Shown here one piece after another: positions 1 through 64,000 of a DNA stretch of 64,000 nucleotides; position 1 is the stretch's first letter; each line of letters starts with the position of its first letter. The stretch lies in contig JAFLKN010000016.1 of the NCBI GenBank assembly GCA_019163175.1, positions 62,001-126,000 on the forward strand. The letters run 5' to 3'. Under the pieces are notes generated by a model. That model worked only from the letters and a program-made list of their open reading frames with translations, had not been told where the DNA came from and searched no databases. A program made the position numbers and the translations under genes. The DNA is from Prolixibacteraceae bacterium (GTDB taxonomy: Bacteria; Bacteroidota; Bacteroidia; Bacteroidales; Prolixibacteraceae).

Positions 1-2208
1 GAACGAGGAATACAATTGCAAGGCATCATCCAAATTCTCGATAACTCCATAATAGTCAATAATATAGCCAAATTCTTTGTCAGGATAAATTCGGTTTACT
101 CGCGCGATGGCTTGTAGCAATTTATGTCCCTGTAGGTTCCTGGTAAGATAAAGAACCGTGTTCTTTGGCTCATCAAATCCGGTAAGCAGTTTATCTACTA
201 CAATAATTATTTCAGGATTTTTTTGATTTTTGAATCGGCTTATCAGGTTCTTCTCATACTTTTTTTGATTGCCATGTTCATCCATCATCTTTTTCCAAAA
301 GCAATTTTCCTTCTCCGTGGATTTTTCATAAGCACTGTCTTCACCTTCCCGTTCATCAATAGATGAAATCAGAACTTCACTACTCACCAATCCAATTTCA
401 TCCAGAAATTCTTTATAGCGAATGGCATTTATTTTTTTGTCGCAAACCAATTGGGCTTTGAAGGATGTGCCTTGCCAATTGTCGCGAAAATGCATACTGA
501 TATTCCAGGCAATCGTATATATTTTTTGTTCTGCACTGTTCAATTGGTCTGCTCTGCTAAATTTCTTTTTAAAGTCGGCTTTTTGATATTCTGTCAATGG
601 CTCAGAAACCATTTCGAAAAATGTATCCAAAGGACTTGCATTTACAGTTTGTCTTGCCAATCTTCCCTCGTACAGAAGCGGAACGACGGCCTTGTCTTTT
701 ACGGCCTGATCAACAGTATACGCATCAATGATACCTCCAAATTTCGCAGCCGTACTTTTATCCTTTTTAAAAAGTGGTGTGCCTGTCATAGCAATGAAAC
801 AGGCATTGGGCATGGTCTTTTGCATTTCAATATTGAAAGTTCCATGCTGGGTACGGTGACCTTCATCAACCAGAACAAAAATGTCGTGACTATGCAAAGG
901 CTTCCCGATTTTCTTGATAGCTGCAACAAACTTGTTGATGATGGTAGTGACAACTGAATCGCTTTTACTTTCAAGCAACTCAACCAATCGTTGCCCTGTG
1001 GTGGCATTTTCTACAAACATCCCACATTTTCGAAATGTACCGGTAATCTGAGTATCCAAATCGGTACGGTCGGTTACCAATACTATCTTCGGATTTCGAA
1101 TTGATTTTTCCATAGCAATGGCCTGGGCAAGCATAACCATGGTTAAAGATTTACCGCTTCCCTGTGTGTGCCAAATCACTCCACCGTTGCGCCTTCCTCC
1201 ATCAATTTGAAGGATGCGCTTCATGGATTTTTTAACGGCAAAATACTGCTGATATCGGGCAATCTTTTTTTCTCCATTATCGAATAAAACGAAATTGAAA
1301 ATAATATCCATCAAACGCTCCGGTCGGCATAAACCGAATAAATACTCATCCTGAATAGTTGGCAAAATAATTTCGATCTCTAAATCATCAAAATACCGCC
1401 TGACATATTTAAATCGGTCTGCAAATAATTTGTTTTTCTGCTCCGGATTTAAGGACTCGTTTTTTAATTCCAGCAAATCGGTTCTGTATACCTTTTCTTC
1501 ATCTTCGCTAGTGAATTTTTCTTCCCACTTTGCCCAGAACTTTTCAGGAGTGGCATTAGTGGCGTATGATGCTTCTTGTGTAGCTATACTCAATGTCAGT
1601 TGAGAATAGACATACAAGGCCCGGATCCCGTCTTCCTGCTGACTGCGCAAATGTTGGCTGATCGCCTGTTTTAATGGCTCTTTCATATCCGGTCGCTTGC
1701 ACTCGATCACGCAAAGTGGTATGCCATTAACAAACAAAACCAAATCGGGCCGGTAATGCTCTTTGCTTGTGCTGCGCATGACACTATACTCTTCTGTTAC
1801 ATGAAATACATTGTTCTCCAGATTTTTCCAGTCAACGTATTGTAGCGTGATGCTTTTTTTATCTCCGTCAAAGCTCTGGTCAAATGTTTTTCCCAAGGTA
1901 ATCAGGTTGTAAGCAGTTTCGCAGGCTGTAATGTATCCTTCGTTCATAGGCAATTCCTTCAATGCCCGGATCCCATTTTCAATATTAGCATCGCTTATGT
2001 AGGTGGTCTTTGTTGAGCTAATTCGCTTTTCTGAATTGATTTCTTTCAATTGTTTACGCAGAATATCCTCCAATAAGATATTACTGGTTTTTCCACCTCT
2101 AAGATTTTCTGCTTCTGCTGGACTGAGATAGACATAACCTAACTTTTGCAACAACTGCAATGCTGGTATTTGACTAATGTGATCTTCTTTGAAGGAAGGA
2201 GTTTCCAT
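1..2208 (-). CDS. hsdR: Type I restriction endonuclease subunit R, 3' part missing (off window)
   Basis: This is the translocase and nuclease subunit of a type I restriction enzyme. It binds HsdM2S, uses ATP to translocate DNA and cuts non-methylated DNA at a distance. The visible 736 codons start at ATG 2208 and run off the left edge without a stop. The N-terminal nuclease carries the E-x-K motif at E169/K171, followed by RPD. A superfamily 2 helicase follows, with Walker A GSGKS (K353), a DEGH box (D448) and a TGTP motif about 20 residues later. It is the last visible gene of the hsd operon and starts 4 bases after the kinase gene. The C-terminal helical domain lies outside the window, so intactness cannot be judged. 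Confidence 0.95.
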   Translation of the reverse strand, partial: METPSFKEDHISQIPALQLLQKLGYVYLSPAEAENLRGGKTSNILLEDILRKQLKEINSEKRISSTKTTYISDANIENGIRALKELPMNEGYITACETAYNLITLGKTFDQSFDGDKKSITLQYVDWKNLENNVFHVTEEYSVMRSTSKEHYRPDLVLFVNGIPLCVIECKRPDMKEPLKQAISQHLRSQQEDGIRALYVYSQLTLSIATQEASYATNATPEKFWAKWEEKFTSEDEEKVYRTDLLELKNESLNPEQKNKLFADRFKYVRRYFDDLEIEIILPTIQDEYLFGLCRPERLMDIIFNFVLFDNGEKKIARYQQYFAVKKSMKRILQIDGGRRNGGVIWHTQGSGKSLTMVMLAQAIAMEKSIRNPKIVLVTDRTDLDTQITGTFRKCGMFVENATTGQRLVELLESKSDSVVTTIINKFVAAIKKIGKPLHSHDIFVLVDEGHRTQHGTFNIEMQKTMPNACFIAMTGTPLFKKDKSTAAKFGGIIDAYTVDQAVKDKAVVPLLYEGRLARQTVNASPLDTFFEMVSEPLTEYQKADFKKKFSRADQLNSAEQKIYTIAWNISMHFRDNWQGTSFKAQLVCDKKINAIRYKEFLDEIGLVSSEVLISSIDEREGEDSAYEKSTEKENCFWKKMMDEHGNQKKYEKNLISRFKNQKNPEIIIVVDKLLTGFDEPKNTVLYLTRNLQGHKLLQAIARVNRIYPDKEFGYIIDYYGVIENLDDALQLYSSF

Positions 2209-2212
2209 AAAT

Positions 2213-3304
2213 TCAATTGCTATTAATATAAAAAAAAAGTTCTTCTAAATTATGAGAAAAATTACCGCTCCTCCGCCAGCCACAACTGCCTAATTTCTCA
2301 ATTGAAAATCCATTTCTACTGTTAGTTATCCTTAATTGCTCTCCAGAAGGTTTTGTTGCCATATATAAATCATCCACTTTATTCCAATTAGTTAATCTTT
2401 TTTGGACTTTAAATAACTCACTCATAAATTCCCCTGTATTTGAATATCGTATATTTAATTTCGGATGAGTGGCTTTTTGAATGACTTTAATAATTTTACT
2501 TTCAATGAATTTGGGCAAAGAATCCATTTGCAATAAATTATTTTTTGAAACTAACCTGTGAATTACTTTTTCAATAAAAACAGTTTGTTCATAGGAACCA
2601 ATTATTGAGTTAAATTTATTTCTCTCCTTTTCATTTAACCAGTCATAATATGCTCCAGGGAAATATCCCCCCAAAATCTGGAACATACACACACCAACTT
2701 GATATAAATCTGATTGTGTCGTGTATTTGTTTTCTTCAAACACTTCTTTTGGAGTATAGACTAATGTTGTTTTTGAACATGAAACTGAACCGATATTGGA
2801 ATCAAATTGCTTTACTGACCCAAAATCAGCGATAAGAGGCTGCTTCGTATCATTATAAATGAGAATATTCTTAGGTTTGATATCTCTATGAACAATTGAT
2901 ATGTTATCTCTATGAAGTTCTGTTAAACCGTTAAGAACTCCATGAATAATATTAAGTTTCTCCTTTAAATCTAGCTCATCGTTCAAAAAACATTTTTCCA
3001 GATCTCCTCCGCTAATTTCATCTGTCATGAAGTAACTATAATAGTCACCTATTCGTTTTGCATCACGAACTTTTAAAATATTTGGATGATTAATATTTGA
3101 AAGTATTCTTGGCTCAAGATGAGAATTGCGTTTGCCATTTCCATAATAGATTTTTAATGCGATGCGCCTTTCGAATATCTTGTGATATCCAAAAAACATA
3201 TCGCAATTTCCACCTTCTTGTGAGACCCTATCTATTATAAAGTCATTTTGCGTTTTTAAAAATGCCTTTACTTCATCGTCAAGACCCAAATTTGATAAAT
3301 CCAT
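2213..3304 (-). CDS. Serine/threonine protein kinase (Hanks type), soluble
   Basis: This 363-residue kinase has the family landmarks in order. A loose glycine-rich loop lies near residues 30-40, the ATP lysine in A-L-K is K51, the catalytic loop HRDIKPKN has D141, and DFG has D160. A Thr/Ser-containing activation segment ends in a TPKEVFEE-like APE variant. The last 80 or so residues form an unassigned tail, and no membrane segment is seen. Its ATG overlaps the stop of the DUF3010-like gene by one base (TAATG), so the two are probably translationally coupled. It sits between hsdS and hsdR, where a kinase is not a usual restriction-modification component. Phosphorylation of neighbouring defence proteins is an inference. 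Confidence 0.9.
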   Translation of the reverse strand: MDLSNLGLDDEVKAFLKTQNDFIIDRVSQEGGNCDMFFGYHKIFERRIALKIYYGNGKRNSHLEPRILSNINHPNILKVRDAKRIGDYYSYFMTDEISGGDLEKCFLNDELDLKEKLNIIHGVLNGLTELHRDNISIVHRDIKPKNILIYNDTKQPLIADFGSVKQFDSNIGSVSCSKTTLVYTPKEVFEENKYTTQSDLYQVGVCMFQILGGYFPGAYYDWLNEKERNKFNSIIGSYEQTVFIEKVIHRLVSKNNLLQMDSLPKFIESKIIKVIQKATHPKLNIRYSNTGEFMSELFKVQKRLTNWNKVDDLYMATKPSGEQLRITNSRNGFSIEKLGSCGWRRSGNFSHNLEELFFYINSN

Positions 3305-3723
3305 TAATTTGATTTTAAATAATGATATGCAAGTTTCAAAGCATCAATTTGATAATTGTAGTCAGTTGAGATGCCAAGGGTATTCTTCTTAAAAAAAGCC
3401 GCTAAGGTTTGAGATTTTGTGAAAAGGACTGGAGCATTTTCGTACAATTGAATAAGACCTTCAATTTTAAATGAAATTGATGATGGAGCATATTTACCAC
3501 TTGCGTTTGGGTCTCTATAGTTTATAATTATAGCATCGGGCGAAAAACTTTCAATTGTTGCAAATAAGGTATTTTTAAATAAAACAACATTCTCAGACTT
3601 TTCATCGTCATCTAGTTTAATTGGTTTATACTTGCCGGTATAGTTCACAACCTCACCACTACTATTGTCCAATGCAACTATTCTAACATCTCGACCTGAA
3701 ATATCTATTCCTATTGCTTTCAT
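3304..3723 (-). CDS. DUF3010-like small RNase H-fold protein
   Basis: This 139-residue protein starts with a beta-strand and turn, GIDISGRDVRIVALD, which is the usual opening of the RNase H/RuvC/actin-like fold (an acidic residue at the end of strand one). The central S-F-K-I-E-G-L-I-Q-L stretch and the later T-K-S-Q-T-L-A-A-F-F match my recollection of the DUF3010 family (S-F-K-M-E-A-A-I-Q-L). That family has no firmly established activity. The gene is coupled to the downstream kinase by a one-base overlap and follows hsdS by three bases. A nuclease or nucleotide-binding role would fit the fold, but the full catalytic set is not evident. Confidence 0.7.
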   Translation of the reverse strand: MKAIGIDISGRDVRIVALDNSSGEVVNYTGKYKPIKLDDDEKSENVVLFKNTLFATIESFSPDAIIINYRDPNASGKYAPSSISFKIEGLIQLYENAPVLFTKSQTLAAFFKKNTLGISTDYNYQIDALKLAYHYLKSN

Positions 3724-3726
3724 AAT

Positions 3727-4968
3727 TTATTCTTTAATTTTTAATCTTTTTTTTCCCGTCAACAACACCTGCATCATCCCCTTTTTCTGTTCGCGCAGTT
3801 TATCCGTTTTGGCTTTGAGCAGTTGTATTTCTTTATCGGCTGCTTGCCGCACCTGCGCAATGGCTGCTTGTTCTTCGAGTGATGGAATGTATAATTTTAA
3901 TTGACAAAGTGTTTTAAAGTAAACATATGTTCTTGAGCCACCTTGCTTTTGTTCCTGCGCATGAATTTTGAACTCATTTCCTTCATTTAGTTTACTTAAA
4001 AGGAAATGTTGGTCAATATTTTTAACAGTAAAGACTGGATAGAGAGTGCTGACAATTCCTTTATCAACAATATCATTGACGTTAAACTTGAAAATTAAAT
4101 CATCACTCATATGTCTGTAGGTAAAATAACCACGAGGCACAACATTATAGCCTGTATTATCTTCACTTGCAACATCTCTTGTGTAATAGTCAGATTGAAG
4201 GAAAATTCCTCTCCTGGAAGAAGTCAAAACAGGAAATTGATTACTTGATGTTGATTTTTCATCATGTTTTACAAGATATTTTTCAAGCCTTTCCTTTTTC
4301 CACTCTCCACCAAACCCCTTTAACCGTTTCTTTCCTGTCAACAAATTCTGCATCAGCCATTTTTTCTGCAGCTCTTTTTGGGCAATAAGTTGGTTGTTCT
4401 TGTTGATGGCAGCGTCCATTAAACCAAGGACATGGGCAATGGCGTGTTGCTCGGAAAGGGGAGGTAGCAAAAACTGAAAATTTCTTATATCCTCTAACGT
4501 AAGATTTGGTCTGGCAGAATCAGATTGAGTATTGAGTAATTTATCAATGCTTTTAGGGAGTTGCAAATAATACGAGATGTATTCTCTTAGTATTGTATCT
4601 TTTAACCTCAAGATACAAACTGCTTGATTGATATTTGCAACAGTTTCTATATTGTAAATGCATGACCTGCCTATTGATGCTCCAACGATATTAATTAAAA
4701 TATCGCCCTTTTGAAGTATGCTATTCTTAAGTTTATCATTAAAAGTAAATGGCAAATATTTAGGTTCAGAAATGTCTAATAATCCATCTCGAACATTCTC
4801 ACTTGTAACAAATAATACTCCATCATTCTGATATTGAAAACCTTGCCAATTAGGTGAAGACCCTTTTGTAATTTTATCGGAAATTTCCACACCTTTTTTT
4901 GCCTCCCAATCGCTTGGTATTGTTGTGTTGTAAAATGGTTTTGTGGTGTTATTTGTTGATTTCATCAT
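3727..4968 (-). CDS. hsdS: Type I restriction-modification specificity subunit S (full length)
   Basis: This DNA-recognition subunit directs both methylation and cleavage. The 413 residues show the usual two-fold design: target recognition domain 1 (about 15-175), a conserved helical spacer containing L-L-T-G-K-K-R-L-K (about 180-215), target recognition domain 2 (about 220-375) and a second helical spacer ending with the same L-L-T-G-K-K-R-L-K motif. Each recognition domain is followed by the typical P-P/P-S-L-x-E-Q-x-A-I-A stretch. The gene overlaps the stop of the upstream nucleotidyltransferase gene by 4 bases (ATGA type). It is separated from hsdM by three defence-type genes, which is an unusual order. 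Confidence 0.93.
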   Translation of the reverse strand: MMKSTNNTTKPFYNTTIPSDWEAKKGVEISDKITKGSSPNWQGFQYQNDGVLFVTSENVRDGLLDISEPKYLPFTFNDKLKNSILQKGDILINIVGASIGRSCIYNIETVANINQAVCILRLKDTILREYISYYLQLPKSIDKLLNTQSDSARPNLTLEDIRNFQFLLPPLSEQHAIAHVLGLMDAAINKNNQLIAQKELQKKWLMQNLLTGKKRLKGFGGEWKKERLEKYLVKHDEKSTSSNQFPVLTSSRRGIFLQSDYYTRDVASEDNTGYNVVPRGYFTYRHMSDDLIFKFNVNDIVDKGIVSTLYPVFTVKNIDQHFLLSKLNEGNEFKIHAQEQKQGGSRTYVYFKTLCQLKLYIPSLEEQAAIAQVRQAADKEIQLLKAKTDKLREQKKGMMQVLLTGKKRLKIKE

Positions 4969-5735
4969 GGTTTCAGATCAAAAATTTGTAAAAAGCGTTC
5001 GTAAATTAATTGCATGTCTTGTTCCCCAAATCTATTGGCTTTAAAGATACCTGGATCGGGCAAATCATACTTCACCGTTTCGGCAAAAAACTGTAAGTCA
5101 GCTTTCAACTTGTTATCCAAAAGAAAACGGTCATCAGGCGTGAGCATAAAAACCATCCTAAAAACATCATATTTATGCTTAATAATATCTCTGGTTTTAA
5201 TTTCTTCACCTGCTTCACGTCTCTTTTTATTGTCGAGATAAGCGAAGGCTTTTAAACAAATGAGCGCCTCGATGTTGGCAAAATGGACATTGTCAGTAAC
5301 TGTGCTGTGTTCAATAGTAAAATGATAATAATCTTCATCCAGCAAAATTGCCGAAAGATTGGATAATCCTTCTCCTGTAGGAATCGGAGTTAAATGTGCA
5401 TCCTCAAATAGTTCAATTGCATCGGGTGTTTTACAAAAGAGTTCAATCTGAACAGGAAAGTCTGCAGTTTGTGGATTGCAAAAACGATAACAGTTGCGTC
5501 TTTCTGAATCTTTTTGTCTTAGTGTGTAATTACCATCGGCTATGAAGTCCCAGAAGCGTTTTCCAAATTCCGGTGATAATACCTCAATGATCAATACAAT
5601 GTCGATGTCATCTGTTGCACGAGGTACAAATCCCCCACTTTCAATGATAATATCACAGGCTGTACCTCCAATAATCAGGTAGTTTTCGGTGTATTCCTGA
5701 AAGTATTCCTTAAATTTCTTTAACCCAACTACCAT
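4965..5735 (-). CDS. Nucleotidyltransferase-fold protein, AbiEii-like (type IV toxin-like)
   Basis: This 256-residue protein carries the nucleotidyltransferase signature: G23-G24-T followed by T-D-D-I-D at residues 41-45, the motif that holds the metal-binding aspartates. A later conserved L-K-A-F-A and K-T-R-D-I-I-K-H-K-Y-D-V segment resembles the C-terminal half of AbiEii toxins. It overlaps its upstream partner (a winged-helix protein) by 7 bases and hsdS by 4 bases, the tight pairing expected for an AbiE-type toxin-antitoxin pair. AbiEii family toxins transfer nucleotides to RNA targets, and whether this one does is not shown by sequence. Placement inside an hsd operon suggests a guard or back-up defence. 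Confidence 0.75.
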   Translation of the reverse strand: MVVGLKKFKEYFQEYTENYLIIGGTACDIIIESGGFVPRATDDIDIVLIIEVLSPEFGKRFWDFIADGNYTLRQKDSERRNCYRFCNPQTADFPVQIELFCKTPDAIELFEDAHLTPIPTGEGLSNLSAILLDEDYYHFTIEHSTVTDNVHFANIEALICLKAFAYLDNKKRREAGEEIKTRDIIKHKYDVFRMVFMLTPDDRFLLDNKLKADLQFFAETVKYDLPDPGIFKANRFGEQDMQLIYERFLQIFDLKP

Positions 5736-6772
5736 ATATACTTTGTTATTATCATTTCTAATGCATCTTCAACCCGTTCGTCACGATTATCCCGCAGGCT
5801 CAAATAAAGTGACAGAGGGTCAACATTATCTGCTTTAGTGATTCCATTGGCAAGCATTTCGGGATTGTATTTCCATAATTCCAGGCAAACAGCCCCTTCA
5901 TGTTCATTAGGGTTTTTTAATTGTCCTTCTTTTTGCAAATCGTAGAATTTTGATCTTTCGATTGCATAATACAGTTGTCGGCTTGGATTCATATCACTGT
6001 ATTCATTCAAGGCAGACTCATTGGAACGGAATAGAAATAGACCATCAGGCTTATCATCAACATATACCTTCTTAAACACCGGGTTAACAAATAGAGGTAA
6101 TGCAGAATTCCAGAGTTCAGATCGTTCGCTAATAAACCGGATGTATTTTTCTTTAGTGCCTTCAACGGTGCATAGTCCATTATAAGCCAGATTGTCGACT
6201 GCTTTTGTGATGGCCATTTTGGTATAACCGAATCTTAACGCTAATTGCGTGAAGCTGTCATTTTCTATATACTCGGTTGGTTTATGAAGTAGGTAGTATA
6301 AAAGAATAAACTGAGCAGATGGTAGTAGCTTTTCTGTTTTCTTTTTTCTTCCAGCATTTTGATTTCCTTCTCTTAAATCTATTAGGAAATCAGGCAAAAA
6401 CAGTTGTTTGTCCGGCACAATAAAGTTTATGCCTTTTTCTATCAGCCTTTTCCTATATATGGCAGAAATATCTTCGGCAAGTAATGCAACCTTTTGATTA
6501 AGATTGATATGAATTAATTCTCTATGTTTCTCCAATTGCGAAATACTAAAGGCATCTGCATCTTTATACTCGATTAGAACAAAATGGATGTCGCCCAATG
6601 TTACCAGGTAGAGTTTGTATATTTCATTTACATACATGGGTAGTTTCCCTAGCTCTTGTTTAGGTATCGGTATTATTACCATCACATATCCGAGGATATC
6701 TTCAATGTATTTCTGTAGCTTCATCATCATGTCCTTCATCGTAAACGTATTTAGTAGTTGTAAACCTATCAT
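5729..6772 (-). CDS. Winged-helix regulator, AbiEi-like antitoxin candidate
   Basis: This 347-residue protein has a probable winged helix-turn-helix in the middle (about residues 165-225). The pattern L-A-L-R-F-G-Y-T-K-M-A-I-T-K-A-V-D-N-L, followed by a basic wing, is MarR/AbiEi-like. The N-terminal 120 residues are an alpha/beta domain without clear assignment. The first ATG (6772) is used, but several in-frame ATG codons follow within 20 residues and the true start could be at the MKDMMMK cluster. It immediately precedes and overlaps the nucleotidyltransferase gene, so I read it as the antitoxin or regulator of that pair. Direct homology to characterised AbiEi proteins is not proven here. 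Confidence 0.65.
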   Translation of the reverse strand: MIGLQLLNTFTMKDMMMKLQKYIEDILGYVMVIIPIPKQELGKLPMYVNEIYKLYLVTLGDIHFVLIEYKDADAFSISQLEKHRELIHINLNQKVALLAEDISAIYRKRLIEKGINFIVPDKQLFLPDFLIDLREGNQNAGRKKKTEKLLPSAQFILLYYLLHKPTEYIENDSFTQLALRFGYTKMAITKAVDNLAYNGLCTVEGTKEKYIRFISERSELWNSALPLFVNPVFKKVYVDDKPDGLFLFRSNESALNEYSDMNPSRQLYYAIERSKFYDLQKEGQLKNPNEHEGAVCLELWKYNPEMLANGITKADNVDPLSLYLSLRDNRDERVEDALEMIITKYIW

Positions 6773-6777
6773 GTTTA

Positions 6778-7578
6778 TTATACAAATATAGGTTTATTAT
6801 CATGTGAATCAATAGTATTATCTAAATTATAATTTGTACCATTACCAAAAGAAGCATGTTCATTGTTTCTAACATATCCCAATTGATTCGTAAGAAGTCT
6901 TGTACTACCAATACTAAAATCAGGAGTATTTACATGGCTATGACCATATATCCATGCATCTGGACCAGATGCTTCAATCAAATCGAATAGCTCTACTGTA
7001 AAAGCATTGTTCAACACGCTGTTTTTATAGATTTCCGGATAATTCATCAAGGTAGGCACATGATGGCTAACCACCACTGTTTTATTTGTGTGATTCCCTG
7101 CCAATTCCTGTTTTAGAAAATCAATACAAGCCTCATGAAGTTCGTTGAACTTTGAGGAAGAAAAGTGGAATTGCCCGTTCCTAATCACCTTGAAATCGCT
7201 CATGCCCCGCTCAATGTACCATTCGTTTTCAGGTCTGATCTTCGACCACAAGGTTGAAAAGATAAACTTTACATCGTCGAGAATGACGGCTTTATTATTT
7301 ACCAAAAAAACATTCTCTTTTATTTTTTCCATGAAAGTTCCCGATTTTTCGGTCACATCAGAATAGTAATATTCGTGATTTCCGGGGATCCAGTAGGTAG
7401 TCTTGAAATTCTCGGAAACATACGTGAAAAAGTCTGCGTGTTGGGACATAACCTTAAAAGGCACAATATCGCCGGCAAGCACTAAAACATCACCCATCGG
7501 TTTCAATGGGTTCATTTTGAGAAACTGCTTGTTTTCGGGAAATTCCAGGTGTAAATCGGAGGCGTATTGTACAATCAT
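6778..7578 (-). CDS. Calcineurin-like metallophosphoesterase
   Basis: This 266-residue protein shows the five-block metallophosphoesterase signature: D8-x-H10, G-D37, G-N67-H68-E, S-H-H near residue 170 and G-H-S-H near residue 200. These residues bind two metal ions for phosphodiester or phosphomonoester hydrolysis. No signal peptide is present, so it is cytoplasmic. It starts 3 bases downstream of hsdM and is followed 6 bases later by the AbiEi-like gene, so it is part of the restriction operon. Substrates range from nucleic acids to cyclic nucleotides in this superfamily and cannot be told from sequence. Confidence 0.88.
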   Translation of the reverse strand: MIVQYASDLHLEFPENKQFLKMNPLKPMGDVLVLAGDIVPFKVMSQHADFFTYVSENFKTTYWIPGNHEYYYSDVTEKSGTFMEKIKENVFLVNNKAVILDDVKFIFSTLWSKIRPENEWYIERGMSDFKVIRNGQFHFSSSKFNELHEACIDFLKQELAGNHTNKTVVVSHHVPTLMNYPEIYKNSVLNNAFTVELFDLIEASGPDAWIYGHSHVNTPDFSIGSTRLLTNQLGYVRNNEHASFGNGTNYNLDNTIDSHDNKPIFV

Positions 7579-7580
7579 AT

Positions 7581-9149
7581 TTAGGCTCCTAATTCTTTTA
7601 AATAATTATCCATTTCTGCCTGTACAATTTTTAATTCGCCTTCTAACTTTTCGATTTCCTTTTGTACGGCTGCAATATCCACTTCAGCTTCTTCTTCAAA
7701 TGTGTCTACATATCGTGGAATATTCAGGTTAAAATCGTTTTCCTGAATTTCTTCAAAGGTGGCTACATAGCTGAATTTATCTTCCACAATTCCTACTGAC
7801 AATTTGCCTTCATTAAAATTCCGGTAAGTATTAACGATGTGTTCTATATCAGCAGGTCGAAGCTTGTTCTGGTTCTTCGCCGATTCGTAGTAATTGCTTG
7901 AATCGATAAACAATACATTATTGTTGTTTGCTTTACCTCTATTGAAAATCAAAATAGCCGCAGGAATACCGGTTCCGAAAAACAGGTTGGCAGGTAAGCC
8001 AATTACGGCTTCCAGAATATTTTCTTCAATCGTTTTCTGCCTTATTTTTCCTTCGCTAGCTCCACGGAACAACACTCCATGAGGTACCACCACGCCCACT
8101 TTCCCTTTCCCTTCGTATGCGGTTTCAATCATGTGGCTAATAAATGCCCAATCGCCTTTACTTTTTGGCGGTGTACCTCTCCAAAAGCGTTGGTATTTGT
8201 CGGTTTCGGGGTCAAAACTATCTGTGGCTTTGTTTTCTTCCTTGTCATCAACCTTTCCCCATTTGTCAAGAGAAAAAGGCGGATTCGCAACAACTGTATC
8301 AAATTTCATCAGGGCATCGCCTTCTTTCAATTTAGGATTGCGAATAGTGTCTCCCCAACGGATGGTTGCTTTATCAAAACCATGTAAAAACATATTCATT
8401 ATGGCCAATGCCCAGGTGCTTCCGTTGGCTTCCTGTCCGTAAAGTGAGAAATTGTCTGAACCCACTTCTTCTCCAGCCTTAATCAGCAAGGATGCTGAAC
8501 CACAAGTTGGGTCACAAATACGCGATCCGGGTTGCGATTTGGTGAGTTTGGCAATGAGTGTGGATACTTCTTTTGGGGTGAAAAATTCTCCAGCTTTTTT
8601 CCCTGCATCACTTGCAAAACGTTCTATCAAAAACATATAAGCTCCACCAATAATATCCGTACCTTCCAAATGAGACGGGCGCAGGTCTAACATTTCATTA
8701 TTAAAATCAAGCAACAGGTTTTTTAAACGTGTGTTTTTATCTTTTATATCACCCAATACACTGCTATTGAAATTGATATTTTGAAAAATTCCGGCACCAT
8801 CTTCACTGTAGAGTTTTTCACGGTTGGCTTCCACCAAATCTTCCAATCCAATATCAATCAACTCGCCGATATTGAGTTCATTCCGATGATCATACAAATA
8901 TTTGAAATGACTTTGTTTCGGGACTACAAATCGCTCATGTTTCATTGCACGTTCTGCCCGGTCTTTGTCTCCATTATACTTTTTCAAATGTGTTTCATAC
9001 TTATCGTCATGTACATCGCTTAGGTATTTGACGAAAAGCATGGTCAGCACATAATCCTTATAGATACTTGGGTCAATACTACCACGAAAGGTGTCGCATG
9101 CTTTCCAAACCGTATTGTTAATGTCGTCCTGAGTGATTTTTTTAATCAT
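7581..9149 (-). CDS. hsdM: Type I restriction-modification DNA methyltransferase subunit M
   Basis: This S-adenosylmethionine-dependent N6-adenine methyltransferase acts with HsdS and HsdR. The 522 residues carry an N-terminal helical HsdM domain (about 1-150), the SAM-binding motif D-P-T-C-G-S-A starting at D213, and the catalytic motif N289-P-P-F. The C-terminal 40 residues form a charged helix typical of the subunit that contacts HsdS. It starts 4 bases after the half-HsdS gene and is followed 2 bases later by the metallophosphoesterase gene. Length and motifs look intact, so a working modification enzyme is expected. Confidence 0.96.
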   Translation of the reverse strand: MIKKITQDDINNTVWKACDTFRGSIDPSIYKDYVLTMLFVKYLSDVHDDKYETHLKKYNGDKDRAERAMKHERFVVPKQSHFKYLYDHRNELNIGELIDIGLEDLVEANREKLYSEDGAGIFQNINFNSSVLGDIKDKNTRLKNLLLDFNNEMLDLRPSHLEGTDIIGGAYMFLIERFASDAGKKAGEFFTPKEVSTLIAKLTKSQPGSRICDPTCGSASLLIKAGEEVGSDNFSLYGQEANGSTWALAIMNMFLHGFDKATIRWGDTIRNPKLKEGDALMKFDTVVANPPFSLDKWGKVDDKEENKATDSFDPETDKYQRFWRGTPPKSKGDWAFISHMIETAYEGKGKVGVVVPHGVLFRGASEGKIRQKTIEENILEAVIGLPANLFFGTGIPAAILIFNRGKANNNNVLFIDSSNYYESAKNQNKLRPADIEHIVNTYRNFNEGKLSVGIVEDKFSYVATFEEIQENDFNLNIPRYVDTFEEEAEVDIAAVQKEIEKLEGELKIVQAEMDNYLKELGA

Positions 9150-9153
9150 GGTT

Positions 9154-9711
9154 TTATTTTATTGCGTTATTAATTTTTTGCTGAATAATGATTTCCTGAA
9201 GTGATTCAATTTTCTGCCTAATTTCTTTTTCCTGGCTTCTAAGTCGTGAAATTTCCAGAATGACTCGTTGAGTTTGAATATTCGGAATACTGATTTCAAG
9301 TTTCTCCAGCACTGCTTTCGAAATTGAAGCGATGGAAGATCCGAGTGCAGTAGATTTCAGGAATAGTTGAGTTTTTGGGCTATTCATGAACAAGGCAAAA
9401 TAATCTGGTAAGATCTTGCTATTGCGTAAACGAATAACAAAAAAAGAGGTAGAGGCTACAGATCTGGGATACTGGTCTTCAAATACTGTTGCGAAGTTTT
9501 TATTACCTTTAGCAGCAAATAGTACATCACCCGATTTCAGAAAATGTTTTTCACTTATTTCATCAGCCATTAAATCCGGATGAAGTTCAGAAATGAGTAA
9601 TCCATTTTCATCAAAGTGCCTGGCTTGCAGATAAACTATCTCACCTTCTGCAACTGGCTTTGCAAAAACTCCTGTAGATATACTTGCAATATGTTCTAAT
9701 GTTGTTTTCAA
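9154..9711 (-). CDS. Half-length HsdS-like specificity protein (single recognition domain), TTG start
   Basis: This 185-residue protein looks like one half of an HsdS: a single target recognition domain (about 1-150, including K-S-G-D-V-L-F-A-A-K-G and P-N-I-Q-T-Q-R-V-I-L-E-I) and one coiled-coil-like spacer helix at the C-terminus. The only plausible start is TTG at 9711. An in-frame stop lies 24 bases further upstream and no ATG lies between. It is the first gene of the restriction operon and ends 4 bases before hsdM. Half-S proteins can dimerise to make a palindromic specificity. Alternatively it is an alternative half for exchange with the full hsdS downstream. Confidence 0.8.
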   Translation of the reverse strand: MKTTLEHIASISTGVFAKPVAEGEIVYLQARHFDENGLLISELHPDLMADEISEKHFLKSGDVLFAAKGNKNFATVFEDQYPRSVASTSFFVIRLRNSKILPDYFALFMNSPKTQLFLKSTALGSSIASISKAVLEKLEISIPNIQTQRVILEISRLRSQEKEIRQKIESLQEIIIQQKINNAIK

Positions 9712-9735
9712 ATTATAGATTAAGTAATGACTCTA

Positions 9736-9766
9736 CAAAAATAAACAAAATATTCCAGAAAAACAA
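9736..9766 (-). promoter_or_regulatory. Predicted vegetative promoter of the restriction operon
   Basis: On the minus strand a TTG at 9764-9766 is followed after 20 bases by TATTTTTG (9736-9743), which matches the Bacteroidota -7 consensus TAnnTTTG. It ends about 25 bases before the TTG start of the half-HsdS gene, giving a very short leader. No other promoter-like element is obvious between the following, nearly abutting genes, so the whole set may be one transcript. Confidence 0.5.
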
Positions 9767-9914
9767 GGAAATTATAAATAAAAAATCAAAGTATATTTTC
9801 TACAAAAAATCTGATATGGAGATTGTCTATTGATTATTTATGTGTTGCGAATATATTTTTGTTTTGTATTTTAATAATAATTTTAAAAATGATTTCACTA
9901 TTTTATAAATTCTA

Positions 9915-9941
9915 GTTGCTACGGCTATTCCCCGTAGCAAC
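9915..9941 (-). terminator. Stem-loop across the stop codon of the 57-residue gene
   Basis: A 10-bp perfect stem (GTTGCTACGG paired with CCGTAGCAAC) with a 7-base loop includes the stop codon of the upstream minus-strand gene. On the minus strand it is followed by AT-rich sequence but no clean T-run, so termination is probable rather than certain. Confidence 0.5.
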
Positions 9942-10098
9942 TTTTGTAAGCTTCATATTCAAAGTTTACCAGTTCTGGTTCCAGAGTTTCAACTGCTCCT
10001 TCGAAGTAAACCGATTCCAAATAACTGACGAAGTCTTCCCATACTGTTGAAGTGTTTTCCTGATTCTGAGCGGCCGATTTTAAAGAGTAAGTTTTCAT
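9925..10098 (-). CDS. Small acidic hypothetical protein, 57 residues
   Basis: The ATG at 10098 is preferred over an upstream in-frame start that would add 18 residues, because the shorter form begins cleanly with MKTYSLKSAAQ. The product is acidic in its C-terminal half (many E and D), with no signal peptide or cysteine motif beyond a single cysteine near the end. I do not recognise a family. It resembles the short accessory proteins that accompany mobile elements in Bacteroidota. Its upstream region carries an element that is repeated upstream of the SSB-tail gene at 12.3-12.6 kb, suggesting related control. Confidence 0.5.
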   Translation of the reverse strand: MKTYSLKSAAQNQENTSTVWEDFVSYLESVYFEGAVETLEPELVNFEYEAYKSCYGE

Positions 10099-10155
10099 AC
10101 GATAGTTTTTAAAAATTATAGGCATTTTCAGGAGGGGCAATATGGAATACACAAA

Positions 10156-10221
10156 GAGGAACTGGAATACCGGCCTTCGACAGGCTCAGGCAACTGAGAG
10201 GATATGCCGGGAAAATCCTTG
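10156..10221. repeat. Dispersed element, copy 1 (upstream of the 57-residue gene)
   Basis: Two blocks, GAGGAACTGGAATA.CGG.CTTCGACA.GCTCAG and ATATGCCGGGAAAATCCTTG, occur here and again at 12685-12769 with a different distance between the blocks. The TTCGACA.GCTCAG core is also echoed in a weaker form near 14050-14075. Both copies lie upstream of small minus-strand genes, so they may be control regions carried along when the locus was duplicated, or a REP-like element. Confidence 0.6.
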
Positions 10222-10505
10222 GGTAAATCTGAGCTATCAGTTCCGGATTGAGCCACCAACTTTGCGTATAATTTCATAAAAACAAGGAGGAAAACGTGCT
10301 AAAAGCAGGCTGCGGGTCATGGAGTAATATGAATATGGGATACTGCGTTTTGGAATCGGGAGAAGGGAGGCTGGAGAGGGCAGGAGCTGGTTAAACTGGA
10401 GTGATTAGTGTCTAGTTTCAGTTGGCAAGCTACAACTTAAATAAAGTTAGATCTCGATATTAGTCGATGACAAAGCTGGCTTTGTGATTGCATTGGTAGC
10501 GACAC

Positions 10506-10530
10506 AAAAAAAAGCCTTTCGGCTTTCTTT
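10506..10530 (-). terminator. Rho-independent terminator after the decayed SSB-tail gene
   Basis: AAAGCC-TTTC-GGCTTT forms a 6-bp stem with a 4-base loop (10511-10526) flanked on the minus-strand 3' side by a run of T (plus-strand A 10506-10510). The same hairpin core with matching flanking bases recurs at 12282-12306 behind the intact paralogue. Confidence 0.75.
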
Positions 10531-10539
10531 TGGCTTCAG

Positions 10540-10800
10540 TTAAAACGGAAGGTCATCTTCTGCAGGCTCGTTCTGTTTTTTGGAGTTCTTTTTGCCAGTT
10601 TTCTTTGCTTGCTGAGGATCTTTATCCTTTGGTGCCTCAGTTTGTGTTTTGGTCTGGTAATAACAGGTGTAAGTGCGGTTGAATTAGTCGGGGCTTTTCA
10701 TGGGAGCCACATCAAACGAGACGTAGGTGAATTCGTCTTTTACGAATGTTGCGTTCCGGATTTAATTAGTGAATCGGTTCCGATATGGAAGGTTTGCAAT
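10540..10800 (-). pseudogene. Decayed copy of the SSB-tail protein gene at 12308-12619
   Basis: Read on the minus strand, about 75 codons match the C-terminal two thirds of the intact neighbour. The shared core is T-C-Y-Y-Q-T-K and the shared ending is E-P-A-E-D-D-L-P-F followed by stop. An in-frame TAA replaces the lysine codon of the P-D-K-F-D-R-T segment (here P-D-stop-F-N-R-T). The N-terminal part is shortened, with only an H-I-G-like remnant near 10780-10790. The gene is followed by the same terminator hairpin as the intact copy. The 5' limit is approximate. It may have lost function after duplication. Confidence 0.8.
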
Positions 10801-11558
10801 CATTTGTTAAATTCCGCTTCTGAAATATCATTTGTTTTGAAAGTTGAATTATTTCCTTTATTTACAATTACATCCAAAAGAAGTTCAAAAGATGGAACAC
10901 TCCAATTCTCATAAATTTCATTTCCGATTCTCTGATTTGGTTGTTTTACTTTATTAAAATCGAGAATTTCACTACCTTTCTCATACTGTGCGTTATTCAT
11001 AAACTTTACATAGCATTGGTTGTCAACTATTTTTTGCCTATAATCACTTCCATAAGCAATCTTCAAATAATAACGTCCCTCTGGTATGTTCTTTATTTCA
11101 AATGTGTCAGTACTTCTGATATAAACAATTCTTATACACTCATCATCATAAAGTCCCTTTTTCATCAATTTAACAACGACATCAGTTCCTGAACCCACAT
11201 TTATCCTTAAAAAGTTATCCAAATTAATATCATATTGAGGAGTAACATTTTCACATTCAGGTGTCACTCCTGATTCATAATTTTTTACCTCCCAACCACT
11301 ATATGGGTCAGGCTTAAGAAGCGAAGAAAATACAAATCCCTTATCGCCATTAAAGTCAACATTCCACCAATCATTAGTAGTTTTTTCAATTACCGACACA
11401 ATATCACCCTGTGAAAGTGTTGCAATTATCTCATACTGTTTACCTGCACCATTTCTCACATTAAGTGTTTGAGAAGTAACAATATATTGCTCACTTGTTT
11501 GTCCGATTGCAAATAATATTGTAACACAGAATAGCAATGTTAAAAATGTTTTTTTCAT
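10800..11558 (-). CDS. Secreted SH3b-domain protein
   Basis: This 252-residue protein has a signal peptide (about 1-19, ending in an A-I-G-Q type cleavage region) and then a bacterial SH3 domain (about 23-82: L-N-V-R-N-G-A-G-K-Q-Y-E, a glycine-rich turn and W-W-N-V). Bacterial SH3 domains usually bind peptidoglycan or other envelope ligands. The remaining 160 residues are a beta-rich region without assignment. It lies 12 bases downstream of the membrane-anchored J-domain gene, and the two may be co-transcribed. Its 3' end abuts the decayed gene at 10540-10800. Confidence 0.8.
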   Translation of the reverse strand: MKKTFLTLLFCVTILFAIGQTSEQYIVTSQTLNVRNGAGKQYEIIATLSQGDIVSVIEKTTNDWWNVDFNGDKGFVFSSLLKPDPYSGWEVKNYESGVTPECENVTPQYDINLDNFLRINVGSGTDVVVKLMKKGLYDDECIRIVYIRSTDTFEIKNIPEGRYYLKIAYGSDYRQKIVDNQCYVKFMNNAQYEKGSEILDFNKVKQPNQRIGNEIYENWSVPSFELLLDVIVNKGNNSTFKTNDISEAEFNK

Positions 11559-11570
11559 TATTATTTCGCT

Positions 11571-12071
11571 TTATTTTTTAAAATCAAGTTCCCCCGATTG
11601 TGGTCTATTTTCAGATTTTTGTTCCTCAAGCTGTTGATCTGCTTTCGAATTTCCTGTTGAAGTTTTTTTGTTAGTATTAAAAAAGTAGAGAAGTGCTAGA
11701 AAAATCAATATGATCCAAAAACTATAGTTCACTTTTGGTTGTGAATAGACTTTCCTTTGATGCTTACTATTGCTTTCTGTTGATTGATATGTTTGTTCGT
11801 TATTTTTATTCGAATTTGTCCTATTTTGATATGTCGTTTCTCTTTTTGATTGTTGAAAATGCTGTTTATAAATTAAATCATAAGTTGCTCGGCTTTGACT
11901 ATTTGACAATATTTCATAAGCGTTTAATATTTCTTTAAAAGCTTCTTCTGATATTTTAGAACCACCATTTTTGTCAGGATGATATATTGTCGCAAGTTTC
12001 CGAAAACTCCTTTTAATTTCTGTTTCCGAAGCCCCAAAAGTCAGATTTAAAATTTTATAATAATCTTTCAA
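11571..12071 (-). CDS. Membrane-anchored J-domain protein, TTG start
   Basis: This 166-residue protein opens directly with a J domain (1-70: Y-Y-K-I-L, K-R-S-F-R-K-L-A, H-P-D-K near residue 32 and a third helix ending in Y-D-L-I-Y). A polar Q/N/S-rich linker (70-110), one transmembrane helix (about 113-132) and a short charged tail follow. The intact HPD tripeptide implies stimulation of an Hsp70. The initiating codon appears to be TTG at 12071: the nearby ATG is out of frame and the J domain starts immediately. The likely partner is an Hsp70, possibly one encoded elsewhere in this window. Confidence 0.82.
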   Translation of the reverse strand: MKDYYKILNLTFGASETEIKRSFRKLATIYHPDKNGGSKISEEAFKEILNAYEILSNSQSRATYDLIYKQHFQQSKRETTYQNRTNSNKNNEQTYQSTESNSKHQRKVYSQPKVNYSFWIILIFLALLYFFNTNKKTSTGNSKADQQLEEQKSENRPQSGELDFKK

Positions 12072-12281
12072 TTTTATTTATCTCGTTCATTAAAGTTATC
12101 TACAGATAGATATTATCATCATAATTACGGTACTTTGTATTTATGGAACATTGTAATAAGTATTAAAATTTCCATTATAATCAAATATAAAACAATAAAT
12201 CGAGAATACACTTATGTTATTTAATACAATTCTTAATGAAATAGGTGAGAATTTGTGTTCAGTAATTCTATGGAGCGACAT

Positions 12282-12306
12282 AAAAAAAGCCTTTCGGCTT
12301 TTTTTT
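12282..12306 (-). terminator. Rho-independent terminator after the SSB-tail gene
   Basis: A-run plus AAAGCC, TTTC loop, GGCTTT plus T-run: symmetrical, so it can work in both directions. It begins just after the stop of the gene at 12308. Confidence 0.8.
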
Positions 12307-12307
12307 A

Positions 12308-12619
12308 TTAGAATGGAAGATCGTCTTCAGCGGGTTCCGATTTCTTCTTCTTTTTCTTGTCAGCCTTCTTTTGCTTTTCAGGAACTTTGTCGGCTGGCTG
12401 TTCGCTCTGTACCTTGGTTTGGTAGTAACAAGTGTGTGTGCGATCGAATTTGTCGGGGTTTTTCATTTTAGCGATTTCGAAACTTAGGTATCTTTTACCA
12501 TCTTTTTTGTTTTCGAAAATTGCTTCTTCAATGAATTCTACCGGGATTACCACTTTTACGATGTCGTAATTTTCTACCTGAGTTCCCTTACCGATGTAAT
12601 GTTTTTCAAAAGTTGCCAT
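12308..12619 (-). CDS. Small protein with SSB-like acidic C-terminal tail (DUF3127-like)
   Basis: This 103-residue protein has a beta-rich N-terminal half (residues 1-70, including T-C-Y-Y-Q-T-K), a lysine-rich linker (about 78-93) and the acidic tail E-D-D-L-P-F. That tail is the hallmark of single-stranded DNA-binding proteins and recruits replication and repair enzymes. The overall plan resembles the DUF3127 proteins of Bacteroidota phages and conjugative elements. A direct DNA-binding role is therefore likely but inferred. A decayed paralogue lies at 10540-10800. The gene stands alone with its own terminator. Confidence 0.75.
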   Translation of the reverse strand: MATFEKHYIGKGTQVENYDIVKVVIPVEFIEEAIFENKKDGKRYLSFEIAKMKNPDKFDRTHTCYYQTKVQSEQPADKVPEKQKKADKKKKKKSEPAEDDLPF

Positions 12620-13168
12620 AACTAAAAAGTTTAAGTTAAAAAATTATATGCAGGTAACAGGCTACTTGTACCGGTGCTGGCAAGGAGGAACTGGAATAAC
12701 GGACTTCGACAAGCTCAGTCACCGACTGAAATAGATTGGATGAAGGAGTATATGCCGGGAAAATCCTTGACAGGTATAACTTCTCCGAGGGCAAGGAAGC
12801 CACCTTAGCAGATCATTTAGCAAACAAAACCAGTTATGGCCTGCTTTGAACATGTAACGGTAAAGGATTATGAAGGTAAGTACGACTGTGTATTGGTGAA
12901 AAGAGGTGAATGATTTGGCAATTTCGGGGCTGAGGATGGTAATAAGGTAAAGGTTGACTGTCTGCTAAAATAACCGACCTGATGCACCACTCCAGTACAA
13001 GGCAAATGTGCGGACAGGCCGACATATTCCTGAATGGGGATGACAATTCAGGAGAAAAAGCTGTAAGAGGATCATTGGGCCTCCTTTAATAAATGCCACA
13101 TGGCTAATTGGGGAGCGGGTGTGTGAAGGGGACTGGCGACCAAAAAAGTGGCAGTGCCACTTTTAGAA
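12620..13168. other. Non-coding stretch with the second copy of the dispersed element
   Basis: I find no supported gene. The region contains the repeated element at 12685-12769. A 70-residue minus-strand frame (12834-13046) exists but is proline, histidine and serine rich without any protein-like pattern, and I do not accept it. Confidence 0.55.
12685..12769. repeat. Dispersed element, copy 2 (upstream of the SSB-tail gene)
   Basis: Second copy of the two-block element seen at 10156-10221. The first block is at 12685-12718 and the second at 12750-12769. The blocks are 19 bases further apart than in copy 1. It lies about 65 bases upstream of the intact SSB-tail gene's ATG. Confidence 0.6.
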
Positions 13169-13387
13169 TTATCCGCAATACGGATTACCGGTTCCGGCAT
13201 AAACATCTTCATCAGCAGCTGCTGATCGAAATTGCAGATAAGGAACTTCGCCGCAATTCAGGCAATACGCTTTTCTGTCGGATGGCCAGTAATAGATTTG
13301 AGTTCCTTTTTTGATGGTGCAACTGCATTTAGAGCAGATGGAAGTAAACTTTGCAGTTATCCTTCTGGGATCGTTTTTGTAGGTCAT
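13169..13387 (-). CDS. Small zinc-ribbon-like protein, 72 residues
   Basis: The product has two cysteine pairs, C-S-K-C (with a further C two residues on) near residue 20 and C-L-N-C-G-E near residue 43, spaced like a treble-clef or zinc-ribbon site. The basic N-terminus T-Y-K-N-D-P-R-R and the phrase K-G-T-Q-I-Y-Y-W-P are typical of small DNA-metabolism accessory proteins on Bacteroidota mobile elements. It starts 11 bases downstream of the J-domain gene, so the pair is probably co-transcribed. A function beyond metal binding is unknown. Confidence 0.7.
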   Translation of the reverse strand: MTYKNDPRRITAKFTSICSKCSCTIKKGTQIYYWPSDRKAYCLNCGEVPYLQFRSAAADEDVYAGTGNPYCG

Positions 13388-13398
13388 GGTGTAAAGTT

Positions 13399-13884
13399 TT
13401 AGTGAATGAAATTGTTTTGATTGGTAAATTTGGATTCTACTTTTTCGGAGCCCCAGGTATCGCGCATTTCGTCCATGGACATGAGTTTCCCGGATTTTTT
13501 GTAGTATTCACCTTTGTGCCAATACCAGGCCGCTTTTGGATGTGAGAATTTATAACCCTCCGATTTGAGTGTTTCTCTTACCGCAAAAGTGTTTCCTGTA
13601 ATCCATATCCAGGAACCAATCAATTCGATAACGATGCCTTTCAGAAACATGATCCGGTCTAATCGTTCCCGCATTTCTTCAGAAACTTGCTGCTCATATT
13701 CTTTCCGGGCTTCTGAAAAATCAGCATTGCCGTTGATCAGCTTTTTAGAAAGCCGTTCATACTGGTCATTGAGCATCTGCATCAAGACCGTATCACCGCC
13801 TTTATCCGGATGATAGATCATGGCAAGACGGCGGTATTCCTTGCGTAATTCATCCAACGTTTTTATACCCTCGAAAAATTTCAT
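13399..13884 (-). CDS. Soluble J-domain-like protein of mobile-element type
   Basis: The first 50 residues form a shortened J domain: L-D-E-L-R-K-E-Y-R-R-L-A, then H-P-D-K-G-G at about residue 24, then a helix ending N-D-Q-Y-E-R-L. The rest (about 60-161) is a helical region followed by an aromatic-rich part (W-I-W-I-T-G-N-T, A-A-W-Y-W-H-K-G-E-Y-Y) that occurs in similar proteins on Bacteroidota plasmids and integrative elements. No membrane segment is present. An Hsp70 partner is expected from the intact HPD, but the client process is unknown. Confidence 0.75.
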   Translation of the reverse strand: MKFFEGIKTLDELRKEYRRLAMIYHPDKGGDTVLMQMLNDQYERLSKKLINGNADFSEARKEYEQQVSEEMRERLDRIMFLKGIVIELIGSWIWITGNTFAVRETLKSEGYKFSHPKAAWYWHKGEYYKKSGKLMSMDEMRDTWGSEKVESKFTNQNNFIH

Positions 13885-14271
13885 GTGATTTACCGCTGCC
13901 CTGCGGATTTATCTTGGCTGGCTCTCCAGTTAATTTTGAGCCAAAACCCAATCGAGCAGCCCGGATTCTAGTCAAGGGCGAATGTCAGGTTTAACGAAGA
14001 TCGGAGTTGGAAGACCGGATCCGCAAGTTAAAGGTGACCGAGTGCGAAGCAAGGCTTCGGCACGCTCAGCCTCCGGTGCTATCATCGATGCCACCCTTGA
14101 CCTATCCGGGATGCGGAGATAACTTCGGGGCAAAATTGGAGGAGAGAGAACCTTCTAAGTGGTGTGGTTGAGTTTGCAAAAAAAAAATGAAGTTGAAACC
14201 TTGGAGGGTTTATGGACTTGCAAAAATGAATATAAACCGACAACAGAATGTGTTCAATTTGTTAGTTTGAA
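13885..14271. other. Non-coding stretch between the mobile-type genes and the radical SAM locus
   Basis: No supported gene. A weak relative of the TTCGACA.GCTCAG repeat core (as CTTCGGCACGCTCAG) is visible near 14055-14070. Base composition is less AT-rich than the downstream operon. It marks the boundary where transcription direction changes. Confidence 0.5.
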
Positions 14272-14533
14272 AAAGAACGAATCCATGAACGAATACAGCA
14301 GTTCAACAATAAGGAAACCATAAAAATACAATTGGCCGAAAAGGTGTGATTTAACTTCTTATCAAAGTTATGTAATAATTACTGTCAGTAAATATTTACT
14401 TCAAGCTTTGGAGCTTATTAATTTAGGAAATTATGGTAGTTGTACACATTGTTATCAGGAGATACCGGTTCAAAGATTACTACTGGTGCCTGGTGTATTG
14501 AAATTTATGGATTGTGAAAGCAAGAAGGCTTAA
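14272..14533 (+). pseudogene. Frameshifted TraR/DksA-family zinc-finger remnant
   Basis: Two overlapping frames give a DksA/TraR-like layout. The first (14272-14349) reads as a helix K-E-R-I-H-E-R-I-Q-Q and ends at TGA. The second frame (to TAA at 14531) has A-L-E-L-I-N-L-G-N-Y-G-S-C-T-H-C followed by Q-E-I-P-V-Q-R-L-L. In family terms this is G-x-Y-G-x-C-x2-C...I-x3-R-L, and a later D-C-E-S-K gives one further cysteine. At least one frameshift and the loss of the fourth zinc cysteine make it non-functional. No start codon is secure. Confidence 0.6.
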
Positions 14534-14621
14534 AATTTTTTTTAACTATAAATTTAAATCTAACGAAGTATCTTCTAACTTTAAGGAAAAATCTGACTTA
14601 TCAATATAGAAGCCTAACAAT

Positions 14622-15827
14622 ATGGACCAAATAGTAAAAACCATTTCCCTGATCTTAACTCAAAACTGTAATCTATCCTGCACATATTGTTATGAATACC
14701 ATAAATCAAAGCGTGAAATGTCATTCGAAACTGCCATTAATATTGTTGAAAGTTCGCTTTCTGACCCAAGTAATGATTATGACGAATGCCTAATAGATTT
14801 TTATGGTGGTGAGCCTTTCTTGAATTTTCCATTAATGAAAAAGATATGTGAATATGTTTGGTCAAAAAAATGGATAAAATCCTATTTGTTTTTTGCCACA
14901 ACAAATGGAACTTTAATTCATGGAGAAATCCGCGATTGGCTATTAACCAATAAAGAAAAATTTCATGTTGCGTTAAGCATTGATGGTAATAAAGAAATGC
15001 AAGACATTAACAGGTCGAAATCATTTTCGAAAATAGATTTGCACTTCTTTAAAGAAACATGGGAAGATCTAGAGGTGAAGATGACGATATCCAAAGAAAC
15101 TTTACCAAGTCTGGCTGAAGGTGTCATCTATCTGCATTCATTTGGTTTTAAAATTCGCAACAACCTTGCTTATGGTATTGATTGGTTTGAACCAGAAAAC
15201 ATCCAAATTTTATCTCAGGAATTAAATAAAATGATCGACTATTATTTGGAACATCCAGAAGTAAAACCTTGTAGTTTAATGGATTTAAAAATCGAAGATC
15301 GAGGATATTCTGAGAAAAAGTGGTGTAGGGTAGGAACTCACATGGTAGTATTTGATGTGGACGGTAAGAATTATCCGTGTCATGGATTTTTACCTACTTC
15401 TATCGGAAAGGAAAAAGCTGAAAATTCGCGTACATTTAATTTTAATTTAAACGAAAATTTATTGGATTTGAAATGCAAGGATTGTCTATTATATAACTTT
15501 TGTCCTACTTGCTATGCATCTAACTATAAGGAATCTAACAGTATTGCGAACAGAAATTTACAACACTGTAATTTCAACAAGGCCAGAGCCTTAGCTTGCT
15601 CTTTTTTACAAGCAAAAAAGATTTTAGTGAGTGAGCAGTCTTCCATTGTAAATAAAGAAGATTATTCTAAAATCGAATCGATCATTCAAATTCAAAACCA
15701 AATTACTGTTCAGCACTTTAAGGAAATTTTTCTGGAACCCATTTTTCAGCTTTCTGAACTGGAAATTGTAAAACTGGCTAACATAAAATCTAATGGTGCT
15801 GAAACCGAGTCCCTATCACTCACTTAA
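14622..15827 (+). CDS. Radical SAM enzyme with SPASM domain
   Basis: This 401-residue protein has the radical SAM motif C16-x3-C20-x2-C23 near its N-terminus, then G-G-E-P-F (about 66), which contacts SAM. A cysteine-rich SPASM region follows at about 235-320 (C-x-V, Y-P-C-H-G, C-K-D-C-L-x4-F-C-P-T-C and a final C) for auxiliary iron-sulfur clusters. SPASM enzymes modify peptides or proteins (RiPP maturation, sulfatase-type maturation). No short precursor-peptide gene is evident next to it. It is the first gene of a plus-strand set with pdxJ 51 bases downstream. Confidence 0.88.
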   Translation: MDQIVKTISLILTQNCNLSCTYCYEYHKSKREMSFETAINIVESSLSDPSNDYDECLIDFYGGEPFLNFPLMKKICEYVWSKKWIKSYLFFATTNGTLIHGEIRDWLLTNKEKFHVALSIDGNKEMQDINRSKSFSKIDLHFFKETWEDLEVKMTISKETLPSLAEGVIYLHSFGFKIRNNLAYGIDWFEPENIQILSQELNKMIDYYLEHPEVKPCSLMDLKIEDRGYSEKKWCRVGTHMVVFDVDGKNYPCHGFLPTSIGKEKAENSRTFNFNLNENLLDLKCKDCLLYNFCPTCYASNYKESNSIANRNLQHCNFNKARALACSFLQAKKILVSEQSSIVNKEDYSKIESIIQIQNQITVQHFKEIFLEPIFQLSELEIVKLANIKSNGAETESLSLT

Positions 15828-15878
15828 TTTCCAATAATACCTCAAATACTAATAACCTGTTCTTCTAAAACTTTGACT

Positions 15879-16592
15879 ATGACCAGACTTTGTGTGAATA
15901 TAAACAAAATAGCCACCTTAAGAAATTCAAGGGGAGCTGATACGCCAAGCGTTTTGGAAGCAGCTATTAACTGCCAAACATTTGGAGCACAGGGAATTTG
16001 CGTTCATCCGAGACCGGATGAGCGTCATATTCGCAAACAAGATGTTTTTGATATAAAACCATTCATTACAACTGAGCTAAATATCGAAGGGTATCCGAGT
16101 GAAGATTTCATTCGGCTTGTGATAGCTGTAAAACCAAATCAGGTTACCTTGTGTCCCGACGAACCCAATCAGCTAACATCCGATCATGGCTATGATACAG
16201 TGAAACACCAGTCATTTTTGAAAGAATTAGTTGCCCGTTTTAAGGCTGAAGGTATCCGAACATCTATTTTTGTTGATCCGGTTTCGGCAATGATTGAAGG
16301 AGCTAAAGAAACAGGAACAAATAGGATTGAGTTGTACACAGAACAATTTGCGAAACATTATCCATTCGACCCAATTAAAGCTGTTGCACCATTCAAAGAG
16401 GCAGCAGTACTGGCACATCAATTTGGAATTTGTATCAATGCCGGTCACGATTTAAGCCTGAAAAATCTTCGTTTTTTTAAGGAGAATGTGCCTTTTCTTG
16501 AAGAAGTTTCCATCGGTCATGCCCTAATTGCTGATGCCCTGTATCTGGGTTTAAAAAACACAATTCAGGAGTATCTTTCTTGCCTGACATGA
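15879..16592 (+). CDS. pdxJ: Pyridoxine 5'-phosphate synthase
   Basis: This enzyme condenses 1-deoxy-D-xylulose 5-phosphate with 3-amino-1-hydroxyacetone 1-phosphate in the last ring-closing step of DXP-dependent vitamin B6 synthesis. The 237 residues keep the family landmarks: N-I-N-K-I-A-T-L-R-N-S-R-G at the N-terminus, V-H-P-R-P-D-E-R-H-I, E-G-Y-P, N-A-G-H-D-L and S-I-G-H-A-L. ATG 15879 is preferred over an in-frame TTG two codons upstream. The form is the Bacteroidota one. Its neighbours here are radical SAM enzymes and a phosphatase rather than other B6 or NAD genes, so it may be a second, specialised copy. Confidence 0.95.
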   Translation: MTRLCVNINKIATLRNSRGADTPSVLEAAINCQTFGAQGICVHPRPDERHIRKQDVFDIKPFITTELNIEGYPSEDFIRLVIAVKPNQVTLCPDEPNQLTSDHGYDTVKHQSFLKELVARFKAEGIRTSIFVDPVSAMIEGAKETGTNRIELYTEQFAKHYPFDPIKAVAPFKEAAVLAHQFGICINAGHDLSLKNLRFFKENVPFLEEVSIGHALIADALYLGLKNTIQEYLSCLT

Positions 16593-16672
16593 TTACTAGC
16601 GAATTAATATTTTATTATGAGTTAATACAATGACAATACAATATACAAGCATATTTAAATTATTAGGATAAT

Positions 16673-17611
16673 ATGGAAAAGTTGGAATTCAACCAAATAA
16701 TTCAAATATACCTGGGGGAAATCAGATATAACGGAATGGAAATCATCCAATCAAAAGAACTTGCATATTTGGAGATTCAGAAGCGTATAATTGAATACAG
16801 AAAAGAAAATAATGTTGAGTATATAGTTGAAAAGCTCAATTTGATCATAAATGAATTAAAAAACATTGAGTTATTAGTTGCAAAGCTGCTAAAAATAAAA
16901 ATCGTTAATACATGGATGTTAAGAGGGCAATTTTTTGACCTGATGGATTATTCTAATGATCGCTATCATCCGGCAAAAGACTTGCTTAATGAATATAATT
17001 GTATTGTAATGAAATTATTGAGCATATGGGAGAATGACCCCGAACATATTCGATATAGCTCAAAGTTTAATGAACGCAGAACACCAATAAGCTCACAAGA
17101 ATATTTCGAACCCATTTTCTTTGATTTTATTCGAACTCCTTCAGCTAAGTTTATTCATGAGTCTACAGCAATTTTAGGGTTTGATTACCTAACGGGAATA
17201 ATCGAACATTGCATTGATTCAGATATTTGTATTGTACCTATTGATGCAGATTCTGATTATGAATTCGTTCATATTATAAACTTTGTTGTGTTGTTTAATA
17301 TTAGGAAATGTCCAGAATCAATTTTATGGTTTGTGTTTTTTCAGAAACCGGAAACAACCAATGAAGCCATTGACTCATATTTAAATAAATTGAGAACCTT
17401 TTTTAATAAGTTAACTCGCTTTTCTGGATTCACATTTGACGTTTCAGCATCTACTGTTTTAAAAATGAATGAATTGATGGAATGGAATTATGATGAGTTA
17501 TTATTTGACCTTGATCTTTACGCAAGCCAGCATGTAGCTCAAAAAAGAACAGGTGAAATCAGACAAAGTTTAGGTTCACCTCGTCGTTTAAGATTTACTA
17601 GAGAATCATAA
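16673..17611 (+). CDS. Hypothetical protein, 312 residues
   Basis: I do not recognise a family. The N-terminal 115 residues are predicted helical (long runs such as L-N-L-I-I-N-E-L-K-N-I-E-L-L-V). The middle and C-terminal parts are mixed alpha/beta with many aromatic residues, and the protein ends in a basic tail (S-P-R-R-L-R-F-T-R-E-S). No signal peptide, cysteine motif or nucleotide-binding motif is seen, so it is probably cytoplasmic. It lies 80 bases after pdxJ and 28 bases before the HAD gene, in the same direction. A role as a substrate or carrier component of the locus is only a guess. Confidence 0.7.
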   Translation: MEKLEFNQIIQIYLGEIRYNGMEIIQSKELAYLEIQKRIIEYRKENNVEYIVEKLNLIINELKNIELLVAKLLKIKIVNTWMLRGQFFDLMDYSNDRYHPAKDLLNEYNCIVMKLLSIWENDPEHIRYSSKFNERRTPISSQEYFEPIFFDFIRTPSAKFIHESTAILGFDYLTGIIEHCIDSDICIVPIDADSDYEFVHIINFVVLFNIRKCPESILWFVFFQKPETTNEAIDSYLNKLRTFFNKLTRFSGFTFDVSASTVLKMNELMEWNYDELLFDLDLYASQHVAQKRTGEIRQSLGSPRRLRFTRES

Positions 17612-17639
17612 TGTTATCTTTAACTATGCCCTTAGTCAA

Positions 17640-18416
17640 ATGAAAAAAAAGTACTCATACCTTTTCTTTGACCTTGACAATACCCTTTGGGACTATGATG
17701 CAAATTCATATGAAGCACTTAAAAAAGTTCTTGAAAAACTCGACATCATAAAATATGTTGGGAATTATTCTCAGTTATATTCTGTTTATCATTCTATGAA
17801 TGAGCAATTATGGATTCAATACAGAGAAAATAAGATAACTAAGGAAGAGATGAGAGTTGGTCGCTTTGAAATGTTGCTTGAAGCAAACGGAACACCAATG
17901 AAGGGTATAGGAGAGGCGATGAATGAAGCTTATTTAAAAGAGATGCCTTTGCAATCGAAGTTAGTCGATGGAGCAAGAGAAGTTCTGGACTATCTTCAAG
18001 GTAAGTATTGTATGGCAATTATAACCAATGGTTTTATCGAATTACAGAGTGGAAAAATTGAAGAATCAGGGTTAAAGAAGTATTTTGAAAAAGTATTTAT
18101 TTCAGAATCTATTGGTACTCAAAAACCTGATTCACTCATTTTTGAACATGCAATCCAATCCATAAATGCTTCGGAAGATTCAATCTTGATGATTGGCGAC
18201 TCCTGGGAGACCGATGTGAAAGGTGCCATGAAAATGGGAATAGATCAGATTTTTTATAAACCCACGTTGCAAGGAGAGTTCTCTGAATCGAAGATTATTG
18301 AATTTCAGCCAGGTATGTCTTTTGGCTCGTTTGAAACTAATACTGGATGCCATTTTGACAAGAAAAGTAGCACCAGAATCATTTTCCATCTGAAACAGCT
18401 TATAGAAATTCTTTGA
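17640..18416 (+). CDS. HAD-superfamily hydrolase (YjjG-like phosphatase)
   Basis: This 258-residue protein contains the four HAD motifs: F-D11-L-D13-N-T, I-I-T-N-G (motif II), a lysine in K-P-D and G-D-S-W-E-T-D (motif IV). A helical cap between motifs I and II is typical of the YjjG/sugar-phosphate and nucleotide phosphatase group. The C-terminus is about 35 residues longer than is usual. It may dephosphorylate a metabolite made by the surrounding pathway, for instance a pyridoxine phosphate-derived compound, but this is inferred from position only. Confidence 0.88.
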   Translation: MKKKYSYLFFDLDNTLWDYDANSYEALKKVLEKLDIIKYVGNYSQLYSVYHSMNEQLWIQYRENKITKEEMRVGRFEMLLEANGTPMKGIGEAMNEAYLKEMPLQSKLVDGAREVLDYLQGKYCMAIITNGFIELQSGKIEESGLKKYFEKVFISESIGTQKPDSLIFEHAIQSINASEDSILMIGDSWETDVKGAMKMGIDQIFYKPTLQGEFSESKIIEFQPGMSFGSFETNTGCHFDKKSSTRIIFHLKQLIEIL

Positions 18417-18465
18417 TAAGTAAAAAGTGAGCCGCAAGGTTCCTAACTTAATTAATAACTGACAA

Positions 18466-20217
18466 ATGGGAATGATTGATCACAATGCCTATTTTGAAAT
18501 ACCAAAACTAGCCGACAAAAACAAAGTTGTACTGGTCGCTTTAAATGCTGAAAAATTTCCGTTTTTTGGCGAATCGCATGGAATATGCGCTATTTCCGGA
18601 TATTTAAGAGCTACGTTTCCTAATGTTCAGGTAAAGACATTCGATTTACAACTTAATAGTTTTTCGGAAATCATAGATTTCATAAGACAGGAAAAACCTG
18701 CACTTTTAGGTATCTCAGTTAAACTTCTGACTTTTGATCATTTACGAATAATGTACAGACAACTGAAAAGAGATATCCAAATTGATCAACGTCCGATAAT
18801 CATTGTTGGTAATTCAGTTCCAAATTTCAACGGGCAATTAATTCTGGAGAAATATTTATCTGATGTAATTGTTGGAATTGGTGAAGGGGAATTGGTAATG
18901 GGTGACATGTTCCGGTATGTTCAAGGTGAAATTCCACTCGAAAAGGTCAGGAATATCCATTATTGGAATAATGGGGAAATAAAATATTCCAAACAAGAAT
19001 ATCTTGAAGGAATTGATATTAAACTTCCTGACCGTTCTAATTCTAAGACATTCTTTAATTTAGGAGCCGAAGTCTACATAGAAGGCTCTCGTGGTTGTGC
19101 ACATTGCAATTGTACGATTTGTGCCTGTAACGAATTCCTGGGTTCAAGGATCAAAACAAAAAAATGGCGGCCAAGGCCAGTCAATCTAATTGTTGAAGAC
19201 ATGAGAATCCTTAAGAATATGGGAATTGAAAATGTAACATTTGCCGATGAGGATTGCTTTGGGTTCGATAATTTGGATATGTCACGAGTTAAACATTTGG
19301 CTGAGAATCTTATTTCAAACAACCTCGATATCAATTTTAGAATGAGTGCCCGAGTAAAAACGTTATATAGTAAAACTGACTCCGCTCAAATTACTTTGGA
19401 AAAGCAAGAAACTTTTAAACTATTGAGAAAAGCTGGGTTGGTTAAGATTTTTGTTGGATTGGAGTCAGGGAACGAAACTCAACTTAAGCGTTACAGAAAA
19501 GGTTTTACGTTGGATGAATTCATTAGAGCATACGATCTTTTAAAGAAAAGTAATATTGAATGTGAATTTGGATTGATATTATTAGATCCTCTAATGAATT
19601 TAGAGGAATTGAAACATTCTTTATTTTTTTTGGAATCAAACGGATATGTTTATGAAATCTCATCTATCTGCAAAGAATTAAGAGTACAGATAGGAAATTC
19701 ATATGTCGGTCAGGTAAAAGAAGTTGAAAAGAAAACTGGTGTCAAAATTTTAGGTGAGTTTGACTTCAATTATCAGGCATATAAAATAATAAGATACTTT
19801 GATGAAAACATCCAATTTTTTGCAACTTATATTCGGGAATGGGTAGAAATCGGAACTAAGATATATAATGTTTTGCGCCTTTTTACTAGGTATTCGGAGC
19901 AAGAAGTAAAAAGAAACGGAGCTCAAAAATTTGAAAGAGAAATTTGTTTTATAACAATCAAAAAACTACGATCCGCAGAGTTTAGCCTTTTGAATGATTT
20001 TGTTACTCTAATTGAACAAAAGGGTAGAGATACTATTGCTGCTTATGAACTTATTCTGAAGTATGAATTAGTGCGAAAATTAGCAGTCAATGATTTAAAT
20101 TTAATTTTGGAACCCTATTCTGATTTAATTGAAATTAGGGAATTATATAAAGAAGCAGTTAGATATGTACAATCAAGTGAACAGTACACAAAGAAATTAA
20201 TTGAAAATGTTGGTTAG
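18466..20217 (+). CDS. Cobalamin-binding-type radical SAM enzyme with unusual cysteine spacing
   Basis: This 583-residue protein starts with a Rossmann-like B12-binding-type domain (about 15-165, with G-I-G-E-G-E-L at its end) and continues with a radical SAM barrel. The cluster region reads R-G-C211-A-H-C214-N-C216-T-I-C219-A-C221. The standard C-x3-C-x2-C is absent, and C211-x4-C216-x2-C219 is the nearest fit. The barrel continues with F-A-D-E-D and G-L-E-S-G-N-E. There is no cofactor-binding D-x-H-x-x-G in the N-terminal domain, so cobalamin use is uncertain. The protein ends with a roughly 170-residue helical region. It is the last gene of the plus-strand set. Confidence 0.85.
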   Translation: MGMIDHNAYFEIPKLADKNKVVLVALNAEKFPFFGESHGICAISGYLRATFPNVQVKTFDLQLNSFSEIIDFIRQEKPALLGISVKLLTFDHLRIMYRQLKRDIQIDQRPIIIVGNSVPNFNGQLILEKYLSDVIVGIGEGELVMGDMFRYVQGEIPLEKVRNIHYWNNGEIKYSKQEYLEGIDIKLPDRSNSKTFFNLGAEVYIEGSRGCAHCNCTICACNEFLGSRIKTKKWRPRPVNLIVEDMRILKNMGIENVTFADEDCFGFDNLDMSRVKHLAENLISNNLDINFRMSARVKTLYSKTDSAQITLEKQETFKLLRKAGLVKIFVGLESGNETQLKRYRKGFTLDEFIRAYDLLKKSNIECEFGLILLDPLMNLEELKHSLFFLESNGYVYEISSICKELRVQIGNSYVGQVKEVEKKTGVKILGEFDFNYQAYKIIRYFDENIQFFATYIREWVEIGTKIYNVLRLFTRYSEQEVKRNGAQKFEREICFITIKKLRSAEFSLLNDFVTLIEQKGRDTIAAYELILKYELVRKLAVNDLNLILEPYSDLIEIRELYKEAVRYVQSSEQYTKKLIENVG

Positions 20218-20572
20218 TAGAATTCTTAAAATGTAAAAGGCGTTTCAATTATAATTTAATGCGTTATTGTACATCTTCAATCGACATAACTTTCTAGCTA
20301 AGGCAACAAGGACTTATTGACTTAAGCCCAATCTATTTTTCATTTTGAAAGTCAACACATGTCAGACACTAATCTTCACAACGGTATAAATGCAGATACT
20401 ATTGATCGAGCACCAATTCGGTATTAACTCTTGAACTGAGAGATATACATCAAGCAGTGCATCTATATTCTGAGACCTTTGGTAATTTCTTTTATTGAGC
20501 AAAGATATATCAGTAAAATGTTTTTTTTGACAATTCTAGGAGATGAGATTAAGATTCCAATTTGTATGTATA
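20218..20572. other. Intergenic region between converging gene sets
   Basis: I see no gene, RNA or clear terminator here. It separates the plus-strand radical SAM set from the minus-strand small membrane protein. Confidence 0.5.
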
Positions 20573-20758
20573 TCAAAAAAATATCGAGATTAATGTTTTA
20601 AAAAGAGAAACTATTCCCAAAACAACTATTAAAATGCCTAAAATATTTAAGCCTAGTTTCGTGCGGTTTTTATTCTTCCGAGATCCATTTTGAATCCAAC
20701 CTGGAACTATTTTCCAGATTAATAAACCAACGATTATCATAATTATTGATGATGCCAT
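20573..20758 (-). CDS. Small two-helix membrane protein, 61 residues
   Basis: Two hydrophobic helices (about residues 1-20 and 38-58) flank a basic loop rich in K, R and N. ATG 20758 is preferred over an upstream TTG that would add 15 residues before the first helix. I do not recognise a family. It lies 89 bases downstream of the last gene of the large minus-strand operon and may be its final member or an independent gene. Confidence 0.45.
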   Translation of the reverse strand: MASSIIMIIVGLLIWKIVPGWIQNGSRKNKNRTKLGLNILGILIVVLGIVSLFKTLISIFF

Positions 20759-20847
20759 AATGAATAGATTCTTAAACTGATTACACAATAATTCTATGTC
20801 CAATTATCCGAATTACCACATTGTAATCGATTGGATAAAGAATAAAT

Positions 20848-21786
20848 TCACAATCCAATCATTATTCCCAGGTGCAAATATTGATTGGGATCCAAAATAG
20901 AATGATACGAATAGGTGAATTTAAATTTTAAACTTTTCCCAAGTGATGCAACAATCCCCACTTTTGCAGAAAATCCCAATTCATTTTCCTGAATGAGAGT
21001 CCAATTCGTCATATCACCAGAAATCCTTTTATTATATTGTCCTCCTCCTGCGCTAAGAACGAGAGCCAATCCCCGTTTATGAAATCCCCGTTTGCCTAAA
21101 ATTATATCCAGATAGGCTAAATAGGATTCAATTTCTGAATACGGTTCAGCATTAGGATTCAGCAATGAATTGTATGAATGAGTGAAATATGTACCTTCAA
21201 TTCCGATATGATTATATGCCATATAAAATCCCAGATCCTGAGAGAATTCATCAAAACTTTCAAAGGATGGTGTAAGAAAGTCGGAGGTTGCAGGATATCC
21301 TAAATTCCCCTGTAATCCAATTGAAAAATTATTTTCCTTTTTTGTGATTGACTTTGTATTTGAATTACTGGCAATCTTTTCTTCTTTTGGTGGAGTTTTT
21401 TGATCATAAATACTGTCGATAAGATTATTGTTATTTTGATTATAGAGCCTTTCGATCTTTGTTACAATTACTTCTACTTTTGAAATATCCGGAATATCCT
21501 GTCGGTCTTTATAGAAATCCCAGTATAAGAATTGCATTTTAATTGTTGAAATATTCCTCTTTTCAAATAATGAAAAGGCTGGAATTTTAACATTTTGCTT
21601 GTCATAAAAAAAAGCGTCAATTTCATATACTTCATCACTTTTTGCATCGGAGATAGAATAACTTACGACAATTTTATCATCGGTTGTTTTTTTCCAATCA
21701 TAAACGACTACTCTTTTGAGTGGCTGTTGAGCATAGGTTGATGACAAGCAAAAACAGAAGATAAAAAATATTGAAATTTTTTTCAT
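20848..21786 (-). CDS. Exported protein: shared beta-sandwich domain plus outer-membrane-barrel-like C-terminus
   Basis: The signal peptide (1-20, ending T-Y-A-Q) is followed by an about 95-residue beta domain (L-K-R-V-V-V...D-K-I-V-V-S-Y-S-I). This domain looks like a divergent form of the one in the caspase-island proteins at 45.9, 46.9, 49.8 and 57.7 kb. A linker (about 120-150) leads to a C-terminal part (150-312) with alternating aromatic and small residues, as in small outer-membrane barrels. The protein ends G-I-M-I-G-L. It is the last long gene of the tubulin/actin-type operon and probably its outer-membrane component. The specific function is unknown. Confidence 0.65.
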   Translation of the reverse strand: MKKISIFFIFCFCLSSTYAQQPLKRVVVYDWKKTTDDKIVVSYSISDAKSDEVYEIDAFFYDKQNVKIPAFSLFEKRNISTIKMQFLYWDFYKDRQDIPDISKVEVIVTKIERLYNQNNNNLIDSIYDQKTPPKEEKIASNSNTKSITKKENNFSIGLQGNLGYPATSDFLTPSFESFDEFSQDLGFYMAYNHIGIEGTYFTHSYNSLLNPNAEPYSEIESYLAYLDIILGKRGFHKRGLALVLSAGGGQYNKRISGDMTNWTLIQENELGFSAKVGIVASLGKSLKFKFTYSYHSILDPNQYLHLGIMIGL

Positions 21787-21802
21787 AATAAATTATGTTA
21801 AG

Positions 21803-23116
21803 TTATTTAATCCTATTACCATTTTTAAATACTTGACTCTCTCTCTTTCCATCTTTTCCTGTATAAATGAATTCTCCCTCCCTTTTACCATCTATATAAT
21901 TACCACTTAATGAAGTTCCATCAGGAAATGTTTGAGTTCCATACCCATTTTTAATTGAGCCATTATTATTATTAACCGAATTTGGGTTATTTGTTGTAGA
22001 AGGGTTAGAAGTTCCGATTCTCTGTCCAAACTTAAAAATTCGTGACTCTTTTATTCCATCAGAACTTGTAAATACAAATTCTCCATCTCTTTTTCCATTT
22101 ATGTAAAAACCTGAATAAACAGAATTGTCCTGGAAAATTTCCTTTCCAAGCCCATTTGGCTTCCCATTTTGAATATAACCTTCATATTCAATACCTCCAG
22201 CTAAGTGGAGTTTTCCATAACCATCAACTAAATCTTTGGCTCCTTCACCTTTTACATCAATTGCAGAGCTCACATTATCATTTTTAATAGGAACATTATT
22301 ATCTGGTACATCATCACCTAATATAGTTACAGGATTATCGTCAAATTTGGCACTATCAACTTGTAAATCGGGTTGATTTTGAGTCTCGATTGAATTGTTA
22401 TCAGGTAATATTACTTGTGTATTTGAATTTATATCATTTTTTAATCTATATTTTGCACTTTTCGATCCAACACCATTAGGAAATTGTTTCAAGTAATTTG
22501 CGAAAGCTTCTTTATTATATACCCTTGAAATCTCTCCCCATAATATTTTATCATAATTACGCATCGCTTGAGCGTATCGCGCGCTATTCTTGAATTTTTC
22601 ACAATAAAGATTCCAAATTTTTGAAGATTTAACTACAGATGCAGAATCCCATAAAGCCTTCTCCTGTAAAATTTCAATCTCTGTAATGTGTTTACCATTT
22701 GGAAATTCGGATATATATGCAGAACATATAAAATACGAATTCTTTTTGCTTAAATTATTCCAAAGCATTTCTTCACGAATTTCTCTGGTACCACTATATT
22801 TTAAGGGATTTGAACATTTGTTAATAAGAAATAGAAATAAAAATATTCCTAAAAAACTATATAAATAAAACTTTTTATGAAGTTTAAAAATTGTTACGGA
22901 CTTAGCTAAACCAATAAATAATCCCAATAATGCAAATATTAATGACCACGCTAATAAAGGATGTATCCCTTCTGAAATAGAAAATGAATTATCAATGAAG
23001 AAAAGTGAATTGAAACCTATAAAGATACATACTTCCGCAACCATAGGGAAAGCAGCACAAAGTATTGCTAAAACAATTACAAAAAATGCAAAATAACCTA
23101 GATATTCTTTTTTCAT
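21803..23116 (-). CDS. Multi-pass membrane protein with MORN-type repeats
   Basis: ATG 23116 is chosen instead of a TTG 42 bases upstream. The shorter form begins with a membrane segment and does not overlap the preceding gene. Three hydrophobic helices lie in residues 1-110, then a helical region (110-220), a polar linker (220-290) and MORN-like repeats (about 290-437). The repeats include G-Y-G-K-L-H-L-A-G-G, Y-E-G-Y-I-Q-N-G-K-P-N-G and G-N-Y-I-D-G-K-R-E-G-E-F. MORN repeats mediate lipid or protein contacts. It lies 5 bases after the gene at 23122-25317. Confidence 0.8.
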   Translation of the reverse strand: MKKEYLGYFAFFVIVLAILCAAFPMVAEVCIFIGFNSLFFIDNSFSISEGIHPLLAWSLIFALLGLFIGLAKSVTIFKLHKKFYLYSFLGIFLFLFLINKCSNPLKYSGTREIREEMLWNNLSKKNSYFICSAYISEFPNGKHITEIEILQEKALWDSASVVKSSKIWNLYCEKFKNSARYAQAMRNYDKILWGEISRVYNKEAFANYLKQFPNGVGSKSAKYRLKNDINSNTQVILPDNNSIETQNQPDLQVDSAKFDDNPVTILGDDVPDNNVPIKNDNVSSAIDVKGEGAKDLVDGYGKLHLAGGIEYEGYIQNGKPNGLGKEIFQDNSVYSGFYINGKRDGEFVFTSSDGIKESRIFKFGQRIGTSNPSTTNNPNSVNNNNGSIKNGYGTQTFPDGTSLSGNYIDGKREGEFIYTGKDGKRESQVFKNGNRIK

Positions 23117-23121
23117 TTTCT

Positions 23122-25317
23122 TTATTTGAGAGTTAATGTTCGTTTGATCGGTTTCCAAAAAATAGAAATGATTAACATTAATAGAATAAATATTAGTAAG
23201 ATAATTGGGAAATAATAAAAAGTTGGTTTTTCTTGCCAGAATATATCTGCGGGATGCAAGTAATAGTTATATTTTGTATTTAACCAATTATGAAATCCAA
23301 AAGCATATATAATTCCTCTCAATATCAATCCAAACAAACCAAATAGTATTGAATATTTAACTAACTCGTTTATAAATGCTTTTTTGGGAAAAACTATTCT
23401 AAACGAAATAGGGATAACAATTTCTTGCTTGTTTGTAGTAGTAATGAGAATATCAGTGCTGTAATCTACGCCTTTCAGTAATTCTTTTGACTCTATTTTA
23501 AGATCAACTTTAATATTTGATCTCTTCTCAGCCACGTTCAAACTGAAATTTTTTGAGGATAAAGCAACTCCTTCTATCGGCTTCGATAAGGTCAAATTTC
23601 CACTGATAAATCCTCGTGTTTTATTACTTAGAACTAATTCAGAAACTACGCTTTCACCACTTTGAATTTGTGGGTATGAAAAAGCTTTCACATTTAATTC
23701 AAGGGAAGGATCTGGAAGCTTTTCATTGAGTAAATGTAAAAAATACTCTAGCCCAAGGTCCTTTTTTTCTGAATACTCATCTTTGACTTTATCCCATTTT
23801 CCCACAATGGATATGTTCCCAGTGGTTCTAAGCCAAATAAGAATAGAAGAATTATAAAGTTCATCTTTCCCTGTATTCCAGCAATCTTTATTTTTTTCAA
23901 TCTCATTACATAATTCGATGGGTGATTTAACTAGGATGTTCCCAGAAAAACGAAATGGTAGTTCTGGATTAAAGGTGTATAACAGTTCAAGAAAGGCTAA
24001 ATCAGGATTTTCTGCAGTATCTTTTATCCTTATAAGTTTTTGGTAATTTTCTTTTTGTGTTTCCTGCAACCATATCTCAATGTTACCTTGTTTGAAATGT
24101 TCTTTGCCAAGTTTCAATTCGTTAAAGAAAGCTGAAGTGAGAGATTTTAAATCAGAATATTTCTCTTTTTCAAACCGATAAGGGAGTTTTGGGTTAAGCA
24201 GATAAATTGTACGAAGATATTTTAGATATTCGGGCTCCTTAGATTCGCAAATATCACTAATTTTTAGAGCTTTGGGTTGACTGAAAACTCCAACTGGATT
24301 AGGTAACAATCCCTTTTTTATTAAGATTCTTGCTTGTTCTTCGTTATCAAAAAGAATCGCTCCTATTTCCTCAATACTCTCCGCAAATATGTCAGAAAAT
24401 ATTTCGATTGCGATTGGAGGTGGTTGATTTTTGATTTTATTTTCGGTCATCCATGTGAAAGATGTTATTTTTTCAATGTTACTTTCACTAAAATTCTCAT
24501 TTACACGAACCCAACCTTTGCCTTTCTCTCTTTTTACAGGTACTAATTTACTTTGTGTTAAAAAAACAAAAATAAAATTTACAATTTCTTCTTCAGAAAT
24601 ATCAATTTCATTTTTCATTTCAAAAAGAATTTCAAAATCAGTATCTGACAAATCCTCATCACGTGTCTGATTTTCAAATATCTTTAAAAGAGTTTTCTTT
24701 GCAGAATCTAATCTCTTCCTTTCTAATTTCTTATAATATTCGTCTATATTTTCAAAGGAAGAAAGCTCTTTATAGGCATTGTTAAGTTTAGTAATGCAAT
24801 TTTCAAGATTTTTTTTTGTGAATCTATTTTCGATTGACTCACTTACTTGTCCGCTACCAGACTCCCATAAAGCTATGCGTCCCTTCCAAAATTCACAGAT
24901 TAAGCTGTAATTGTTCTGGATAACCTCAGGAGTAATTAATTTTATTTCTATCGGATCAAGATAAAGTATTTCAAATAAATTCTCCGATTCAATAATTTGC
25001 CAATCTCCATCGCTATCCCCAAAATTAATGGGAAGCAATTTTAATCCTTTTTCTTTTGTCGATTTTAGAATTCGTTCTTTTCTGGTTGTTTTTGCTAGCT
25101 GGGGTTGTTCCTTACTTTCTGAAATTGTAGGTTTTTTATTATTTCCATCCCCTGGTATTTTCCCTTCTGTATTTCCACTAATATAATGGTTACCGGATAT
25201 TTTTCCGTGTTGACCATCATTGTTTGCAGTGATTCCAGCTATTTTACCCTCTGAGCCTAAATTGCTGTTTGTATTCCCAGCTATTTTTCCCGTTTCGTCT
25301 TCAATTTCTTCGGCCAT
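23122..25317 (-). CDS. Membrane protein with possible HPD-less J-like domain and Ig-like ectodomain
   Basis: The 731 residues begin with a repeat region (10-60) in which G-K-I-A-G, G-K-I-S-G and G-K-I-P-G recur. Residues about 115-210 resemble a J domain in layout (L-F-E-I-L-Y-L-D-P, a second helix, then L-N-N-A-Y-K-E-L-S-S...Y-Y-K-K-L-E-R) but lack HPD. An acidic helical part follows, then a beta-sandwich (about 545-655), and two transmembrane helices close the protein. The next gene upstream codes for an Hsp70-like protein, which makes a co-chaperone role plausible. The J-like reading is an inference. Confidence 0.6.
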   Translation of the reverse strand: MAEEIEDETGKIAGNTNSNLGSEGKIAGITANNDGQHGKISGNHYISGNTEGKIPGDGNNKKPTISESKEQPQLAKTTRKERILKSTKEKGLKLLPINFGDSDGDWQIIESENLFEILYLDPIEIKLITPEVIQNNYSLICEFWKGRIALWESGSGQVSESIENRFTKKNLENCITKLNNAYKELSSFENIDEYYKKLERKRLDSAKKTLLKIFENQTRDEDLSDTDFEILFEMKNEIDISEEEIVNFIFVFLTQSKLVPVKREKGKGWVRVNENFSESNIEKITSFTWMTENKIKNQPPPIAIEIFSDIFAESIEEIGAILFDNEEQARILIKKGLLPNPVGVFSQPKALKISDICESKEPEYLKYLRTIYLLNPKLPYRFEKEKYSDLKSLTSAFFNELKLGKEHFKQGNIEIWLQETQKENYQKLIRIKDTAENPDLAFLELLYTFNPELPFRFSGNILVKSPIELCNEIEKNKDCWNTGKDELYNSSILIWLRTTGNISIVGKWDKVKDEYSEKKDLGLEYFLHLLNEKLPDPSLELNVKAFSYPQIQSGESVVSELVLSNKTRGFISGNLTLSKPIEGVALSSKNFSLNVAEKRSNIKVDLKIESKELLKGVDYSTDILITTTNKQEIVIPISFRIVFPKKAFINELVKYSILFGLFGLILRGIIYAFGFHNWLNTKYNYYLHPADIFWQEKPTFYYFPIILLIFILLMLIISIFWKPIKRTLTLK

Positions 25318-25321
25318 ATTC

Positions 25322-28027
25322 TTAGCTTAAAATGGTAATATTTTGAATAATATCTTTTAGGTAATCTGGGAAGTCACTACTCCCTTTGATGTTTGTTTCT
25401 TTTATTCCTTCGGGTTGATAATCAGCAAGAACCCGAAGGACACCATTTTTATTAATTTCTAAAATAATGGTAGCATATTCTCCGGTATTTTCTAACTCAA
25501 GCTTTCCTAATTTATCACATCCAATTAGTTCTTTTGATTCCCCTTCATAAATTTCAAGATTAGCAAAGGGATCAGTTTTATATCTTTTTTGAGCTCTGGC
25601 AGGCAATACTGAATTTTTGTAAATTAAATGATCGATATATTTTAGTCCTTGATTATTTTCTAATTTAATCCCAATACTTTTAGATACTACATCTTCAACA
25701 TGTTCCTTTTTTTGCCCATAAATTGCTGCACCAAATGCAATAGCTGTATCATAGTTAAAACTATCCCGATGTGTTTTAATTTTCTTATTTGATAATTTCT
25801 CCAGCATTTCAGGTATCATGGGCATCCTGCATGATCCCCCTGCTAAAACTATTTCGTCAAGATCCTGCCATGACATTTTACACATATTCAAAACATCATT
25901 ACATTTTGAAATACATTTTTCAAGTAATTTTTCACATCTTTCATCAAAGTAAAAAGGTTTATTCAAATCAGAATTATCCCGATTTATTGGTGCTGAGCGA
26001 AACAATTTTATATCGATGTCAAATCCATTAGCAGAGATGTAAACAACGGTTTCTTCTGCAACTGATAATTCTTTCTTAGCTTGAATTGCTGATTTCTGTA
26101 GATCAAATATTTGTTCTTCAGGTATTTCAGTTCCAGTTTCTATCTTAAATTTCTCTTTTAAATAGTCTATTATTACATTATCCCAATTCTTGCCTCCGAG
26201 ATTACCTATCCCATCAGAAGCAATTACTTTAAATAAGCCTCCATCAACGATCTCAAGGATAGTAACATCCAAAGTTCCTCCACCAAGATCAAAGACAAGG
26301 AATTTTTTATTCTCAGACAAAGAAATTCCGTATGTTAATGATGCAGCAGTGGGTTCATTTATAATATTAACTACATTTAATCCAGCCAACTCACCAGCAT
26401 ATATAGTGGCTTTTTTCTGATCATCGCCAAAATTTGCAGGAACGGTAATAATAGCATCAATTATAAAATCAATTTCTTTAATTGATTCTTCAATTATTTT
26501 ATTCTTTTTAAAATATTGCCAGGCATCTCTTTTTAGTTTTCTCAACAAAATGGCAGATAGACCTATAGCTCCAAATTTTATTCCGGAGATATTATAAGGT
26601 GCTGCTTTTATTGGCTTGCCAACAACCCCTTCAATTGGTCTACCCATGTCCAGTTTAAAGAACTCGAAGATTGGATCTAATGCTGTTATTTTTTTATTGT
26701 TAGCCGCTTCTCCAACATAACATGTTTTTCCATCATACCAAATTACTGAAGGTGTAATTTCTCGACCTCTATTATCTGGAACAACTTGTGGCACACCATT
26801 ATTAGTATATGCTACACAAGAAAACGTTGTACCTAAATCTATTCCAATAAGCAATCTATTTGGATCTCTTTCATAATTAGTTAATGGAGAAATATTTTCT
26901 GGTTTTGAAGTCGGGTCTTGAACGGTTTGCTTTATAATAATTTTTAAAGGTAATTTGTGCGATTGAATTATTTTTGAAAAAATTAATTTCATTGAGTCAT
27001 TAAAGTGTTCAATCTCAACACCGATTACATCAGAATAAATACTTCGCAACTTTCTTAATAAATAAGAAGTATTTATTTGGCTGCTGCCAAGAATAATAGT
27101 AACATTTTCAACCCGAATGCCATTTGTATCTAGTATGGCATTAATTTCATGATTTATAATACTCTCATTCGGAACAAACATTAATCGATCATCAATATTT
27201 CTTCTTTTAACTTCAAAATTGTACACTTTCCCATCGGTAAGAGTCACATTTCCTTTGATAATAGGGGTATTATTGGCTAATAATTCAGATGAATATGAAA
27301 GAAGAGACGCAATTTCCGCTTCTTTATTTATTGAAAGATATGAGTTAATTGCAAGAACATCTTCAACAATCAGTTCTGCTAAGATTTTTACTCTTGGATC
27401 AGCACCTTGACCTTCTAATTTTGAATACCCAATTCGTAAGCCATTTAAATTTTCATATAGCTCAAGATACAATGTATCGTCAATCCCATTTAACATTAGA
27501 ATTGACTTATTTTTAGTCAAGATTCCTTTAACGCACAGAACTTCAAATAAAGCCTGATTAAAATCAATTCTTGCAATATTATCATAGCCAGCTTCTGTAA
27601 AGATCCTTTCAATCAATGCTTTTTCCTTGTCCTCTATATCGGATTCAAATAAAAAACGAAGAGGAAAATCATTTCTAAAAGATTCTATAGAATCGCTTTT
27701 ATATAAAATGGTATTAATGAAGTGAGAAAGGTATTGTTCAATACCATAATAGAGTAATTGCTTGAATGGCTTAGAGATGCCAGAAATAATGAAATGTTTA
27801 CTTGGATCTTTTATGTTTTCAAAGTAATTTCCAAATGCATTTGGGTCATTTGAAAAATATTTCTCCCTTGCACTATTACCAAAAATATAAACATTTCCAA
27901 AAACGTAAAAGTATAATGGAACCTCATTTGATTCATTTATAATCAATGGAGCATAAGAGCTTCCTTCTGATTGATACCAGAATGAAGCCTTCTGTTTTGA
28001 AATTTTGACTAATACACAGTAGTTCAT
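25322..28027 (-). CDS. Double actin-fold protein: degenerate domain plus Hsp70 with truncated substrate domain
   Basis: The C-terminal half (from about 393) is a canonical Hsp70 ATPase: G-I-D397-L-G-T-T, N-E-P-T-A-A-S, D-L-G-G-G-T-L-D and L-A-G-G-S-C-R-M-P. It continues into a beta-type substrate domain, but the protein stops after about 130 more residues, without the helical lid. The N-terminal 385 residues follow a similar plan in worn form, including L-G-S-S-Q-I-N-T-S in place of the adenosine motif, and probably are a second, inactive actin-fold domain. It is 4 bases from the J-like gene. Classical DnaK is about 640 residues, so this is not the housekeeping copy. Confidence 0.88.
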   Translation of the reverse strand: MNYCVLVKISKQKASFWYQSEGSSYAPLIINESNEVPLYFYVFGNVYIFGNSAREKYFSNDPNAFGNYFENIKDPSKHFIISGISKPFKQLLYYGIEQYLSHFINTILYKSDSIESFRNDFPLRFLFESDIEDKEKALIERIFTEAGYDNIARIDFNQALFEVLCVKGILTKNKSILMLNGIDDTLYLELYENLNGLRIGYSKLEGQGADPRVKILAELIVEDVLAINSYLSINKEAEIASLLSYSSELLANNTPIIKGNVTLTDGKVYNFEVKRRNIDDRLMFVPNESIINHEINAILDTNGIRVENVTIILGSSQINTSYLLRKLRSIYSDVIGVEIEHFNDSMKLIFSKIIQSHKLPLKIIIKQTVQDPTSKPENISPLTNYERDPNRLLIGIDLGTTFSCVAYTNNGVPQVVPDNRGREITPSVIWYDGKTCYVGEAANNKKITALDPIFEFFKLDMGRPIEGVVGKPIKAAPYNISGIKFGAIGLSAILLRKLKRDAWQYFKKNKIIEESIKEIDFIIDAIITVPANFGDDQKKATIYAGELAGLNVVNIINEPTAASLTYGISLSENKKFLVFDLGGGTLDVTILEIVDGGLFKVIASDGIGNLGGKNWDNVIIDYLKEKFKIETGTEIPEEQIFDLQKSAIQAKKELSVAEETVVYISANGFDIDIKLFRSAPINRDNSDLNKPFYFDERCEKLLEKCISKCNDVLNMCKMSWQDLDEIVLAGGSCRMPMIPEMLEKLSNKKIKTHRDSFNYDTAIAFGAAIYGQKKEHVEDVVSKSIGIKLENNQGLKYIDHLIYKNSVLPARAQKRYKTDPFANLEIYEGESKELIGCDKLGKLELENTGEYATIILEINKNGVLRVLADYQPEGIKETNIKGSSDFPDYLKDIIQNITILS

Positions 28028-28033
28028 ATATAT

Positions 28034-31000
28034 TTATGAATTTTTTATGGCTTTCATTAAGTGTTTTTCAAAAAACTTCATGCCTTCTAAAATTATTATT
28101 GGGGCCACATAATCAAATTTCTTTTGTTCATTCTTTCTTTTTCTAGCTTCAGCATATTCTATATCTCCTTTGATAAAATTTTCGATATTCATATCTTGAA
28201 AACCTGTCATGAAATCAGTTTGACTCATTTTTAAACCAAACATTGATGAAGACACTTTATAAAACAAATCAGCAAAGTCCATAAATTTGGGACAAGGAGC
28301 CTTCCCTGGAGGAGGTAAACAAATAAATTGGTCTCCTAAACACTCCATCATTTCAGGTGTGATCGAATTTACCGATTCTAAATATTTGAATTCTCCGGCT
28401 TTTGTTACGACACAAAAATGCTCTTCACCTAAAACTTCAATAGCATTTTTGTTTTTCGGTACCAATATTTTTGTTTGATTCGTTGGAATGGCCAAACCTT
28501 TAGAAACCTCATATTTTACATCAGCATTATTTTCTGCCTTTTGACTATTAATATCAATGATTTTTAGTGGATTTATAGAAATTGGCGAAATTGTAGCTCT
28601 AGCAACAGATTCCCCGCCAATCCCTCTTAAAAACATCTGTGTATAGTAATCATTCGCTGCTTTAGAATTGACCGCATTAAACCAATCAAATATCCTTGCT
28701 CCTTTACCCGCAAACGCAATTTTAATTTTTGGAGCAAGAGCTTTAACAGCAGGCGGAGCATCTTCCGATCTTATGATTTCCGATCTGAGCTTATGGGTTA
28801 ACTGACCGGCATAATACATAATCATACCGGTTACATATAAGTTAACACTCATCATTTCCTTACAATCAGCAGCAATTAATTTGTAAAACTCATCAAAATC
28901 GGCAGCATCTAATCTATCAACAACTTGTTCGAAGAAATATGGTGCCGTATTTTCATTATATTTATTGTTGCCTGTATTTAGACCTTGTATTTTAAATTTT
29001 TTCTTTTCGCACATTTTCAATAGGACTGATTTGAAATATGGCGAAAATTTTGTGGCTTCTGCAACACGCTGTGCAGCAAAACGGATTGAGTTTTGCTTGA
29101 TCATGGCTTTTCCTATATTTCCTTCAGCATCTGCCATTTGGCATAATGCAGTAATGTCGGTAGTACTCCCTCCAATATCAAAACATAATATTAATTCACC
29201 AGGATTAATAGTGTAACCTCCATTAGGCCTGGTCAAATAATTTGCTATAGCACAGGCTTCTGTTAAGGACTCATCGTCAGCTAATTGTTTAAAATCGAAG
29301 CGAATAGGTCCTGTTTCAGTCTCTATTTCAATTGCTAGTTTTTTGTTTTTAGATGGATTAGAATCCCCCCAGCCGGGAGTTTCGGATTCCTTGGGAAGTT
29401 CCTGTGTCGTACCCCAAGTGCTTACTTCGTTACTACTACTTCCCCAACCTGAATCAGAATCTGGAAAAGAATTGTTATCATTGACCCAAGAGTTACCTGA
29501 AGAAATATCACCAATATCATTTAGATCTGAAGGTGGGTATATTATTATCGTTTTTTGACTTACAATTGGCGAAACATCTTTAAGAGAGTCCCAAATGCCT
29601 TGATAAGAGGTTAATAGATCTTTACTCATGGAAGAGGGATAAGACCATTTTAGTGATTTAGGAACGTGATTCTCAATGAATAGTTGAGCATATACATGCA
29701 AAAGCAATGAACTGAGATATGCTGCCTTGTGGCTTTTATCAATTAGTTGATTAGACCATTTCATATTGTACACCAATTCAGCTTTCCCAACTCTTGTATA
29801 GCCTAATGTATAGCGATTGTTTAGGGCATTTTCGATAGGCAAGTTTTTTTCAAAACAAGGGAAACCACCCTTAACAGCTTGTGCTGCTAAGGAATCAGGT
29901 GAAATGTTATTTTCATTAACCATCCTTCTTGAATCGTGTATTGTTAATACCGACTTAATTGAATTGGAAATTATTTTGTCATTTTGAAAAAAGAAAATCT
30001 CATCCTCAACGGCGGGTCTTTCATCGTTATTCTTTTTATCATCTGAAAACAATGAAACTCTTCTATTCTCAAGTACTATTTTATCACTAATAGCATTATT
30101 ACCATCTGAATAATATGCAATAGATGAATTTGTACTTCCAAAATCAAAGCCTAGCTTTGCATCGATAAGAGGAATTGTAACTGAAAGCATATTATGAGGT
30201 AATGTTTGGCTATGACACGAACCATCATATCTAATAATTCCAAAACCACAATTTATGCCATTATATGCAAACTTAATTCCTTTAAATGGCTGATTGCTTT
30301 CGTATATTTCATATTTATATGCATTATCTGCGACTGCGGAGTTAGAATTTATATGTAATTGCACTTTTATATTATTATGCTTATCAGAAATTGTAATTGC
30401 TTTTCCCTTTTCAGCCAGATATATTGGAATACCCGATTCATCTAAAATAATGCGGAAAAATTCATCATTTACATCACCAATAAATGGAGTTGCCTGAAAT
30501 TTTACATCGTTATGAGGAATTTCAGAATACATGAAATAACGGTTCCATTGTTTTGAAATAAAATTAGGCCATAATAAAATATCTTTCCCTTTAATTGAAT
30601 CAGAATTGATATTATAAATTAGTTGTTTCGTTATAGGAAGGCTCCCATGTAGAGTATATAAATTTAATGTAACTATTAACTTTTCTCCATCTTTATTATT
30701 TGGATCATAAATAGCAGAAAGTCTCGATCTTACGTTTGAATTATCATTCAATCCAACCAAAGCATCAAGTTGTGACCCAAATATATTTAAAGCTATGGGA
30801 GTCAGTGGAAGTGTAAAATAAGTATAGCTATTAGGTTGACCAACCGTTTCGGCTTCTAATAATAGAATTGGCTTTGATCTTAAAAATTCCCTTTTTTCAG
30901 CATTAGCAAACCTAATTTGTGCAACTTCAGTGGTAACAGGTAATAATAGGTCTTTTGGATCGAATCGGATACTACCTTCAAGACTTGAATCACTAGATAT

Positions 31001-31939
31001 TTGACCATCCACCCCATATAATTCCGTAGAGTAATTGAATAATAAGCTATATGGATATTGAAATAATGAACCTACTTCAGGTGGGGTTTGATTTTCTAAT
31101 CTTGGATATCTTTTTGCCTCTTGATAATTAACCATCTCAGCCATCCAATTTTGAATACAGCTAGAAATATTACCATAGTTTTTAGGTCTTAGAGAATCAC
31201 TTAATCCCTCAAACTGTTGTTCAAACTTATTTATATTATTAAGAATATGTTTTGCATAGCCATAAATCTTTGCAACGTCGTCAGGCTTTAGATCAGCATT
31301 TATATCTATAAATGGATCAATAAATTTGCCATTATTAACAAAAGGAAGTTTCTCTTTGATACAATAAGATACTGATGTGAATAGGAAACTATCAGGTGAT
31401 GTCCCACCAATAACTTCATTATTAAATTTAATGACATTAATTGCAGGAATTTGTTCTCCTTCAGGTAAGGTGAGATTGCACCATAGTTTTTTCCGTTCAA
31501 ATAATACATTACCAAAAGCACCTATTGGTTCATAAATATTTGAAGTTTCAAAAACATTCAAACCATCAGAATATGTTAGTTGTACTGGAACAATCTCCAG
31601 ATTCGCATAATTTAATGCTATACAACTGATTAAACCCTTCCATTCATTGATTAAAGCTTTATAGAAAAGCATGAGTCCTGTTGCTTCCGCTTTAAGATCT
31701 GTAACATTATCAAGTGCATTCTTAAACATATCAGCCCTGGCAAAAACAGTAGGCATACCCGATACGATTGAACCAATATCAACTGACGTTTGACCATCCT
31801 TATCAATTGAAATTTCCGGAATAATAATATTTTTAGTAAAAACCTCAAGTTGAGGAATTTTATCCCACTCGAATTTGACTCCACTAGGTTCATCTTTTGA
31901 TTGAACTTTAATTGCAAGTGCTTTAATTATTTCTGGCAT
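28034..31939 (-). CDS. Giant actin/Hsp70-fold ATPase, 1301 residues
   Basis: Two phosphate-binding motifs of the actin superfamily are visible: G-F-D599-F-G-S-T-N-S-S and C-F-D921-I-G-G-S-T-T-D. An adenosine-type motif (A-F-A-G-K-G-A-R-I-F) follows near 1072. Between the first two lies a low-complexity insert rich in W, S, G, D and N (about 810-865). The first 590 residues are mostly beta-rich and unassigned, with no signal peptide or membrane helix. I know no named family with this layout. It lies between the tubulin-like and Hsp70-like genes, 6 bases from the latter. Confidence 0.8.
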   Translation of the reverse strand: MPEIIKALAIKVQSKDEPSGVKFEWDKIPQLEVFTKNIIIPEISIDKDGQTSVDIGSIVSGMPTVFARADMFKNALDNVTDLKAEATGLMLFYKALINEWKGLISCIALNYANLEIVPVQLTYSDGLNVFETSNIYEPIGAFGNVLFERKKLWCNLTLPEGEQIPAINVIKFNNEVIGGTSPDSFLFTSVSYCIKEKLPFVNNGKFIDPFIDINADLKPDDVAKIYGYAKHILNNINKFEQQFEGLSDSLRPKNYGNISSCIQNWMAEMVNYQEAKRYPRLENQTPPEVGSLFQYPYSLLFNYSTELYGVDGQISSDSSLEGSIRFDPKDLLLPVTTEVAQIRFANAEKREFLRSKPILLLEAETVGQPNSYTYFTLPLTPIALNIFGSQLDALVGLNDNSNVRSRLSAIYDPNNKDGEKLIVTLNLYTLHGSLPITKQLIYNINSDSIKGKDILLWPNFISKQWNRYFMYSEIPHNDVKFQATPFIGDVNDEFFRIILDESGIPIYLAEKGKAITISDKHNNIKVQLHINSNSAVADNAYKYEIYESNQPFKGIKFAYNGINCGFGIIRYDGSCHSQTLPHNMLSVTIPLIDAKLGFDFGSTNSSIAYYSDGNNAISDKIVLENRRVSLFSDDKKNNDERPAVEDEIFFFQNDKIISNSIKSVLTIHDSRRMVNENNISPDSLAAQAVKGGFPCFEKNLPIENALNNRYTLGYTRVGKAELVYNMKWSNQLIDKSHKAAYLSSLLLHVYAQLFIENHVPKSLKWSYPSSMSKDLLTSYQGIWDSLKDVSPIVSQKTIIIYPPSDLNDIGDISSGNSWVNDNNSFPDSDSGWGSSSNEVSTWGTTQELPKESETPGWGDSNPSKNKKLAIEIETETGPIRFDFKQLADDESLTEACAIANYLTRPNGGYTINPGELILCFDIGGSTTDITALCQMADAEGNIGKAMIKQNSIRFAAQRVAEATKFSPYFKSVLLKMCEKKKFKIQGLNTGNNKYNENTAPYFFEQVVDRLDAADFDEFYKLIAADCKEMMSVNLYVTGMIMYYAGQLTHKLRSEIIRSEDAPPAVKALAPKIKIAFAGKGARIFDWFNAVNSKAANDYYTQMFLRGIGGESVARATISPISINPLKIIDINSQKAENNADVKYEVSKGLAIPTNQTKILVPKNKNAIEVLGEEHFCVVTKAGEFKYLESVNSITPEMMECLGDQFICLPPPGKAPCPKFMDFADLFYKVSSSMFGLKMSQTDFMTGFQDMNIENFIKGDIEYAEARKRKNEQKKFDYVAPIIILEGMKFFEKHLMKAIKNS

Positions 31940-31950
31940 CTTTATGGTTA

Positions 31951-33576
31951 TTAAAAATTTTGAGAATTGGTAATTGCATTATAGATATGAGCCATGAATT
32001 TTTCTTTGGTTGTATTAACCTTCTGTTCATTATTTGGACTAGATTCTATAAGCCTTTTTACAAATTTATCATATCCTCCCGATGGCCAATGGTACTTTTT
32101 ATCCAAAAATAATGCACCAACATCAAGTTTTTTTAATTCTGCCTGAGTATCAGGGAAGGCTTTGCTGTCAAACATGAATGTTCCAGGGGAAACAGTATTT
32201 CTTATTTGATACAACCATCCCGGTACAAATTTACCTTTGTCAAATGTGTATGCGAATTCCATAAAATATTTGTTTATGTCATTGCATTCTTCATCTGTAA
32301 TCTCACTATACTGATATATCTTTTGAAGCTCACATCTTTTGATAAATCCTTTAATACCAGTGTCTCCTGAAGCTGCACCATTTGTGGTTAATGCAATATG
32401 GGCTAATGAAAAAAATGCGCCTAGCCTATTTGCAAAGGATTCACCAGCTTTATTCTCATTGCCCACAAAATCATTAAATGAAAAGTTAAAAGAATTATCC
32501 TTAAACTCTACAGCCTTATATAAATATTCCGCATCACCTAATGAATTATCCATTCCTTTTTTTCGTGTAAAAAAGTCATAAGCAGCGCAGGCACATAAAA
32601 GCTCAGTAATATGACATGGATTTTTTTGATTTGCACCTCCAGTATCTACTTTTTCTTTTCCTTCATCATCTATTTTCTTACTGGTAATTGGCCAACCAAC
32701 ATGATAAAGCGTTTTGTAAAACCTTTTTACTGTAGAATCGCCCTGATAAAACTGTAGGGCCGCCTGACTATTTATTGGAAAGAAAGAAGGGTCGGCAATT
32801 ATACTATCATGCCTTGAAGAAGTATCTCTATTGTTTGGCTTTTTAAAAGTAAAATACTCAGTTAATAAGGTAGCTCCAAATTTTGCTCTTGTAAAATCAA
32901 TATCCTCCTTATTGCCTGATCTAATTTTAACAAAGTCTTGAAGGGCTTTAGGAATAACGGGGATAGACGAAGCGCCTGTTCCTCCAAATACGGATCCCAA
33001 AATAAAAATTCTGGCATCTCCGCCTGCCTGCACCAATTTTGCTATAAAAGCTGCAAGCTCTTTTTCTTCAGGTTGAATATTTAAGCCCTTTACAATGTTA
33101 CGAGCAGCTTCAATTATTCCATGATACATAAGCATAGATCCCAAATGGGTCTGGGCTCTATATCCATGAGCTAAATTAAACTCCTGAACAGAATTTGTAT
33201 CCAAAAATAAATCAGATACCAATTTATTTTTCATCTGTTGTTCAGGGGTTCCCTTAGTAATTTGCGATAAATTTTTATAATTTTCTCTCCCTGCGCCTGA
33301 ATAATTGGTCCAGTATCTATGCAAGTTAAGTTTGGCAGAAAAGAAAGTATTGGTGTTTGGTGTACCCCCTTCTGTTGTGCCATAAGTTTTGATCCTATTA
33401 TACAACCTGATCAATTCTTCAACTTTTGCTTTATTACCATTGGTTTGGTCAGTATCTAAAGTTAGAATTTCAATTTCCTGATTATCAAACATACCAATAC
33501 CACATAAGTGCGTAAAAGACTCAAGGCAGCGCATGCCTGTACCACCAATGGCTATTATAAATAGTTTATCGCTCAT
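31951..33576 (-). CDS. Tubulin/FtsZ-like GTPase
   Basis: This 541-residue protein has the N-terminal Rossmann start with G11-G-T-G-M and the tubulin signature loop as F-G-G-T-G-A-S (residues 197-203), corresponding to the G-G-G-T-G-T/S-G loop of FtsZ. The family resembles the Pfam group of bacterial tubulin-like proteins found in conflict and signalling gene sets, not the cell-division FtsZ. No C-terminal FtsZ tail is present. It lies 11 bases before the giant actin-fold gene. Filament formation is possible but not shown by sequence. Confidence 0.85.
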   Translation of the reverse strand: MSDKLFIIAIGGTGMRCLESFTHLCGIGMFDNQEIEILTLDTDQTNGNKAKVEELIRLYNRIKTYGTTEGGTPNTNTFFSAKLNLHRYWTNYSGAGRENYKNLSQITKGTPEQQMKNKLVSDLFLDTNSVQEFNLAHGYRAQTHLGSMLMYHGIIEAARNIVKGLNIQPEEKELAAFIAKLVQAGGDARIFILGSVFGGTGASSIPVIPKALQDFVKIRSGNKEDIDFTRAKFGATLLTEYFTFKKPNNRDTSSRHDSIIADPSFFPINSQAALQFYQGDSTVKRFYKTLYHVGWPITSKKIDDEGKEKVDTGGANQKNPCHITELLCACAAYDFFTRKKGMDNSLGDAEYLYKAVEFKDNSFNFSFNDFVGNENKAGESFANRLGAFFSLAHIALTTNGAASGDTGIKGFIKRCELQKIYQYSEITDEECNDINKYFMEFAYTFDKGKFVPGWLYQIRNTVSPGTFMFDSKAFPDTQAELKKLDVGALFLDKKYHWPSGGYDKFVKRLIESSPNNEQKVNTTKEKFMAHIYNAITNSQNF

Positions 33577-33613
33577 AATTCATGTATTATTATTAAATAA
33601 AAAACACCAAGGT

Positions 33614-33958
33614 TTAAAACCAATTCCCCAATTTGCCATTTTTAAAAACCTTGCTCAGTAGGAATCCTAAAACAATATATAATACAAAAGCAACTCCGGT
33701 TCCGATGCTAAGTGCAGTTGTGTAATTTTCACGTACGCTTGGAACTTTAATGCCGGGTCTGACGACAAGAAATCCAATTAAGAAAATAACAATAGGACAT
33801 ATCACAGCAAAAATCCAAAACCACATTTTACGTTTGCCTGGATCTTTTGGATAACTACCTCCTTCGAACTTAATGAGATTTGAAATAACTGCAGCTATAA
33901 GCAGAAATACTAAAGCTATCACGATTGCCATAATGTAGGCAGAAATGGATTGATTCAT
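33614..33958 (-). CDS. Small three-helix membrane protein, 114 residues
   Basis: Three hydrophobic helices (about 8-27, 47-68 and 85-105) are separated by short loops rich in G, K and P (S-Y-P-K-D-P-G-K-R-K). I do not recognise the family. It lies between the lipoprotein gene and the tubulin-like gene with short gaps on both sides and probably anchors the complex in the inner membrane. Confidence 0.75.
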   Translation of the reverse strand: MNQSISAYIMAIVIALVFLLIAAVISNLIKFEGGSYPKDPGKRKMWFWIFAVICPIVIFLIGFLVVRPGIKVPSVRENYTTALSIGTGVAFVLYIVLGFLLSKVFKNGKLGNWF

Positions 33959-33995
33959 TTTGTATAAGTTTAAAAGTTAGAGTTTATTTTTATAT

Positions 33996-35552
33996 TTATT
34001 GGTCTGCAGTTTTGATAAAATAGCTATATATAGCTTTCCCCTGTGGATTAATTTCTTTAAGGGTATTTCTAATTGCTTCTGATAAAGATTCATTTCTTTT
34101 ATCTCTAACAGTTGTGGATTCCCAACTAAAAAGATCATTCAGTTTTTCAAAATTGGGATTGCATTCAGAAATAACAATATCGACTCTAAGAAGTCCACCC
34201 GGGTTTGTGATTTGGGATCCATCAAAATTAGGATGATACTTTGTTCCTATTTCAATATTATTTTTTGACTCTTTAAAACCATTTTTGTACAATTCAGAAT
34301 TCAACTCAAAAACCTCGTTTAAAGGAGTTGAAGCTAAAGGTTTATATTCCCATGCAGTCAATAAATTGCCTTTTGCATCATAACAACTCAATGCAATTGG
34401 ATCATCCTCTGTCTCTGCAAAAATTGAATTCCCATTGGAATCTTTTGCCAAGGTTGGCTTATGGCTCTTTGCTTCTTGTGCTTTAGCAAAAAACAGAAAA
34501 TCATCGGTAACGTTCGAAACTTTAACTTCTAAACCTTTAAGCTGAAAAACATCATCATTACTAGCATTAATATATAGTTTTCTAAAGAAATCAGTAAAAG
34601 GTTTGGGAACTCCAGATTCCATCAATGATTTTGAATCTTTAGAAATATCACCCCAAGGCTGCAGAAAAGCATAAAACTCAAAATTTTTATTGTTTTTTTT
34701 CAACCCATTAATATATTGATTTCCATCTAGAACACAAAGTATATCTTCTCCTTGATCGTCATAATAATTTCCTCCTTCTTTTTCTGATCTATAATCATTA
34801 GTTATAGTGTAAAAATTAGTTGATAGAGAAAAGGTTTCGTATTTATATCCTCTGTCTTTGAGTGCATAATTTATATCGCCTAGTAGTTTTTTTTCTACTC
34901 CATAGTTAAAAACGATGAAATAAAGACGTTTCTCAACATCTGGTCCATACGTAGTTTTCTCGTTATAATTTGTTATGAAAAAATTAATCGAGTTTCCCTT
35001 GGATAACCAGTCAATAAAATATCCCTTGGCGAAATTTTCAAATTGTTCTTTCTTGTCTTCTGTGTATTCTTCAAAGTCTGTTACTAGCAAGGCATCGCTA
35101 TTCGAACTTGTAATTAGTTTAACGGCATCTTCAATAGGAGCAATCATCTGCGAAGCATAAGACTGAGGATCGGTAACTTTATTGAATAACTGGGTGGTAG
35201 GAAAATCGAGTGGATAAATCATATCTCGGCCTAAACCAAACCATTCAATATCAGGACCCGTCAATTTTTGAGTTATTTTTTCTAACATGGCAGCATTTCC
35301 ATTCCCTCCAGCATATGCCTGCACCAATCCATTTGAAAAGTCAATATAAACTTTTGGTGCTTGTGCGGGTAAATTTCCGGCTTGAGGTTGACCACCATCA
35401 AAATATGCTTCAACTCTTTTATTTAAGTTGTTATCAAAAGCATTAAAGCCTGCCTGATCAAAAGGATCCCCACTATTAGTGCTACAGCTTCCTAATAAAG
35501 ATGAGATTAGTACAAAAACAAAAAGATTTAAGAAAGTAGAATGTTTTTTCAT
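33996..35552 (-). CDS. Lipoprotein with possible degenerate von Willebrand A-like fold
   Basis: This 518-residue protein has a lipoprotein signal (M-K-K-H-S-T..., lipobox L-L-G-S-C at about 19-23). A Y-I-D-F-S-N-G segment near 70 and L-L-V-T-D-F-E-E-Y near 155 lie where the first and second metal-ligand positions of a vWA-type domain would be, though the D-x-S-x-S motif is not exact. The remaining two thirds are alpha/beta and beta regions without assignment. It is anchored in the envelope and starts 9 bases after the preceding gene. The vWA-like reading is weak. Confidence 0.7.
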   Translation of the reverse strand: MKKHSTFLNLFVFVLISSLLGSCSTNSGDPFDQAGFNAFDNNLNKRVEAYFDGGQPQAGNLPAQAPKVYIDFSNGLVQAYAGGNGNAAMLEKITQKLTGPDIEWFGLGRDMIYPLDFPTTQLFNKVTDPQSYASQMIAPIEDAVKLITSSNSDALLVTDFEEYTEDKKEQFENFAKGYFIDWLSKGNSINFFITNYNEKTTYGPDVEKRLYFIVFNYGVEKKLLGDINYALKDRGYKYETFSLSTNFYTITNDYRSEKEGGNYYDDQGEDILCVLDGNQYINGLKKNNKNFEFYAFLQPWGDISKDSKSLMESGVPKPFTDFFRKLYINASNDDVFQLKGLEVKVSNVTDDFLFFAKAQEAKSHKPTLAKDSNGNSIFAETEDDPIALSCYDAKGNLLTAWEYKPLASTPLNEVFELNSELYKNGFKESKNNIEIGTKYHPNFDGSQITNPGGLLRVDIVISECNPNFEKLNDLFSWESTTVRDKRNESLSEAIRNTLKEINPQGKAIYSYFIKTADQ

Positions 35553-35561
35553 ATTGTTGTG

Positions 35562-35972
35562 TTATTTGTTTATGGTTTCAACGGTACTATCAAGAACCTC
35601 TTTTGCCTGATTAATCATTTCTTTTGCCTGATCGAATAACTCATTAGCACCTTTTTTTACTTTAAGTGCAGTATATGTTCCCTTAAGTTTGCCGATTGTT
35701 AGCATTTCTTCTGTTGTCAATTCAGGTTTAAATTTCTCATATAGTTCACCAGTATATTTAGTATATTGTTTGTCAACTCGAATCCAGTCAGATTCAGAAT
35801 AATTGGCATAATTTTCTTTGACATCTTTAATAAATGAATTAAAATCATGGATGTAATTGTTTTTTGTATAAAACACTGAACAACCAATCAATAATAAAAT
35901 GAAGGTAAGGCCGAAAAACAAATTAAGAATGCTATTAAAGGAAAGTCCTCTTTTGAAAAGAAAAATAGTCAT
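35562..35972 (-). CDS. Membrane-anchored helical protein (DUF6565-like), first gene of the operon
   Basis: This 136-residue protein has a hydrophobic anchor (about 14-35, with an L-L-I-G-C lipobox-like end) and a helical domain (about 40-110) in which N-Y-S-E-S-D-W-I-R-V-D-K-Q-Y resembles the N-Y-T-x-x-D-W pattern of DUF6565 proteins of Bacteroidota. The family name is from memory and not certain. It heads the nine-gene minus-strand operon. Its start codon is 60 bases downstream of the perfect palindrome at 36032-36088. Confidence 0.65.
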   Translation of the reverse strand: MTIFLFKRGLSFNSILNLFFGLTFILLLIGCSVFYTKNNYIHDFNSFIKDVKENYANYSESDWIRVDKQYTKYTGELYEKFKPELTTEEMLTIGKLKGTYTALKVKKGANELFDQAKEMINQAKEVLDSTVETINK

Positions 35973-36031
35973 AAATAATATATTTTTTATTGGTTACAAT
36001 TTAGGTTAAATTTTAATAGGATTGTTCAATG

Positions 36032-36088
36032 AGTTTAATGAATATTATTAATTTAGAATTATTCTAAATTAATAATATTCATTAAACT
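36032..36088. repeat. Perfect 57-bp palindrome upstream of the tubulin/actin-type operon
   Basis: Two 28-base arms (36032-36059 and 36061-36088) are exact reverse complements around a single T at 36060. The sequence is nearly all A and T. It ends 60 bases upstream of the operon's first ATG. It could be a strong operator, a cruciform site or, as RNA, a hairpin separating the operon from the phage side. Confidence 0.9.
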
Positions 36089-36871
36089 ATAATTATATAC
36101 TTTGATTTTCCCCAAAAATGCAGTATCAGATTAGTCTTTGTAAATTGTTTTTGTTTTGAGGTATTTGGATTGATGAGCTTCATGGCTTAACATTAAACCG
36201 CGCACACTGTCTCTGCAAGTGAGTTGACCGAAAATCATCCATGTCATTTGGTTCTAGCAACTAAATTACCTGACCTCCTCGTTAACTTGACGGTTTTCAA
36301 CTATTCGATCAAAATCTTGAGAGGTAAAAATCTGTGAGTTGTGTGAAGATGTATTTGCCTTGATTCATGAGATTAACACTTTCGATAAAGCTAAAATCCA
36401 ATTTTTAATTCAAATCGTCACGCCACAAAAAAATGCTACATATGGGATCAATAAAGAATTTCAAAGAACATTTTTTAATTTTTAGTTCGCAATAATGACA
36501 ATCAGTATCTGTAAACAAAGAAAACCAGTTTAGATTATGACTCCATAAGGTAGAGTTAATCGGCATTCTTTTTGTAATTCAACCACAAAAGAATACGTTA
36601 TCAAGTGTCAATCGAATTATCTTATGTGTATTACAATGTGATGATAAACGTAATCTTTACTTTTTTGAGTTGCAGAGATAACTTATGGGAATAATTAGAT
36701 GAGACTAGTACTTATCAACAATTTGTTGTTTAATCAGCATTCTCTTTTGGTTCTTTTCTCTGATGCTCTATATCTGATTCAGAGAAAAGAACTGCGGAAA
36801 ATTTTTAGGCCGCAGGAGGTACCTGAAAATTCAGACGTTAGCAGAACGGATATCGCAAGGTTCTTTTTGGT

Positions 36872-36895
36872 CGCTTTTTCTTACAAGAAAAAGCG
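36872..36895. repeat. Inverted repeat, 11-bp arms
   Basis: CGCTTTTTCTT is followed after 2 bases by its exact reverse complement AAGAAAAAGCG. A tight hairpin with a T-rich arm, of unknown role. Confidence 0.7.
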
Positions 36896-36956
36896 TAGAG
36901 GAATAAAAATCGCTTTGCAGATTATTATCAACTAATCATCAGAAAAACAAACCGCT

Positions 36957-36990
36957 ACAAAACAAAAACTTTAAAATGTTTTTGTTTTGT
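36957..36990. terminator. Inverted repeat, 13-bp arms, terminator-like
   Basis: ACAAAACAAAAAC and its exact reverse complement GTTTTTGTTTTGT are separated by an 8-base loop. The T-rich right arm makes a plus-direction terminator possible, although no plus-strand gene is supported upstream. Confidence 0.5.
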
Positions 36991-37236
36991 GTGGTATCAT
37001 CCGAGCTCGCCCTATCGAAAGGAGCAGAAAAAAGAGCAGAAAATGCGGAAATATGACATTCTCCACTAGACATACCAGTAGCCCGAATAGATGCAGATAG
37101 TATGCTTTATAGTGAATCTCAGGTTGAGTCCTTTGTATAACAGCAAATACCTAAACTAACTTGATAAGGAGTTGTGGGCAGTCCTGAATTCATCAACTTT
37201 TGCGCATTATGGCGCATGGGTTGATACTATATCCAA

Positions 37237-37273
37237 AATCCATCAGCGTTTACAAAGTAATTGCTGATGGATT
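37237..37273. repeat. Inverted repeat, 11-bp arms, 15-base loop
   Basis: AATCCATCAGC and GCTGATGGATT are exact reverse complements. A smaller TGCGC/GCGCA hairpin lies just before it (37201-37216). Both lie about 200 bases beyond the stop of the terminase gene, which is downstream on the minus strand, so they may end that transcript. Confidence 0.65.
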
Positions 37274-37450
37274 AGTTCGATTGTTCTGCATTTGTTGGGC
37301 AGTCCTGATGTTTTACCTTTGGCATTAACGAACAAATTAGTCCTGATCCTGAATGAACTGACCGGAACGAAGGTGGAGGGAAAGTAATGAAGGGATGGAC
37401 GAATCGGGTGAGGAAAATGTCACTGCTTGGTTGTTTCAAATTGGAGTTTG

Positions 37451-39157
37451 TTATATCCTCGGGCTCACAAACGTTGAACTACCTGCTCGAAATAGAATAT
37501 CACCATATTTGGTCCAGAAGCGCTTGTCTACCGCATCTCCAAAATGTGTTGCTTCTTCAGGAAGAACAGATTTCTTCCGTTCAGAAGACTTATCCTTCTC
37601 GAACTTCCCGTTCTTTTCGATTACCCGGGTGTTGTTCATCGAAATGATCGTGTACTTACAGTTCTTCCCGTTGATGATCATCTTCGGATAACGCAGATCA
37701 TTCCCTTTCATGATGTTCAGCCAAAGCAGGTACTTGTCATGCTGTGGAGGCTCCATGCCCTTGTGAACCTTGGCCGTCACCCGCCAACCCCGTTTCTGGA
37801 GCCGTTCAATGGCCTGCTCATTGTAAGGCTTGGAGTTCTTCACATTAGGTTGCCGATGATCACCATACCGGTCGCGAAAGAAAAACAGCTCCCTGCAGGG
37901 ATGATGCCGGTAATAATCGCAGAACAAATCAACCAAATCATCTACAGGTACATTTTTAGAGTCCTGCGGTTTAATGAAGAACTCGTTGATCACGCAATCG
38001 ACTGGTTCGATCACTTTTGTCACGAAGTTAAAATTGCGCTCCTGTCCTACAGAAAACAGGTTGATTTTGGCTCCCCAGTCCGGAACAATCTCCAAAGGGC
38101 GGTTCGGATCACAATCCAGGTCAAAACGACTATCAGGCGTTGATAGATGATCAGCATCCCAGTTGGTATTTTCGGCAATACCCCGGATAAAATCATCATT
38201 GTAAGCATCGTAATAAATGTGCCGCTGACTATCTAAAGGATAATAACAGTCCTCCACCTTATCTATGATCCAGTTCAGAATTTCAATCATGAAAGTTAGC
38301 AGGTTTTGCTTGTCGTATTCACGAACAAGGTAAGACATGCCCAGGTTTTGAATGTTGTCAAAGGCATTGGCCAGGGTAAATAGCACTCCCTCTTTGGAAA
38401 CAAACGGGGCAATCTGTTTCTTCAATCGTACAGTTTCGTTCCAGATGTCTTTGAATAATCGTTTGTCATCATCTTTATGCGCTTCGAGTAATTGGATTTG
38501 CAGCTTTACAATCCTGTTCCATATGTCAAAGATGGGAATCCCCGCTTCTTGTTGGTAATAATCCCCATAGCGGAGCAGCCACATCTGCTCTTTCGTATAA
38601 GGCATGGAAGAAACATACCGGAATCCATGATGTTGCTTTACAGGTTTTGGTGAAAGGAATCCAAACCTGTCCTCGTTACCCCGGTTGGCCGGAGAAACTT
38701 CCGCATCGTAACGCTCCTTATTCAGGGTTAATGCTTCATCCACGATTTCCCGGTCAAGGTTCGGACCACGACTGGAGCCTTCGCGTTCTTGAGAGAGCAT
38801 TAGGAAGCCAGTTCCATTGGCAAACGAAATGAAGTTCTCAAATTTTGTTACCTGCTCGTAAGGTTCCAGAAAAGCTTTGGGTGGTTTACCTCCGATCTTA
38901 AAATCTTCATCCTTTTTGTACCCCAGCTTAGCCAGAAACTTTAAGGTTGAAGGCAATGTCCGGGTATAAATTTGCCCGTATGTGCAACCCGTAATCGAGG
39001 AAACGGAACGAGGCATGTTCCGGACGATGGAATGCATCTCCCAGCCCATAATGTAGGATTTACCGGTTCCCCGCCCGTGAATATCCACTTCGCTTTTGGC
39101 ATTGTTGATTACCGACAACTGCTGTGGCGGATTCAGGTCTATCAGTTCGGTGATCAT
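37451..39157 (-). CDS. Phage terminase large subunit
   Basis: This motor and nuclease packages phage DNA into the prohead. The 568 residues show a Walker A motif H-G-R-G-T-G-K33-S and a Walker B with catalytic acid in R-E-I-V-D-E-A (about 140). A C-terminal RNase H-type nuclease region begins around P-L-E-I-V-P-D-W-G-A-K (about 355) and continues through F-F-F-R-D-R-Y-G-D. The ATG lies 4 bases after the preceding gene. It is the last phage gene on this side, and no portal gene follows, which is unusual for a complete prophage. Confidence 0.92.
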   Translation of the reverse strand: MITELIDLNPPQQLSVINNAKSEVDIHGRGTGKSYIMGWEMHSIVRNMPRSVSSITGCTYGQIYTRTLPSTLKFLAKLGYKKDEDFKIGGKPPKAFLEPYEQVTKFENFISFANGTGFLMLSQEREGSSRGPNLDREIVDEALTLNKERYDAEVSPANRGNEDRFGFLSPKPVKQHHGFRYVSSMPYTKEQMWLLRYGDYYQQEAGIPIFDIWNRIVKLQIQLLEAHKDDDKRLFKDIWNETVRLKKQIAPFVSKEGVLFTLANAFDNIQNLGMSYLVREYDKQNLLTFMIEILNWIIDKVEDCYYPLDSQRHIYYDAYNDDFIRGIAENTNWDADHLSTPDSRFDLDCDPNRPLEIVPDWGAKINLFSVGQERNFNFVTKVIEPVDCVINEFFIKPQDSKNVPVDDLVDLFCDYYRHHPCRELFFFRDRYGDHRQPNVKNSKPYNEQAIERLQKRGWRVTAKVHKGMEPPQHDKYLLWLNIMKGNDLRYPKMIINGKNCKYTIISMNNTRVIEKNGKFEKDKSSERKKSVLPEEATHFGDAVDKRFWTKYGDILFRAGSSTFVSPRI

Positions 39158-39161
39158 AGGT

Positions 39162-39755
39162 TTAGGTTTTCATCAACTGTTCTGCGTCTCCTTCTGTAAT
39201 CTCATTTCCACCGTAAATCAGTCGGTTCAATTCCTGAAGAGCAGCAGTGGGTAAGTCTTTTAGGTTATTCAGTTCAACTTTAATTTGCTGATTATTATTC
39301 TGGATCAGGACATAAAACTGGTGCTTTTCGTTGCGCAGTGGATCAGGCAGGTTCTCTGGCTTTTCACCGATGGCTTTAAGCAGATTGGCATGTTCCATAG
39401 CAATGATGCGACGGTCTTTTTCGCTTCCTGTCGCCCGGCATTTTTGAATGTTGACCACAATATCATTGATCAGCCAGGTTTGGTAGAAATCGAAATCGAA
39501 TGAATGAATGGTATTGAATAGGCGGATAGCCATCCGCACATCCGAATAAGCTGTCGATTTGGAAATTTCAGGGTATTTTACCTGATGAATAGCTACAGCA
39601 TTTCTCATGACAGGATTTTTATCCAGCACTTTTGATACTGAAACAATGCGGTTGAGCAGCTCCTGCAGCTCCTCCGGAAGTGGTGAATGCTCCGGATCAA
39701 TGATATGTGCTTTGATCAATTCGTGACGGGTGTCCTCCAAGGCAATCCGGCTCAT
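39162..39755 (-). CDS. Probable phage terminase small subunit or packaging protein
   Basis: This 197-residue, mainly helical protein has a central helical segment (about 60-110: K-Y-P-E-I-S-K-S-T-A-Y-S-D-V-R-M-A-I-R) that could be a helix-turn-helix-like DNA-binding unit. It ends in a charged tail. Its place directly before the large terminase and its 4-base overlap with the preceding gene support the small-subunit role. The family match is not certain from sequence alone. Confidence 0.65.
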   Translation of the reverse strand: MSRIALEDTRHELIKAHIIDPEHSPLPEELQELLNRIVSVSKVLDKNPVMRNAVAIHQVKYPEISKSTAYSDVRMAIRLFNTIHSFDFDFYQTWLINDIVVNIQKCRATGSEKDRRIIAMEHANLLKAIGEKPENLPDPLRNEKHQFYVLIQNNNQQIKVELNNLKDLPTAALQELNRLIYGGNEITEGDAEQLMKT

Positions 39756-40036
39756 TTTCGGGCCTCCTTCTGATAATTTAACATCGCTTGCTGCGATGGG
39801 CTGCTGCCATTCAGAGCAGATTGTTTGATGGCTTTCCGCAAAGCAACTTCAGCAGTCATCCATCCACGTAAATAAGCCGATACCAGTGGATTGGCAGTAT
39901 CTTTGAAAATGACCGCAGCCACAAAGCCCTCAGTTTTATCTTCATTAAATTCCAGGTTGACTGCAATATCTTCCGGAGCGAAAAACAGTTCAGCCATTTC
40001 TTCCACCTCCTTAAGTTGTTCCTCGCTGAAACTCAT
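39752..40036 (-). CDS. Phage-associated hypothetical protein, 94 residues
   Basis: ATG 40036 is preferred over a TTG two codons upstream. The product is acidic at the N-terminus (S-F-S-E-E-Q-L-K-E-V-E-E-M-A-E), with a small alpha/beta layout and an alanine-rich helix. It overlaps the preceding PLD-like gene by 26 bases and the following packaging gene by 4 bases, showing a tightly packed phage operon. I do not recognise a named family. Confidence 0.7.
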   Translation of the reverse strand: MSFSEEQLKEVEEMAELFFAPEDIAVNLEFNEDKTEGFVAAVIFKDTANPLVSAYLRGWMTAEVALRKAIKQSALNGSSPSQQAMLNYQKEARK

Positions 40037-40616
40037 GTTCAAGTATGTTTAAATCAAAATTAAAAACCGAAGGGTCAGTAAAAATGGTTCCTCTTTCCAA
40101 CTTTGGGTTATCTGTTGCGTTCTGACTGGTCAGTATGGTAATCTTCCAGGATTCATTCCAGATCAGGGCAACTTTGGCATGAATAGACGTACAGCGGTAA
40201 TCAAAGCAGTTCATCAGCATTTGAAAGGGTAGGGGGCTCATACTTTTTACCCGGTTGTCGATAATTACCCGGAAGGAAAGCAGATCCTGTTTTTCCAGCC
40301 GGTGCTTTAACTGCTCGATACTTTTCTGGCTGAACGAATACGAAGTCATAAAAGCATGAGCCGGCCCCGTTTGTTTTAGGATATATAGCATGAGACGAAC
40401 CAGGTTAAAATTACCCCAGCTATAAAAATGGGTGGTAAAACCATTTTTTAGTTGTCCGATAACCCTGGTCAGGCTTTGATCTGAATCAGCCACAAAGTAG
40501 GAATCTTCAGCGTTTTCCAGAATCAGGCTGGCTGGTTCTTGATTGCTGTTCAGTCCTCCGGCCAATGAGCCGGTAGAAATGGGCACTGCTTTAATGTCGG
40601 ATGATCTAAACAACAT
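40011..40616 (-). CDS. Phospholipase D-like domain protein of phage type
   Basis: This 201-residue protein carries one HKD-type half-motif, S-I-H-A-K near residue 143. A downstream L-T-S-Q-N-A-T-D-N-P and G-T-I-F-T segment is typical of PLD-fold enzymes that act on phosphodiesters. Such single-motif proteins need to dimerise to be active. It sits in the phage packaging cluster, where similar proteins are common in Bacteroidota phages. Nuclease activity is plausible and unproven. Confidence 0.7.
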   Translation of the reverse strand: MLFRSSDIKAVPISTGSLAGGLNSNQEPASLILENAEDSYFVADSDQSLTRVIGQLKNGFTTHFYSWGNFNLVRLMLYILKQTGPAHAFMTSYSFSQKSIEQLKHRLEKQDLLSFRVIIDNRVKSMSPLPFQMLMNCFDYRCTSIHAKVALIWNESWKITILTSQNATDNPKLERGTIFTDPSVFNFDLNILEHEFQRGTT

Positions 40617-41436
40617 CAGATTGTACCAGTTTTAAGTCAATTTTCTGAATGAATTTGAGTCGTGCTTTGATCCGGTTTTCCAGTTTCATGCGTTTGGGAC
40701 CGGCAGGCATTGGTTTTTCTGCATCACCTTTCTTTTCATTTTGATAGTCCAGCATGTTTTGATCTTTGGTATTGGCCGATTGTTGGTTCTTTTTCATTTT
40801 CCTCAATTGTTCCGGATCATCTGGTAATTCCGTTTTGACATCCTCTTTGGGTGCAGGCCATATCTCATCTTCTGATGGGATTTCAGCATTAACATCAAAG
40901 TGTTGCCGGATGGCATACAGGAATTCCAGACGGGCAGAAAGTGATTTGATCAGATCAAAAATTTCAGCACGTTTGGTTTTTAGGGCCTGACTATTTCCTT
41001 CGGGCATTTCAGTCAAGATGCGGTGCATTTTACTGCGTTCCTGGAATAGTTCGGCATATTCTGCAATTATCCGGCGAAGCTGAACAGGGTATTCTGCGAT
41101 TTCCTGAACTTCCATAATTTCAGGAAGTTCCTTGTTTGTTGGAGTTTGAAGGGAATGATTAGGTAATTGATCTGAAGTTATTGGGTTGTGTTCTTCTTGC
41201 TGCTTGTTCTGAGCTGAAGGAATCAGTTTTTCTTGAATTATCTGGTTGTAATTCAATCCAACGGATTTGCATAGTTCGTAAATGATTTTGGTAGCGTGTT
41301 TGTGCTGTTTATTTGGAAAGTCCTTCCTCATAAAACTATTCTTTCCGAACTGTTCATAGAGAACCACACCTTGATCATAGTTGCAGCCCGATTCAATCCA
41401 TTCTAGAACTGCATGTTGTTTTTCTTCCTTTTTCAT
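40606..41436 (-). CDS. Phage-associated hypothetical protein with coiled coil
   Basis: The 276 residues have a helical N-terminal region (1-75), a Q/N-rich linker (75-105), a long heptad-like helix (about 110-175) and a charged, lysine-rich C-terminus. No enzyme motif is seen. It is the first gene of the packaging cluster and overlaps the PLD-like gene by 11 bases. It could be an adaptor or DNA-binding packaging protein, which is inference. Confidence 0.6.
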   Translation of the reverse strand: MKKEEKQHAVLEWIESGCNYDQGVVLYEQFGKNSFMRKDFPNKQHKHATKIIYELCKSVGLNYNQIIQEKLIPSAQNKQQEEHNPITSDQLPNHSLQTPTNKELPEIMEVQEIAEYPVQLRRIIAEYAELFQERSKMHRILTEMPEGNSQALKTKRAEIFDLIKSLSARLEFLYAIRQHFDVNAEIPSEDEIWPAPKEDVKTELPDDPEQLRKMKKNQQSANTKDQNMLDYQNEKKGDAEKPMPAGPKRMKLENRIKARLKFIQKIDLKLVQSDVV

Positions 41437-41594
41437 AGGTTATCTTTTTCTGCAAAGAAAGAACGTAGAAAAAAGGGCAGAAAGGACAGAAAAAGATCAA
41501 GAATATAATGCTACAAAACTTATTTTATGTTTTAATAGAAATGATTCAACTTCGTCACAAAATTAATACCGTTACTAAAATGAAAAACAAGAGT

Positions 41595-42494
41595 CTAATT
41601 TGAAGATATGATCTCAATATCCACTGTCCTATCAATAAAATCATCGAGAGTTGCCCTGTTATTTGAAAGCCATTCTTCAAATTTGGCTATACTCAAAGAT
41701 TTTGGCAGCAAATATCCCTTATCAGAAGTTCTCGCTTGATTTAACATTGGTTTATAATAGTTTATCTCCGAAAAAACAATATATAAGGAGTTATATTCCT
41801 TCTCTTTTGAGGTATATAATATGAATTCGTCAGGTTTCCCAAATTCTGGATTACTATTACCTTTTACAAAAAAGAAATACTCTTGGTCAGCCTTCACCCT
41901 AACGGAATTTGAGTTTTCTACAGAGTTATAAGGTAAAAGCCGGTTAACAGTATTTCCATCATCCAGATAAACACTCAGGTATCCATCCAAAGGACTTTTA
42001 AAATACAAATAGAGTTGTTCTCCCGAAGTAAAAGTTGTAGACCTGCAATTCAATTTTGGGCACGAAAGTGCTGCAAACTCAATGTTTGACTTTGGTGTAG
42101 CTTCTTTAATCCGTCCTTTGATGGTACAGGTTATCCAAATCGATTTTTCCTTTCCAAATTGGCCAATTTCGTCCCGGGTATCTTCAGTCAGTTTTTTATC
42201 TAATGTTTCTATCCACTCGCCTTTTACTTTGGTTGTACCGATAATGCGAAAATCTGACTTCCCTGAATTTACTGTAATATTGGATTCCTGACTTACATAG
42301 GAATTAAAAGCATTTTCAATGGCATTAATTTTAGCCAACTCTTCTACCTTTTTGTAAGTTTGTTCTTTAGTCATGTTTTTCTCCAGCTTTACCTGAGCTG
42401 TGCCGGTTTCAGTTTTTATTTTCTGAGAAAATCCGGAAATAGTGCAACCGAAAAAAACAATAATAATCCCCAATATTTCGACCCCGTTTTGCAT
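41595..42494 (-). CDS. Secreted DUF4384-type protein
   Basis: This 299-residue protein has a hydrophobic signal (about 7-24). An LPP20/SHS2-like region follows (about 27-130, helix A-K-I-N-A-I-E-N-A-F-N), then a DUF4384-like beta domain (about 150-250: G-E-Q-L-Y-L-Y-F-K-S...G-Y-L-S-V-Y, N-R-L-L-P-Y). DUF4384 proteins are often found next to caspase-type peptidases, and two such genes lie in this island. It starts 20 bases after the transglutaminase-like gene, under the same predicted ECF promoter. Confidence 0.78.
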   Translation of the reverse strand: MQNGVEILGIIIVFFGCTISGFSQKIKTETGTAQVKLEKNMTKEQTYKKVEELAKINAIENAFNSYVSQESNITVNSGKSDFRIIGTTKVKGEWIETLDKKLTEDTRDEIGQFGKEKSIWITCTIKGRIKEATPKSNIEFAALSCPKLNCRSTTFTSGEQLYLYFKSPLDGYLSVYLDDGNTVNRLLPYNSVENSNSVRVKADQEYFFFVKGNSNPEFGKPDEFILYTSKEKEYNSLYIVFSEINYYKPMLNQARTSDKGYLLPKSLSIAKFEEWLSNNRATLDDFIDRTVDIEIISSN

Positions 42495-42514
42495 GGTTAA
42501 AGACGATTTAACAA

Positions 42515-43987
42515 TTAATCAAATGTAATAACTTTTGGTGTCATTCCTCTAAATTCATCTGGCAAATAGCCGATTGGGGCATTGATATAAGTCGGATCAC
42601 ATACGATATATTTTATGCCTTTTACTGTAATAAATGAACCTCTGGTTTCTTCCTGAAAATTCACTGCAGTGTTGACATGTCCCGGGTAGTCTAAAGCAAT
42701 ACAATTCAAATGTGTAAAATGCCTGACAAGCCTGGAAAATAAAATGGCCCTGTCTTCACAATCAGAGTAGGGATAAAAAAAAAGCTCATCGGGAAAGAAA
42801 TACTTTTCACGATCAAATTGATCTTTATCTGATTGATATGGAAAAGCTTTTTGTGTGAATTCAAGAAGTACAGCAACCTTCTCTTTATCGGTCATTCCTG
42901 AAAATATAGGATTAAAATATTTTTCTAGCGAACCCATAACAATATCAGATAAAGGGCTTGAAAAATAGACTTCCATTTCGCAGATTGGATAATCCTTATC
43001 GAAATTAATTAAACGCTCGTTTGCATTTACCGGGAGTATTGTTCCCCGAAAAACAAGATCTCTCTGAATAATATGATCTCCTAAATCGGGTAACTGAACT
43101 AATTTGAGCGTGAATAAACTGTTGCCTGGATAGTCTGCTTTGTGAACGGTCAGTTGTCGTATTTCGACATCTTTTACATGATCAGAAGGAATATAGTATT
43201 CTTGGCCATTGATTTCGATAAAGTAGTTATTATATAGCTCTTCGAAAAATGGGAGTAATAAATATACAGTTTTTTGTGTGAAGCCTATTTTAGTATTGTA
43301 CCTACTTTTAATTAAAATCACCCATGCCAACATGGTTTTATCGGTTGGATTCAATTCTAACTTACCAGTGTAATTTTCTATCAGTTTATAGTATCCCCAG
43401 TCATTTAGACTGAGCTTTTGTTTCAGAGCCAAAAGTTCAGAGACCATCAGGGCGACTGAGGGAGAACTACTTGTTTTATTAAAATATGCGGAAATACTTT
43501 CAGCTGAAATACCTGAAATTTGCGGTATCCCTGAGGCCTGTGTCAGTTTTGATTCACTTCCATAAAAATCAATATCCAGAGTTGCTGTTCCTCCACTTTC
43601 TACTGGTTTTGGCAGTTCGCTTTTTTTTACCTCAGTTTCAGATTTTATTGGTTCAGGAATACCGTTGGTTTTGGAGCTATCTGCGGATATTTCTACTGTA
43701 GGAACTACTATTTCTTTGGTAGGTTGCTCTATCACTGGTTGAACCAAGGGTTTGGATTCTATTGGTTTTGCTCTATACAACACCTCAAAAGAAGCCCAGG
43801 AATCTATGAGAAAATTTGAAAACAACGAATCGTTTTTCTCGCGAAATAACTGGTGCTTCTGTTGAATTGATTGATTGAATGTGTTGAATTCTTTTTTGAA
43901 TCTTTTAGCAATTGAATCGGTTTGAGCCACACTGGCAAAAGGAATTATGCAACAAAGAATAATGAAGTATATCGTTTTAGTCCTCAT
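42515..43987 (-). CDS. Secreted transglutaminase-like cysteine protein
   Basis: The signal peptide (1-22, ending V-A-Q) is followed by a helical, then proline/serine-rich region. The C-terminal transglutaminase-like domain has a visible triad: C410 in S-D-C-E-D, H437 in P-G-H-V-N and D464 in C-D-P-T-Y. Members act as peptidases or amide-forming enzymes in the envelope. The gene is preceded by the ECF-type promoter at 44009-44034 and starts 53 bases after the anti-sigma gene's stop. Its substrate is unknown, and the catalytic residues look intact. Confidence 0.82.
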   Translation of the reverse strand: MRTKTIYFIILCCIIPFASVAQTDSIAKRFKKEFNTFNQSIQQKHQLFREKNDSLFSNFLIDSWASFEVLYRAKPIESKPLVQPVIEQPTKEIVVPTVEISADSSKTNGIPEPIKSETEVKKSELPKPVESGGTATLDIDFYGSESKLTQASGIPQISGISAESISAYFNKTSSSPSVALMVSELLALKQKLSLNDWGYYKLIENYTGKLELNPTDKTMLAWVILIKSRYNTKIGFTQKTVYLLLPFFEELYNNYFIEINGQEYYIPSDHVKDVEIRQLTVHKADYPGNSLFTLKLVQLPDLGDHIIQRDLVFRGTILPVNANERLINFDKDYPICEMEVYFSSPLSDIVMGSLEKYFNPIFSGMTDKEKVAVLLEFTQKAFPYQSDKDQFDREKYFFPDELFFYPYSDCEDRAILFSRLVRHFTHLNCIALDYPGHVNTAVNFQEETRGSFITVKGIKYIVCDPTYINAPIGYLPDEFRGMTPKVITFD

Positions 43988-44008
43988 GTTATTTCAATTT
44001 AGCATTCA

Positions 44009-44034
44009 GTACCCAATAAGCTGAAAATGTGACA
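44009..44034 (-). promoter_or_regulatory. Predicted ECF sigma promoter, TGTCAC-N16-GTAC, for the transglutaminase-like gene
   Basis: On the minus strand TGTCAC (44034-44029) is followed after 16 bases by GTAC (44012-44009), 22 bases before the ATG at 43987. It is one of six sites in this island with the same bases and spacing. Confidence 0.75.
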
Positions 44035-44039
44035 AAGTT

Positions 44040-44735
44040 TTAATCCTTATTTTTTACTTCACTGGAAATGACTTTGAATTTCTCCTTCATCTGAAATCCT
44101 TCAATGTACCATGAATATTCACCTTCAGGAAGGAAATCCTTTTCCAAAACAAACCTTTTTGCTACAATACTTATTTTTTTGCGATAAATAGTCTTTCCGT
44201 TTTTCTGATTTTCGATAGTCAGATTGGTTGTTGCATCTATATCAGAAATCCAAAGAAATACGATAGAGTCATTTCTGTTGCAGATTTTGCCCTGAACAGG
44301 TGAAATCAATTTTAATTCACCCATGAAATGAACAGATGCTTTTTCTTCAGCTTGTTTCAATTTTGGAACATATTGCGATTCAATTTTTTTATCATTTTTT
44401 GCCATTGGAACCTGCTTGTTATCTCGATCTGTAAGCATCAAAATTCCTGATGCTGAAAGCAAAACCAAAAATGATGCAGCAATTGACCAAACAAACAATC
44501 TGTTTTTCTTCTCCAATTTGGCTTCCCTGATACTTTCAGAAATTAATTGCCTGATATTCCCATATTCTTTTGCTCTGGTCCAATTTTCAGCCAGTTTAAT
44601 TCTGACCTGAAATTGCTCTGACAATTCAGCATTTGTTGAAAGTGAATGCTGGAAATTGCTGTTTTCTTCTTCGGTAAGCTTTCCATCCAGATATTGTTCT
44701 ATTAAGTCGTGGTAATCCGTTTTATGTATGTTCAT
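44040..44735 (-). CDS. Membrane-bound anti-sigma factor
   Basis: This 231-residue protein has a cytoplasmic helical domain (1-75) starting with D-L-I-E-Q-Y-L-D-G-K-L-T-E-E-E, typical of anti-sigma factors of Bacteroidota. One transmembrane helix (about 81-100) and a periplasmic beta domain (130-225) follow. It overlaps the sigma gene by 4 bases (ATGA), the common sigma/anti-sigma coupling. No zinc-binding HxxxCxxC motif is seen. The periplasmic part presumably receives the signal, perhaps from the exported proteins of the island. Confidence 0.85.
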   Translation of the reverse strand: MNIHKTDYHDLIEQYLDGKLTEEENSNFQHSLSTNAELSEQFQVRIKLAENWTRAKEYGNIRQLISESIREAKLEKKNRLFVWSIAASFLVLLSASGILMLTDRDNKQVPMAKNDKKIESQYVPKLKQAEEKASVHFMGELKLISPVQGKICNRNDSIVFLWISDIDATTNLTIENQKNGKTIYRKKISIVAKRFVLEKDFLPEGEYSWYIEGFQMKEKFKVISSEVKNKD

Positions 44736-45370
44736 GACCTAAAATATTCTTTTAGTTCTGGTTCGTTTAAAACAAATTCGCGCAATTTATCGAAGCATCG
44801 TTTAAAGCGTTGTCTGGCATTTGCGGCAGTCAGGTCTAGCAGTTCAGCAATTTCTTCAAACGAACGGCAAGTTGTTGGGGTCATCTTTTCATCTGCTTTT
44901 GGTTCAACTAAATCAAAGCGTAGATCAACAATTTCGAGGCAAGGTTCATTCAGTTGTTTCCTTACTTGCAGCAAATGACTTAACAGTTCAAAGTCGAGTG
45001 AATTTTCTTCCTGTACTCTATCAGTAATTTCCACATTCTTACCTTTCATTTTATTCAGCTCTTTCAGGCAAATATTACGGCAAATGCTATTGAGATAAGT
45101 AAAAAACGAACTTTCACCCCGAAAGCGGCCTTCACGAATATTCATTACGGCACGAGTTAATCCTTCCTGAAAAATATCCTCCGGATCTAATGCTGTATGT
45201 CTGAAAGAAAAAACCATCGGTTTGATTTTAATGAAGTACATTTTATAAATATGACTGAATATTACATTTTCATTACTTATAATTCCCGCAAGGATCTCGT
45301 TGTCTGAATAATCTTTCTTATGGTACTTTTTTGAGTAAGAATGTGACAGAGGAATGGAAATATTTTTCAT
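44732..45370 (-). CDS. ECF-type RNA polymerase sigma factor
   Basis: The 212 residues show sigma region 2 (about 45-105: D-P-E-D-I-F-Q-E-G-L-x-R-A-V) and region 4 with a helix-turn-helix (about 160-200: S-F-E-E-I-A-E-L-L-D-L-T-A-A-N-A-R-Q-R-F-K-R). ATG 45370 is used rather than a TTG two codons upstream. An ECF-like motif lies inside its first codons (45323-45348) and another about 360 bases upstream (45733-45758). It probably controls the whole island, itself included. Confidence 0.9.
   Translation of the reverse strand: MKNISIPLSHSYSKKYHKKDYSDNEILAGIISNENVIFSHIYKMYFIKIKPMVFSFRHTALDPEDIFQEGLTRAVMNIREGRFRGESSFFTYLNSICRNICLKELNKMKGKNVEITDRVQEENSLDFELLSHLLQVRKQLNEPCLEIVDLRFDLVEPKADEKMTPTTCRSFEEIAELLDLTAANARQRFKRCFDKLREFVLNEPELKEYFRS
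45323..45348 (-). promoter_or_regulatory. ECF-like motif inside the sigma gene's 5' codons
   Basis: TGTCAC (45348-45343) and GTAC (45326-45323) have the usual 16-base spacing, but the bases before GTAC differ (A instead of G). It lies within codons 8-16, so a transcript from it would lack the start codon. It may be coincidence, a decoy site or a sign of a different start. Confidence 0.4.
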
Positions 45371-45411
45371 AGACAAAAATTTCGTTTTACCCTACATCAA
45401 GGTGATCGAAA

Positions 45412-45419
45412 CAAATGTA
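45412..45419 (-). promoter_or_regulatory. Vegetative-type -7 element upstream of the sigma gene
   Basis: TACATTTG on the minus strand fits TAnnTTTG. It lies 42 bases upstream of ATG 45370 and would give basal sigma expression. A clear -33 partner is not seen, so confidence is modest. Confidence 0.4.
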
Positions 45420-45732
45420 CTATAAAAGTGAATATTTGGAGAAACATAAGAATTGAAATTTCATGTCTGAAATAGATGAATCGAAAAGATTCTTTGAGCT
45501 TTTTGAGATGATATTAATTGATACCTTTCATGCAAATTAAATGATGAACAGAAAAGCTGTTTCGCATCAGAGTTTCAACAGTTAATAACGATTAAAGCAA
45601 ATTAACCACATTACAGTTTCTAATTCCGATAACGCATAGAATAAAAAATATACAAAGGATTCAGAAAAATAATTTATTAGGTGTCATAATAGTATATTTT
45701 AAATGTTTTAATGTTTTTAAATTCTAACTATT

Positions 45733-45758
45733 GTACCTTATGAGTTAAGAATGTGACA
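45733..45758 (-). promoter_or_regulatory. Predicted ECF sigma promoter upstream of the sigma gene
   Basis: TGTCAC (45758-45753) and GGTAC (45737-45733) with 16 bases between TGTCAC and GTAC. The site is about 360 bases upstream of the sigma ATG and implies autoregulation with a long leader. Confidence 0.7.
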
Positions 45759-45863
45759 ATAGGCATCAACTATTTCTGGCACCATTACACAAAAAGTGAT
45801 TTTTGCAAATTGGCAACAGCTTCCGGTGTTTTTTATGGCATAGCTGTATGAGCGAATTGCCTT

Positions 45864-46868
45864 TTATAAACTACATGCGAGGCGAAAACCTATGACGTTA
45901 CCCCCGCCACCCGGTCTATCGCCGCCTCGGTTAGCCGGACTGCAGTGGTCGGCACTGTCGTACCAACCGCCACCACGAATCACGCGGTAAGTGCCTGTTT
46001 TAGGGCCGGTTGGATTGGTCTGAGGCTCACTGATATAAGCACCATACCAGTCGGAGCACCATTCCCAAACATTGCCGCTCATGTCATACAAACCAAGTTT
46101 ATTGGGCATTTTTTGCCCTACGGGGTGGGTTTTTTTGTCGCTATTATCAATATACCAAGCCACATTTCCAATATTGTTTCTGCCAGAGTATTCAGTTGCT
46201 GAGCCAGTCAAAGTGGGGGGATGGGCGGCAAATTCCCATTCGCCTTCGGTGGGCAAACGGTAGTTCATCCCAGTTTGCTGGTTAAGTTTCTGAATAAAGG
46301 TTTGCACATCGTTCCAGCTTACCTGTTCCACAGGCAGGTTGTCGCCCTTAAAATACGAAGGGTTGCTGCCCATTATGGCCACCCATTGTGCCTGAGTTAC
46401 TTCTGTTTTGCATAGGTAAAAACTGCTTAAAGCTACTTGGTGTGGACGTTCATCGGTTTCGCCGCTTGTGCTGCCCATTTGATAAGTGCCGCCTTCAACC
46501 AACACCATGCCATATTCAACAGGCATAGAGTGTTCATATTTTATTTTTGCTACCAACTGAAATACAAACTGATCTCCTGCCAATTCCTGCCTTTCACTTA
46601 ACACATCCCAAACAATACGTTTTGTTTTTCCTGCTGTAATTCCCTTAAGGTCGCCAGTGATGGTTTGCGGAACAATTGAATAGGTTTTTCCACCATCTGC
46701 GGAACATTCTACTTTGATATCAAAAGTCTGCCCGGCTTTGTCGCTGGCAATATCATAAGTGAGAACAACTTTATCGCTTTCTTGTGTAACTTTAATATTG
46801 GTGACTTGCTGAGCCGAAATGGTTAAAATAGGGAAGGAAGCAATTAGAAAAGAAAGAAACTTTTGCAT
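45864..46868 (-). CDS. Secreted FGE/SUMF1-fold protein with a retroelement-like variable C-terminus
   Basis: ATG 46868 is preferred over a TTG 10 codons upstream because a signal peptide (1-20) begins there. Next come the shared beta domain (about 20-115) and a formylglycine-generating-enzyme-type lectin fold (about 125-334: M-V-L-V-E-G-G-T-Y-Q-M-G-S, P-V-E-Q-V-S-W-N-D, Y-R-L-P-T-E-G-E-W-E). The end, from G-G-G-W-Y-D-S-A-D-H-C to G-F-R-L-A, has many NNC/NNT codons (GGC, GAT, GGT, GAC) where retroelement templates carry AAC/AAT. It is probably a binding protein, not an enzyme. Confidence 0.85.
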   Translation of the reverse strand: MQKFLSFLIASFPILTISAQQVTNIKVTQESDKVVLTYDIASDKAGQTFDIKVECSADGGKTYSIVPQTITGDLKGITAGKTKRIVWDVLSERQELAGDQFVFQLVAKIKYEHSMPVEYGMVLVEGGTYQMGSTSGETDERPHQVALSSFYLCKTEVTQAQWVAIMGSNPSYFKGDNLPVEQVSWNDVQTFIQKLNQQTGMNYRLPTEGEWEFAAHPPTLTGSATEYSGRNNIGNVAWYIDNSDKKTHPVGQKMPNKLGLYDMSGNVWEWCSDWYGAYISEPQTNPTGPKTGTYRVIRGGGWYDSADHCSPANRGGDRPGGGGNVIGFRLACSL

Positions 46869-46906
46869 AAAATTAGGATTATCACGATTATAAAACAATT
46901 ATTATA

Positions 46907-47854
46907 TTAATCCTTGAGACATCGAACTGAAAGGCCATTTATCTTGCCATAATCAAACCTACTAACACTGCTATAGTTGGAGTACATCTTTCGACCCCAT
47001 ACGAAATCTTCATTTTTCTCAGTAAAACTCCACCAATATCCCTCACTTTCTTGGTAATGGAAAGTCCCATCAAATTTACAGAAGCCCCCAGGTAAAGCCA
47101 TGAAACCCGTTTCATTAGTAGAATTTTTATTGGGGCTTAACCAATGAGATGTTCCAGCTTCCTTAAGTTTGCATCCTGCCGTTATAGCCCCACCCAAGAA
47201 ATTCAAAATTGCATCCCATTCATAGTCATTGGGTATATGCCATCCTTTTGGACAAGCCACTTTTACTGCGGCCCAGTTATAGAGCACTCCATAAGTTTTG
47301 TAACCGGGCATATTTATAGCAATTTCTGTATTTGTACCGTCATAATCATAAACATAGTATCTGGGGCTTGTTTGAGAACGATCAGAAGGAAGATAAACCG
47401 AAGGCAAGTATGCTAAATTTTCGGCCATCCAAATTTGAGTACCAATTTTTACCCATTTGTAAACATGTCCATCTCTTGAATCTACGAAGGTACCGGAATT
47501 ACCTCCAAAGGAGTCTTTTGGTTTATTTGGTGTTGCTACCAACTGAAACACAAATTGAGCACCCACCAGTTCCTGCCTTTCACTTAATACATCCCAAACA
47601 ATGCGTTTTGCTGTTCCTGCTGTAATTTCCTTGAGGTCACCAGTGAGAGATTGTAGAGTTATTGAAAAAGTCTTTCCATTATCAGCAGAACATTTCACCT
47701 CCACATCAAAAGTCTGCCCGGTCTGGCTGGCAGTTAGATCATAAGTGATTACCACATTGTCGCCTTCCTGGGTTACCTGTATATTGGTAATTTGCTGTGC
47801 TATTATTTCTGTGGTAAGGAATAAGGCAGCTATAAAAAACAAATATCTCGACAT
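46907..47854 (-). CDS. Secreted FISUMP protein with shared N-terminal domain
   Basis: ATG 47854 is used (a TTG lies six codons upstream). The signal peptide (1-19) is followed by the shared beta domain (about 20-115: Q-Q-I-T-N-I-Q-V-T-Q-E-G-D) and a FISUMP domain (about 125-315). The FISUMP part includes K-I-G-T-Q-I-W-M-A-E-N-L, Y-G-V-L-Y-N-W-A-A, C-P-K-G-W-H-I-P-N-D and the ending L-S-V-R-C-L-K-D. FISUMP domains have a C-type-lectin-like layout and are thought to bind ligands at the cell surface. It follows the caspase gene by 10 bases. Confidence 0.88.
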   Translation of the reverse strand: MSRYLFFIAALFLTTEIIAQQITNIQVTQEGDNVVITYDLTASQTGQTFDVEVKCSADNGKTFSITLQSLTGDLKEITAGTAKRIVWDVLSERQELVGAQFVFQLVATPNKPKDSFGGNSGTFVDSRDGHVYKWVKIGTQIWMAENLAYLPSVYLPSDRSQTSPRYYVYDYDGTNTEIAINMPGYKTYGVLYNWAAVKVACPKGWHIPNDYEWDAILNFLGGAITAGCKLKEAGTSHWLSPNKNSTNETGFMALPGGFCKFDGTFHYQESEGYWWSFTEKNEDFVWGRKMYSNYSSVSRFDYGKINGLSVRCLKD

Positions 47855-47864
47855 AGATTGTGCT

Positions 47865-49559
47865 TTATTCAATAATTAGTTTCCAGCCTTCCCAAATACC
47901 ATTTACATCGTTGCTGTAAATCAGGTCAGGATTCTGGTCCTTACCGTTTATTTTTATCGCGCTTAACTCTACTTCACGTTTTACCTGATCATAAAGCTGA
48001 CGGTAGTTAATGTTTCCTTTGCTGTCCTGAATGGCTTTCAGCAGGAAATAGGTAAACATCCCATGTTTTTTATCACGGTAAGGCAAAGCTGACTGTTCGC
48101 CAGTACTTGCTGAAAATACGACCAGGTTTCCGGTAACCGGTTCGGTTTTGGGTTTTATTCGAACAGCCCTTGCAGCCAGCAAACCAGCATCGCGTCCGCC
48201 ACCACTGAAACAGGCATCCAGAAAAACGGTAACCCGTTTCGACGGAAATCTGGTAAGGTCGGCATACAAACGGGTCAGACTAATTCCATCGGTGACATTT
48301 GTTCCGGTTATATCAACCGGCACTAAATAACTTTGGTTATTCGCTTCATCGGGAAAGCCGTGCCCGGCATAAAAAACAAATGCTTCGGCTTGTCCATTTT
48401 CGTATTGAATCATTTTCCAAAGCTTTTCTATTTCACGCCTCATTACTGAACTCAGGGCATTTTCGATCATGACTATATTTTCCTTTGGAATGCCAAGAGT
48501 ATTCTCAGCATATCGGGCAAACGAACGGGCATCAGCCACGGCGAAAGCAACGTTTGACTCGGTTCCTATACCCGATTGATACGTGGTATAATCTTCATTG
48601 CCAATAATCAAAGCATAACGATGTGTGTTTTTGTTCGAATTTAGCGGGACATTTTTATCGACCTCCGAACTGAGTGAACCTTCGGTAATGGCCACATTCG
48701 ATACCTGATTATTGCCTGATATCACAATTGCCGAACCTGAAGTGCGTGACCCTACACTTGCTGTAACTTCTTTATTTTGTGAATAGGTTCCCCACTTTTC
48801 ACTCACTTGTATTTTGATGGGAATCGTTGAACCACTGTAAATTTTGTTGGGCAGGAACTCGAAACTAATGTTCTTACTTTCACCTGGGTTGAGCGTTCCG
48901 ATTGGGAACCGTTCATCGCCATTCGGGAATACGTTCTGAGGAGGCAAAACAAACCTGACTTCCACATTTTCAGCCACACCCTGACCTGTATTTTGCACCA
49001 ATACCTGCAATTGAACCTGTCTGCCGAGTGTTACTGTACCATTATCCGTCAGTATCTGCGAATCGACGACCTTTACTTCAGGCCGTTGAAACTCGCGTGT
49101 TTCTATTTTCAAATCGATGGGGTCGGGGGGAAACCCAAGCTGTTCATCGAAACTAATCCGAATTGATGCCGTGCCACTAATCAGTCCGATTGCTCCTTCC
49201 ACAGGTACTTTTACATCGAGTTTTGCTCCAGGACTGATCGTGCTAAGGGTTGTTTGCTTATTGAATATTAATCCTTGAATCATGGGTATATTTTCAACCT
49301 TCAATTGCATATTGACTGCCGGTCCGGTTCCAGAATTAGAGATGGTAAAGCTGATGCTACACTTTTCCAGTCCATCGATGCAATTGTTACTATTGACATC
49401 GGTAAATAGGATGTTAGAAATTTCAAGAATAGGCGGAAGTTTCTTTTTTCGAATATTCAATGAAACTGGTGCAGATTTCCCTGAGATCTGAGATTGGGCT
49501 GTCAGAAACTCAGGAATAAGAATGATTGCAAGTAATATTAGGGTAAATATTCGTTTCAT
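47865..49559 (-). CDS. Secreted caspase-like protease (C14) with Ig-like N-terminal region, copy A
   Basis: The signal peptide (1-21) is followed by two CARDB/Ig-like beta domains (about 35-270, with N-T-G-Q-G-V-A-E-N-V). A linker leads to a caspase p20-type domain (about 310-530) with the catalytic dyad H400 in Y-A-G-H-G and C450 in D-A-C-F-S-G-G. S-A-S-x-G-E-Q-S-A and a T-Y-F-L-L-K helix follow, as in metacaspase-like proteases. It is exported and looks intact. It lies between a barrel-type protein and two lectin-fold proteins in the operon driven by the promoter at 51422-51447. Confidence 0.93.
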   Translation of the reverse strand: MKRIFTLILLAIILIPEFLTAQSQISGKSAPVSLNIRKKKLPPILEISNILFTDVNSNNCIDGLEKCSISFTISNSGTGPAVNMQLKVENIPMIQGLIFNKQTTLSTISPGAKLDVKVPVEGAIGLISGTASIRISFDEQLGFPPDPIDLKIETREFQRPEVKVVDSQILTDNGTVTLGRQVQLQVLVQNTGQGVAENVEVRFVLPPQNVFPNGDERFPIGTLNPGESKNISFEFLPNKIYSGSTIPIKIQVSEKWGTYSQNKEVTASVGSRTSGSAIVISGNNQVSNVAITEGSLSSEVDKNVPLNSNKNTHRYALIIGNEDYTTYQSGIGTESNVAFAVADARSFARYAENTLGIPKENIVMIENALSSVMRREIEKLWKMIQYENGQAEAFVFYAGHGFPDEANNQSYLVPVDITGTNVTDGISLTRLYADLTRFPSKRVTVFLDACFSGGGRDAGLLAARAVRIKPKTEPVTGNLVVFSASTGEQSALPYRDKKHGMFTYFLLKAIQDSKGNINYRQLYDQVKREVELSAIKINGKDQNPDLIYSNDVNGIWEGWKLIIE

Positions 49560-49772
49560 AAAGCTTGGTTTTAATAGTTTTATTTTTTGCAGTTTTATTT
49601 GTTAGAATTACAACTTTTTTATACTTTTTCCCCAACTAAATATGAATTCAGATTTAATTATTTTCTTCTCACCCTTTTCATACCTTACCGTTGTATCTTT
49701 TAAGAAAACACACCTATCTTTTATTTTTCGAAATTAGAAGTCTTTAGACTTAAATCTCAAAAACATAAAAAA

Positions 49773-50633
49773 TCAATAAAAGAAAAGACCAACTCCATAT
49801 TGGAAAAATGGATCAAGTTCGCTGCTTGTCCAATAGTCCGCTTTAGCATAAATTCCCCAGCCACTACCCAATTTAATGGGAATAGTGGCACCCAAAACAG
49901 CACAATTAAAGTTTTGTGTATTGTCGGTATTGTTTTTATCAGTAAACATTCTGACTCCCCATCCCGCATGCGGAGTAACCCACAATATTTTTGGAAATGA
50001 ATATCCCAAAGTAATTGAACAACTTATTGATGAATAGTTCGCGTATCCAATGTCTCTGAATGGAGTCAAATCTGCAAACCCTAAAACCAATTCTTTTCTT
50101 CCATTAAGAAGAAAAAATTCACCTCCAGTTGATCCTTCACTATATATTCCACCTCCCCCAACAAGGTAATCGCCGAAATAGTCAGATTTTACTTTTTTTC
50201 TTGTATAACTATTCTCAACAGGTTTTTCATAAATATTATCAGTTGTAATCTTCTGAGCAGTGTAGTTTCGCTCGACTGATTTTTCGTATACTTTTAACTC
50301 TAAAAGAAACACATAATTATTTCCACTAAGCTCATGCCCGTCATTTATTACATCCCAAACTATACTTTTATCTTTCCCTGCACTTATCATATTTAAATCA
50401 CCAGTCAGTAATTTAGGATATATTGAATAGTTATTACCTCCATTTGGTGAGCAGATAACCTTAACATCAAATGTTTGGCTGGCTCTGGCATTTGTAATGT
50501 CATAATTAATAACGACTTTGTCATCTTGCTGACCGATACGAATGTTGGTCACCTCTTGTGCAGATAATCCAGAGCAAAAAGGTAATAAAAAAATGGAAAA
50601 CAAGAATAACCTAAATGGTTTAGAAAGATTCAT
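49773..50633 (-). CDS. Secreted protein: shared beta domain plus outer-membrane-barrel-like region
   Basis: ATG 50633 is chosen (a TTG lies three codons upstream). A signal peptide (about 1-26, ending L-S-A-Q) is followed by the shared domain (27-120: V-T-N-I-R-I-G-Q-Q-D-D-K-V-V-I-N-Y-D-I). A C-terminal part (about 150-286) with aromatic/glycine alternation ends in G-V-G-L-F-F-Y, as in outer-membrane barrels. The layout matches the gene at 20848-21786 in the other envelope operon. Its 3' side is separated from the caspase gene by 213 bases. Confidence 0.7.
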   Translation of the reverse strand: MNLSKPFRLFLFSIFLLPFCSGLSAQEVTNIRIGQQDDKVVINYDITNARASQTFDVKVICSPNGGNNYSIYPKLLTGDLNMISAGKDKSIVWDVINDGHELSGNNYVFLLELKVYEKSVERNYTAQKITTDNIYEKPVENSYTRKKVKSDYFGDYLVGGGGIYSEGSTGGEFFLLNGRKELVLGFADLTPFRDIGYANYSSISCSITLGYSFPKILWVTPHAGWGVRMFTDKNNTDNTQNFNCAVLGATIPIKLGSGWGIYAKADYWTSSELDPFFQYGVGLFFY

Positions 50634-50679
50634 CTTAATCAAGGGGTTAGGTTCAAGGTATTTCTTAGCAATTTATTTT

Positions 50680-50710
50680 AAAGCTGCCTCATAAAATTTA
50701 GAGCAGCTTT
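50680..50710 (-). terminator. Stem-loop after the 215-residue gene, copy A
   Basis: AAAGCTGC (50680-50687) pairs exactly with GCAGCTTT (50703-50710). On the minus strand it is followed by TAAAATAAATT. It lies between the 215-residue gene and the rest of the operon and may attenuate expression of the downstream genes. Confidence 0.6.
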
Positions 50711-50719
50711 AAAATATTT

Positions 50720-51426
50720 AATCCTTAAAATTTCATTAGTTTATCCAGTTTATCCTGAAGTCCTTTTGATTCATCTTCTAATTTGGTGCGTATAACTTTT
50801 TTTGCTGCTTCCATTGCCATATCGCTGTTGTAGGCAATGCGAACGTTGGCTTCAATGTTTTTATTAATGTCTTTATACATTTCAACCAGCGTGATAATCC
50901 TTCCAATTTCCTGGGCAATGACGTTCTTGGATGCTGCTACAATTTTGGTTACCGATGCTGCCTCTTCCTGATTCAACTGGGCATTGGCGTAGTTTCCTTC
51001 CATTAAAGCAGCAATATTGGATGCCATAGTTCCAGCCAGCTCAAGTTTGGCAGACTCAGTCGCTTGTAATTTGGCTGCAATCTGGGTTTCACCAACTGCC
51101 CTACCAGTTGCAACAATGTATTTAGAAAATCCTTGTTCGTCGGTTTCCTGTTCTTTCAGCAAGCCGTTGGTTAATTGACGTTCGATGGAAGGTGCGCCAA
51201 CTGCCACATAATAACCTTGTTTTGCGTAGTCTTTGGCATCCTTTTTTACTTCGCTAACAGGTTTGAATTTTAATTTCGAACGCATTTCTTTGTTTGATAC
51301 CTGGGCATTTGCTGAATTGATGAATAACATGACTAAAAGAAGGGTCGATAAGGTAATGGTTGATTTTTTCATGATAAAGATTTTAAGTTTTTATGTGATT
51401 TTTTAATTTATATACCTCATAGTACC
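50720..51426. repeat. 707-bp direct repeat, copy A (215-residue gene and its 5' region)
   Basis: The bases from 50720 to 51426 reappear at 60288-60994, in the same orientation and 9,568 bases apart. The proteins are identical and the DNA segments I compared are identical. The repeat starts just after the gene's stop region and ends within the GTACC of the predicted promoter. Flanks differ, including the middle and -35 part of each promoter. Confidence 0.9.
50725..51372 (-). CDS. Secreted 215-residue helical protein, copy A (LPP20-like)
   Basis: The signal peptide (1-23, ending N-A-Q) is followed by a mostly helical protein with a long alanine-rich helix (about 85-150: A-A-K-L-Q-A-T-E-S-A-K-L-E-L-A). 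The pattern resembles LPP20/SHS2-type envelope proteins. The family is uncertain. It is the first gene of operon A, directly behind the ECF promoter at 51422-51447. The copy B protein (60293-60940) is identical. The high copy identity suggests a recent duplication or gene conversion. Confidence 0.8.
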   Translation of the reverse strand: MKKSTITLSTLLLVMLFINSANAQVSNKEMRSKLKFKPVSEVKKDAKDYAKQGYYVAVGAPSIERQLTNGLLKEQETDEQGFSKYIVATGRAVGETQIAAKLQATESAKLELAGTMASNIAALMEGNYANAQLNQEEAASVTKIVAASKNVIAQEIGRIITLVEMYKDINKNIEANVRIAYNSDMAMEAAKKVIRTKLEDESKGLQDKLDKLMKF

Positions 51427-51447
51427 TTCGTTACACAAAATGTGACA
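51422..51447 (-). promoter_or_regulatory. Predicted ECF sigma promoter of operon A
   Basis: TGTCAC (51447-51442), 16 bases, GTAC (51425-51422), with G before GTAC, 50 bases before the ATG at 51372. It drives the 215-residue gene and probably the barrel, caspase, FISUMP and FGE genes after it. Confidence 0.8.
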
Positions 51448-51696
51448 GAGAAAATAAAATATATTTTTTATCCTGAATTGGTTAGGCTAATTGCCTAACC
51501 AATAAAAACAAACATACGTAAAATCTAACTAATTGGCAAAACATAAGATAATTACTGATGAGGGAAGAATGAAGGAGTGGAGATAGTTTGTAAAATGGGA
51601 TGGAAAGGATTGCAATTTTAAGCAAAAATGTACCCATACAGATCGGCAATAGCAATTGCCTTCTATATGCAAATTCAAAAGAGCAGGAGATTGTTC

Positions 51697-54336
51697 TTAA
51701 AATAATCTAATGGCACGAATCAATAGGGTATTTTTCTTATCGCTTGAAGTTTGTGTCCCAGAACCGAAATTCTGGATAAACGCACCGTAGAGACTTTGAC
51801 TTTGACTTGAACTCCAATAGTCCGAATTGGAGAAACCACCAACGTTGCCACTATTTATGTAAAGTTTATTTAATTCTTCCCTGCTTGGTAAGTACCAATC
51901 ACTATAACCACCAAGAACTAAATCGTTACAAATCCTAGCCGCATAACTTCCTGTGCCTTGCTGATTAAGAATAGCATATGTGTTATTAAGTCCTTCTCCC
52001 AATCCTGTTGAAGTCCCAATTGTTTTATAAGTGCCATTATACCATTGTGCTTGGCCTTGATCGCTTGGTGCAGCAATTAAGCCATGATTTTGTCCCACAA
52101 CATAACCCGGATCGGTAGATTGAAAGATATATGCTATGATTCCACCTTTATAGACATCACCTATGACAAAGAAAGGTATAAAACTTTCTACATTCCCATA
52201 AGCTGTTCCCTGGCTATTGATAGCATATGCGCGGACGTAGTAAGTTGTATTAGCTGTTAATCCAGTAATAGTTCCACTGAAACTTCCAGGACCACTTCCA
52301 TTGGGCACTTTGCTATTGCTTGTCGTAGGACTTTGGCTGGTGCTATAACAAATGCCCCGTTCGGTGACAGTAGCATTTCCATCACTCGAAACAATGCCGC
52401 CTAAAATTGCACTGGTACTGGTCATATTGCTTGGAGTACTTGTTGTCAGGCTTGCTAATGAAAGCGCGGGGCTGGTTTTAAAACTTACTTCATTTCCATA
52501 AGCTGTTCCTTGGCTATTTATGGCATAAGCCTTAACGTAATAAGTGGTGTTGGGTATGAGTCCAGCAATAGGGTTGCTAAAACTACCAGTTCCTGCACCA
52601 ATTGCCAGTTTGCTATTGCTGGTAGTTGGGTTAGTACTTGTACTATAACAAACACCACGCTCAGTAACAGTAGCATTTCCATCACTCGAAACATTGCCGC
52701 CTAAAGTTGCACTGGTACTGGTCATATTGCTTGGAGTACTTGTTGTCAGGCTTGCTAATGAAAGCGCGGGGTTGGTTTTAAAACTTACCTCGTTTCCATA
52801 AGCTGTTCCAATACTATTGGTTGCATAGGCCCGGACATAATAGGTTGTTCCTTGTACAAGACCTGTTAAATTACTTGAGAAAGTGCCTAACCCCGCACCA
52901 TCAGTTGTTTTTGAATTTGTGATAGTAGGATTTGGCGAAGTACTCCAACAAACACCCCGGGATGTTATGGGTTGACCGCCACTACAATTAATAACGCCGC
53001 CACAAGCTGCTGTGGATAATGAAATTGATGAGATAATGTTTGTTGTTAAAGAAGGCGCTGCATCTTTAAGACAACGAACCGATTTCCCGTTTTTAACTCC
53101 AGCATCAACTGGTGTGGGAGTCGGAATACCCATACCGACCCAATCCATTAAAATGTAAGCTGTTAATACGCTGTTAGCACTCAGGTCTTCCGAAATAAGC
53201 CAATAATTATAAGCATAGCCTTCGTGTTGGAACGATCCGTTATCAGAGGCTCGAAACCCTGCCGGTAGAAGAGAAAAACCACTGGTATTTGTTCCAAGAT
53301 TTTGATCCCAACCAAACTTCAACTTAATTTTTGCTCCGGCAACATTAGTGCCTCCTAAATAATTGGCTAAAATCGACCATTCGTAGGGAGTAGCCACATG
53401 AAATCCAGTTGGAGCAAGTTTGCCTGTATTTACAGCATACCAATTGTATAATGCACCATACTTGTTTTTGTAGGCTGAGATATCGTTATTGTACCAGCAA
53501 TAAACGGGATTTGTTTGAGCAATCCAGCTTGTATTGCTTGTTACATTCGGAATCGGTTTACCATCATTGAATTTCGTCGTTTTTAAGTTTTCGGCCATCC
53601 AAATCTGGGTCCCAATTGTAATGGTATTGTAGGTATTTGCATCCGAATCAGTTACTGTTCCAGGTGCTGCCGGAGCGACTGCAGTTTTAAAACTTACCTG
53701 TTGCCCATAGGAAGTACCCTGGCTATTAATTGCATAAGCACGCAAATAATAGATTGTATTAGGCAAAAAACCAGTTACAATATTGGAAAAACTACCAGTT
53801 CCATTCCCATTTGAAATAAATGAATTACTCGTTGTTGGATTTTGCGAAGTACTATAACAAACACCCCGCTGTGTGATCGGAGAACCACCGTCTGCTGTAA
53901 TATTTCCTCCTAGATTAGCCGCGTTGTAATCAAAAACAGAGATTTCAGATGTTGTGACATTTGCTGTTAAGATTGGCGTAATTTGGGTTGTAAGAACATT
54001 GCTTTGATAGGCACCAGCGTATGCGATAATGGTATAGGTATGGACTTTTCCTCCTATTACACTGCCATCAATATATTGTGCTGCAACTTTGGTTTGGTCA
54101 GGCAGCTCGGTTGTTGTACCGGGGTCAATTTTTCTGGTCAACTTAAAGCCTGAAATATTTTTCTCCGATTGAACCCAGCTTAATTTAATGGTGTTACCTA
54201 CCTGAACTGCTCTAAAATCAGAGGGAGTAAAAACCGTTTTGGGGCAATCGGGGTCGAAAGGGTTTGTCCATTCACGCTTTTGGCAAGAAGAGAAAACTAA
54301 AATTAGTATCAGAAAGAAAGACAAATTTATTTTCAT
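51697..54336 (-). CDS. Lipoprotein with FISUMP, repeated Fn3-like units and a DUF1566-type C-terminus
   Basis: ATG 54336 is preferred over one 28 codons upstream because it begins a lipoprotein signal (lipobox F-S-S-C, about 13-17). The 879 residues contain an Fn3-like domain, about four copies of a roughly 100-residue unit (T-E-R-G-V-C-Y-S-T-S, N-T-T-Y-Y-V-R-A-Y-A-I-N-S-Q-G), a FISUMP domain (about 230-440) between them, and a DUF1566 lectin-like end (Y-S-D-W-Y-L-P-S-R-E-E-L). A 300-bp tandem period is visible in the DNA. It is the last gene of operon B. Confidence 0.88.
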   Translation of the reverse strand: MKINLSFFLILILVFSSCQKREWTNPFDPDCPKTVFTPSDFRAVQVGNTIKLSWVQSEKNISGFKLTRKIDPGTTTELPDQTKVAAQYIDGSVIGGKVHTYTIIAYAGAYQSNVLTTQITPILTANVTTSEISVFDYNAANLGGNITADGGSPITQRGVCYSTSQNPTTSNSFISNGNGTGSFSNIVTGFLPNTIYYLRAYAINSQGTSYGQQVSFKTAVAPAAPGTVTDSDANTYNTITIGTQIWMAENLKTTKFNDGKPIPNVTSNTSWIAQTNPVYCWYNNDISAYKNKYGALYNWYAVNTGKLAPTGFHVATPYEWSILANYLGGTNVAGAKIKLKFGWDQNLGTNTSGFSLLPAGFRASDNGSFQHEGYAYNYWLISEDLSANSVLTAYILMDWVGMGIPTPTPVDAGVKNGKSVRCLKDAAPSLTTNIISSISLSTAACGGVINCSGGQPITSRGVCWSTSPNPTITNSKTTDGAGLGTFSSNLTGLVQGTTYYVRAYATNSIGTAYGNEVSFKTNPALSLASLTTSTPSNMTSTSATLGGNVSSDGNATVTERGVCYSTSTNPTTSNSKLAIGAGTGSFSNPIAGLIPNTTYYVKAYAINSQGTAYGNEVSFKTSPALSLASLTTSTPSNMTSTSAILGGIVSSDGNATVTERGICYSTSQSPTTSNSKVPNGSGPGSFSGTITGLTANTTYYVRAYAINSQGTAYGNVESFIPFFVIGDVYKGGIIAYIFQSTDPGYVVGQNHGLIAAPSDQGQAQWYNGTYKTIGTSTGLGEGLNNTYAILNQQGTGSYAARICNDLVLGGYSDWYLPSREELNKLYINSGNVGGFSNSDYWSSSQSQSLYGAFIQNFGSGTQTSSDKKNTLLIRAIRLF
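52190..52815. repeat. 300-bp tandem repeats inside the long FISUMP lipoprotein gene
   Basis: Segments such as 52368-52500 and 52668-52800 are almost identical and exactly 300 bases apart. A third unit is partly visible at the left edge (about 52190-52240). The period is 100 codons, in frame, so the units can expand or contract by recombination without shifting the frame. Confidence 0.8.
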
Positions 54337-54401
54337 GTTGTTTGATAAAAAAAAATGACCACTTCGCGGAAATAAATCAAATAAATCAAATAGCCAAATA
54401 A

Positions 54402-55949
54402 TCAATAATCCCTTACGCAACGAACAGAAAAACCATGCTCCTTGGTGTAGCCGTACCGTCTTACACCACTATCGCTGTAGAACACGTACCAGTGCCAGAC
54501 ATAATTTGTAAGGTACTCGGTAGAACTCCACCAGTACCCGCCGTAGCCAATGTAGTAGAATGTACCATTGCTGCCACGGTAGCCAGCCGGAAGAGCCGTA
54601 AAACCAACCTCATTGGTGGCTCCCGTATTTGGGGTTAACCAATGTGTTGTGCCTGTTCCTTTAAGTTTTCCACCCGCAACACTTTCCCCTCCTATATATG
54701 TTGTTAAAGTTGTCCACTCACTATCAGTTGGTACGTGCCACCCTGCCGGACAAAGCCTATTGGTGTTAACTGCGTACCAGTTGTATAAAGTGCCATAAGT
54801 TGCTTTGTAGTTTATGGCATCATTGTTATAATAACAATATGCCCCAGTTTTAAGGGCCGCCCAGGTTGTATTATCTGTCACATTTGGAATTGTTGTGCCA
54901 TCATTGTATTTGGTTGTTTTTAGATTTTCTGCCATCCATATCTGGTTGCCGATTTTAATCGTTGGGTAAACATTTCCATCTGCATCAGTAACTTCACCAT
55001 AAAAGGTTTTAAAGCTTAATTCATTACCATAAGCCGTTCCCTGGCTGTTAATGGCATATGCACGAATAAAGTAAGTGGTGTTGGCTGTGAGACCGGTAAT
55101 AATATTGCTAAAACTTCCTATTCCTGACCCAATTGCTAATTTTGTGTTACTGGTAGTTGGATTTATGTATGTACTGTAACATACTCCTCGCTCGGTAACT
55201 GTTTCGTTACCATCACTGATTATGTTTCCCCCCAAAGTTGCACTATTGGAGGTAATGTTGTATGTATTACTTGTTGACAACGAAAGTGGCAGGCTGCATT
55301 TGAAATTAAGCTCGTTACCATAAGCAGTTCCCTGGCTATTAATTGCATACGCTCTAATGTAATAAGTAGTGTTGGCAGTTAAGCCAGTAATGGTATTGTT
55401 GAAACTCCCAGTTCCGCTACCAATAGCCAACTTATTATTGCTGGTAGTTGGATTGGCTGTGGTTGCCCAACAAACTCCACGTTCGGTAATTGTTGCGCCA
55501 CCATCGTTTGTAATTGTACCGCCCAATAAGGCTGAAGTCGATTTAATAGATGAAGGATTTGCAGTTGTTAGTGTTGCTGTCAATAACGGTTTAATTTGGG
55601 TCCAAGCATAGTTGCTTTCGTTGCTGCCGACTATGGCTACAATATGGTATTCGTACAATTTGCCTCCGGTGATTCCAGCATCCGTCCATGTATTTGCGGT
55701 CTTGGCTGGCGAAACAACTTCTTTCCAATCAGTTTCTCCTTCAATTTTTCGATCAATACGGAACCCGGTAATGTTTTTTACCCCTTGTACCCAAGTCAGA
55801 TTAATCGAGTTTCCTTGTTGTTTGGCAACGAAATCGGTTGGAGTCCACATCACTTTCGGGCATTCAGGGTCAAATGGGTTGTTCCACTCACGATTTTGGC
55901 AGGAGAAGAAAACCAGAATAAAAGTTATAATTGCAAAATATTGCTTCAT
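54402..55949 (-). CDS. FISUMP lipoprotein with two Fn3-like repeats
   Basis: The lipoprotein signal (lipobox F-F-S-C at about 14-17) is followed by N-R-E-W-N-N-P-F-D-P, an Fn3-like domain (about 30-125), two repeats (about 125-320) with T-E-R-G-V-C and Y-A-I-N-S-Q-G-T-A-Y-G-N-E-L, and a FISUMP domain (about 325-515). The FISUMP part includes K-I-G-N-Q-I-W-M-A-E-N-L, Y-G-T-L-Y-N-W-Y-A-V, C-P-A-G-W-H-V-P-T and S-V-R-C-V-R-D. It is a surface-exposed binding protein by analogy. It shares its N-terminal plan with the flanking lipoproteins, a clear sign of paralogous expansion. Confidence 0.88.
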   Translation of the reverse strand: MKQYFAIITFILVFFSCQNREWNNPFDPECPKVMWTPTDFVAKQQGNSINLTWVQGVKNITGFRIDRKIEGETDWKEVVSPAKTANTWTDAGITGGKLYEYHIVAIVGSNESNYAWTQIKPLLTATLTTANPSSIKSTSALLGGTITNDGGATITERGVCWATTANPTTSNNKLAIGSGTGSFNNTITGLTANTTYYIRAYAINSQGTAYGNELNFKCSLPLSLSTSNTYNITSNSATLGGNIISDGNETVTERGVCYSTYINPTTSNTKLAIGSGIGSFSNIITGLTANTTYFIRAYAINSQGTAYGNELSFKTFYGEVTDADGNVYPTIKIGNQIWMAENLKTTKYNDGTTIPNVTDNTTWAALKTGAYCYYNNDAINYKATYGTLYNWYAVNTNRLCPAGWHVPTDSEWTTLTTYIGGESVAGGKLKGTGTTHWLTPNTGATNEVGFTALPAGYRGSNGTFYYIGYGGYWWSSTEYLTNYVWHWYVFYSDSGVRRYGYTKEHGFSVRCVRDY

Positions 55950-55954
55950 CAGAT

Positions 55955-56950
55955 TTAGTCTTTAATACAACGTATAGAAAGCCCTTCTGCTTTGTCGCTT
56001 GAGACCCTTATTAGCTCATTACCATCTAAAAAAAATAATCGGCTCCATACTTTTGCTGTGTTATCCATTGAAGAACTCCACCATAAATTGTAAAAGCCAA
56101 TTTTACCAGATGTTGTCCCATTGGCATCACGAGAAGCAGATGGAAGTCCTGTAAAGCCCGATTCATTGGATGCACCATTGTTAGGATATACCCAATGGCT
56201 TGTACCCATTTCTTTTAATTTTCCTCCGGCCACACTTTCGCCTCCTAAATACGATGTCAATGTGGCCCATTCTGAATCGGTAGGAACATGCCAGCCAGTC
56301 GGAGCGAGTTTTCCAGTATTAACTGCATACCAATTATATAAAGCTCCATAAGTTTTATAGATTGTTTCTTCGGCATTGTACCAGCAATAAGCACCACTAG
56401 TTAATCCCGCCCAAACTGTGCTGTAAGTGACTTTGGCAATTGAAGTACCATCATTATACCTGGTCGTTTTCAAGTTTTCGGCCATCCAGGTTTGTGCTCC
56501 TATTTTAATTGTTTTATAAACGTTGCCATCTATGTCACTTATTGTTCCATAAGAAAGGTTTGTATTATAGGTTATACTGCTGATTACCAAAGGAGTTATT
56601 GAAATTGCTACAGGATTACTCGTATTATTTCCGGCAATAGCTGTTAAATAGTAAGTATGTGTTTTGTTATATTCCAATACAGGATCAAACAATTGACCAT
56701 CAGCTTTATACTGATTTTTTACTTCTATGCGAGACCCATTATCAATGGTTTTTTGAATTTTAAATTCTGAAATAGTCTTATTGGGTTGGCTCCATGTTAA
56801 TATAATTGAACTTCCTTCCTGAATTGCTCTAAAGTTTGTTGGAGTCCAAAGTTCTTTTGAGTATTCCGGATCAAACGGATTGCTCCACTCCCGCTTCTGG
56901 CAAGAGGAGAGGATAATAATCAAAATAAATATTTTAAAACATGCATTCAT
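55955..56950 (-). CDS. FISUMP lipoprotein, 331 residues
   Basis: The lipobox L-S-S-C lies near residues 14-17, followed by Q-K-R-E-W-S-N-P-F-D-P, an Fn3-like domain (about 30-125) and a FISUMP domain (about 135-331, T-I-K-I-G-A-Q-T-W-M-A-E-N-L to S-I-R-C-I-K-D). It lacks the 100-residue repeats of its two larger neighbours. It is 5 bases before the next gene and 7 bases after the previous, so co-transcription is likely. Confidence 0.88.
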   Translation of the reverse strand: MNACFKIFILIIILSSCQKREWSNPFDPEYSKELWTPTNFRAIQEGSSIILTWSQPNKTISEFKIQKTIDNGSRIEVKNQYKADGQLFDPVLEYNKTHTYYLTAIAGNNTSNPVAISITPLVISSITYNTNLSYGTISDIDGNVYKTIKIGAQTWMAENLKTTRYNDGTSIAKVTYSTVWAGLTSGAYCWYNAEETIYKTYGALYNWYAVNTGKLAPTGWHVPTDSEWATLTSYLGGESVAGGKLKEMGTSHWVYPNNGASNESGFTGLPSASRDANGTTSGKIGFYNLWWSSSMDNTAKVWSRLFFLDGNELIRVSSDKAEGLSIRCIKD

Positions 56951-56957
56951 TTTTTAT

Positions 56958-57677
56958 CTAATTTTTTATGCACCGGACAGACAAACCAGACTCATTGTCG
57001 CTAAAAGGTCTACCTGCACCAATGCCGTAGTAGCCCAGAGCCTTGGAAAAGGCACTTATTATATCTCGTTCGGTAGAACTCCACCAGTAAGCAAATTCGC
57101 CAATACCACTGAAGATTCCATAATCGAAACGAATGCTAGCCGGTAGAGCTGTAAACCCAACGTCATTAGTGGCTCCTGTATTCGGAGCTATCCAATGAAT
57201 TGTTCCCACTTCATTCAATTTGCCGCCAGCAACAATATTTCCACCTAAATAATCTATCAAAGTTATCCACTTTGTATCTGTTGCTACATGCCAACCTGTT
57301 GGGGCTATTTTGTTTGTGCTAACAGCATACCAGTTATAAAGTGCACCATAAGTTTCATTAAGAGTTGTAGCATCTTTATTGTACCAGCAATATGCTCCTG
57401 TTCTTAAAGCTGCCCAAGCGGCATTATCAGTGACGTTGGCGATTGGAGTACCGTCATTATATCTGGTCGTCTTCAGGTTTTCGGCCATCCAGGTTTGGTT
57501 TCCAATTATTACCGTTCTGTATATATTTCCATCAATGTCAGTAACTTTGCCATATCTAATACTCGAATTGAAATTATTATCCGTATCATTAAAGTTATTA
57601 AAGTTGTTCCAATCGTGTTTTTTGCATGAAAAGACGATCATCAAGAAAAATAAAAATAGGAGAGGATTTTTATTCAT
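56958..57677 (-). CDS. Short FISUMP lipoprotein, 239 residues
   Basis: ATG 57677 is used rather than a TTG eight codons upstream, because the lipoprotein signal starts there (lipobox V-F-S-C at about 16-19). After an asparagine-rich linker the rest is one FISUMP domain (about 45-239: T-V-I-I-G-N-Q-T-W-M-A-E-N-L to L-S-V-R-C-I-K-N). It lies 20 bases downstream of the shared-domain membrane protein gene. Confidence 0.88.
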   Translation of the reverse strand: MNKNPLLFLFFLMIVFSCKKHDWNNFNNFNDTDNNFNSSIRYGKVTDIDGNIYRTVIIGNQTWMAENLKTTRYNDGTPIANVTDNAAWAALRTGAYCWYNKDATTLNETYGALYNWYAVSTNKIAPTGWHVATDTKWITLIDYLGGNIVAGGKLNEVGTIHWIAPNTGATNDVGFTALPASIRFDYGIFSGIGEFAYWWSSTERDIISAFSKALGYYGIGAGRPFSDNESGLSVRCIKN

Positions 57678-57697
57678 GGTTATTTTAAAACAAAGAA

Positions 57698-58411
57698 TCA
57701 AAATTTACAAACTAAACCCAGACCGACTCCCTGATGAATTGGCTGTGGATAAAAACCAAGTGTTTGATTTTTCACATTGCTTTGCTTACCTGCTTTCAGA
57801 ATAATCTCAAGCGTACAAATTCCGGCCACGCCAAAAGCTATCGGGCTAATCTGGTCGTAAAGCTTCACTTTTTGGTGGAGGCTTTCAGCATCATTAGTTG
57901 CAGATTGGTATTGGCTGTATAAATTATTTGACTGCAACATAGTGAATGCACCAACTGCACCGCTAACCAATGCACCGCTTAGCCAGATGTTTTTACTTTT
58001 TTTGTACTTGTAATATTTGGGTGAATATTCTGTTTTTGTTTTGGATTGTTCAATCGGTTTACTAAACGATTGTACCGGCTGGCTAATCATTTCGGCATTT
58101 AATTTAAATTGAATGTTTCCTTCCAGTTGCACTTTTTCAGCAGCTACATTCCAGATTACCTTCTTATCGTTGCCTGGCATTTGCCCAGTTACATCACCCG
58201 ATACATTTTTTAATGGTCCCTGCCAGGTTTTCCAATCGTCGAGCGTATAAAAAAGGTTCACGTTGTAAGTTCCTGATTTACCAGCGATATCATACAAAAC
58301 GACAATGGTTTTCCCTTCCTGGGTTATCCTGACATTCTTAATATCCTGAGCAAATGAATTCACACTAAAGAAATAAGAAATCAGAAAAATGAGATATTTG
58401 AACTTTGCCAT
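57698..58411 (-). CDS. Exported protein with shared beta domain and two hydrophobic segments
   Basis: A signal peptide (1-21, ending F-A-Q) is followed by the shared beta domain (22-110: I-K-N-V-R-I-T-Q-E-G-K-T-I-V-V-L-Y-D-I). Two hydrophobic stretches, near 147-165 and 190-208, may be membrane helices, and a short C-terminal tail ends in G-L-V-C-K-F. It takes the place in operon B that the barrel protein (49773-50633) has in operon A, but on the other side of the caspase gene. Confidence 0.75.
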   Translation of the reverse strand: MAKFKYLIFLISYFFSVNSFAQDIKNVRITQEGKTIVVLYDIAGKSGTYNVNLFYTLDDWKTWQGPLKNVSGDVTGQMPGNDKKVIWNVAAEKVQLEGNIQFKLNAEMISQPVQSFSKPIEQSKTKTEYSPKYYKYKKSKNIWLSGALVSGAVGAFTMLQSNNLYSQYQSATNDAESLHQKVKLYDQISPIAFGVAGICTLEIILKAGKQSNVKNQTLGFYPQPIHQGVGLGLVCKF

Positions 58412-58459
58412 ATCAAAATATTAAATGGTAAATAGTTAAATGGTTGAATTGCTGAATGG

Positions 58460-60169
58460 TTAGAAGGATTGTTTTTCCCAGTTTTCAGAATAGGTTGGGC
58501 TAACCTGGATGTCAGGATCCTGCGATTTCCCGTTTACACGAAGGGCTTCCACACCAACATTCGTTTTCAGGTATTTGGCTAGCTCGCTGTATGTAACAGT
58601 TCCGTTCGTTTCTTTCAATTTTTTGAGCAGGAAATAGGTAAATAAGCCATGTTTCTGAGCATCAAAAGGTAAAGCAGATTGTTCTCCTGACGAAGCGGAA
58701 AAAACAATTATATTCCCCGAAATGCCTTCTTCTTTTGGCTTGATGCGCACGCTGCGTGCAGCAAGTAAACTTTGAGCCCTGGCTCCACCCGAGAAACAGG
58801 CATCCAGAAAAACCGTTATTTTTTTTGCCCCAAGTTCCGAAAATTTCCTGTAAATACTATTCAATGAAATTGCAGAGGAAAGATTTGAAGCATTCACATC
58901 TACCGGAATGAGATAAGGTATTTTCGTATTTTCGTCTGGCAATCCATGTCCGGCATAATAGAAAATCAATTCAGTTTCCGGTCCCATTCGTTTCATCAAG
59001 GCTGAAACTAAGTCAATTTCCCGGTTTAAAGTACCGGCAGTTGCATCGGTCAGAAAGTGAATGTTTCGTTCTTCAACACCCAGTGTGTTTAATACATAGT
59101 TCCTGAAAACCTCAGCGTCGCGCCGGGCATAATTCACGTTGATGTCGGCATTTAAATTGCCTGAATAATCTTCATTTCCAATAATCAGCGCCAGTTTGTT
59201 CGGGTATTTCTGATTGGTAAACGGAATATTTTTATCTACATCAGACGATAAAGAAGCAATTTCAATCTGTACTTCACTTTCGTCAATGCCTTCAACTATT
59301 AGTTTTTCGCCTGCAACCTGCTGGTTCATGGTCAATTCAATAGTTTTGTTTTCGAAATACTGCTTGTATTTTTCTTCAAATTCATACAGAAATTGAATCG
59401 TTGGCTGATTGTAATCGTTGTTGGCAACCAGGGAATAATTGATCAGTTTCTTTTCACCGGGATTTAAGGTCCCAATTTCAATGACTGGATTGGCCGAAAG
59501 ACAAAAAATATTCTGTGGAATTATCATGTTAAGCTTTACGTCGCTGGCCATTCCCTGCCCTAGGTTCTGAACCAAAACATCCAGATCAAAAGGTTTACGC
59601 TTAGCCAATGTGCTCGAATTTTGGCTGCTAACCTGGTAATCCACAATTTTTAGGTCGGGACTGCGAAATGCCTGGGTGGCGACTTCAATATGAAAAGGAT
59701 CGGTACCAAAACCTTTGGGCTCAATGATGGTAATTTCAAAAGCCGCAGATCCTTCCTGTAAATTTTTCAAACCTTTTATGGGCAATACAATTTGTGTGTT
59801 TTGTCCAACCTTTACGTCATCAATTTTTTTTGAGCTTTCATAAGCCAGACCACTTAAACCATTGGTTTCTTTAGCTGTTAAAACCAAACCTTTGCCATCA
59901 CCCATGCCCGAGTTTTTTAATTCAAACCGAATCTCAGTGGTTTCTTCAGCATCAATTTTTCGGTTCCCCTCTGCACCATCCGAGAAAAAGGCATTGGATA
60001 TTTCAAGGTAAGGCGGTTTTGTGGTCTCACGAACTGAAACTGGTGAAGTTTCCGGTTTGATAGAAATGTAAATCTTATTGCTGAGATTGGAGGATTTGCC
60101 GGTCTTTTGCCCAAAAGTTGGATTGAACAGAATGACTAGCAAAAACAGGGTAAGGTATAGATTCTTCAT
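58460..60169 (-). CDS. Secreted caspase-like protease (C14) with Ig-like N-terminal region, copy B
   Basis: The architecture equals that of copy A: signal peptide (1-20), CARDB/Ig-like domains (about 45-270) and a caspase domain (about 320-545) with H408 in Y-A-G-H-G and C458 in D-A-C-F-S-G-G. The two caspases clearly differ in sequence, in contrast to the identical 215-residue neighbours. The dyad is intact. It follows the 215-residue gene in operon B by 123 bases, with a stem-loop in between. Targets are unknown. Confidence 0.93.
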   Translation of the reverse strand: MKNLYLTLFLLVILFNPTFGQKTGKSSNLSNKIYISIKPETSPVSVRETTKPPYLEISNAFFSDGAEGNRKIDAEETTEIRFELKNSGMGDGKGLVLTAKETNGLSGLAYESSKKIDDVKVGQNTQIVLPIKGLKNLQEGSAAFEITIIEPKGFGTDPFHIEVATQAFRSPDLKIVDYQVSSQNSSTLAKRKPFDLDVLVQNLGQGMASDVKLNMIIPQNIFCLSANPVIEIGTLNPGEKKLINYSLVANNDYNQPTIQFLYEFEEKYKQYFENKTIELTMNQQVAGEKLIVEGIDESEVQIEIASLSSDVDKNIPFTNQKYPNKLALIIGNEDYSGNLNADINVNYARRDAEVFRNYVLNTLGVEERNIHFLTDATAGTLNREIDLVSALMKRMGPETELIFYYAGHGLPDENTKIPYLIPVDVNASNLSSAISLNSIYRKFSELGAKKITVFLDACFSGGARAQSLLAARSVRIKPKEEGISGNIIVFSASSGEQSALPFDAQKHGLFTYFLLKKLKETNGTVTYSELAKYLKTNVGVEALRVNGKSQDPDIQVSPTYSENWEKQSF

Positions 60170-60243
60170 GGTTAGGTCATTAAAGGTTGCAATTTGGGAT
60201 AATTGACTTTTGGCTGATCAAATATAGATAATTTAGCATTCGG

Positions 60244-60282
60244 AGAACTCATCCAAAAACTTGAAGTCATCGGATGAGCTCT
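60244..60282 (-). terminator. Stem-loop after the 215-residue gene, copy B
   Basis: AGAACTCATCC (60244-60254) pairs with GGATGAGCTCT (60272-60282), 11 bp with one wobble. No T-run follows. It has the same position as the stem-loop at 50680-50710 but a different sequence, so attenuation or RNA processing may be under selection. Confidence 0.5.
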
Positions 60283-60287
60283 CTGTC

Positions 60288-60994
60288 AATCCTTAAAATT
60301 TCATTAGTTTATCCAGTTTATCCTGAAGTCCTTTTGATTCATCTTCTAATTTGGTGCGTATAACTTTTTTTGCTGCTTCCATTGCCATATCGCTGTTGTA
60401 GGCAATGCGAACGTTGGCTTCAATGTTTTTATTAATGTCTTTATACATTTCAACCAGCGTGATAATCCTTCCAATTTCCTGGGCAATGACGTTCTTGGAT
60501 GCTGCTACAATTTTGGTTACCGATGCTGCCTCTTCCTGATTCAACTGGGCATTGGCGTAGTTTCCTTCCATTAAAGCAGCAATATTGGATGCCATAGTTC
60601 CAGCCAGCTCAAGTTTGGCAGACTCAGTCGCTTGTAATTTGGCTGCAATCTGGGTTTCACCAACTGCCCTACCAGTTGCAACAATGTATTTAGAAAATCC
60701 TTGTTCGTCGGTTTCCTGTTCTTTCAGCAAGCCGTTGGTTAATTGACGTTCGATGGAAGGTGCGCCAACTGCCACATAATAACCTTGTTTTGCGTAGTCT
60801 TTGGCATCCTTTTTTACTTCGCTAACAGGTTTGAATTTTAATTTCGAACGCATTTCTTTGTTTGATACCTGGGCATTTGCTGAATTGATGAATAACATGA
60901 CTAAAAGAAGGGTCGATAAGGTAATGGTTGATTTTTTCATGATAAAGATTTTAAGTTTTTATGTGATTTTTTAATTTATATACCTCATAGTACC
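60288..60994. repeat. 707-bp direct repeat, copy B
   Basis: Second copy of the repeat at 50720-51426, in the same direction. Recombination between the two would remove 9.6 kb holding operon B. Confidence 0.9.
60293..60940 (-). CDS. Secreted 215-residue helical protein, copy B (LPP20-like)
   Basis: The protein is identical to copy A (50725-51372), with signal peptide 1-23 and a long helical body. It is the first gene of operon B, behind its own ECF promoter (60990-61015). Keeping two identical copies, each at the head of a caspase operon, suggests a needed stoichiometric partner for each caspase set or a very recent event. Confidence 0.8.
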   Translation of the reverse strand: MKKSTITLSTLLLVMLFINSANAQVSNKEMRSKLKFKPVSEVKKDAKDYAKQGYYVAVGAPSIERQLTNGLLKEQETDEQGFSKYIVATGRAVGETQIAAKLQATESAKLELAGTMASNIAALMEGNYANAQLNQEEAASVTKIVAASKNVIAQEIGRIITLVEMYKDINKNIEANVRIAYNSDMAMEAAKKVIRTKLEDESKGLQDKLDKLMKF

Positions 60995-61015
60995 ATTCGG
61001 TTGCAAAATGTGACA
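60990..61015 (-). promoter_or_regulatory. Predicted ECF sigma promoter of operon B
   Basis: TGTCAC (61015-61010), 16 bases, GTAC (60993-60990), 50 bases before the ATG at 60940. The bases outside the two boxes differ from operon A's promoter, although the boxes and spacing are the same. Confidence 0.8.
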
Positions 61016-61189
61016 ACAAAACGAAAATATTATTAATTGTTCAGGATTTCATGCGAGCTAAAGTCCTAACTGATAGAAACTGAATTGGTAAATATATATT
61101 CGAGCAATCTTTAATATACGTCAAATTTATAAAATTTCAGGTACCGCTAGGATATTGATCTTCTAAGTTATCTAATACATTCATTTATT

Positions 61190-62389
61190 TTACTTTGCTG
61201 CCCAAGGAAGAACAACGTCCGATTTTGGTAAAAATGCATTCTTTAGGTATGTCTTTGAGAAATCGGTAATATATATTTCCTGTCCTGGATTAATACTTCC
61301 TTTATATTGTTTCTGTCGACCAAAAGCGTTTACGTAAACTATATAATTGGCACTACCTCCTTCATAATGTTTCACATGAACATTGTATGTTCCGGATGTT
61401 GCAACTCCTTTTCCCCACCTGATATTTTCTGGTCCGTATCCGTTTACATCATCTACATCGAGCCATCCACCTGAAACAGAAGTGTTATGTTCATACCATA
61501 TCCATTCTTTGGCTGGGTCTTGTACATATAAATCAATATCAGCTGAAGAATCCCAGGTAAGTGTGACTTGAATATCGCCATAACCACCTTCCAAAACACC
61601 TTCGGCCAATTGTACTTCTTTTTCGTGTTCTCTCAAAACGCCACCAGCAACACTTAACGATAATCCGGAAACACTGGCGAAACAGGATAAAGGTTTACCT
61701 AAAACACAATTTACAGTGGTAGTAAATCCTTTAACTGTCTTTAATGGAAGGTTAAGAAAATCAGCTATCTTTTCATTACCAATAATTTCAGTAGCTAAAC
61801 CAATTGCAGTTGAACCACACCCTAAAGCAATTAATGCGGCGGCGGCAGGAGTTCCAATACCCAATGTTGTTGCAGTAGCTGCTACACCAGTAATAAGAGA
61901 TGATACGCAAGTTGCTATTCCGATTGCATGACCTGTCCAAATTAATATATCACCCGTACTCGCACTTTTAAGCTGTAGGTACTGACTGTCCTTCTCTGGG
62001 ATAAGAATTTCACGTACTGTAGTTAATTCTCCAACAGGACTAATTACAGCCAAATCAAACTTGCCGGCATTGTAATTGCTAAAAAGTAAAATGTGACTGT
62101 TAATGACAATTTTCTCTACTAAACCATCACTGTTAAACCATACTGGATAAGGATCCCCGCCCTTATTGGGTTTTACCAATGCTTCAACTGGCTTTCCATT
62201 GTTTTGCCTTACTGCAATGTATGAATCATCTATTCCTGAATAGACTAAGAAATCATAATCGGTTTCAGAACTAATGTCGGCGACAAAACTGGGGTTTTCC
62301 TCTTTTTTATTGAAGATGTCATCGATAAAGTTACATGATGTAATTCCCATCATGAAAAGGACTAAGGTTAGAATGGCTTTTGTTTTCAT
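61190..62389 (-). CDS. Lipoprotein with hydrophobic glycine-rich segment and YfaP-type beta domain
   Basis: This 399-residue protein has a lipobox I-T-S-C at about 16-19 and a beta-rich part (30-150). A hydrophobic, glycine/alanine-rich stretch follows (about 152-205: H-A-I-G-I-A-T..., V-A-A-T-A-T-T-L-G-I-G) that looks like a two-helix hairpin. After another helical part comes a YfaP/DUF2135-like beta domain (about 270-370: T-L-T-W-D-S-S-A-D-I-D-L-Y-V). The hydrophobic hairpin could insert in membranes. Its own ECF promoter lies 31 bases upstream. An effector role is an inference. Confidence 0.8.
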   Translation of the reverse strand: MKTKAILTLVLFMMGITSCNFIDDIFNKKEENPSFVADISSETDYDFLVYSGIDDSYIAVRQNNGKPVEALVKPNKGGDPYPVWFNSDGLVEKIVINSHILLFSNYNAGKFDLAVISPVGELTTVREILIPEKDSQYLQLKSASTGDILIWTGHAIGIATCVSSLITGVAATATTLGIGTPAAAALIALGCGSTAIGLATEIIGNEKIADFLNLPLKTVKGFTTTVNCVLGKPLSCFASVSGLSLSVAGGVLREHEKEVQLAEGVLEGGYGDIQVTLTWDSSADIDLYVQDPAKEWIWYEHNTSVSGGWLDVDDVNGYGPENIRWGKGVATSGTYNVHVKHYEGGSANYIVYVNAFGRQKQYKGSINPGQEIYITDFSKTYLKNAFLPKSDVVLPWAAK

Positions 62390-62419
62390 TATTTTGGGTT
62401 TTAGAGGTTTTTAATCATA

Positions 62420-62445
62420 GTACCTTTTCGATACTGGATGTGACA
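62420..62445 (-). promoter_or_regulatory. Predicted ECF sigma promoter of the glycine-rich lipoprotein gene
   Basis: TGTCAC (62445-62440), 16 bases, GTAC (62423-62420), 31 bases before the ATG at 62389. Confidence 0.78.
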
Positions 62446-62881
62446 AACTGGAAAATTATTATATGGAAACAAACTATTAGTTCATTTGCAGAAAGCTCTT
62501 TAATTGCTTATAAGTTACAATTTTTTTTGAAGATTGTGAGTTTAATATTGACTTATTTAACGAACCCACCATTTTTTAGTATGAAACCCTTTTTAGAACT
62601 AATAAACTGATTAAGATGTTTTTTTTAATGTTATTCTGTTTACTAAATTTCCATCTAAAATTTACTTCATTTGCCGAGATATCTTTCCAATTCAACATCC
62701 TGGTACCGCAAAAGATTATTTTTTTTCGCTAAAAATAATTAAGCAACTCCTCTTTTTCCCAATCTATATGTTTTAGATACACGGACACCTTTGCTTCGCT
62801 ATTTTGATAAAGCATGAAAAGCTTAGTTGACCTGTTTTTTTTAGGCTATTTTAAATTATGAACTAATAATATTTTTTCACA
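62446..62881. other. AT-rich spacer between the sigma regulon and phage genes
   Basis: No gene or repeat is recognised. It contains short T-runs and forms the right boundary of the caspase island. Confidence 0.5.
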
Positions 62882-62911
62882 GAAAAAGCCTTGATTTCTC
62901 AAAGCTTTTTC
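62882..62911 (-). terminator. Terminator hairpin at the end of the phage gene at 62899
   Basis: GAAAAAGC (62882-62889) pairs exactly with GCTTTTTC (62904-62911), overlapping the last codons of the gene. On the minus strand a T-rich stretch is part of the second arm. It ends the phage transcript before the island. Confidence 0.65.
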
Positions 62912-63138
62912 CTTCTATCTTTCTGTCCCAAAACAGAAATAGGTTGTTCTTCTTCTACAATTCCATACAATTCCTTTTTCCCCACCTCAGTCAATTCAAA
63001 ATATGGAAAACCCCTATCAAACAATTCCTTGCAGGTTTCAATTGGGATATCATCCCTGCTAAAATCAATTTCGCCGTGAGAGGGTGTGATAACCCTCCCA
63101 CGGCGAAGTTTTATGAATCTAAAATAATCAGTCCACAT
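62899..63138 (-). CDS. Small phage-associated protein, 79 residues
   Basis: The product is basic at both ends (F-R-F-I-K-L-R-R-G-R and D-R-R-K-K-L) with an acidic middle. I do not recognise a named family. It directly follows the virion-type protein gene (3 bases) and resembles short proteins found downstream of head or tail genes in Bacteroidota phages. Confidence 0.6.
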   Translation of the reverse strand: MWTDYFRFIKLRRGRVITPSHGEIDFSRDDIPIETCKELFDRGFPYFELTEVGKKELYGIVEEEQPISVLGQKDRRKKL

Positions 63139-63141
63139 GGC

Positions 63142-63693
63142 TTATTGACCCAATGCTTCAGTTAATGGAATTGTACCTGTATAAACGTAAACATTAGCCG
63201 TTTTGTAGGTAAATTCCATAGAAATTCCCTTTCTCGCTGCTGTTTCCTTTCCGGTACCAAAACCGTCCGGAGCTCCAGCATAAACAGCGGGGCGAAGGCT
63301 GTCACCCATAATATAGGTTTGTCCATCGCTGTCTTTGACGATGAAAACCAGGTTTTCATTCTTGGCCGCATTCATGAACCCCAGAAGCTTTTTCTGCAAT
63401 CCAGGAGAAAAGAGGGTCAGATGTTCCACGAACGATTTCCCATCTATTTCTCCAACCGGTTCGATAGAAAATTCCCCGGTATCATCGGTGATATAAAGAC
63501 TGAACAGGCGTTTTCCCGCTTTCATGACCAATTCCCCGGTGAGGGCAGCATTCGCCTCCAGTGTTGTCGGGTTTAATGGTTTGGTTGGCCAGTTGAGTAC
63601 ATCGGCATGAAAGCCGAAGTACACCTCCTGGATCAACCCGCCCATGTTTTGACCATCGGGCAGATTTTTATTGATGTCAGTAAATTCAATCAT
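63142..63693 (-). CDS. Phage virion-type protein, 183 residues
   Basis: This beta-rich protein (M-I-E-F-T-D-I-N-K-N-L-P-D-G-Q-N-M-G-G-L...) has a layout typical of phage head or tail structural proteins and no signal peptide or enzyme motif. It lies 12 bases after the partial gene at the window edge. Which virion part it forms cannot be told from sequence alone. Confidence 0.65.
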   Translation of the reverse strand: MIEFTDINKNLPDGQNMGGLIQEVYFGFHADVLNWPTKPLNPTTLEANAALTGELVMKAGKRLFSLYITDDTGEFSIEPVGEIDGKSFVEHLTLFSPGLQKKLLGFMNAAKNENLVFIVKDSDGQTYIMGDSLRPAVYAGAPDGFGTGKETAARKGISMEFTYKTANVYVYTGTIPLTEALGQ

Positions 63694-63705
63694 AGTTGGT
63701 TAAGA

Positions 63706-64000
63706 TTAAGGAGTTGGCTGTATATTCGTCCATACAGCTTGATTTATTCCGAATCCAAGGCCTTCAGACCAGTCACCTAAAACAGCTACTGAACGTTTTG
63801 ATTCTTCCATTTTGAACGTGTTTTTAGTTATGGTTGCAGGTGAAATATGCAGGAAATTCTCCGATGGAGTGCAGAAAATATCATTCGTTTCCACCATGGA
63901 AGCCAGACCTTTGATCTTTAATGGTGTAAAGTCGATGCCGGTATTGATGTCCTGATCTGATTTGTTCTGATAATATCCCTGTGCCCGTTTATCCTGAAGG
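63706..64000 (-). CDS. Phage structural protein, C-terminal fragment (N-terminus off window)
   Basis: The open frame enters from the right edge and ends with a stop at 63706, giving 97 codons visible. The frame stays open through the whole fragment, without an obvious start at its beginning (a later ATG at 63897 is internal). Composition and position next to the 183-residue gene suggest a capsid or tail protein. It is not identifiable further. Confidence 0.55.
   Translation of the reverse strand, partial: LQDKRAQGYYQNKSDQDINTGIDFTPLKIKGLASMVETNDIFCTPSENFLHISPATITKNTFKMEESKRSVAVLGDWSEGLGFGINQAVWTNIQPTP

Follow-up and report, generated by a model that had tools for sequence, protein, structure and literature searches.

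Two described bacterial systems come closest to the locus analysed here. Makarova and Koonin (2010; PMC2875224) described membrane-remodelling operons of FtsZl1 (Pfam Tubulin_2) and vWA proteins, which, according to the accessible text of that paper, also carry OmpA and transmembrane (TM) proteins. The accessible text of Kaur et al. (2020; PMC7159879) describes GTPase-centric conflict systems with GAP1-N2, one theme of which combines tubulin with vWA and another two HSP70s with a DnaJ-FNIII protein; these themes are given as non-overlapping, and the tubulin theme as confined to Firmicutes and Actinobacteria. Two further systems resemble parts of the locus: the Ter (TerD/TerC) stress systems (PMC8123226) and the T6SS-iii membrane complex TssNQOPR (PMC10781749), a trans-envelope complex of Bacteroidota that contains the vWA-domain lipoprotein TssR. 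The locus that we compare with them lies in a 64,000-nt stretch of a Prolixibacteraceae genome (GCA_019163175.1, contig JAFLKN010000016.1, positions 62,001 to 126,000), referred to below as the window.

An earlier note, made by a model from the sequence alone, had proposed a nine-gene minus-strand operon at 20848-35972, and all nine ORFs were found where it placed them (Table 1). The intergenic gaps along transcription are 9, 37, 37, 11, 6, 4, -37 and 16 nt, the negative value being a 37-nt overlap of the MORN-protein gene with the gene preceding it. GC content is 0.303-0.347 in the eight 2-kb bins of 20001-36000, against 0.325-0.447 in the remaining 24 bins. Promoter and terminator scans gave no excess over shuffles; the inverted repeat upstream of the first gene is a possible terminator or operator. 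A terminase-like gene was noted at 37451, beyond the operon, and one IMG/VR contig (L096) matches the tubulin. Phage origin was rejected, as no phage record matches the tubulin and the terminase-like gene lies outside the operon. PADLOC models matched the ten window proteins with 0 families at E≤1.

Table 1. Features of the operon and the repeat preceding it, in the direction of transcription
Feature	Coordinates	Strand	Length	Basis or remarks
Inverted repeat, perfect	36032..36088	.	28 nt	1 nt separates the arms; lies ~60 nt ahead of the DUF6565 gene
DUF6565 small protein	35562..35972	-	136 aa	PF20203, 72.5 bits vs cut-off 24.5; one N-terminal TM/lipoprotein-like signal
Lipoprotein with probable vWA domain	33996..35552	-	518 aa	MIDAS-like residues D71, S73, T158, D159, E161
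Membrane protein, three predicted TM helices	33614..33958	-	114 aa	Hydropathy
Tubulin-like GTPase (predicted)	31951..33576	-	541 aa	FGGTGAS signature; Tubulin_2-related
Giant protein	28034..31939	-	1301 aa	~590 N-terminal residues ahead of phosphate motif 1, then actin/Hsp70-fold ATPase domain (predicted), C-terminal region
HSPN, N-half of Hsp70-type protein	26873..28027	-	aa 1-385	Probable divergent Hsp70-like domain
True Hsp70, C-half of Hsp70-type protein	25322..26872	-		PF00012, 294 bits; spans positions 2-499 of 599
"J-like" protein	23122..25317	-	731 aa	GKI(A/S/P)G repeats at the N-terminus, seen by eye; C-terminal TM segments
Membrane protein with MORN repeats	21803..23158	-	451 aa	Three predicted TM segments; TTG start as called
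Probably secreted protein	20848..21786	-	312 aa	PF13505, 12.7 bits, below cut-off 28.7

The assignment of the fourth gene product to the tubulin superfamily, as the note had suggested, was borne out by its family: Pfam Tubulin_2 matched 47 of 49 aligned members and Tubulin 47 (E≤0.1; best 2.8e-7), and the FGGTGAS motif is invariant in 49/49. The window protein alone scored 16.8 bits against Tubulin_2, under the Pfam cut-off of 27, and canonical Tubulin_2 membership was rejected on that score. A search of its own genome with PF13809 gave no match at E≤0.001, and hhalign aligned the family only weakly, around the GGTG motif, with two canonical Tubulin_2 proteins (probability 18.7, P 0.0013).

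For the giant protein, the fold was assigned from a structure model of a homologue (L093) rather than of the window protein. Residues ~554-990 of the modelled homologue adopt an actin/Hsp70 fold, with VIA Z scores of 12.3 to MreB and MamK and 12.2 to DnaK, and a Foldseek E of 3.6e-9. Both of its phosphate motifs, DFG (position 599) and D-[VI]-GGST (position 921), are invariant in 55/55 sequences. The earlier claim of an actin-fold giant thus gained support from both model and motifs, which together place the protein, as predicted, in the actin/Hsp70 ATPase superfamily. The ATPase domain has its fold in common with the MreB, FtsA and MamK actins and with DnaK (Z 10.9-12.3 among the 50 VIA rows listed), but sequence identity is 10-16% among the matches listed, and the giant differs from all of them by additional regions at both ends, the N-terminal one being ~550 residues long in the L093 model. 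Its profile gave weak Hsp70 rows against PDB sequences (best E 0.0067), and Hsp70 homologues were the top named rows against viral structures. SrfB, the giant component of SrfABC, was considered because of the protein's size and rejected, as the window giant had no SrfB Pfam match at E≤1.

The lipoprotein of the note has the expected type of N-terminus, with Cys 23 kept in 45/49 relatives, and most likely contains a vWA domain. Its AlphaFold2 model (pLDDT 91.7) was matched by VIA to vWA/I-domain proteins in 50/50 rows listed, many of them presumed to be of that kind, at Z 5.8-7.1 (all <8); of the 50 Foldseek rows listed, 39 were vWA-type by hand count (E 2.2e-3 and up). Pfam detected no vWA match in the window lipoprotein; its profile matched that of DGSGSM-type lipoproteins from more distant loci (probability 94.1, E 1.2e-7). 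The MIDAS-like residues are conserved (D71 49/49, S73 48/49, T158 46/49, D159 49/49, E161 49/49). The MIDAS of the close lipoproteins is nevertheless incomplete, mostly DxSx[GC] with G or C usual in place of the second Ser and with DxS and TD kept, and the distant vWA-type proteins have the full DxSxS in 5/15 and Glu for Asp in 10/15; metal binding by the domain is therefore uncertain.

The gene after the giant was described in the note as encoding a double Hsp70-type protein. This stood for its C-half, a true Hsp70, while kinship of the N-half, HSPN, proved weak: hhalign against Hsp70 gave P 6.1e-4 over 199 columns at a probability of just 28.5 (controls, P 0.75 and 0.22), and BLAST found no similarity to DnaK. 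Among 41 HSPN homologues there was no HSP70 Pfam match in the matches listed (25 of 40 families). A PDB profile search gave a weak DnaK row (E 0.43) in which residues 30-123 aligned to 34-129. We regard HSPN as probably a divergent, inactive Hsp70-like domain. PDB sequence searches with the HSPN, tubulin and lipoprotein profiles yielded no clear relative; TPR tails and an uncharacterised protein at 1.4e-4 also appeared in the PDB profile searches.

When a single genome of each species was scanned, 116 tubulin relatives were found, of which 80 were kept, all from Bacteroidota; gene order was counted in the 79/80 loci with a tubulin ORF called, each denominator being the loci with enough contig. 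The giant gene comes next after the tubulin gene in 74/78 (74 also in looser windows). Directly upstream of the tubulin gene, a homologue of the three-TM protein is present in 63/77 (64 in looser windows), and a lipoprotein homologue lies within two ORFs upstream in 56/70 (57). HSPN, lacking the Hsp70 C-half, directly follows the giant gene in 51/61 (52 in looser windows), and a DUF6565 homologue lies no more than six ORFs ahead of the tubulin gene in 9/65 relatives with room for it. At L007, L008, L062-L064 and L094, tubulin and giant alone were recognised.

The core extends to 16 more distant loci, five of them on cyanobacterial plasmids. All 16 have the tubulin, 15/16 have a giant next to it (13 by profile, one of these cut by a contig end), and 14/16 have a three-TM protein upstream; the L134 and L137 giants were recognised by size and both phosphate motifs only. 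A vWA-type protein with the motif [DE]xSx[SG]M is present in 15/15 scored (the near-duplicate L140 excluded), with a lipobox by pattern in 11/16, and HSPN was not recognised in these 16 loci. Profile comparison joined the giants of close and distant loci (probability 100, E 4.4e-47), against P 0.16-0.7 for six cross-family control pairs; for the small TM proteins it gave P 0.0016 over just 29 columns, which does not establish homology. Giant and tubulin distances (ACT-TUB) correlate at r=0.98 over 44 loci, which partly reflects species history. Carriage is sporadic, with the giant in 0/22 congeners (some incomplete) and in 3/61 relatives including its own genome, and the tubulin profile in 13/395 phylum genomes. 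The conserved unit, in Bacteroidota and on cyanobacterial plasmids, is a vWA-type lipoprotein, a TM protein, a tubulin and a giant actin-fold protein, usually joined in the close relatives by HSPN as a lineage-specific adaptor. As the order of this core recurs across families and two phyla, the operon is more than a chance assembly.

Downstream of the core, relatives carry one of several modules: TerD-TerD-OmpA, DO-GTPase2 with GAP1-N2, or MotA/ExbB with an OmpA/MotB-like protein. The commonest in close relatives consists of TerD, OmpA and sometimes TerC. TerD follows the core in 34/61 relatives (173.5 bits in Pfam for the L014 protein), OmpA lies downstream in 24/58, and a TerC homologue is found within the locus in 10/80 (one weak, E 1.8e-11; 185.7 bits for L018). 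A ~190-aa protein of eleven other loci was not counted as TerD, since none of the ten scanned had a TerD Pfam match. DO-GTPase2 and GAP1-N2 take the same operon position in 6/80 loci; the GTPase exceeds its Pfam cut-off in L046 and L048, as does GAP1-N2 in the latter. MotA_ExbB in L136 is just above its cut-off. At the distant loci, MotA/OmpA-like or coiled-coil TM genes follow the giant.

The window has none of these: Pfam found no DO-GTPase, GAP1, OmpA or TerD among its ten proteins. In their place stand the true Hsp70 fused to HSPN, the J-like and MORN membrane proteins and a possible beta-barrel. The note's possible J domain in the J-like protein was not supported by Pfam scans of the full length and of three pieces, none of which gave a match, and FNIII was not matched either. 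Residues 346-523 of this protein resemble a portion of a kinase-like protein of 992 aa at L099. Among 296 genomes of the phylum and 344 of the order, no full-length match to it came from outside the source genome, and each set gave one partial match. Inspection by eye suggested that the sequence preceding the TM segments may be rich in beta structure. The MORN membrane protein was confirmed (PF02493, 34.3 bits against a cut-off of 22.5), and the last gene possibly encodes an outer-membrane beta-barrel. No homologue of these three proteins is labelled beside other cores among the relatives' loci, the Hsp70 C-half had no other match among 1363 ORFs of 86 sources, and the window's module as a whole was found at no other locus among relatives. 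The full nine-gene set is accordingly not a conserved unit, contrary to what the note had implied: the smaller core recurs, and the Hsp70 C-half, J-like, MORN and outer-membrane-type genes are specific to the window.

On the best reading, the FtsZl1/vWA and GAP1-N2 systems are relatives of the operon. It shares a divergent tubulin-superfamily protein with the former (PMC2875224, accessible text), and at a Tubulin_2 locus, L106, the order vWA-like, small TM, Tubulin_2 equals the window's lipoprotein, TM, tubulin, the L106 vWA Pfam matches being below cut-off; at L105 the gene after Tubulin_2 encodes a membrane protein that is MORN-like, at 14.4 bits against a cut-off of 22.5. Unlike these Tubulin_2 proteins (797 aa in L106, 1035 aa in L105), the window tubulin, judged by its length, lacks a long coiled-coil/helical tail, and the OmpA-family protein of the FtsZl1 system is missing from the window operon, though not from every relative. 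With the GAP1-N2 systems it has HSP70 (over cut-off) and tubulin (on family evidence) in common, and the note rightly placed such genes among the conflict systems proposed so far (Kaur et al. 2020, PMC7159879, accessible text), whereas DO-GTPase and GAP1 are found only in the modules of relatives. A giant actin-fold partner is unmentioned in the accessible text on FtsZl1/vWA (PMC2875224), nor is an actin-like giant described in that on GAP1-N2 (PMC7159879). Ter genes occur in relatives' modules and not in the window operon. TssR offers a precedent for the topology of the lipoprotein, the likeness being one of layout only; T6SS-iii identity was rejected, with no Tss genes recognised in the window and the word 'tubulin' absent from the main text of PMC10781749. 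As the note had stated, no described system with this gene set turned up in the open-access literature searched.

The same core in two phyla with differing add-ons suggests a machine for stress response or defence that has not been described so far. On balance, we lean towards a trans-envelope, NTP-driven sensing or remodelling machine, likely directed at envelope damage, toxins or phage and not at housekeeping. The vWA lipoprotein, predicted from sequence features to lie on the periplasmic side, would use its MIDAS-like site to bind a ligand, be it a peptide or an envelope component, and the three-TM protein would relay its state to the cytoplasm. There, with GTP, the tubulin-like protein would form an assembly on the membrane, and the giant ATPase as its closest partner would remodel this assembly with ATP. 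HSPN may couple the core to the working module, which in the window (Hsp70, the membrane-anchored J-like protein, the MORN membrane protein and the possible beta-barrel) would be a membrane chaperone module.

Clearly less probable, yet worth weighing, is an anti-phage or anti-toxin conflict system in the sense of Kaur et al., in which the core would serve as a threshold switch that depends on NTP, and the module as the effector that kills the infected cell or arrests it. The themes of tubulin with vWA and of two HSP70s in the accessible text of that paper (PMC7159879) are consistent with this, as are the swappable modules, the sporadic distribution, and the DO-GTPase2/GAP1-N2 and TerD genes beside the core. 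The window module, however, has no recognisable nuclease, protease or other killing effector and no PADLOC match, and 14/80 loci are labelled Pedobacter, which points to a stable gene set more than to a rapidly turned-over one. We think it unlikely that the operon is a Ter-type system against chemical or metal stress whose ancestral business end was TerD, TerC and OmpA, with the cytoskeletal core as scaffold and a chaperone module swapped in here: the frequency of TerD and the TerC homologues speak for it, but the window operon lacks TerD, 27/61 relatives have no confirmed TerD, and the genes recognised after the giant at the distant loci are MotA/OmpA-like or coiled-coil TM ones. A cytoskeleton with a housekeeping role, be it in cell shape, division, motility or the segregation of DNA, is more doubtful still. 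Tubulins and actins on plasmids can act in segregation, and both superfamilies and the cyanobacterial plasmid copies fit such a role; against it stand the lack of a match to the giant in 22/22 congeners, the rarity of the tubulin in the phylum, and the vWA-type lipoprotein, OmpA and MotA-like neighbours, which point to the envelope. That the genes are chance neighbours in an accessory island is very improbable: the window's last three genes and true Hsp70 half lie beside no other core found, but the short gaps and a core order that is repeated in many genera, across two phyla, refute chance for the core, though not for 20848-25317.

If the trans-envelope machine is real, it would be a combined tubulin/actin machine of bacteria outside cell division, with both as partners in one operon whose order is kept in two phyla. 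More tentatively, it may represent a new class of machine spanning two phyla or more, an obligate pair of tubulin GTPase and giant actin ATPase with an envelope vWA sensor and interchangeable modules (TerD, GTPase/GAP1, MotA/MotB-like, membrane Hsp70); this would amount to a modular cytoskeletal platform for envelope defence and could help explain the link of Ter proteins with phage and colicin resistance. The core would give a common frame to three separate predictions, those of FtsZl1/vWA remodelling, GAP1-N2 conflict and Ter stress systems, and would make them testable in carriers that can be cultured, among them Pedobacter and Chitinophaga.

As the earlier note had described, the nine genes of the operon are consecutive minus-strand reading frames; the gaps between them range from -37 to 37 nt. 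The source genome (G000) measures 5.9 Mb in 74 contigs, the window being its stretch G000:C5:62001-126000, and GC in the operon's eight 2-kb bins was 0.303-0.347, versus 0.325-0.447 in the window's other 24. With the giant actin/Hsp70-fold protein as query, matches were found in 0 of 22 congeners (some genomes incomplete), in 2 of 60 relatives, own genome not counted, and in 5 of 395 phylum genomes at E<=0.001; there, matches were long in G000, G244 and G344 and short and marginal in G454 and G410. The operon is thus an accessory one.

Features of the window and of relatives' loci (L plus number)
Feature	Position	Strand	Remarks
Lipoprotein	33996-35552	minus	core
Three-TM protein	33614-33958	minus	core
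Tubulin-like protein	31951-33576	minus	core
Giant	28034-31939	minus	core
Hsp70-type protein	25322-28027	minus	N-half (aa 1-385) is HSPN, C-half true Hsp70
J-like protein	23122-25317	minus	short N-terminal GKI[ASP]G repeats (by eye)
MORN/TM protein	21803-23158	minus	
Possible barrel	20848-21786	minus	
Inverted repeat	36032-36088		perfect, 28 nt, 1-nt spacer, AT-rich; ~60 nt upstream of operon's first gene
Terminase-like large and small genes	37451-39755		named by eye, just upstream of operon; no Pfam match over cut-off
GC maximum of window	38001-40000		0.447
Gene run	44040-62389	minus	sigma-factor-like gene, secreted repeat proteins, two caspase-like proteins
Caspase-type gene	47865-49559		Peptidase_C14 and CARDB
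215-aa secreted protein	50725-51372		near caspase-type gene
Caspase-type gene	58460-60169		similar by eye
215-aa secreted protein	60293-60940		near caspase-type gene; identical to the other, ~9.6 kb apart
OmpA-type protein	L014:5986-7155		short N-terminal FNLSK repeats (by eye), echoing TerD N-termini
HSPN homologues	L065:15064-17199, L093:15021-17675		repeated DDFF motifs in tails
~190-aa family	L093:17713-18294, L065:17241-17819		follows HSPN, also in nine further loci
Gene cluster	L099:3630-12439		PP2C-, FHA/zinc-ribbon-, triple CbbX-like AAA genes and 992-aa kinase-like protein (names by eye)
Split tubulin	L138:9249-10487		no following giant; decayed copy or assembly error

Tubulin and giant occurred together already in the first neighbours (L007, L008, L014 and L015). 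L014, whose giant is 55% identical to the window's, encodes lipoprotein, TM protein, tubulin, giant and an HSPN homologue, then TerD and OmpA where the window has its last genes. A species scan (one genome per species, five-sequence tubulin profile) yielded 116 relatives, of which the best 80 were kept; all 80 titles are Bacteroidota, a placement we assume where they name only genus or family. Gene-order counts exclude L091, which has no called tubulin ORF, and use those of the other 79 loci with enough contig. The search for adjacent homologues proposed in the earlier note placed the giant directly next to tubulin in 74/78 loci, with strict and wider windows alike (exceptions L070, L088, L090 and L092). 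The TM protein lay directly upstream of tubulin in 63/77 (64/77 with wider windows), the lipoprotein at most two ORFs upstream in 56/70 (57/70), and HSPN straight after the giant position in 51/61 (52/61); wider windows also gave OmpA in 24/58 and DUF6565 in 9/65. Some core misses are divergence, not absence: L077, scored as lacking the lipoprotein, has one with a YVDMS motif. Pairwise distances of core proteins correlate strongly (giant-tubulin r=0.98, 44 loci) against label shuffles as the sole control, the best of 500 reaching 0.157.

The core, or part of it, also extends to sixteen distant loci, all examined with one script. Tubulin profile A5 matched 13 of 395 phylum genomes (G000, G244, G344 and ten distant ones), and tblastn in plasmids added six loci: four in Picosynechococcus/Synechococcus, one in Gloeothece and one on a 1.77-Mb Prevotella record. 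Tubulin was present in 16/16, split over two ORFs without a giant in L138, and a giant neighbour followed it in 15/16: 13 by profile, including L131, where the contig end cuts it, and two (L134, L137) recognised from their size and the presence of both phosphate motifs. An upstream protein of 130-173 aa, predicted to have three or more TM helices, was found in 14/16 (not L138 or L142; one extra ORF intervenes in L133). Near it, all 15 scored loci (L140, a near-duplicate of L139, was left out) encode a protein of 420-609 aa that bears a MIDAS-like motif, on the opposite strand in L127. The motif carries E in 10 and D in 5: DGSGSM (L127, L128, L139), DASGSM (L141) and DRSLSM (L132). A lipobox pattern occurs in 11/16. 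Because the motif patterns are permissive, profile comparison of close with distant families weighs more: lipoproteins matched at probability 94.1 (E 1.2e-7, 180 columns) and giants (13 sequences) at 100 (E 4.4e-47, 882 columns), with six cross-family controls at P 0.16-0.7.

Fold assignments bore out the tubulin-like and actin-fold proteins of the earlier note. The GGTG motifs are invariant in 49 tubulin sequences, and Tubulin_2 and Tubulin each match 47/49. In the L093 giant (model pLDDT 84.9), residues ~554-990 adopt an actin/Hsp70 fold; the N-terminal ~550 gave no match in very limited testing. A Trp-Gly-rich low-complexity insert lies between the giant's two phosphate motifs (protein ~815-885) in the window and L014, and is short or absent in L007, L008 and L015. 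For the lipoprotein (pLDDT 91.7), Foldseek gave weak rows, with E values from 2.2e-3 upwards; by our count, 39 of its 50 listed rows are vWA-bearing and 11 are not. VIA listed vWA or I-domain proteins in 50/50 rows, at Z 5.8-7.1, where by the tool's own warning a Z below 8 alone may reflect merely a common arrangement; for many rows the title gives the complex only, and we presume the vWA/I-domain content. Conserved residues (D71-x-S73, T158-D159, E161) and the distant DGSGSM homologues agree with these low-Z matches on a predicted vWA fold.

HSPN has no Pfam family of its own (41 homologues scanned), and its tail varies: proline-rich, TPR (up to 9/41), FNIII-like (by eye), or, in the window only, true Hsp70. 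The "double Hsp70" of the earlier note holds for the C-half and is likely, short of proven, for the N-half, because the hhalign match on which HSPN's kinship rests is collinear but weak (P 6.1e-4 at a probability of 28.5). In the possible J-like protein, a J domain was looked for and none found. Outside its own genome, its only phylum match is part of the L099 kinase-like protein, and in order genomes it has one partial match (151 residues). Its repeats and the FNLSK repeats of the L014 OmpA-type protein are perhaps binding motifs.

Downstream modules vary. The core of the gene set proposed in the earlier note recurs across relatives, and no other locus examined carried the window's own combination of true Hsp70, J-like/TM, MORN/TM and possible barrel. 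TerD homologues of L014 type (Pfam TerD 173.5 bits in L014) follow the core in 34/61 relatives, often with OmpA, and a TerC homologue occurs in 10/80 loci (185.7 bits in L018; weak in L016). The ~190-aa protein of eleven further loci, taken by eye for TerD, had a TerD Pfam match in 0/10 scanned; it may be a diverged TerD or have another fold. DO-GTPase2 and GAP1-N2 occur in six loci (L046, L048, L056, L057, L061, L078); of these, L046 and L048 had both genes scanned with Pfam and L057 its GAP1 gene alone, GAP1-N2 exceeding the cut-off in L048 only. L077 has PP2C, adjoined by a kinase-like gene (by eye). Distant modules hold coiled-coil-like TM proteins, OmpA/MotB-like proteins (below cut-offs: L130 OmpA 25.2 vs 27.2 bits, L134 MotB_plug 17.9 vs 24) and a MotA_ExbB member (cut-off 22.9 bits: L136 23.2; L132 22.3 and L133 21.2 just below; L134 14.8; no match in L130).

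Elsewhere in the window, the run at 44040-62389, named by eye except for the Peptidase_C14/CARDB protein, could be a second conflict-type cluster.

Excerpts of Makarova and Koonin (PMC2875224) place FtsZl1 beside genes for vWA, GTPase, kinase and OmpA proteins and suggest a role in remodelling membranes; those of a tubulin-family phylogeny (PMC9871819) set Tubulin_2 proteins aside. Tubulin_2 locus L106 has the same order as here, vWA-like, small TM, Tubulin_2 (vWA 14.8 and 21.1 bits, below the cut-off of 27), and in L105 Tubulin_2 is followed by a membrane protein resembling MORN proteins (14.4 vs 22.5 bits, below cut-off). The GAP1-N2 systems excerpted from Kaur et al. (PMC7159879) comprise a tubulin/vWA theme, confined to Firmicutes and Actinobacteria, and a non-overlapping two-HSP70/DnaJ-FNIII theme. 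The operons here join tubulin, vWA-type and Hsp70-like parts in Bacteroidota; six carry DO-GTPase and GAP1, and the giant is an addition. TssR, in the excerpted text a vWA lipoprotein within a trans-envelope complex (PMC10781749), is a precedent for the lipoprotein. The tubulin-giant pair did not turn up in searches of the open-access literature (most subscription papers and supplements lie outside it), in keeping with the earlier note, which knew of no described system with the full set.

Sequence comparison and models establish the predicted parts and their gene linkage. A strict anti-phage or toxin conflict system is a possible but unlikely account of them, and a Ter-type stress system is more doubtful still. 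A housekeeping cytoskeleton is improbable: the Ter, GAP1 and OmpA/MotB links make envelope stress or conflict the likelier role. Set beside a core recurring across relatives, chance neighbours are scarcely credible. We lean modestly towards a general sensing and remodelling machine, which overlaps the conflict and Ter readings: the vWA lipoprotein would sense on the periplasmic side, the TM protein transmit the signal, the tubulin-like protein assemble with GTP, the giant remodel with ATP, and the module may be the executing part.
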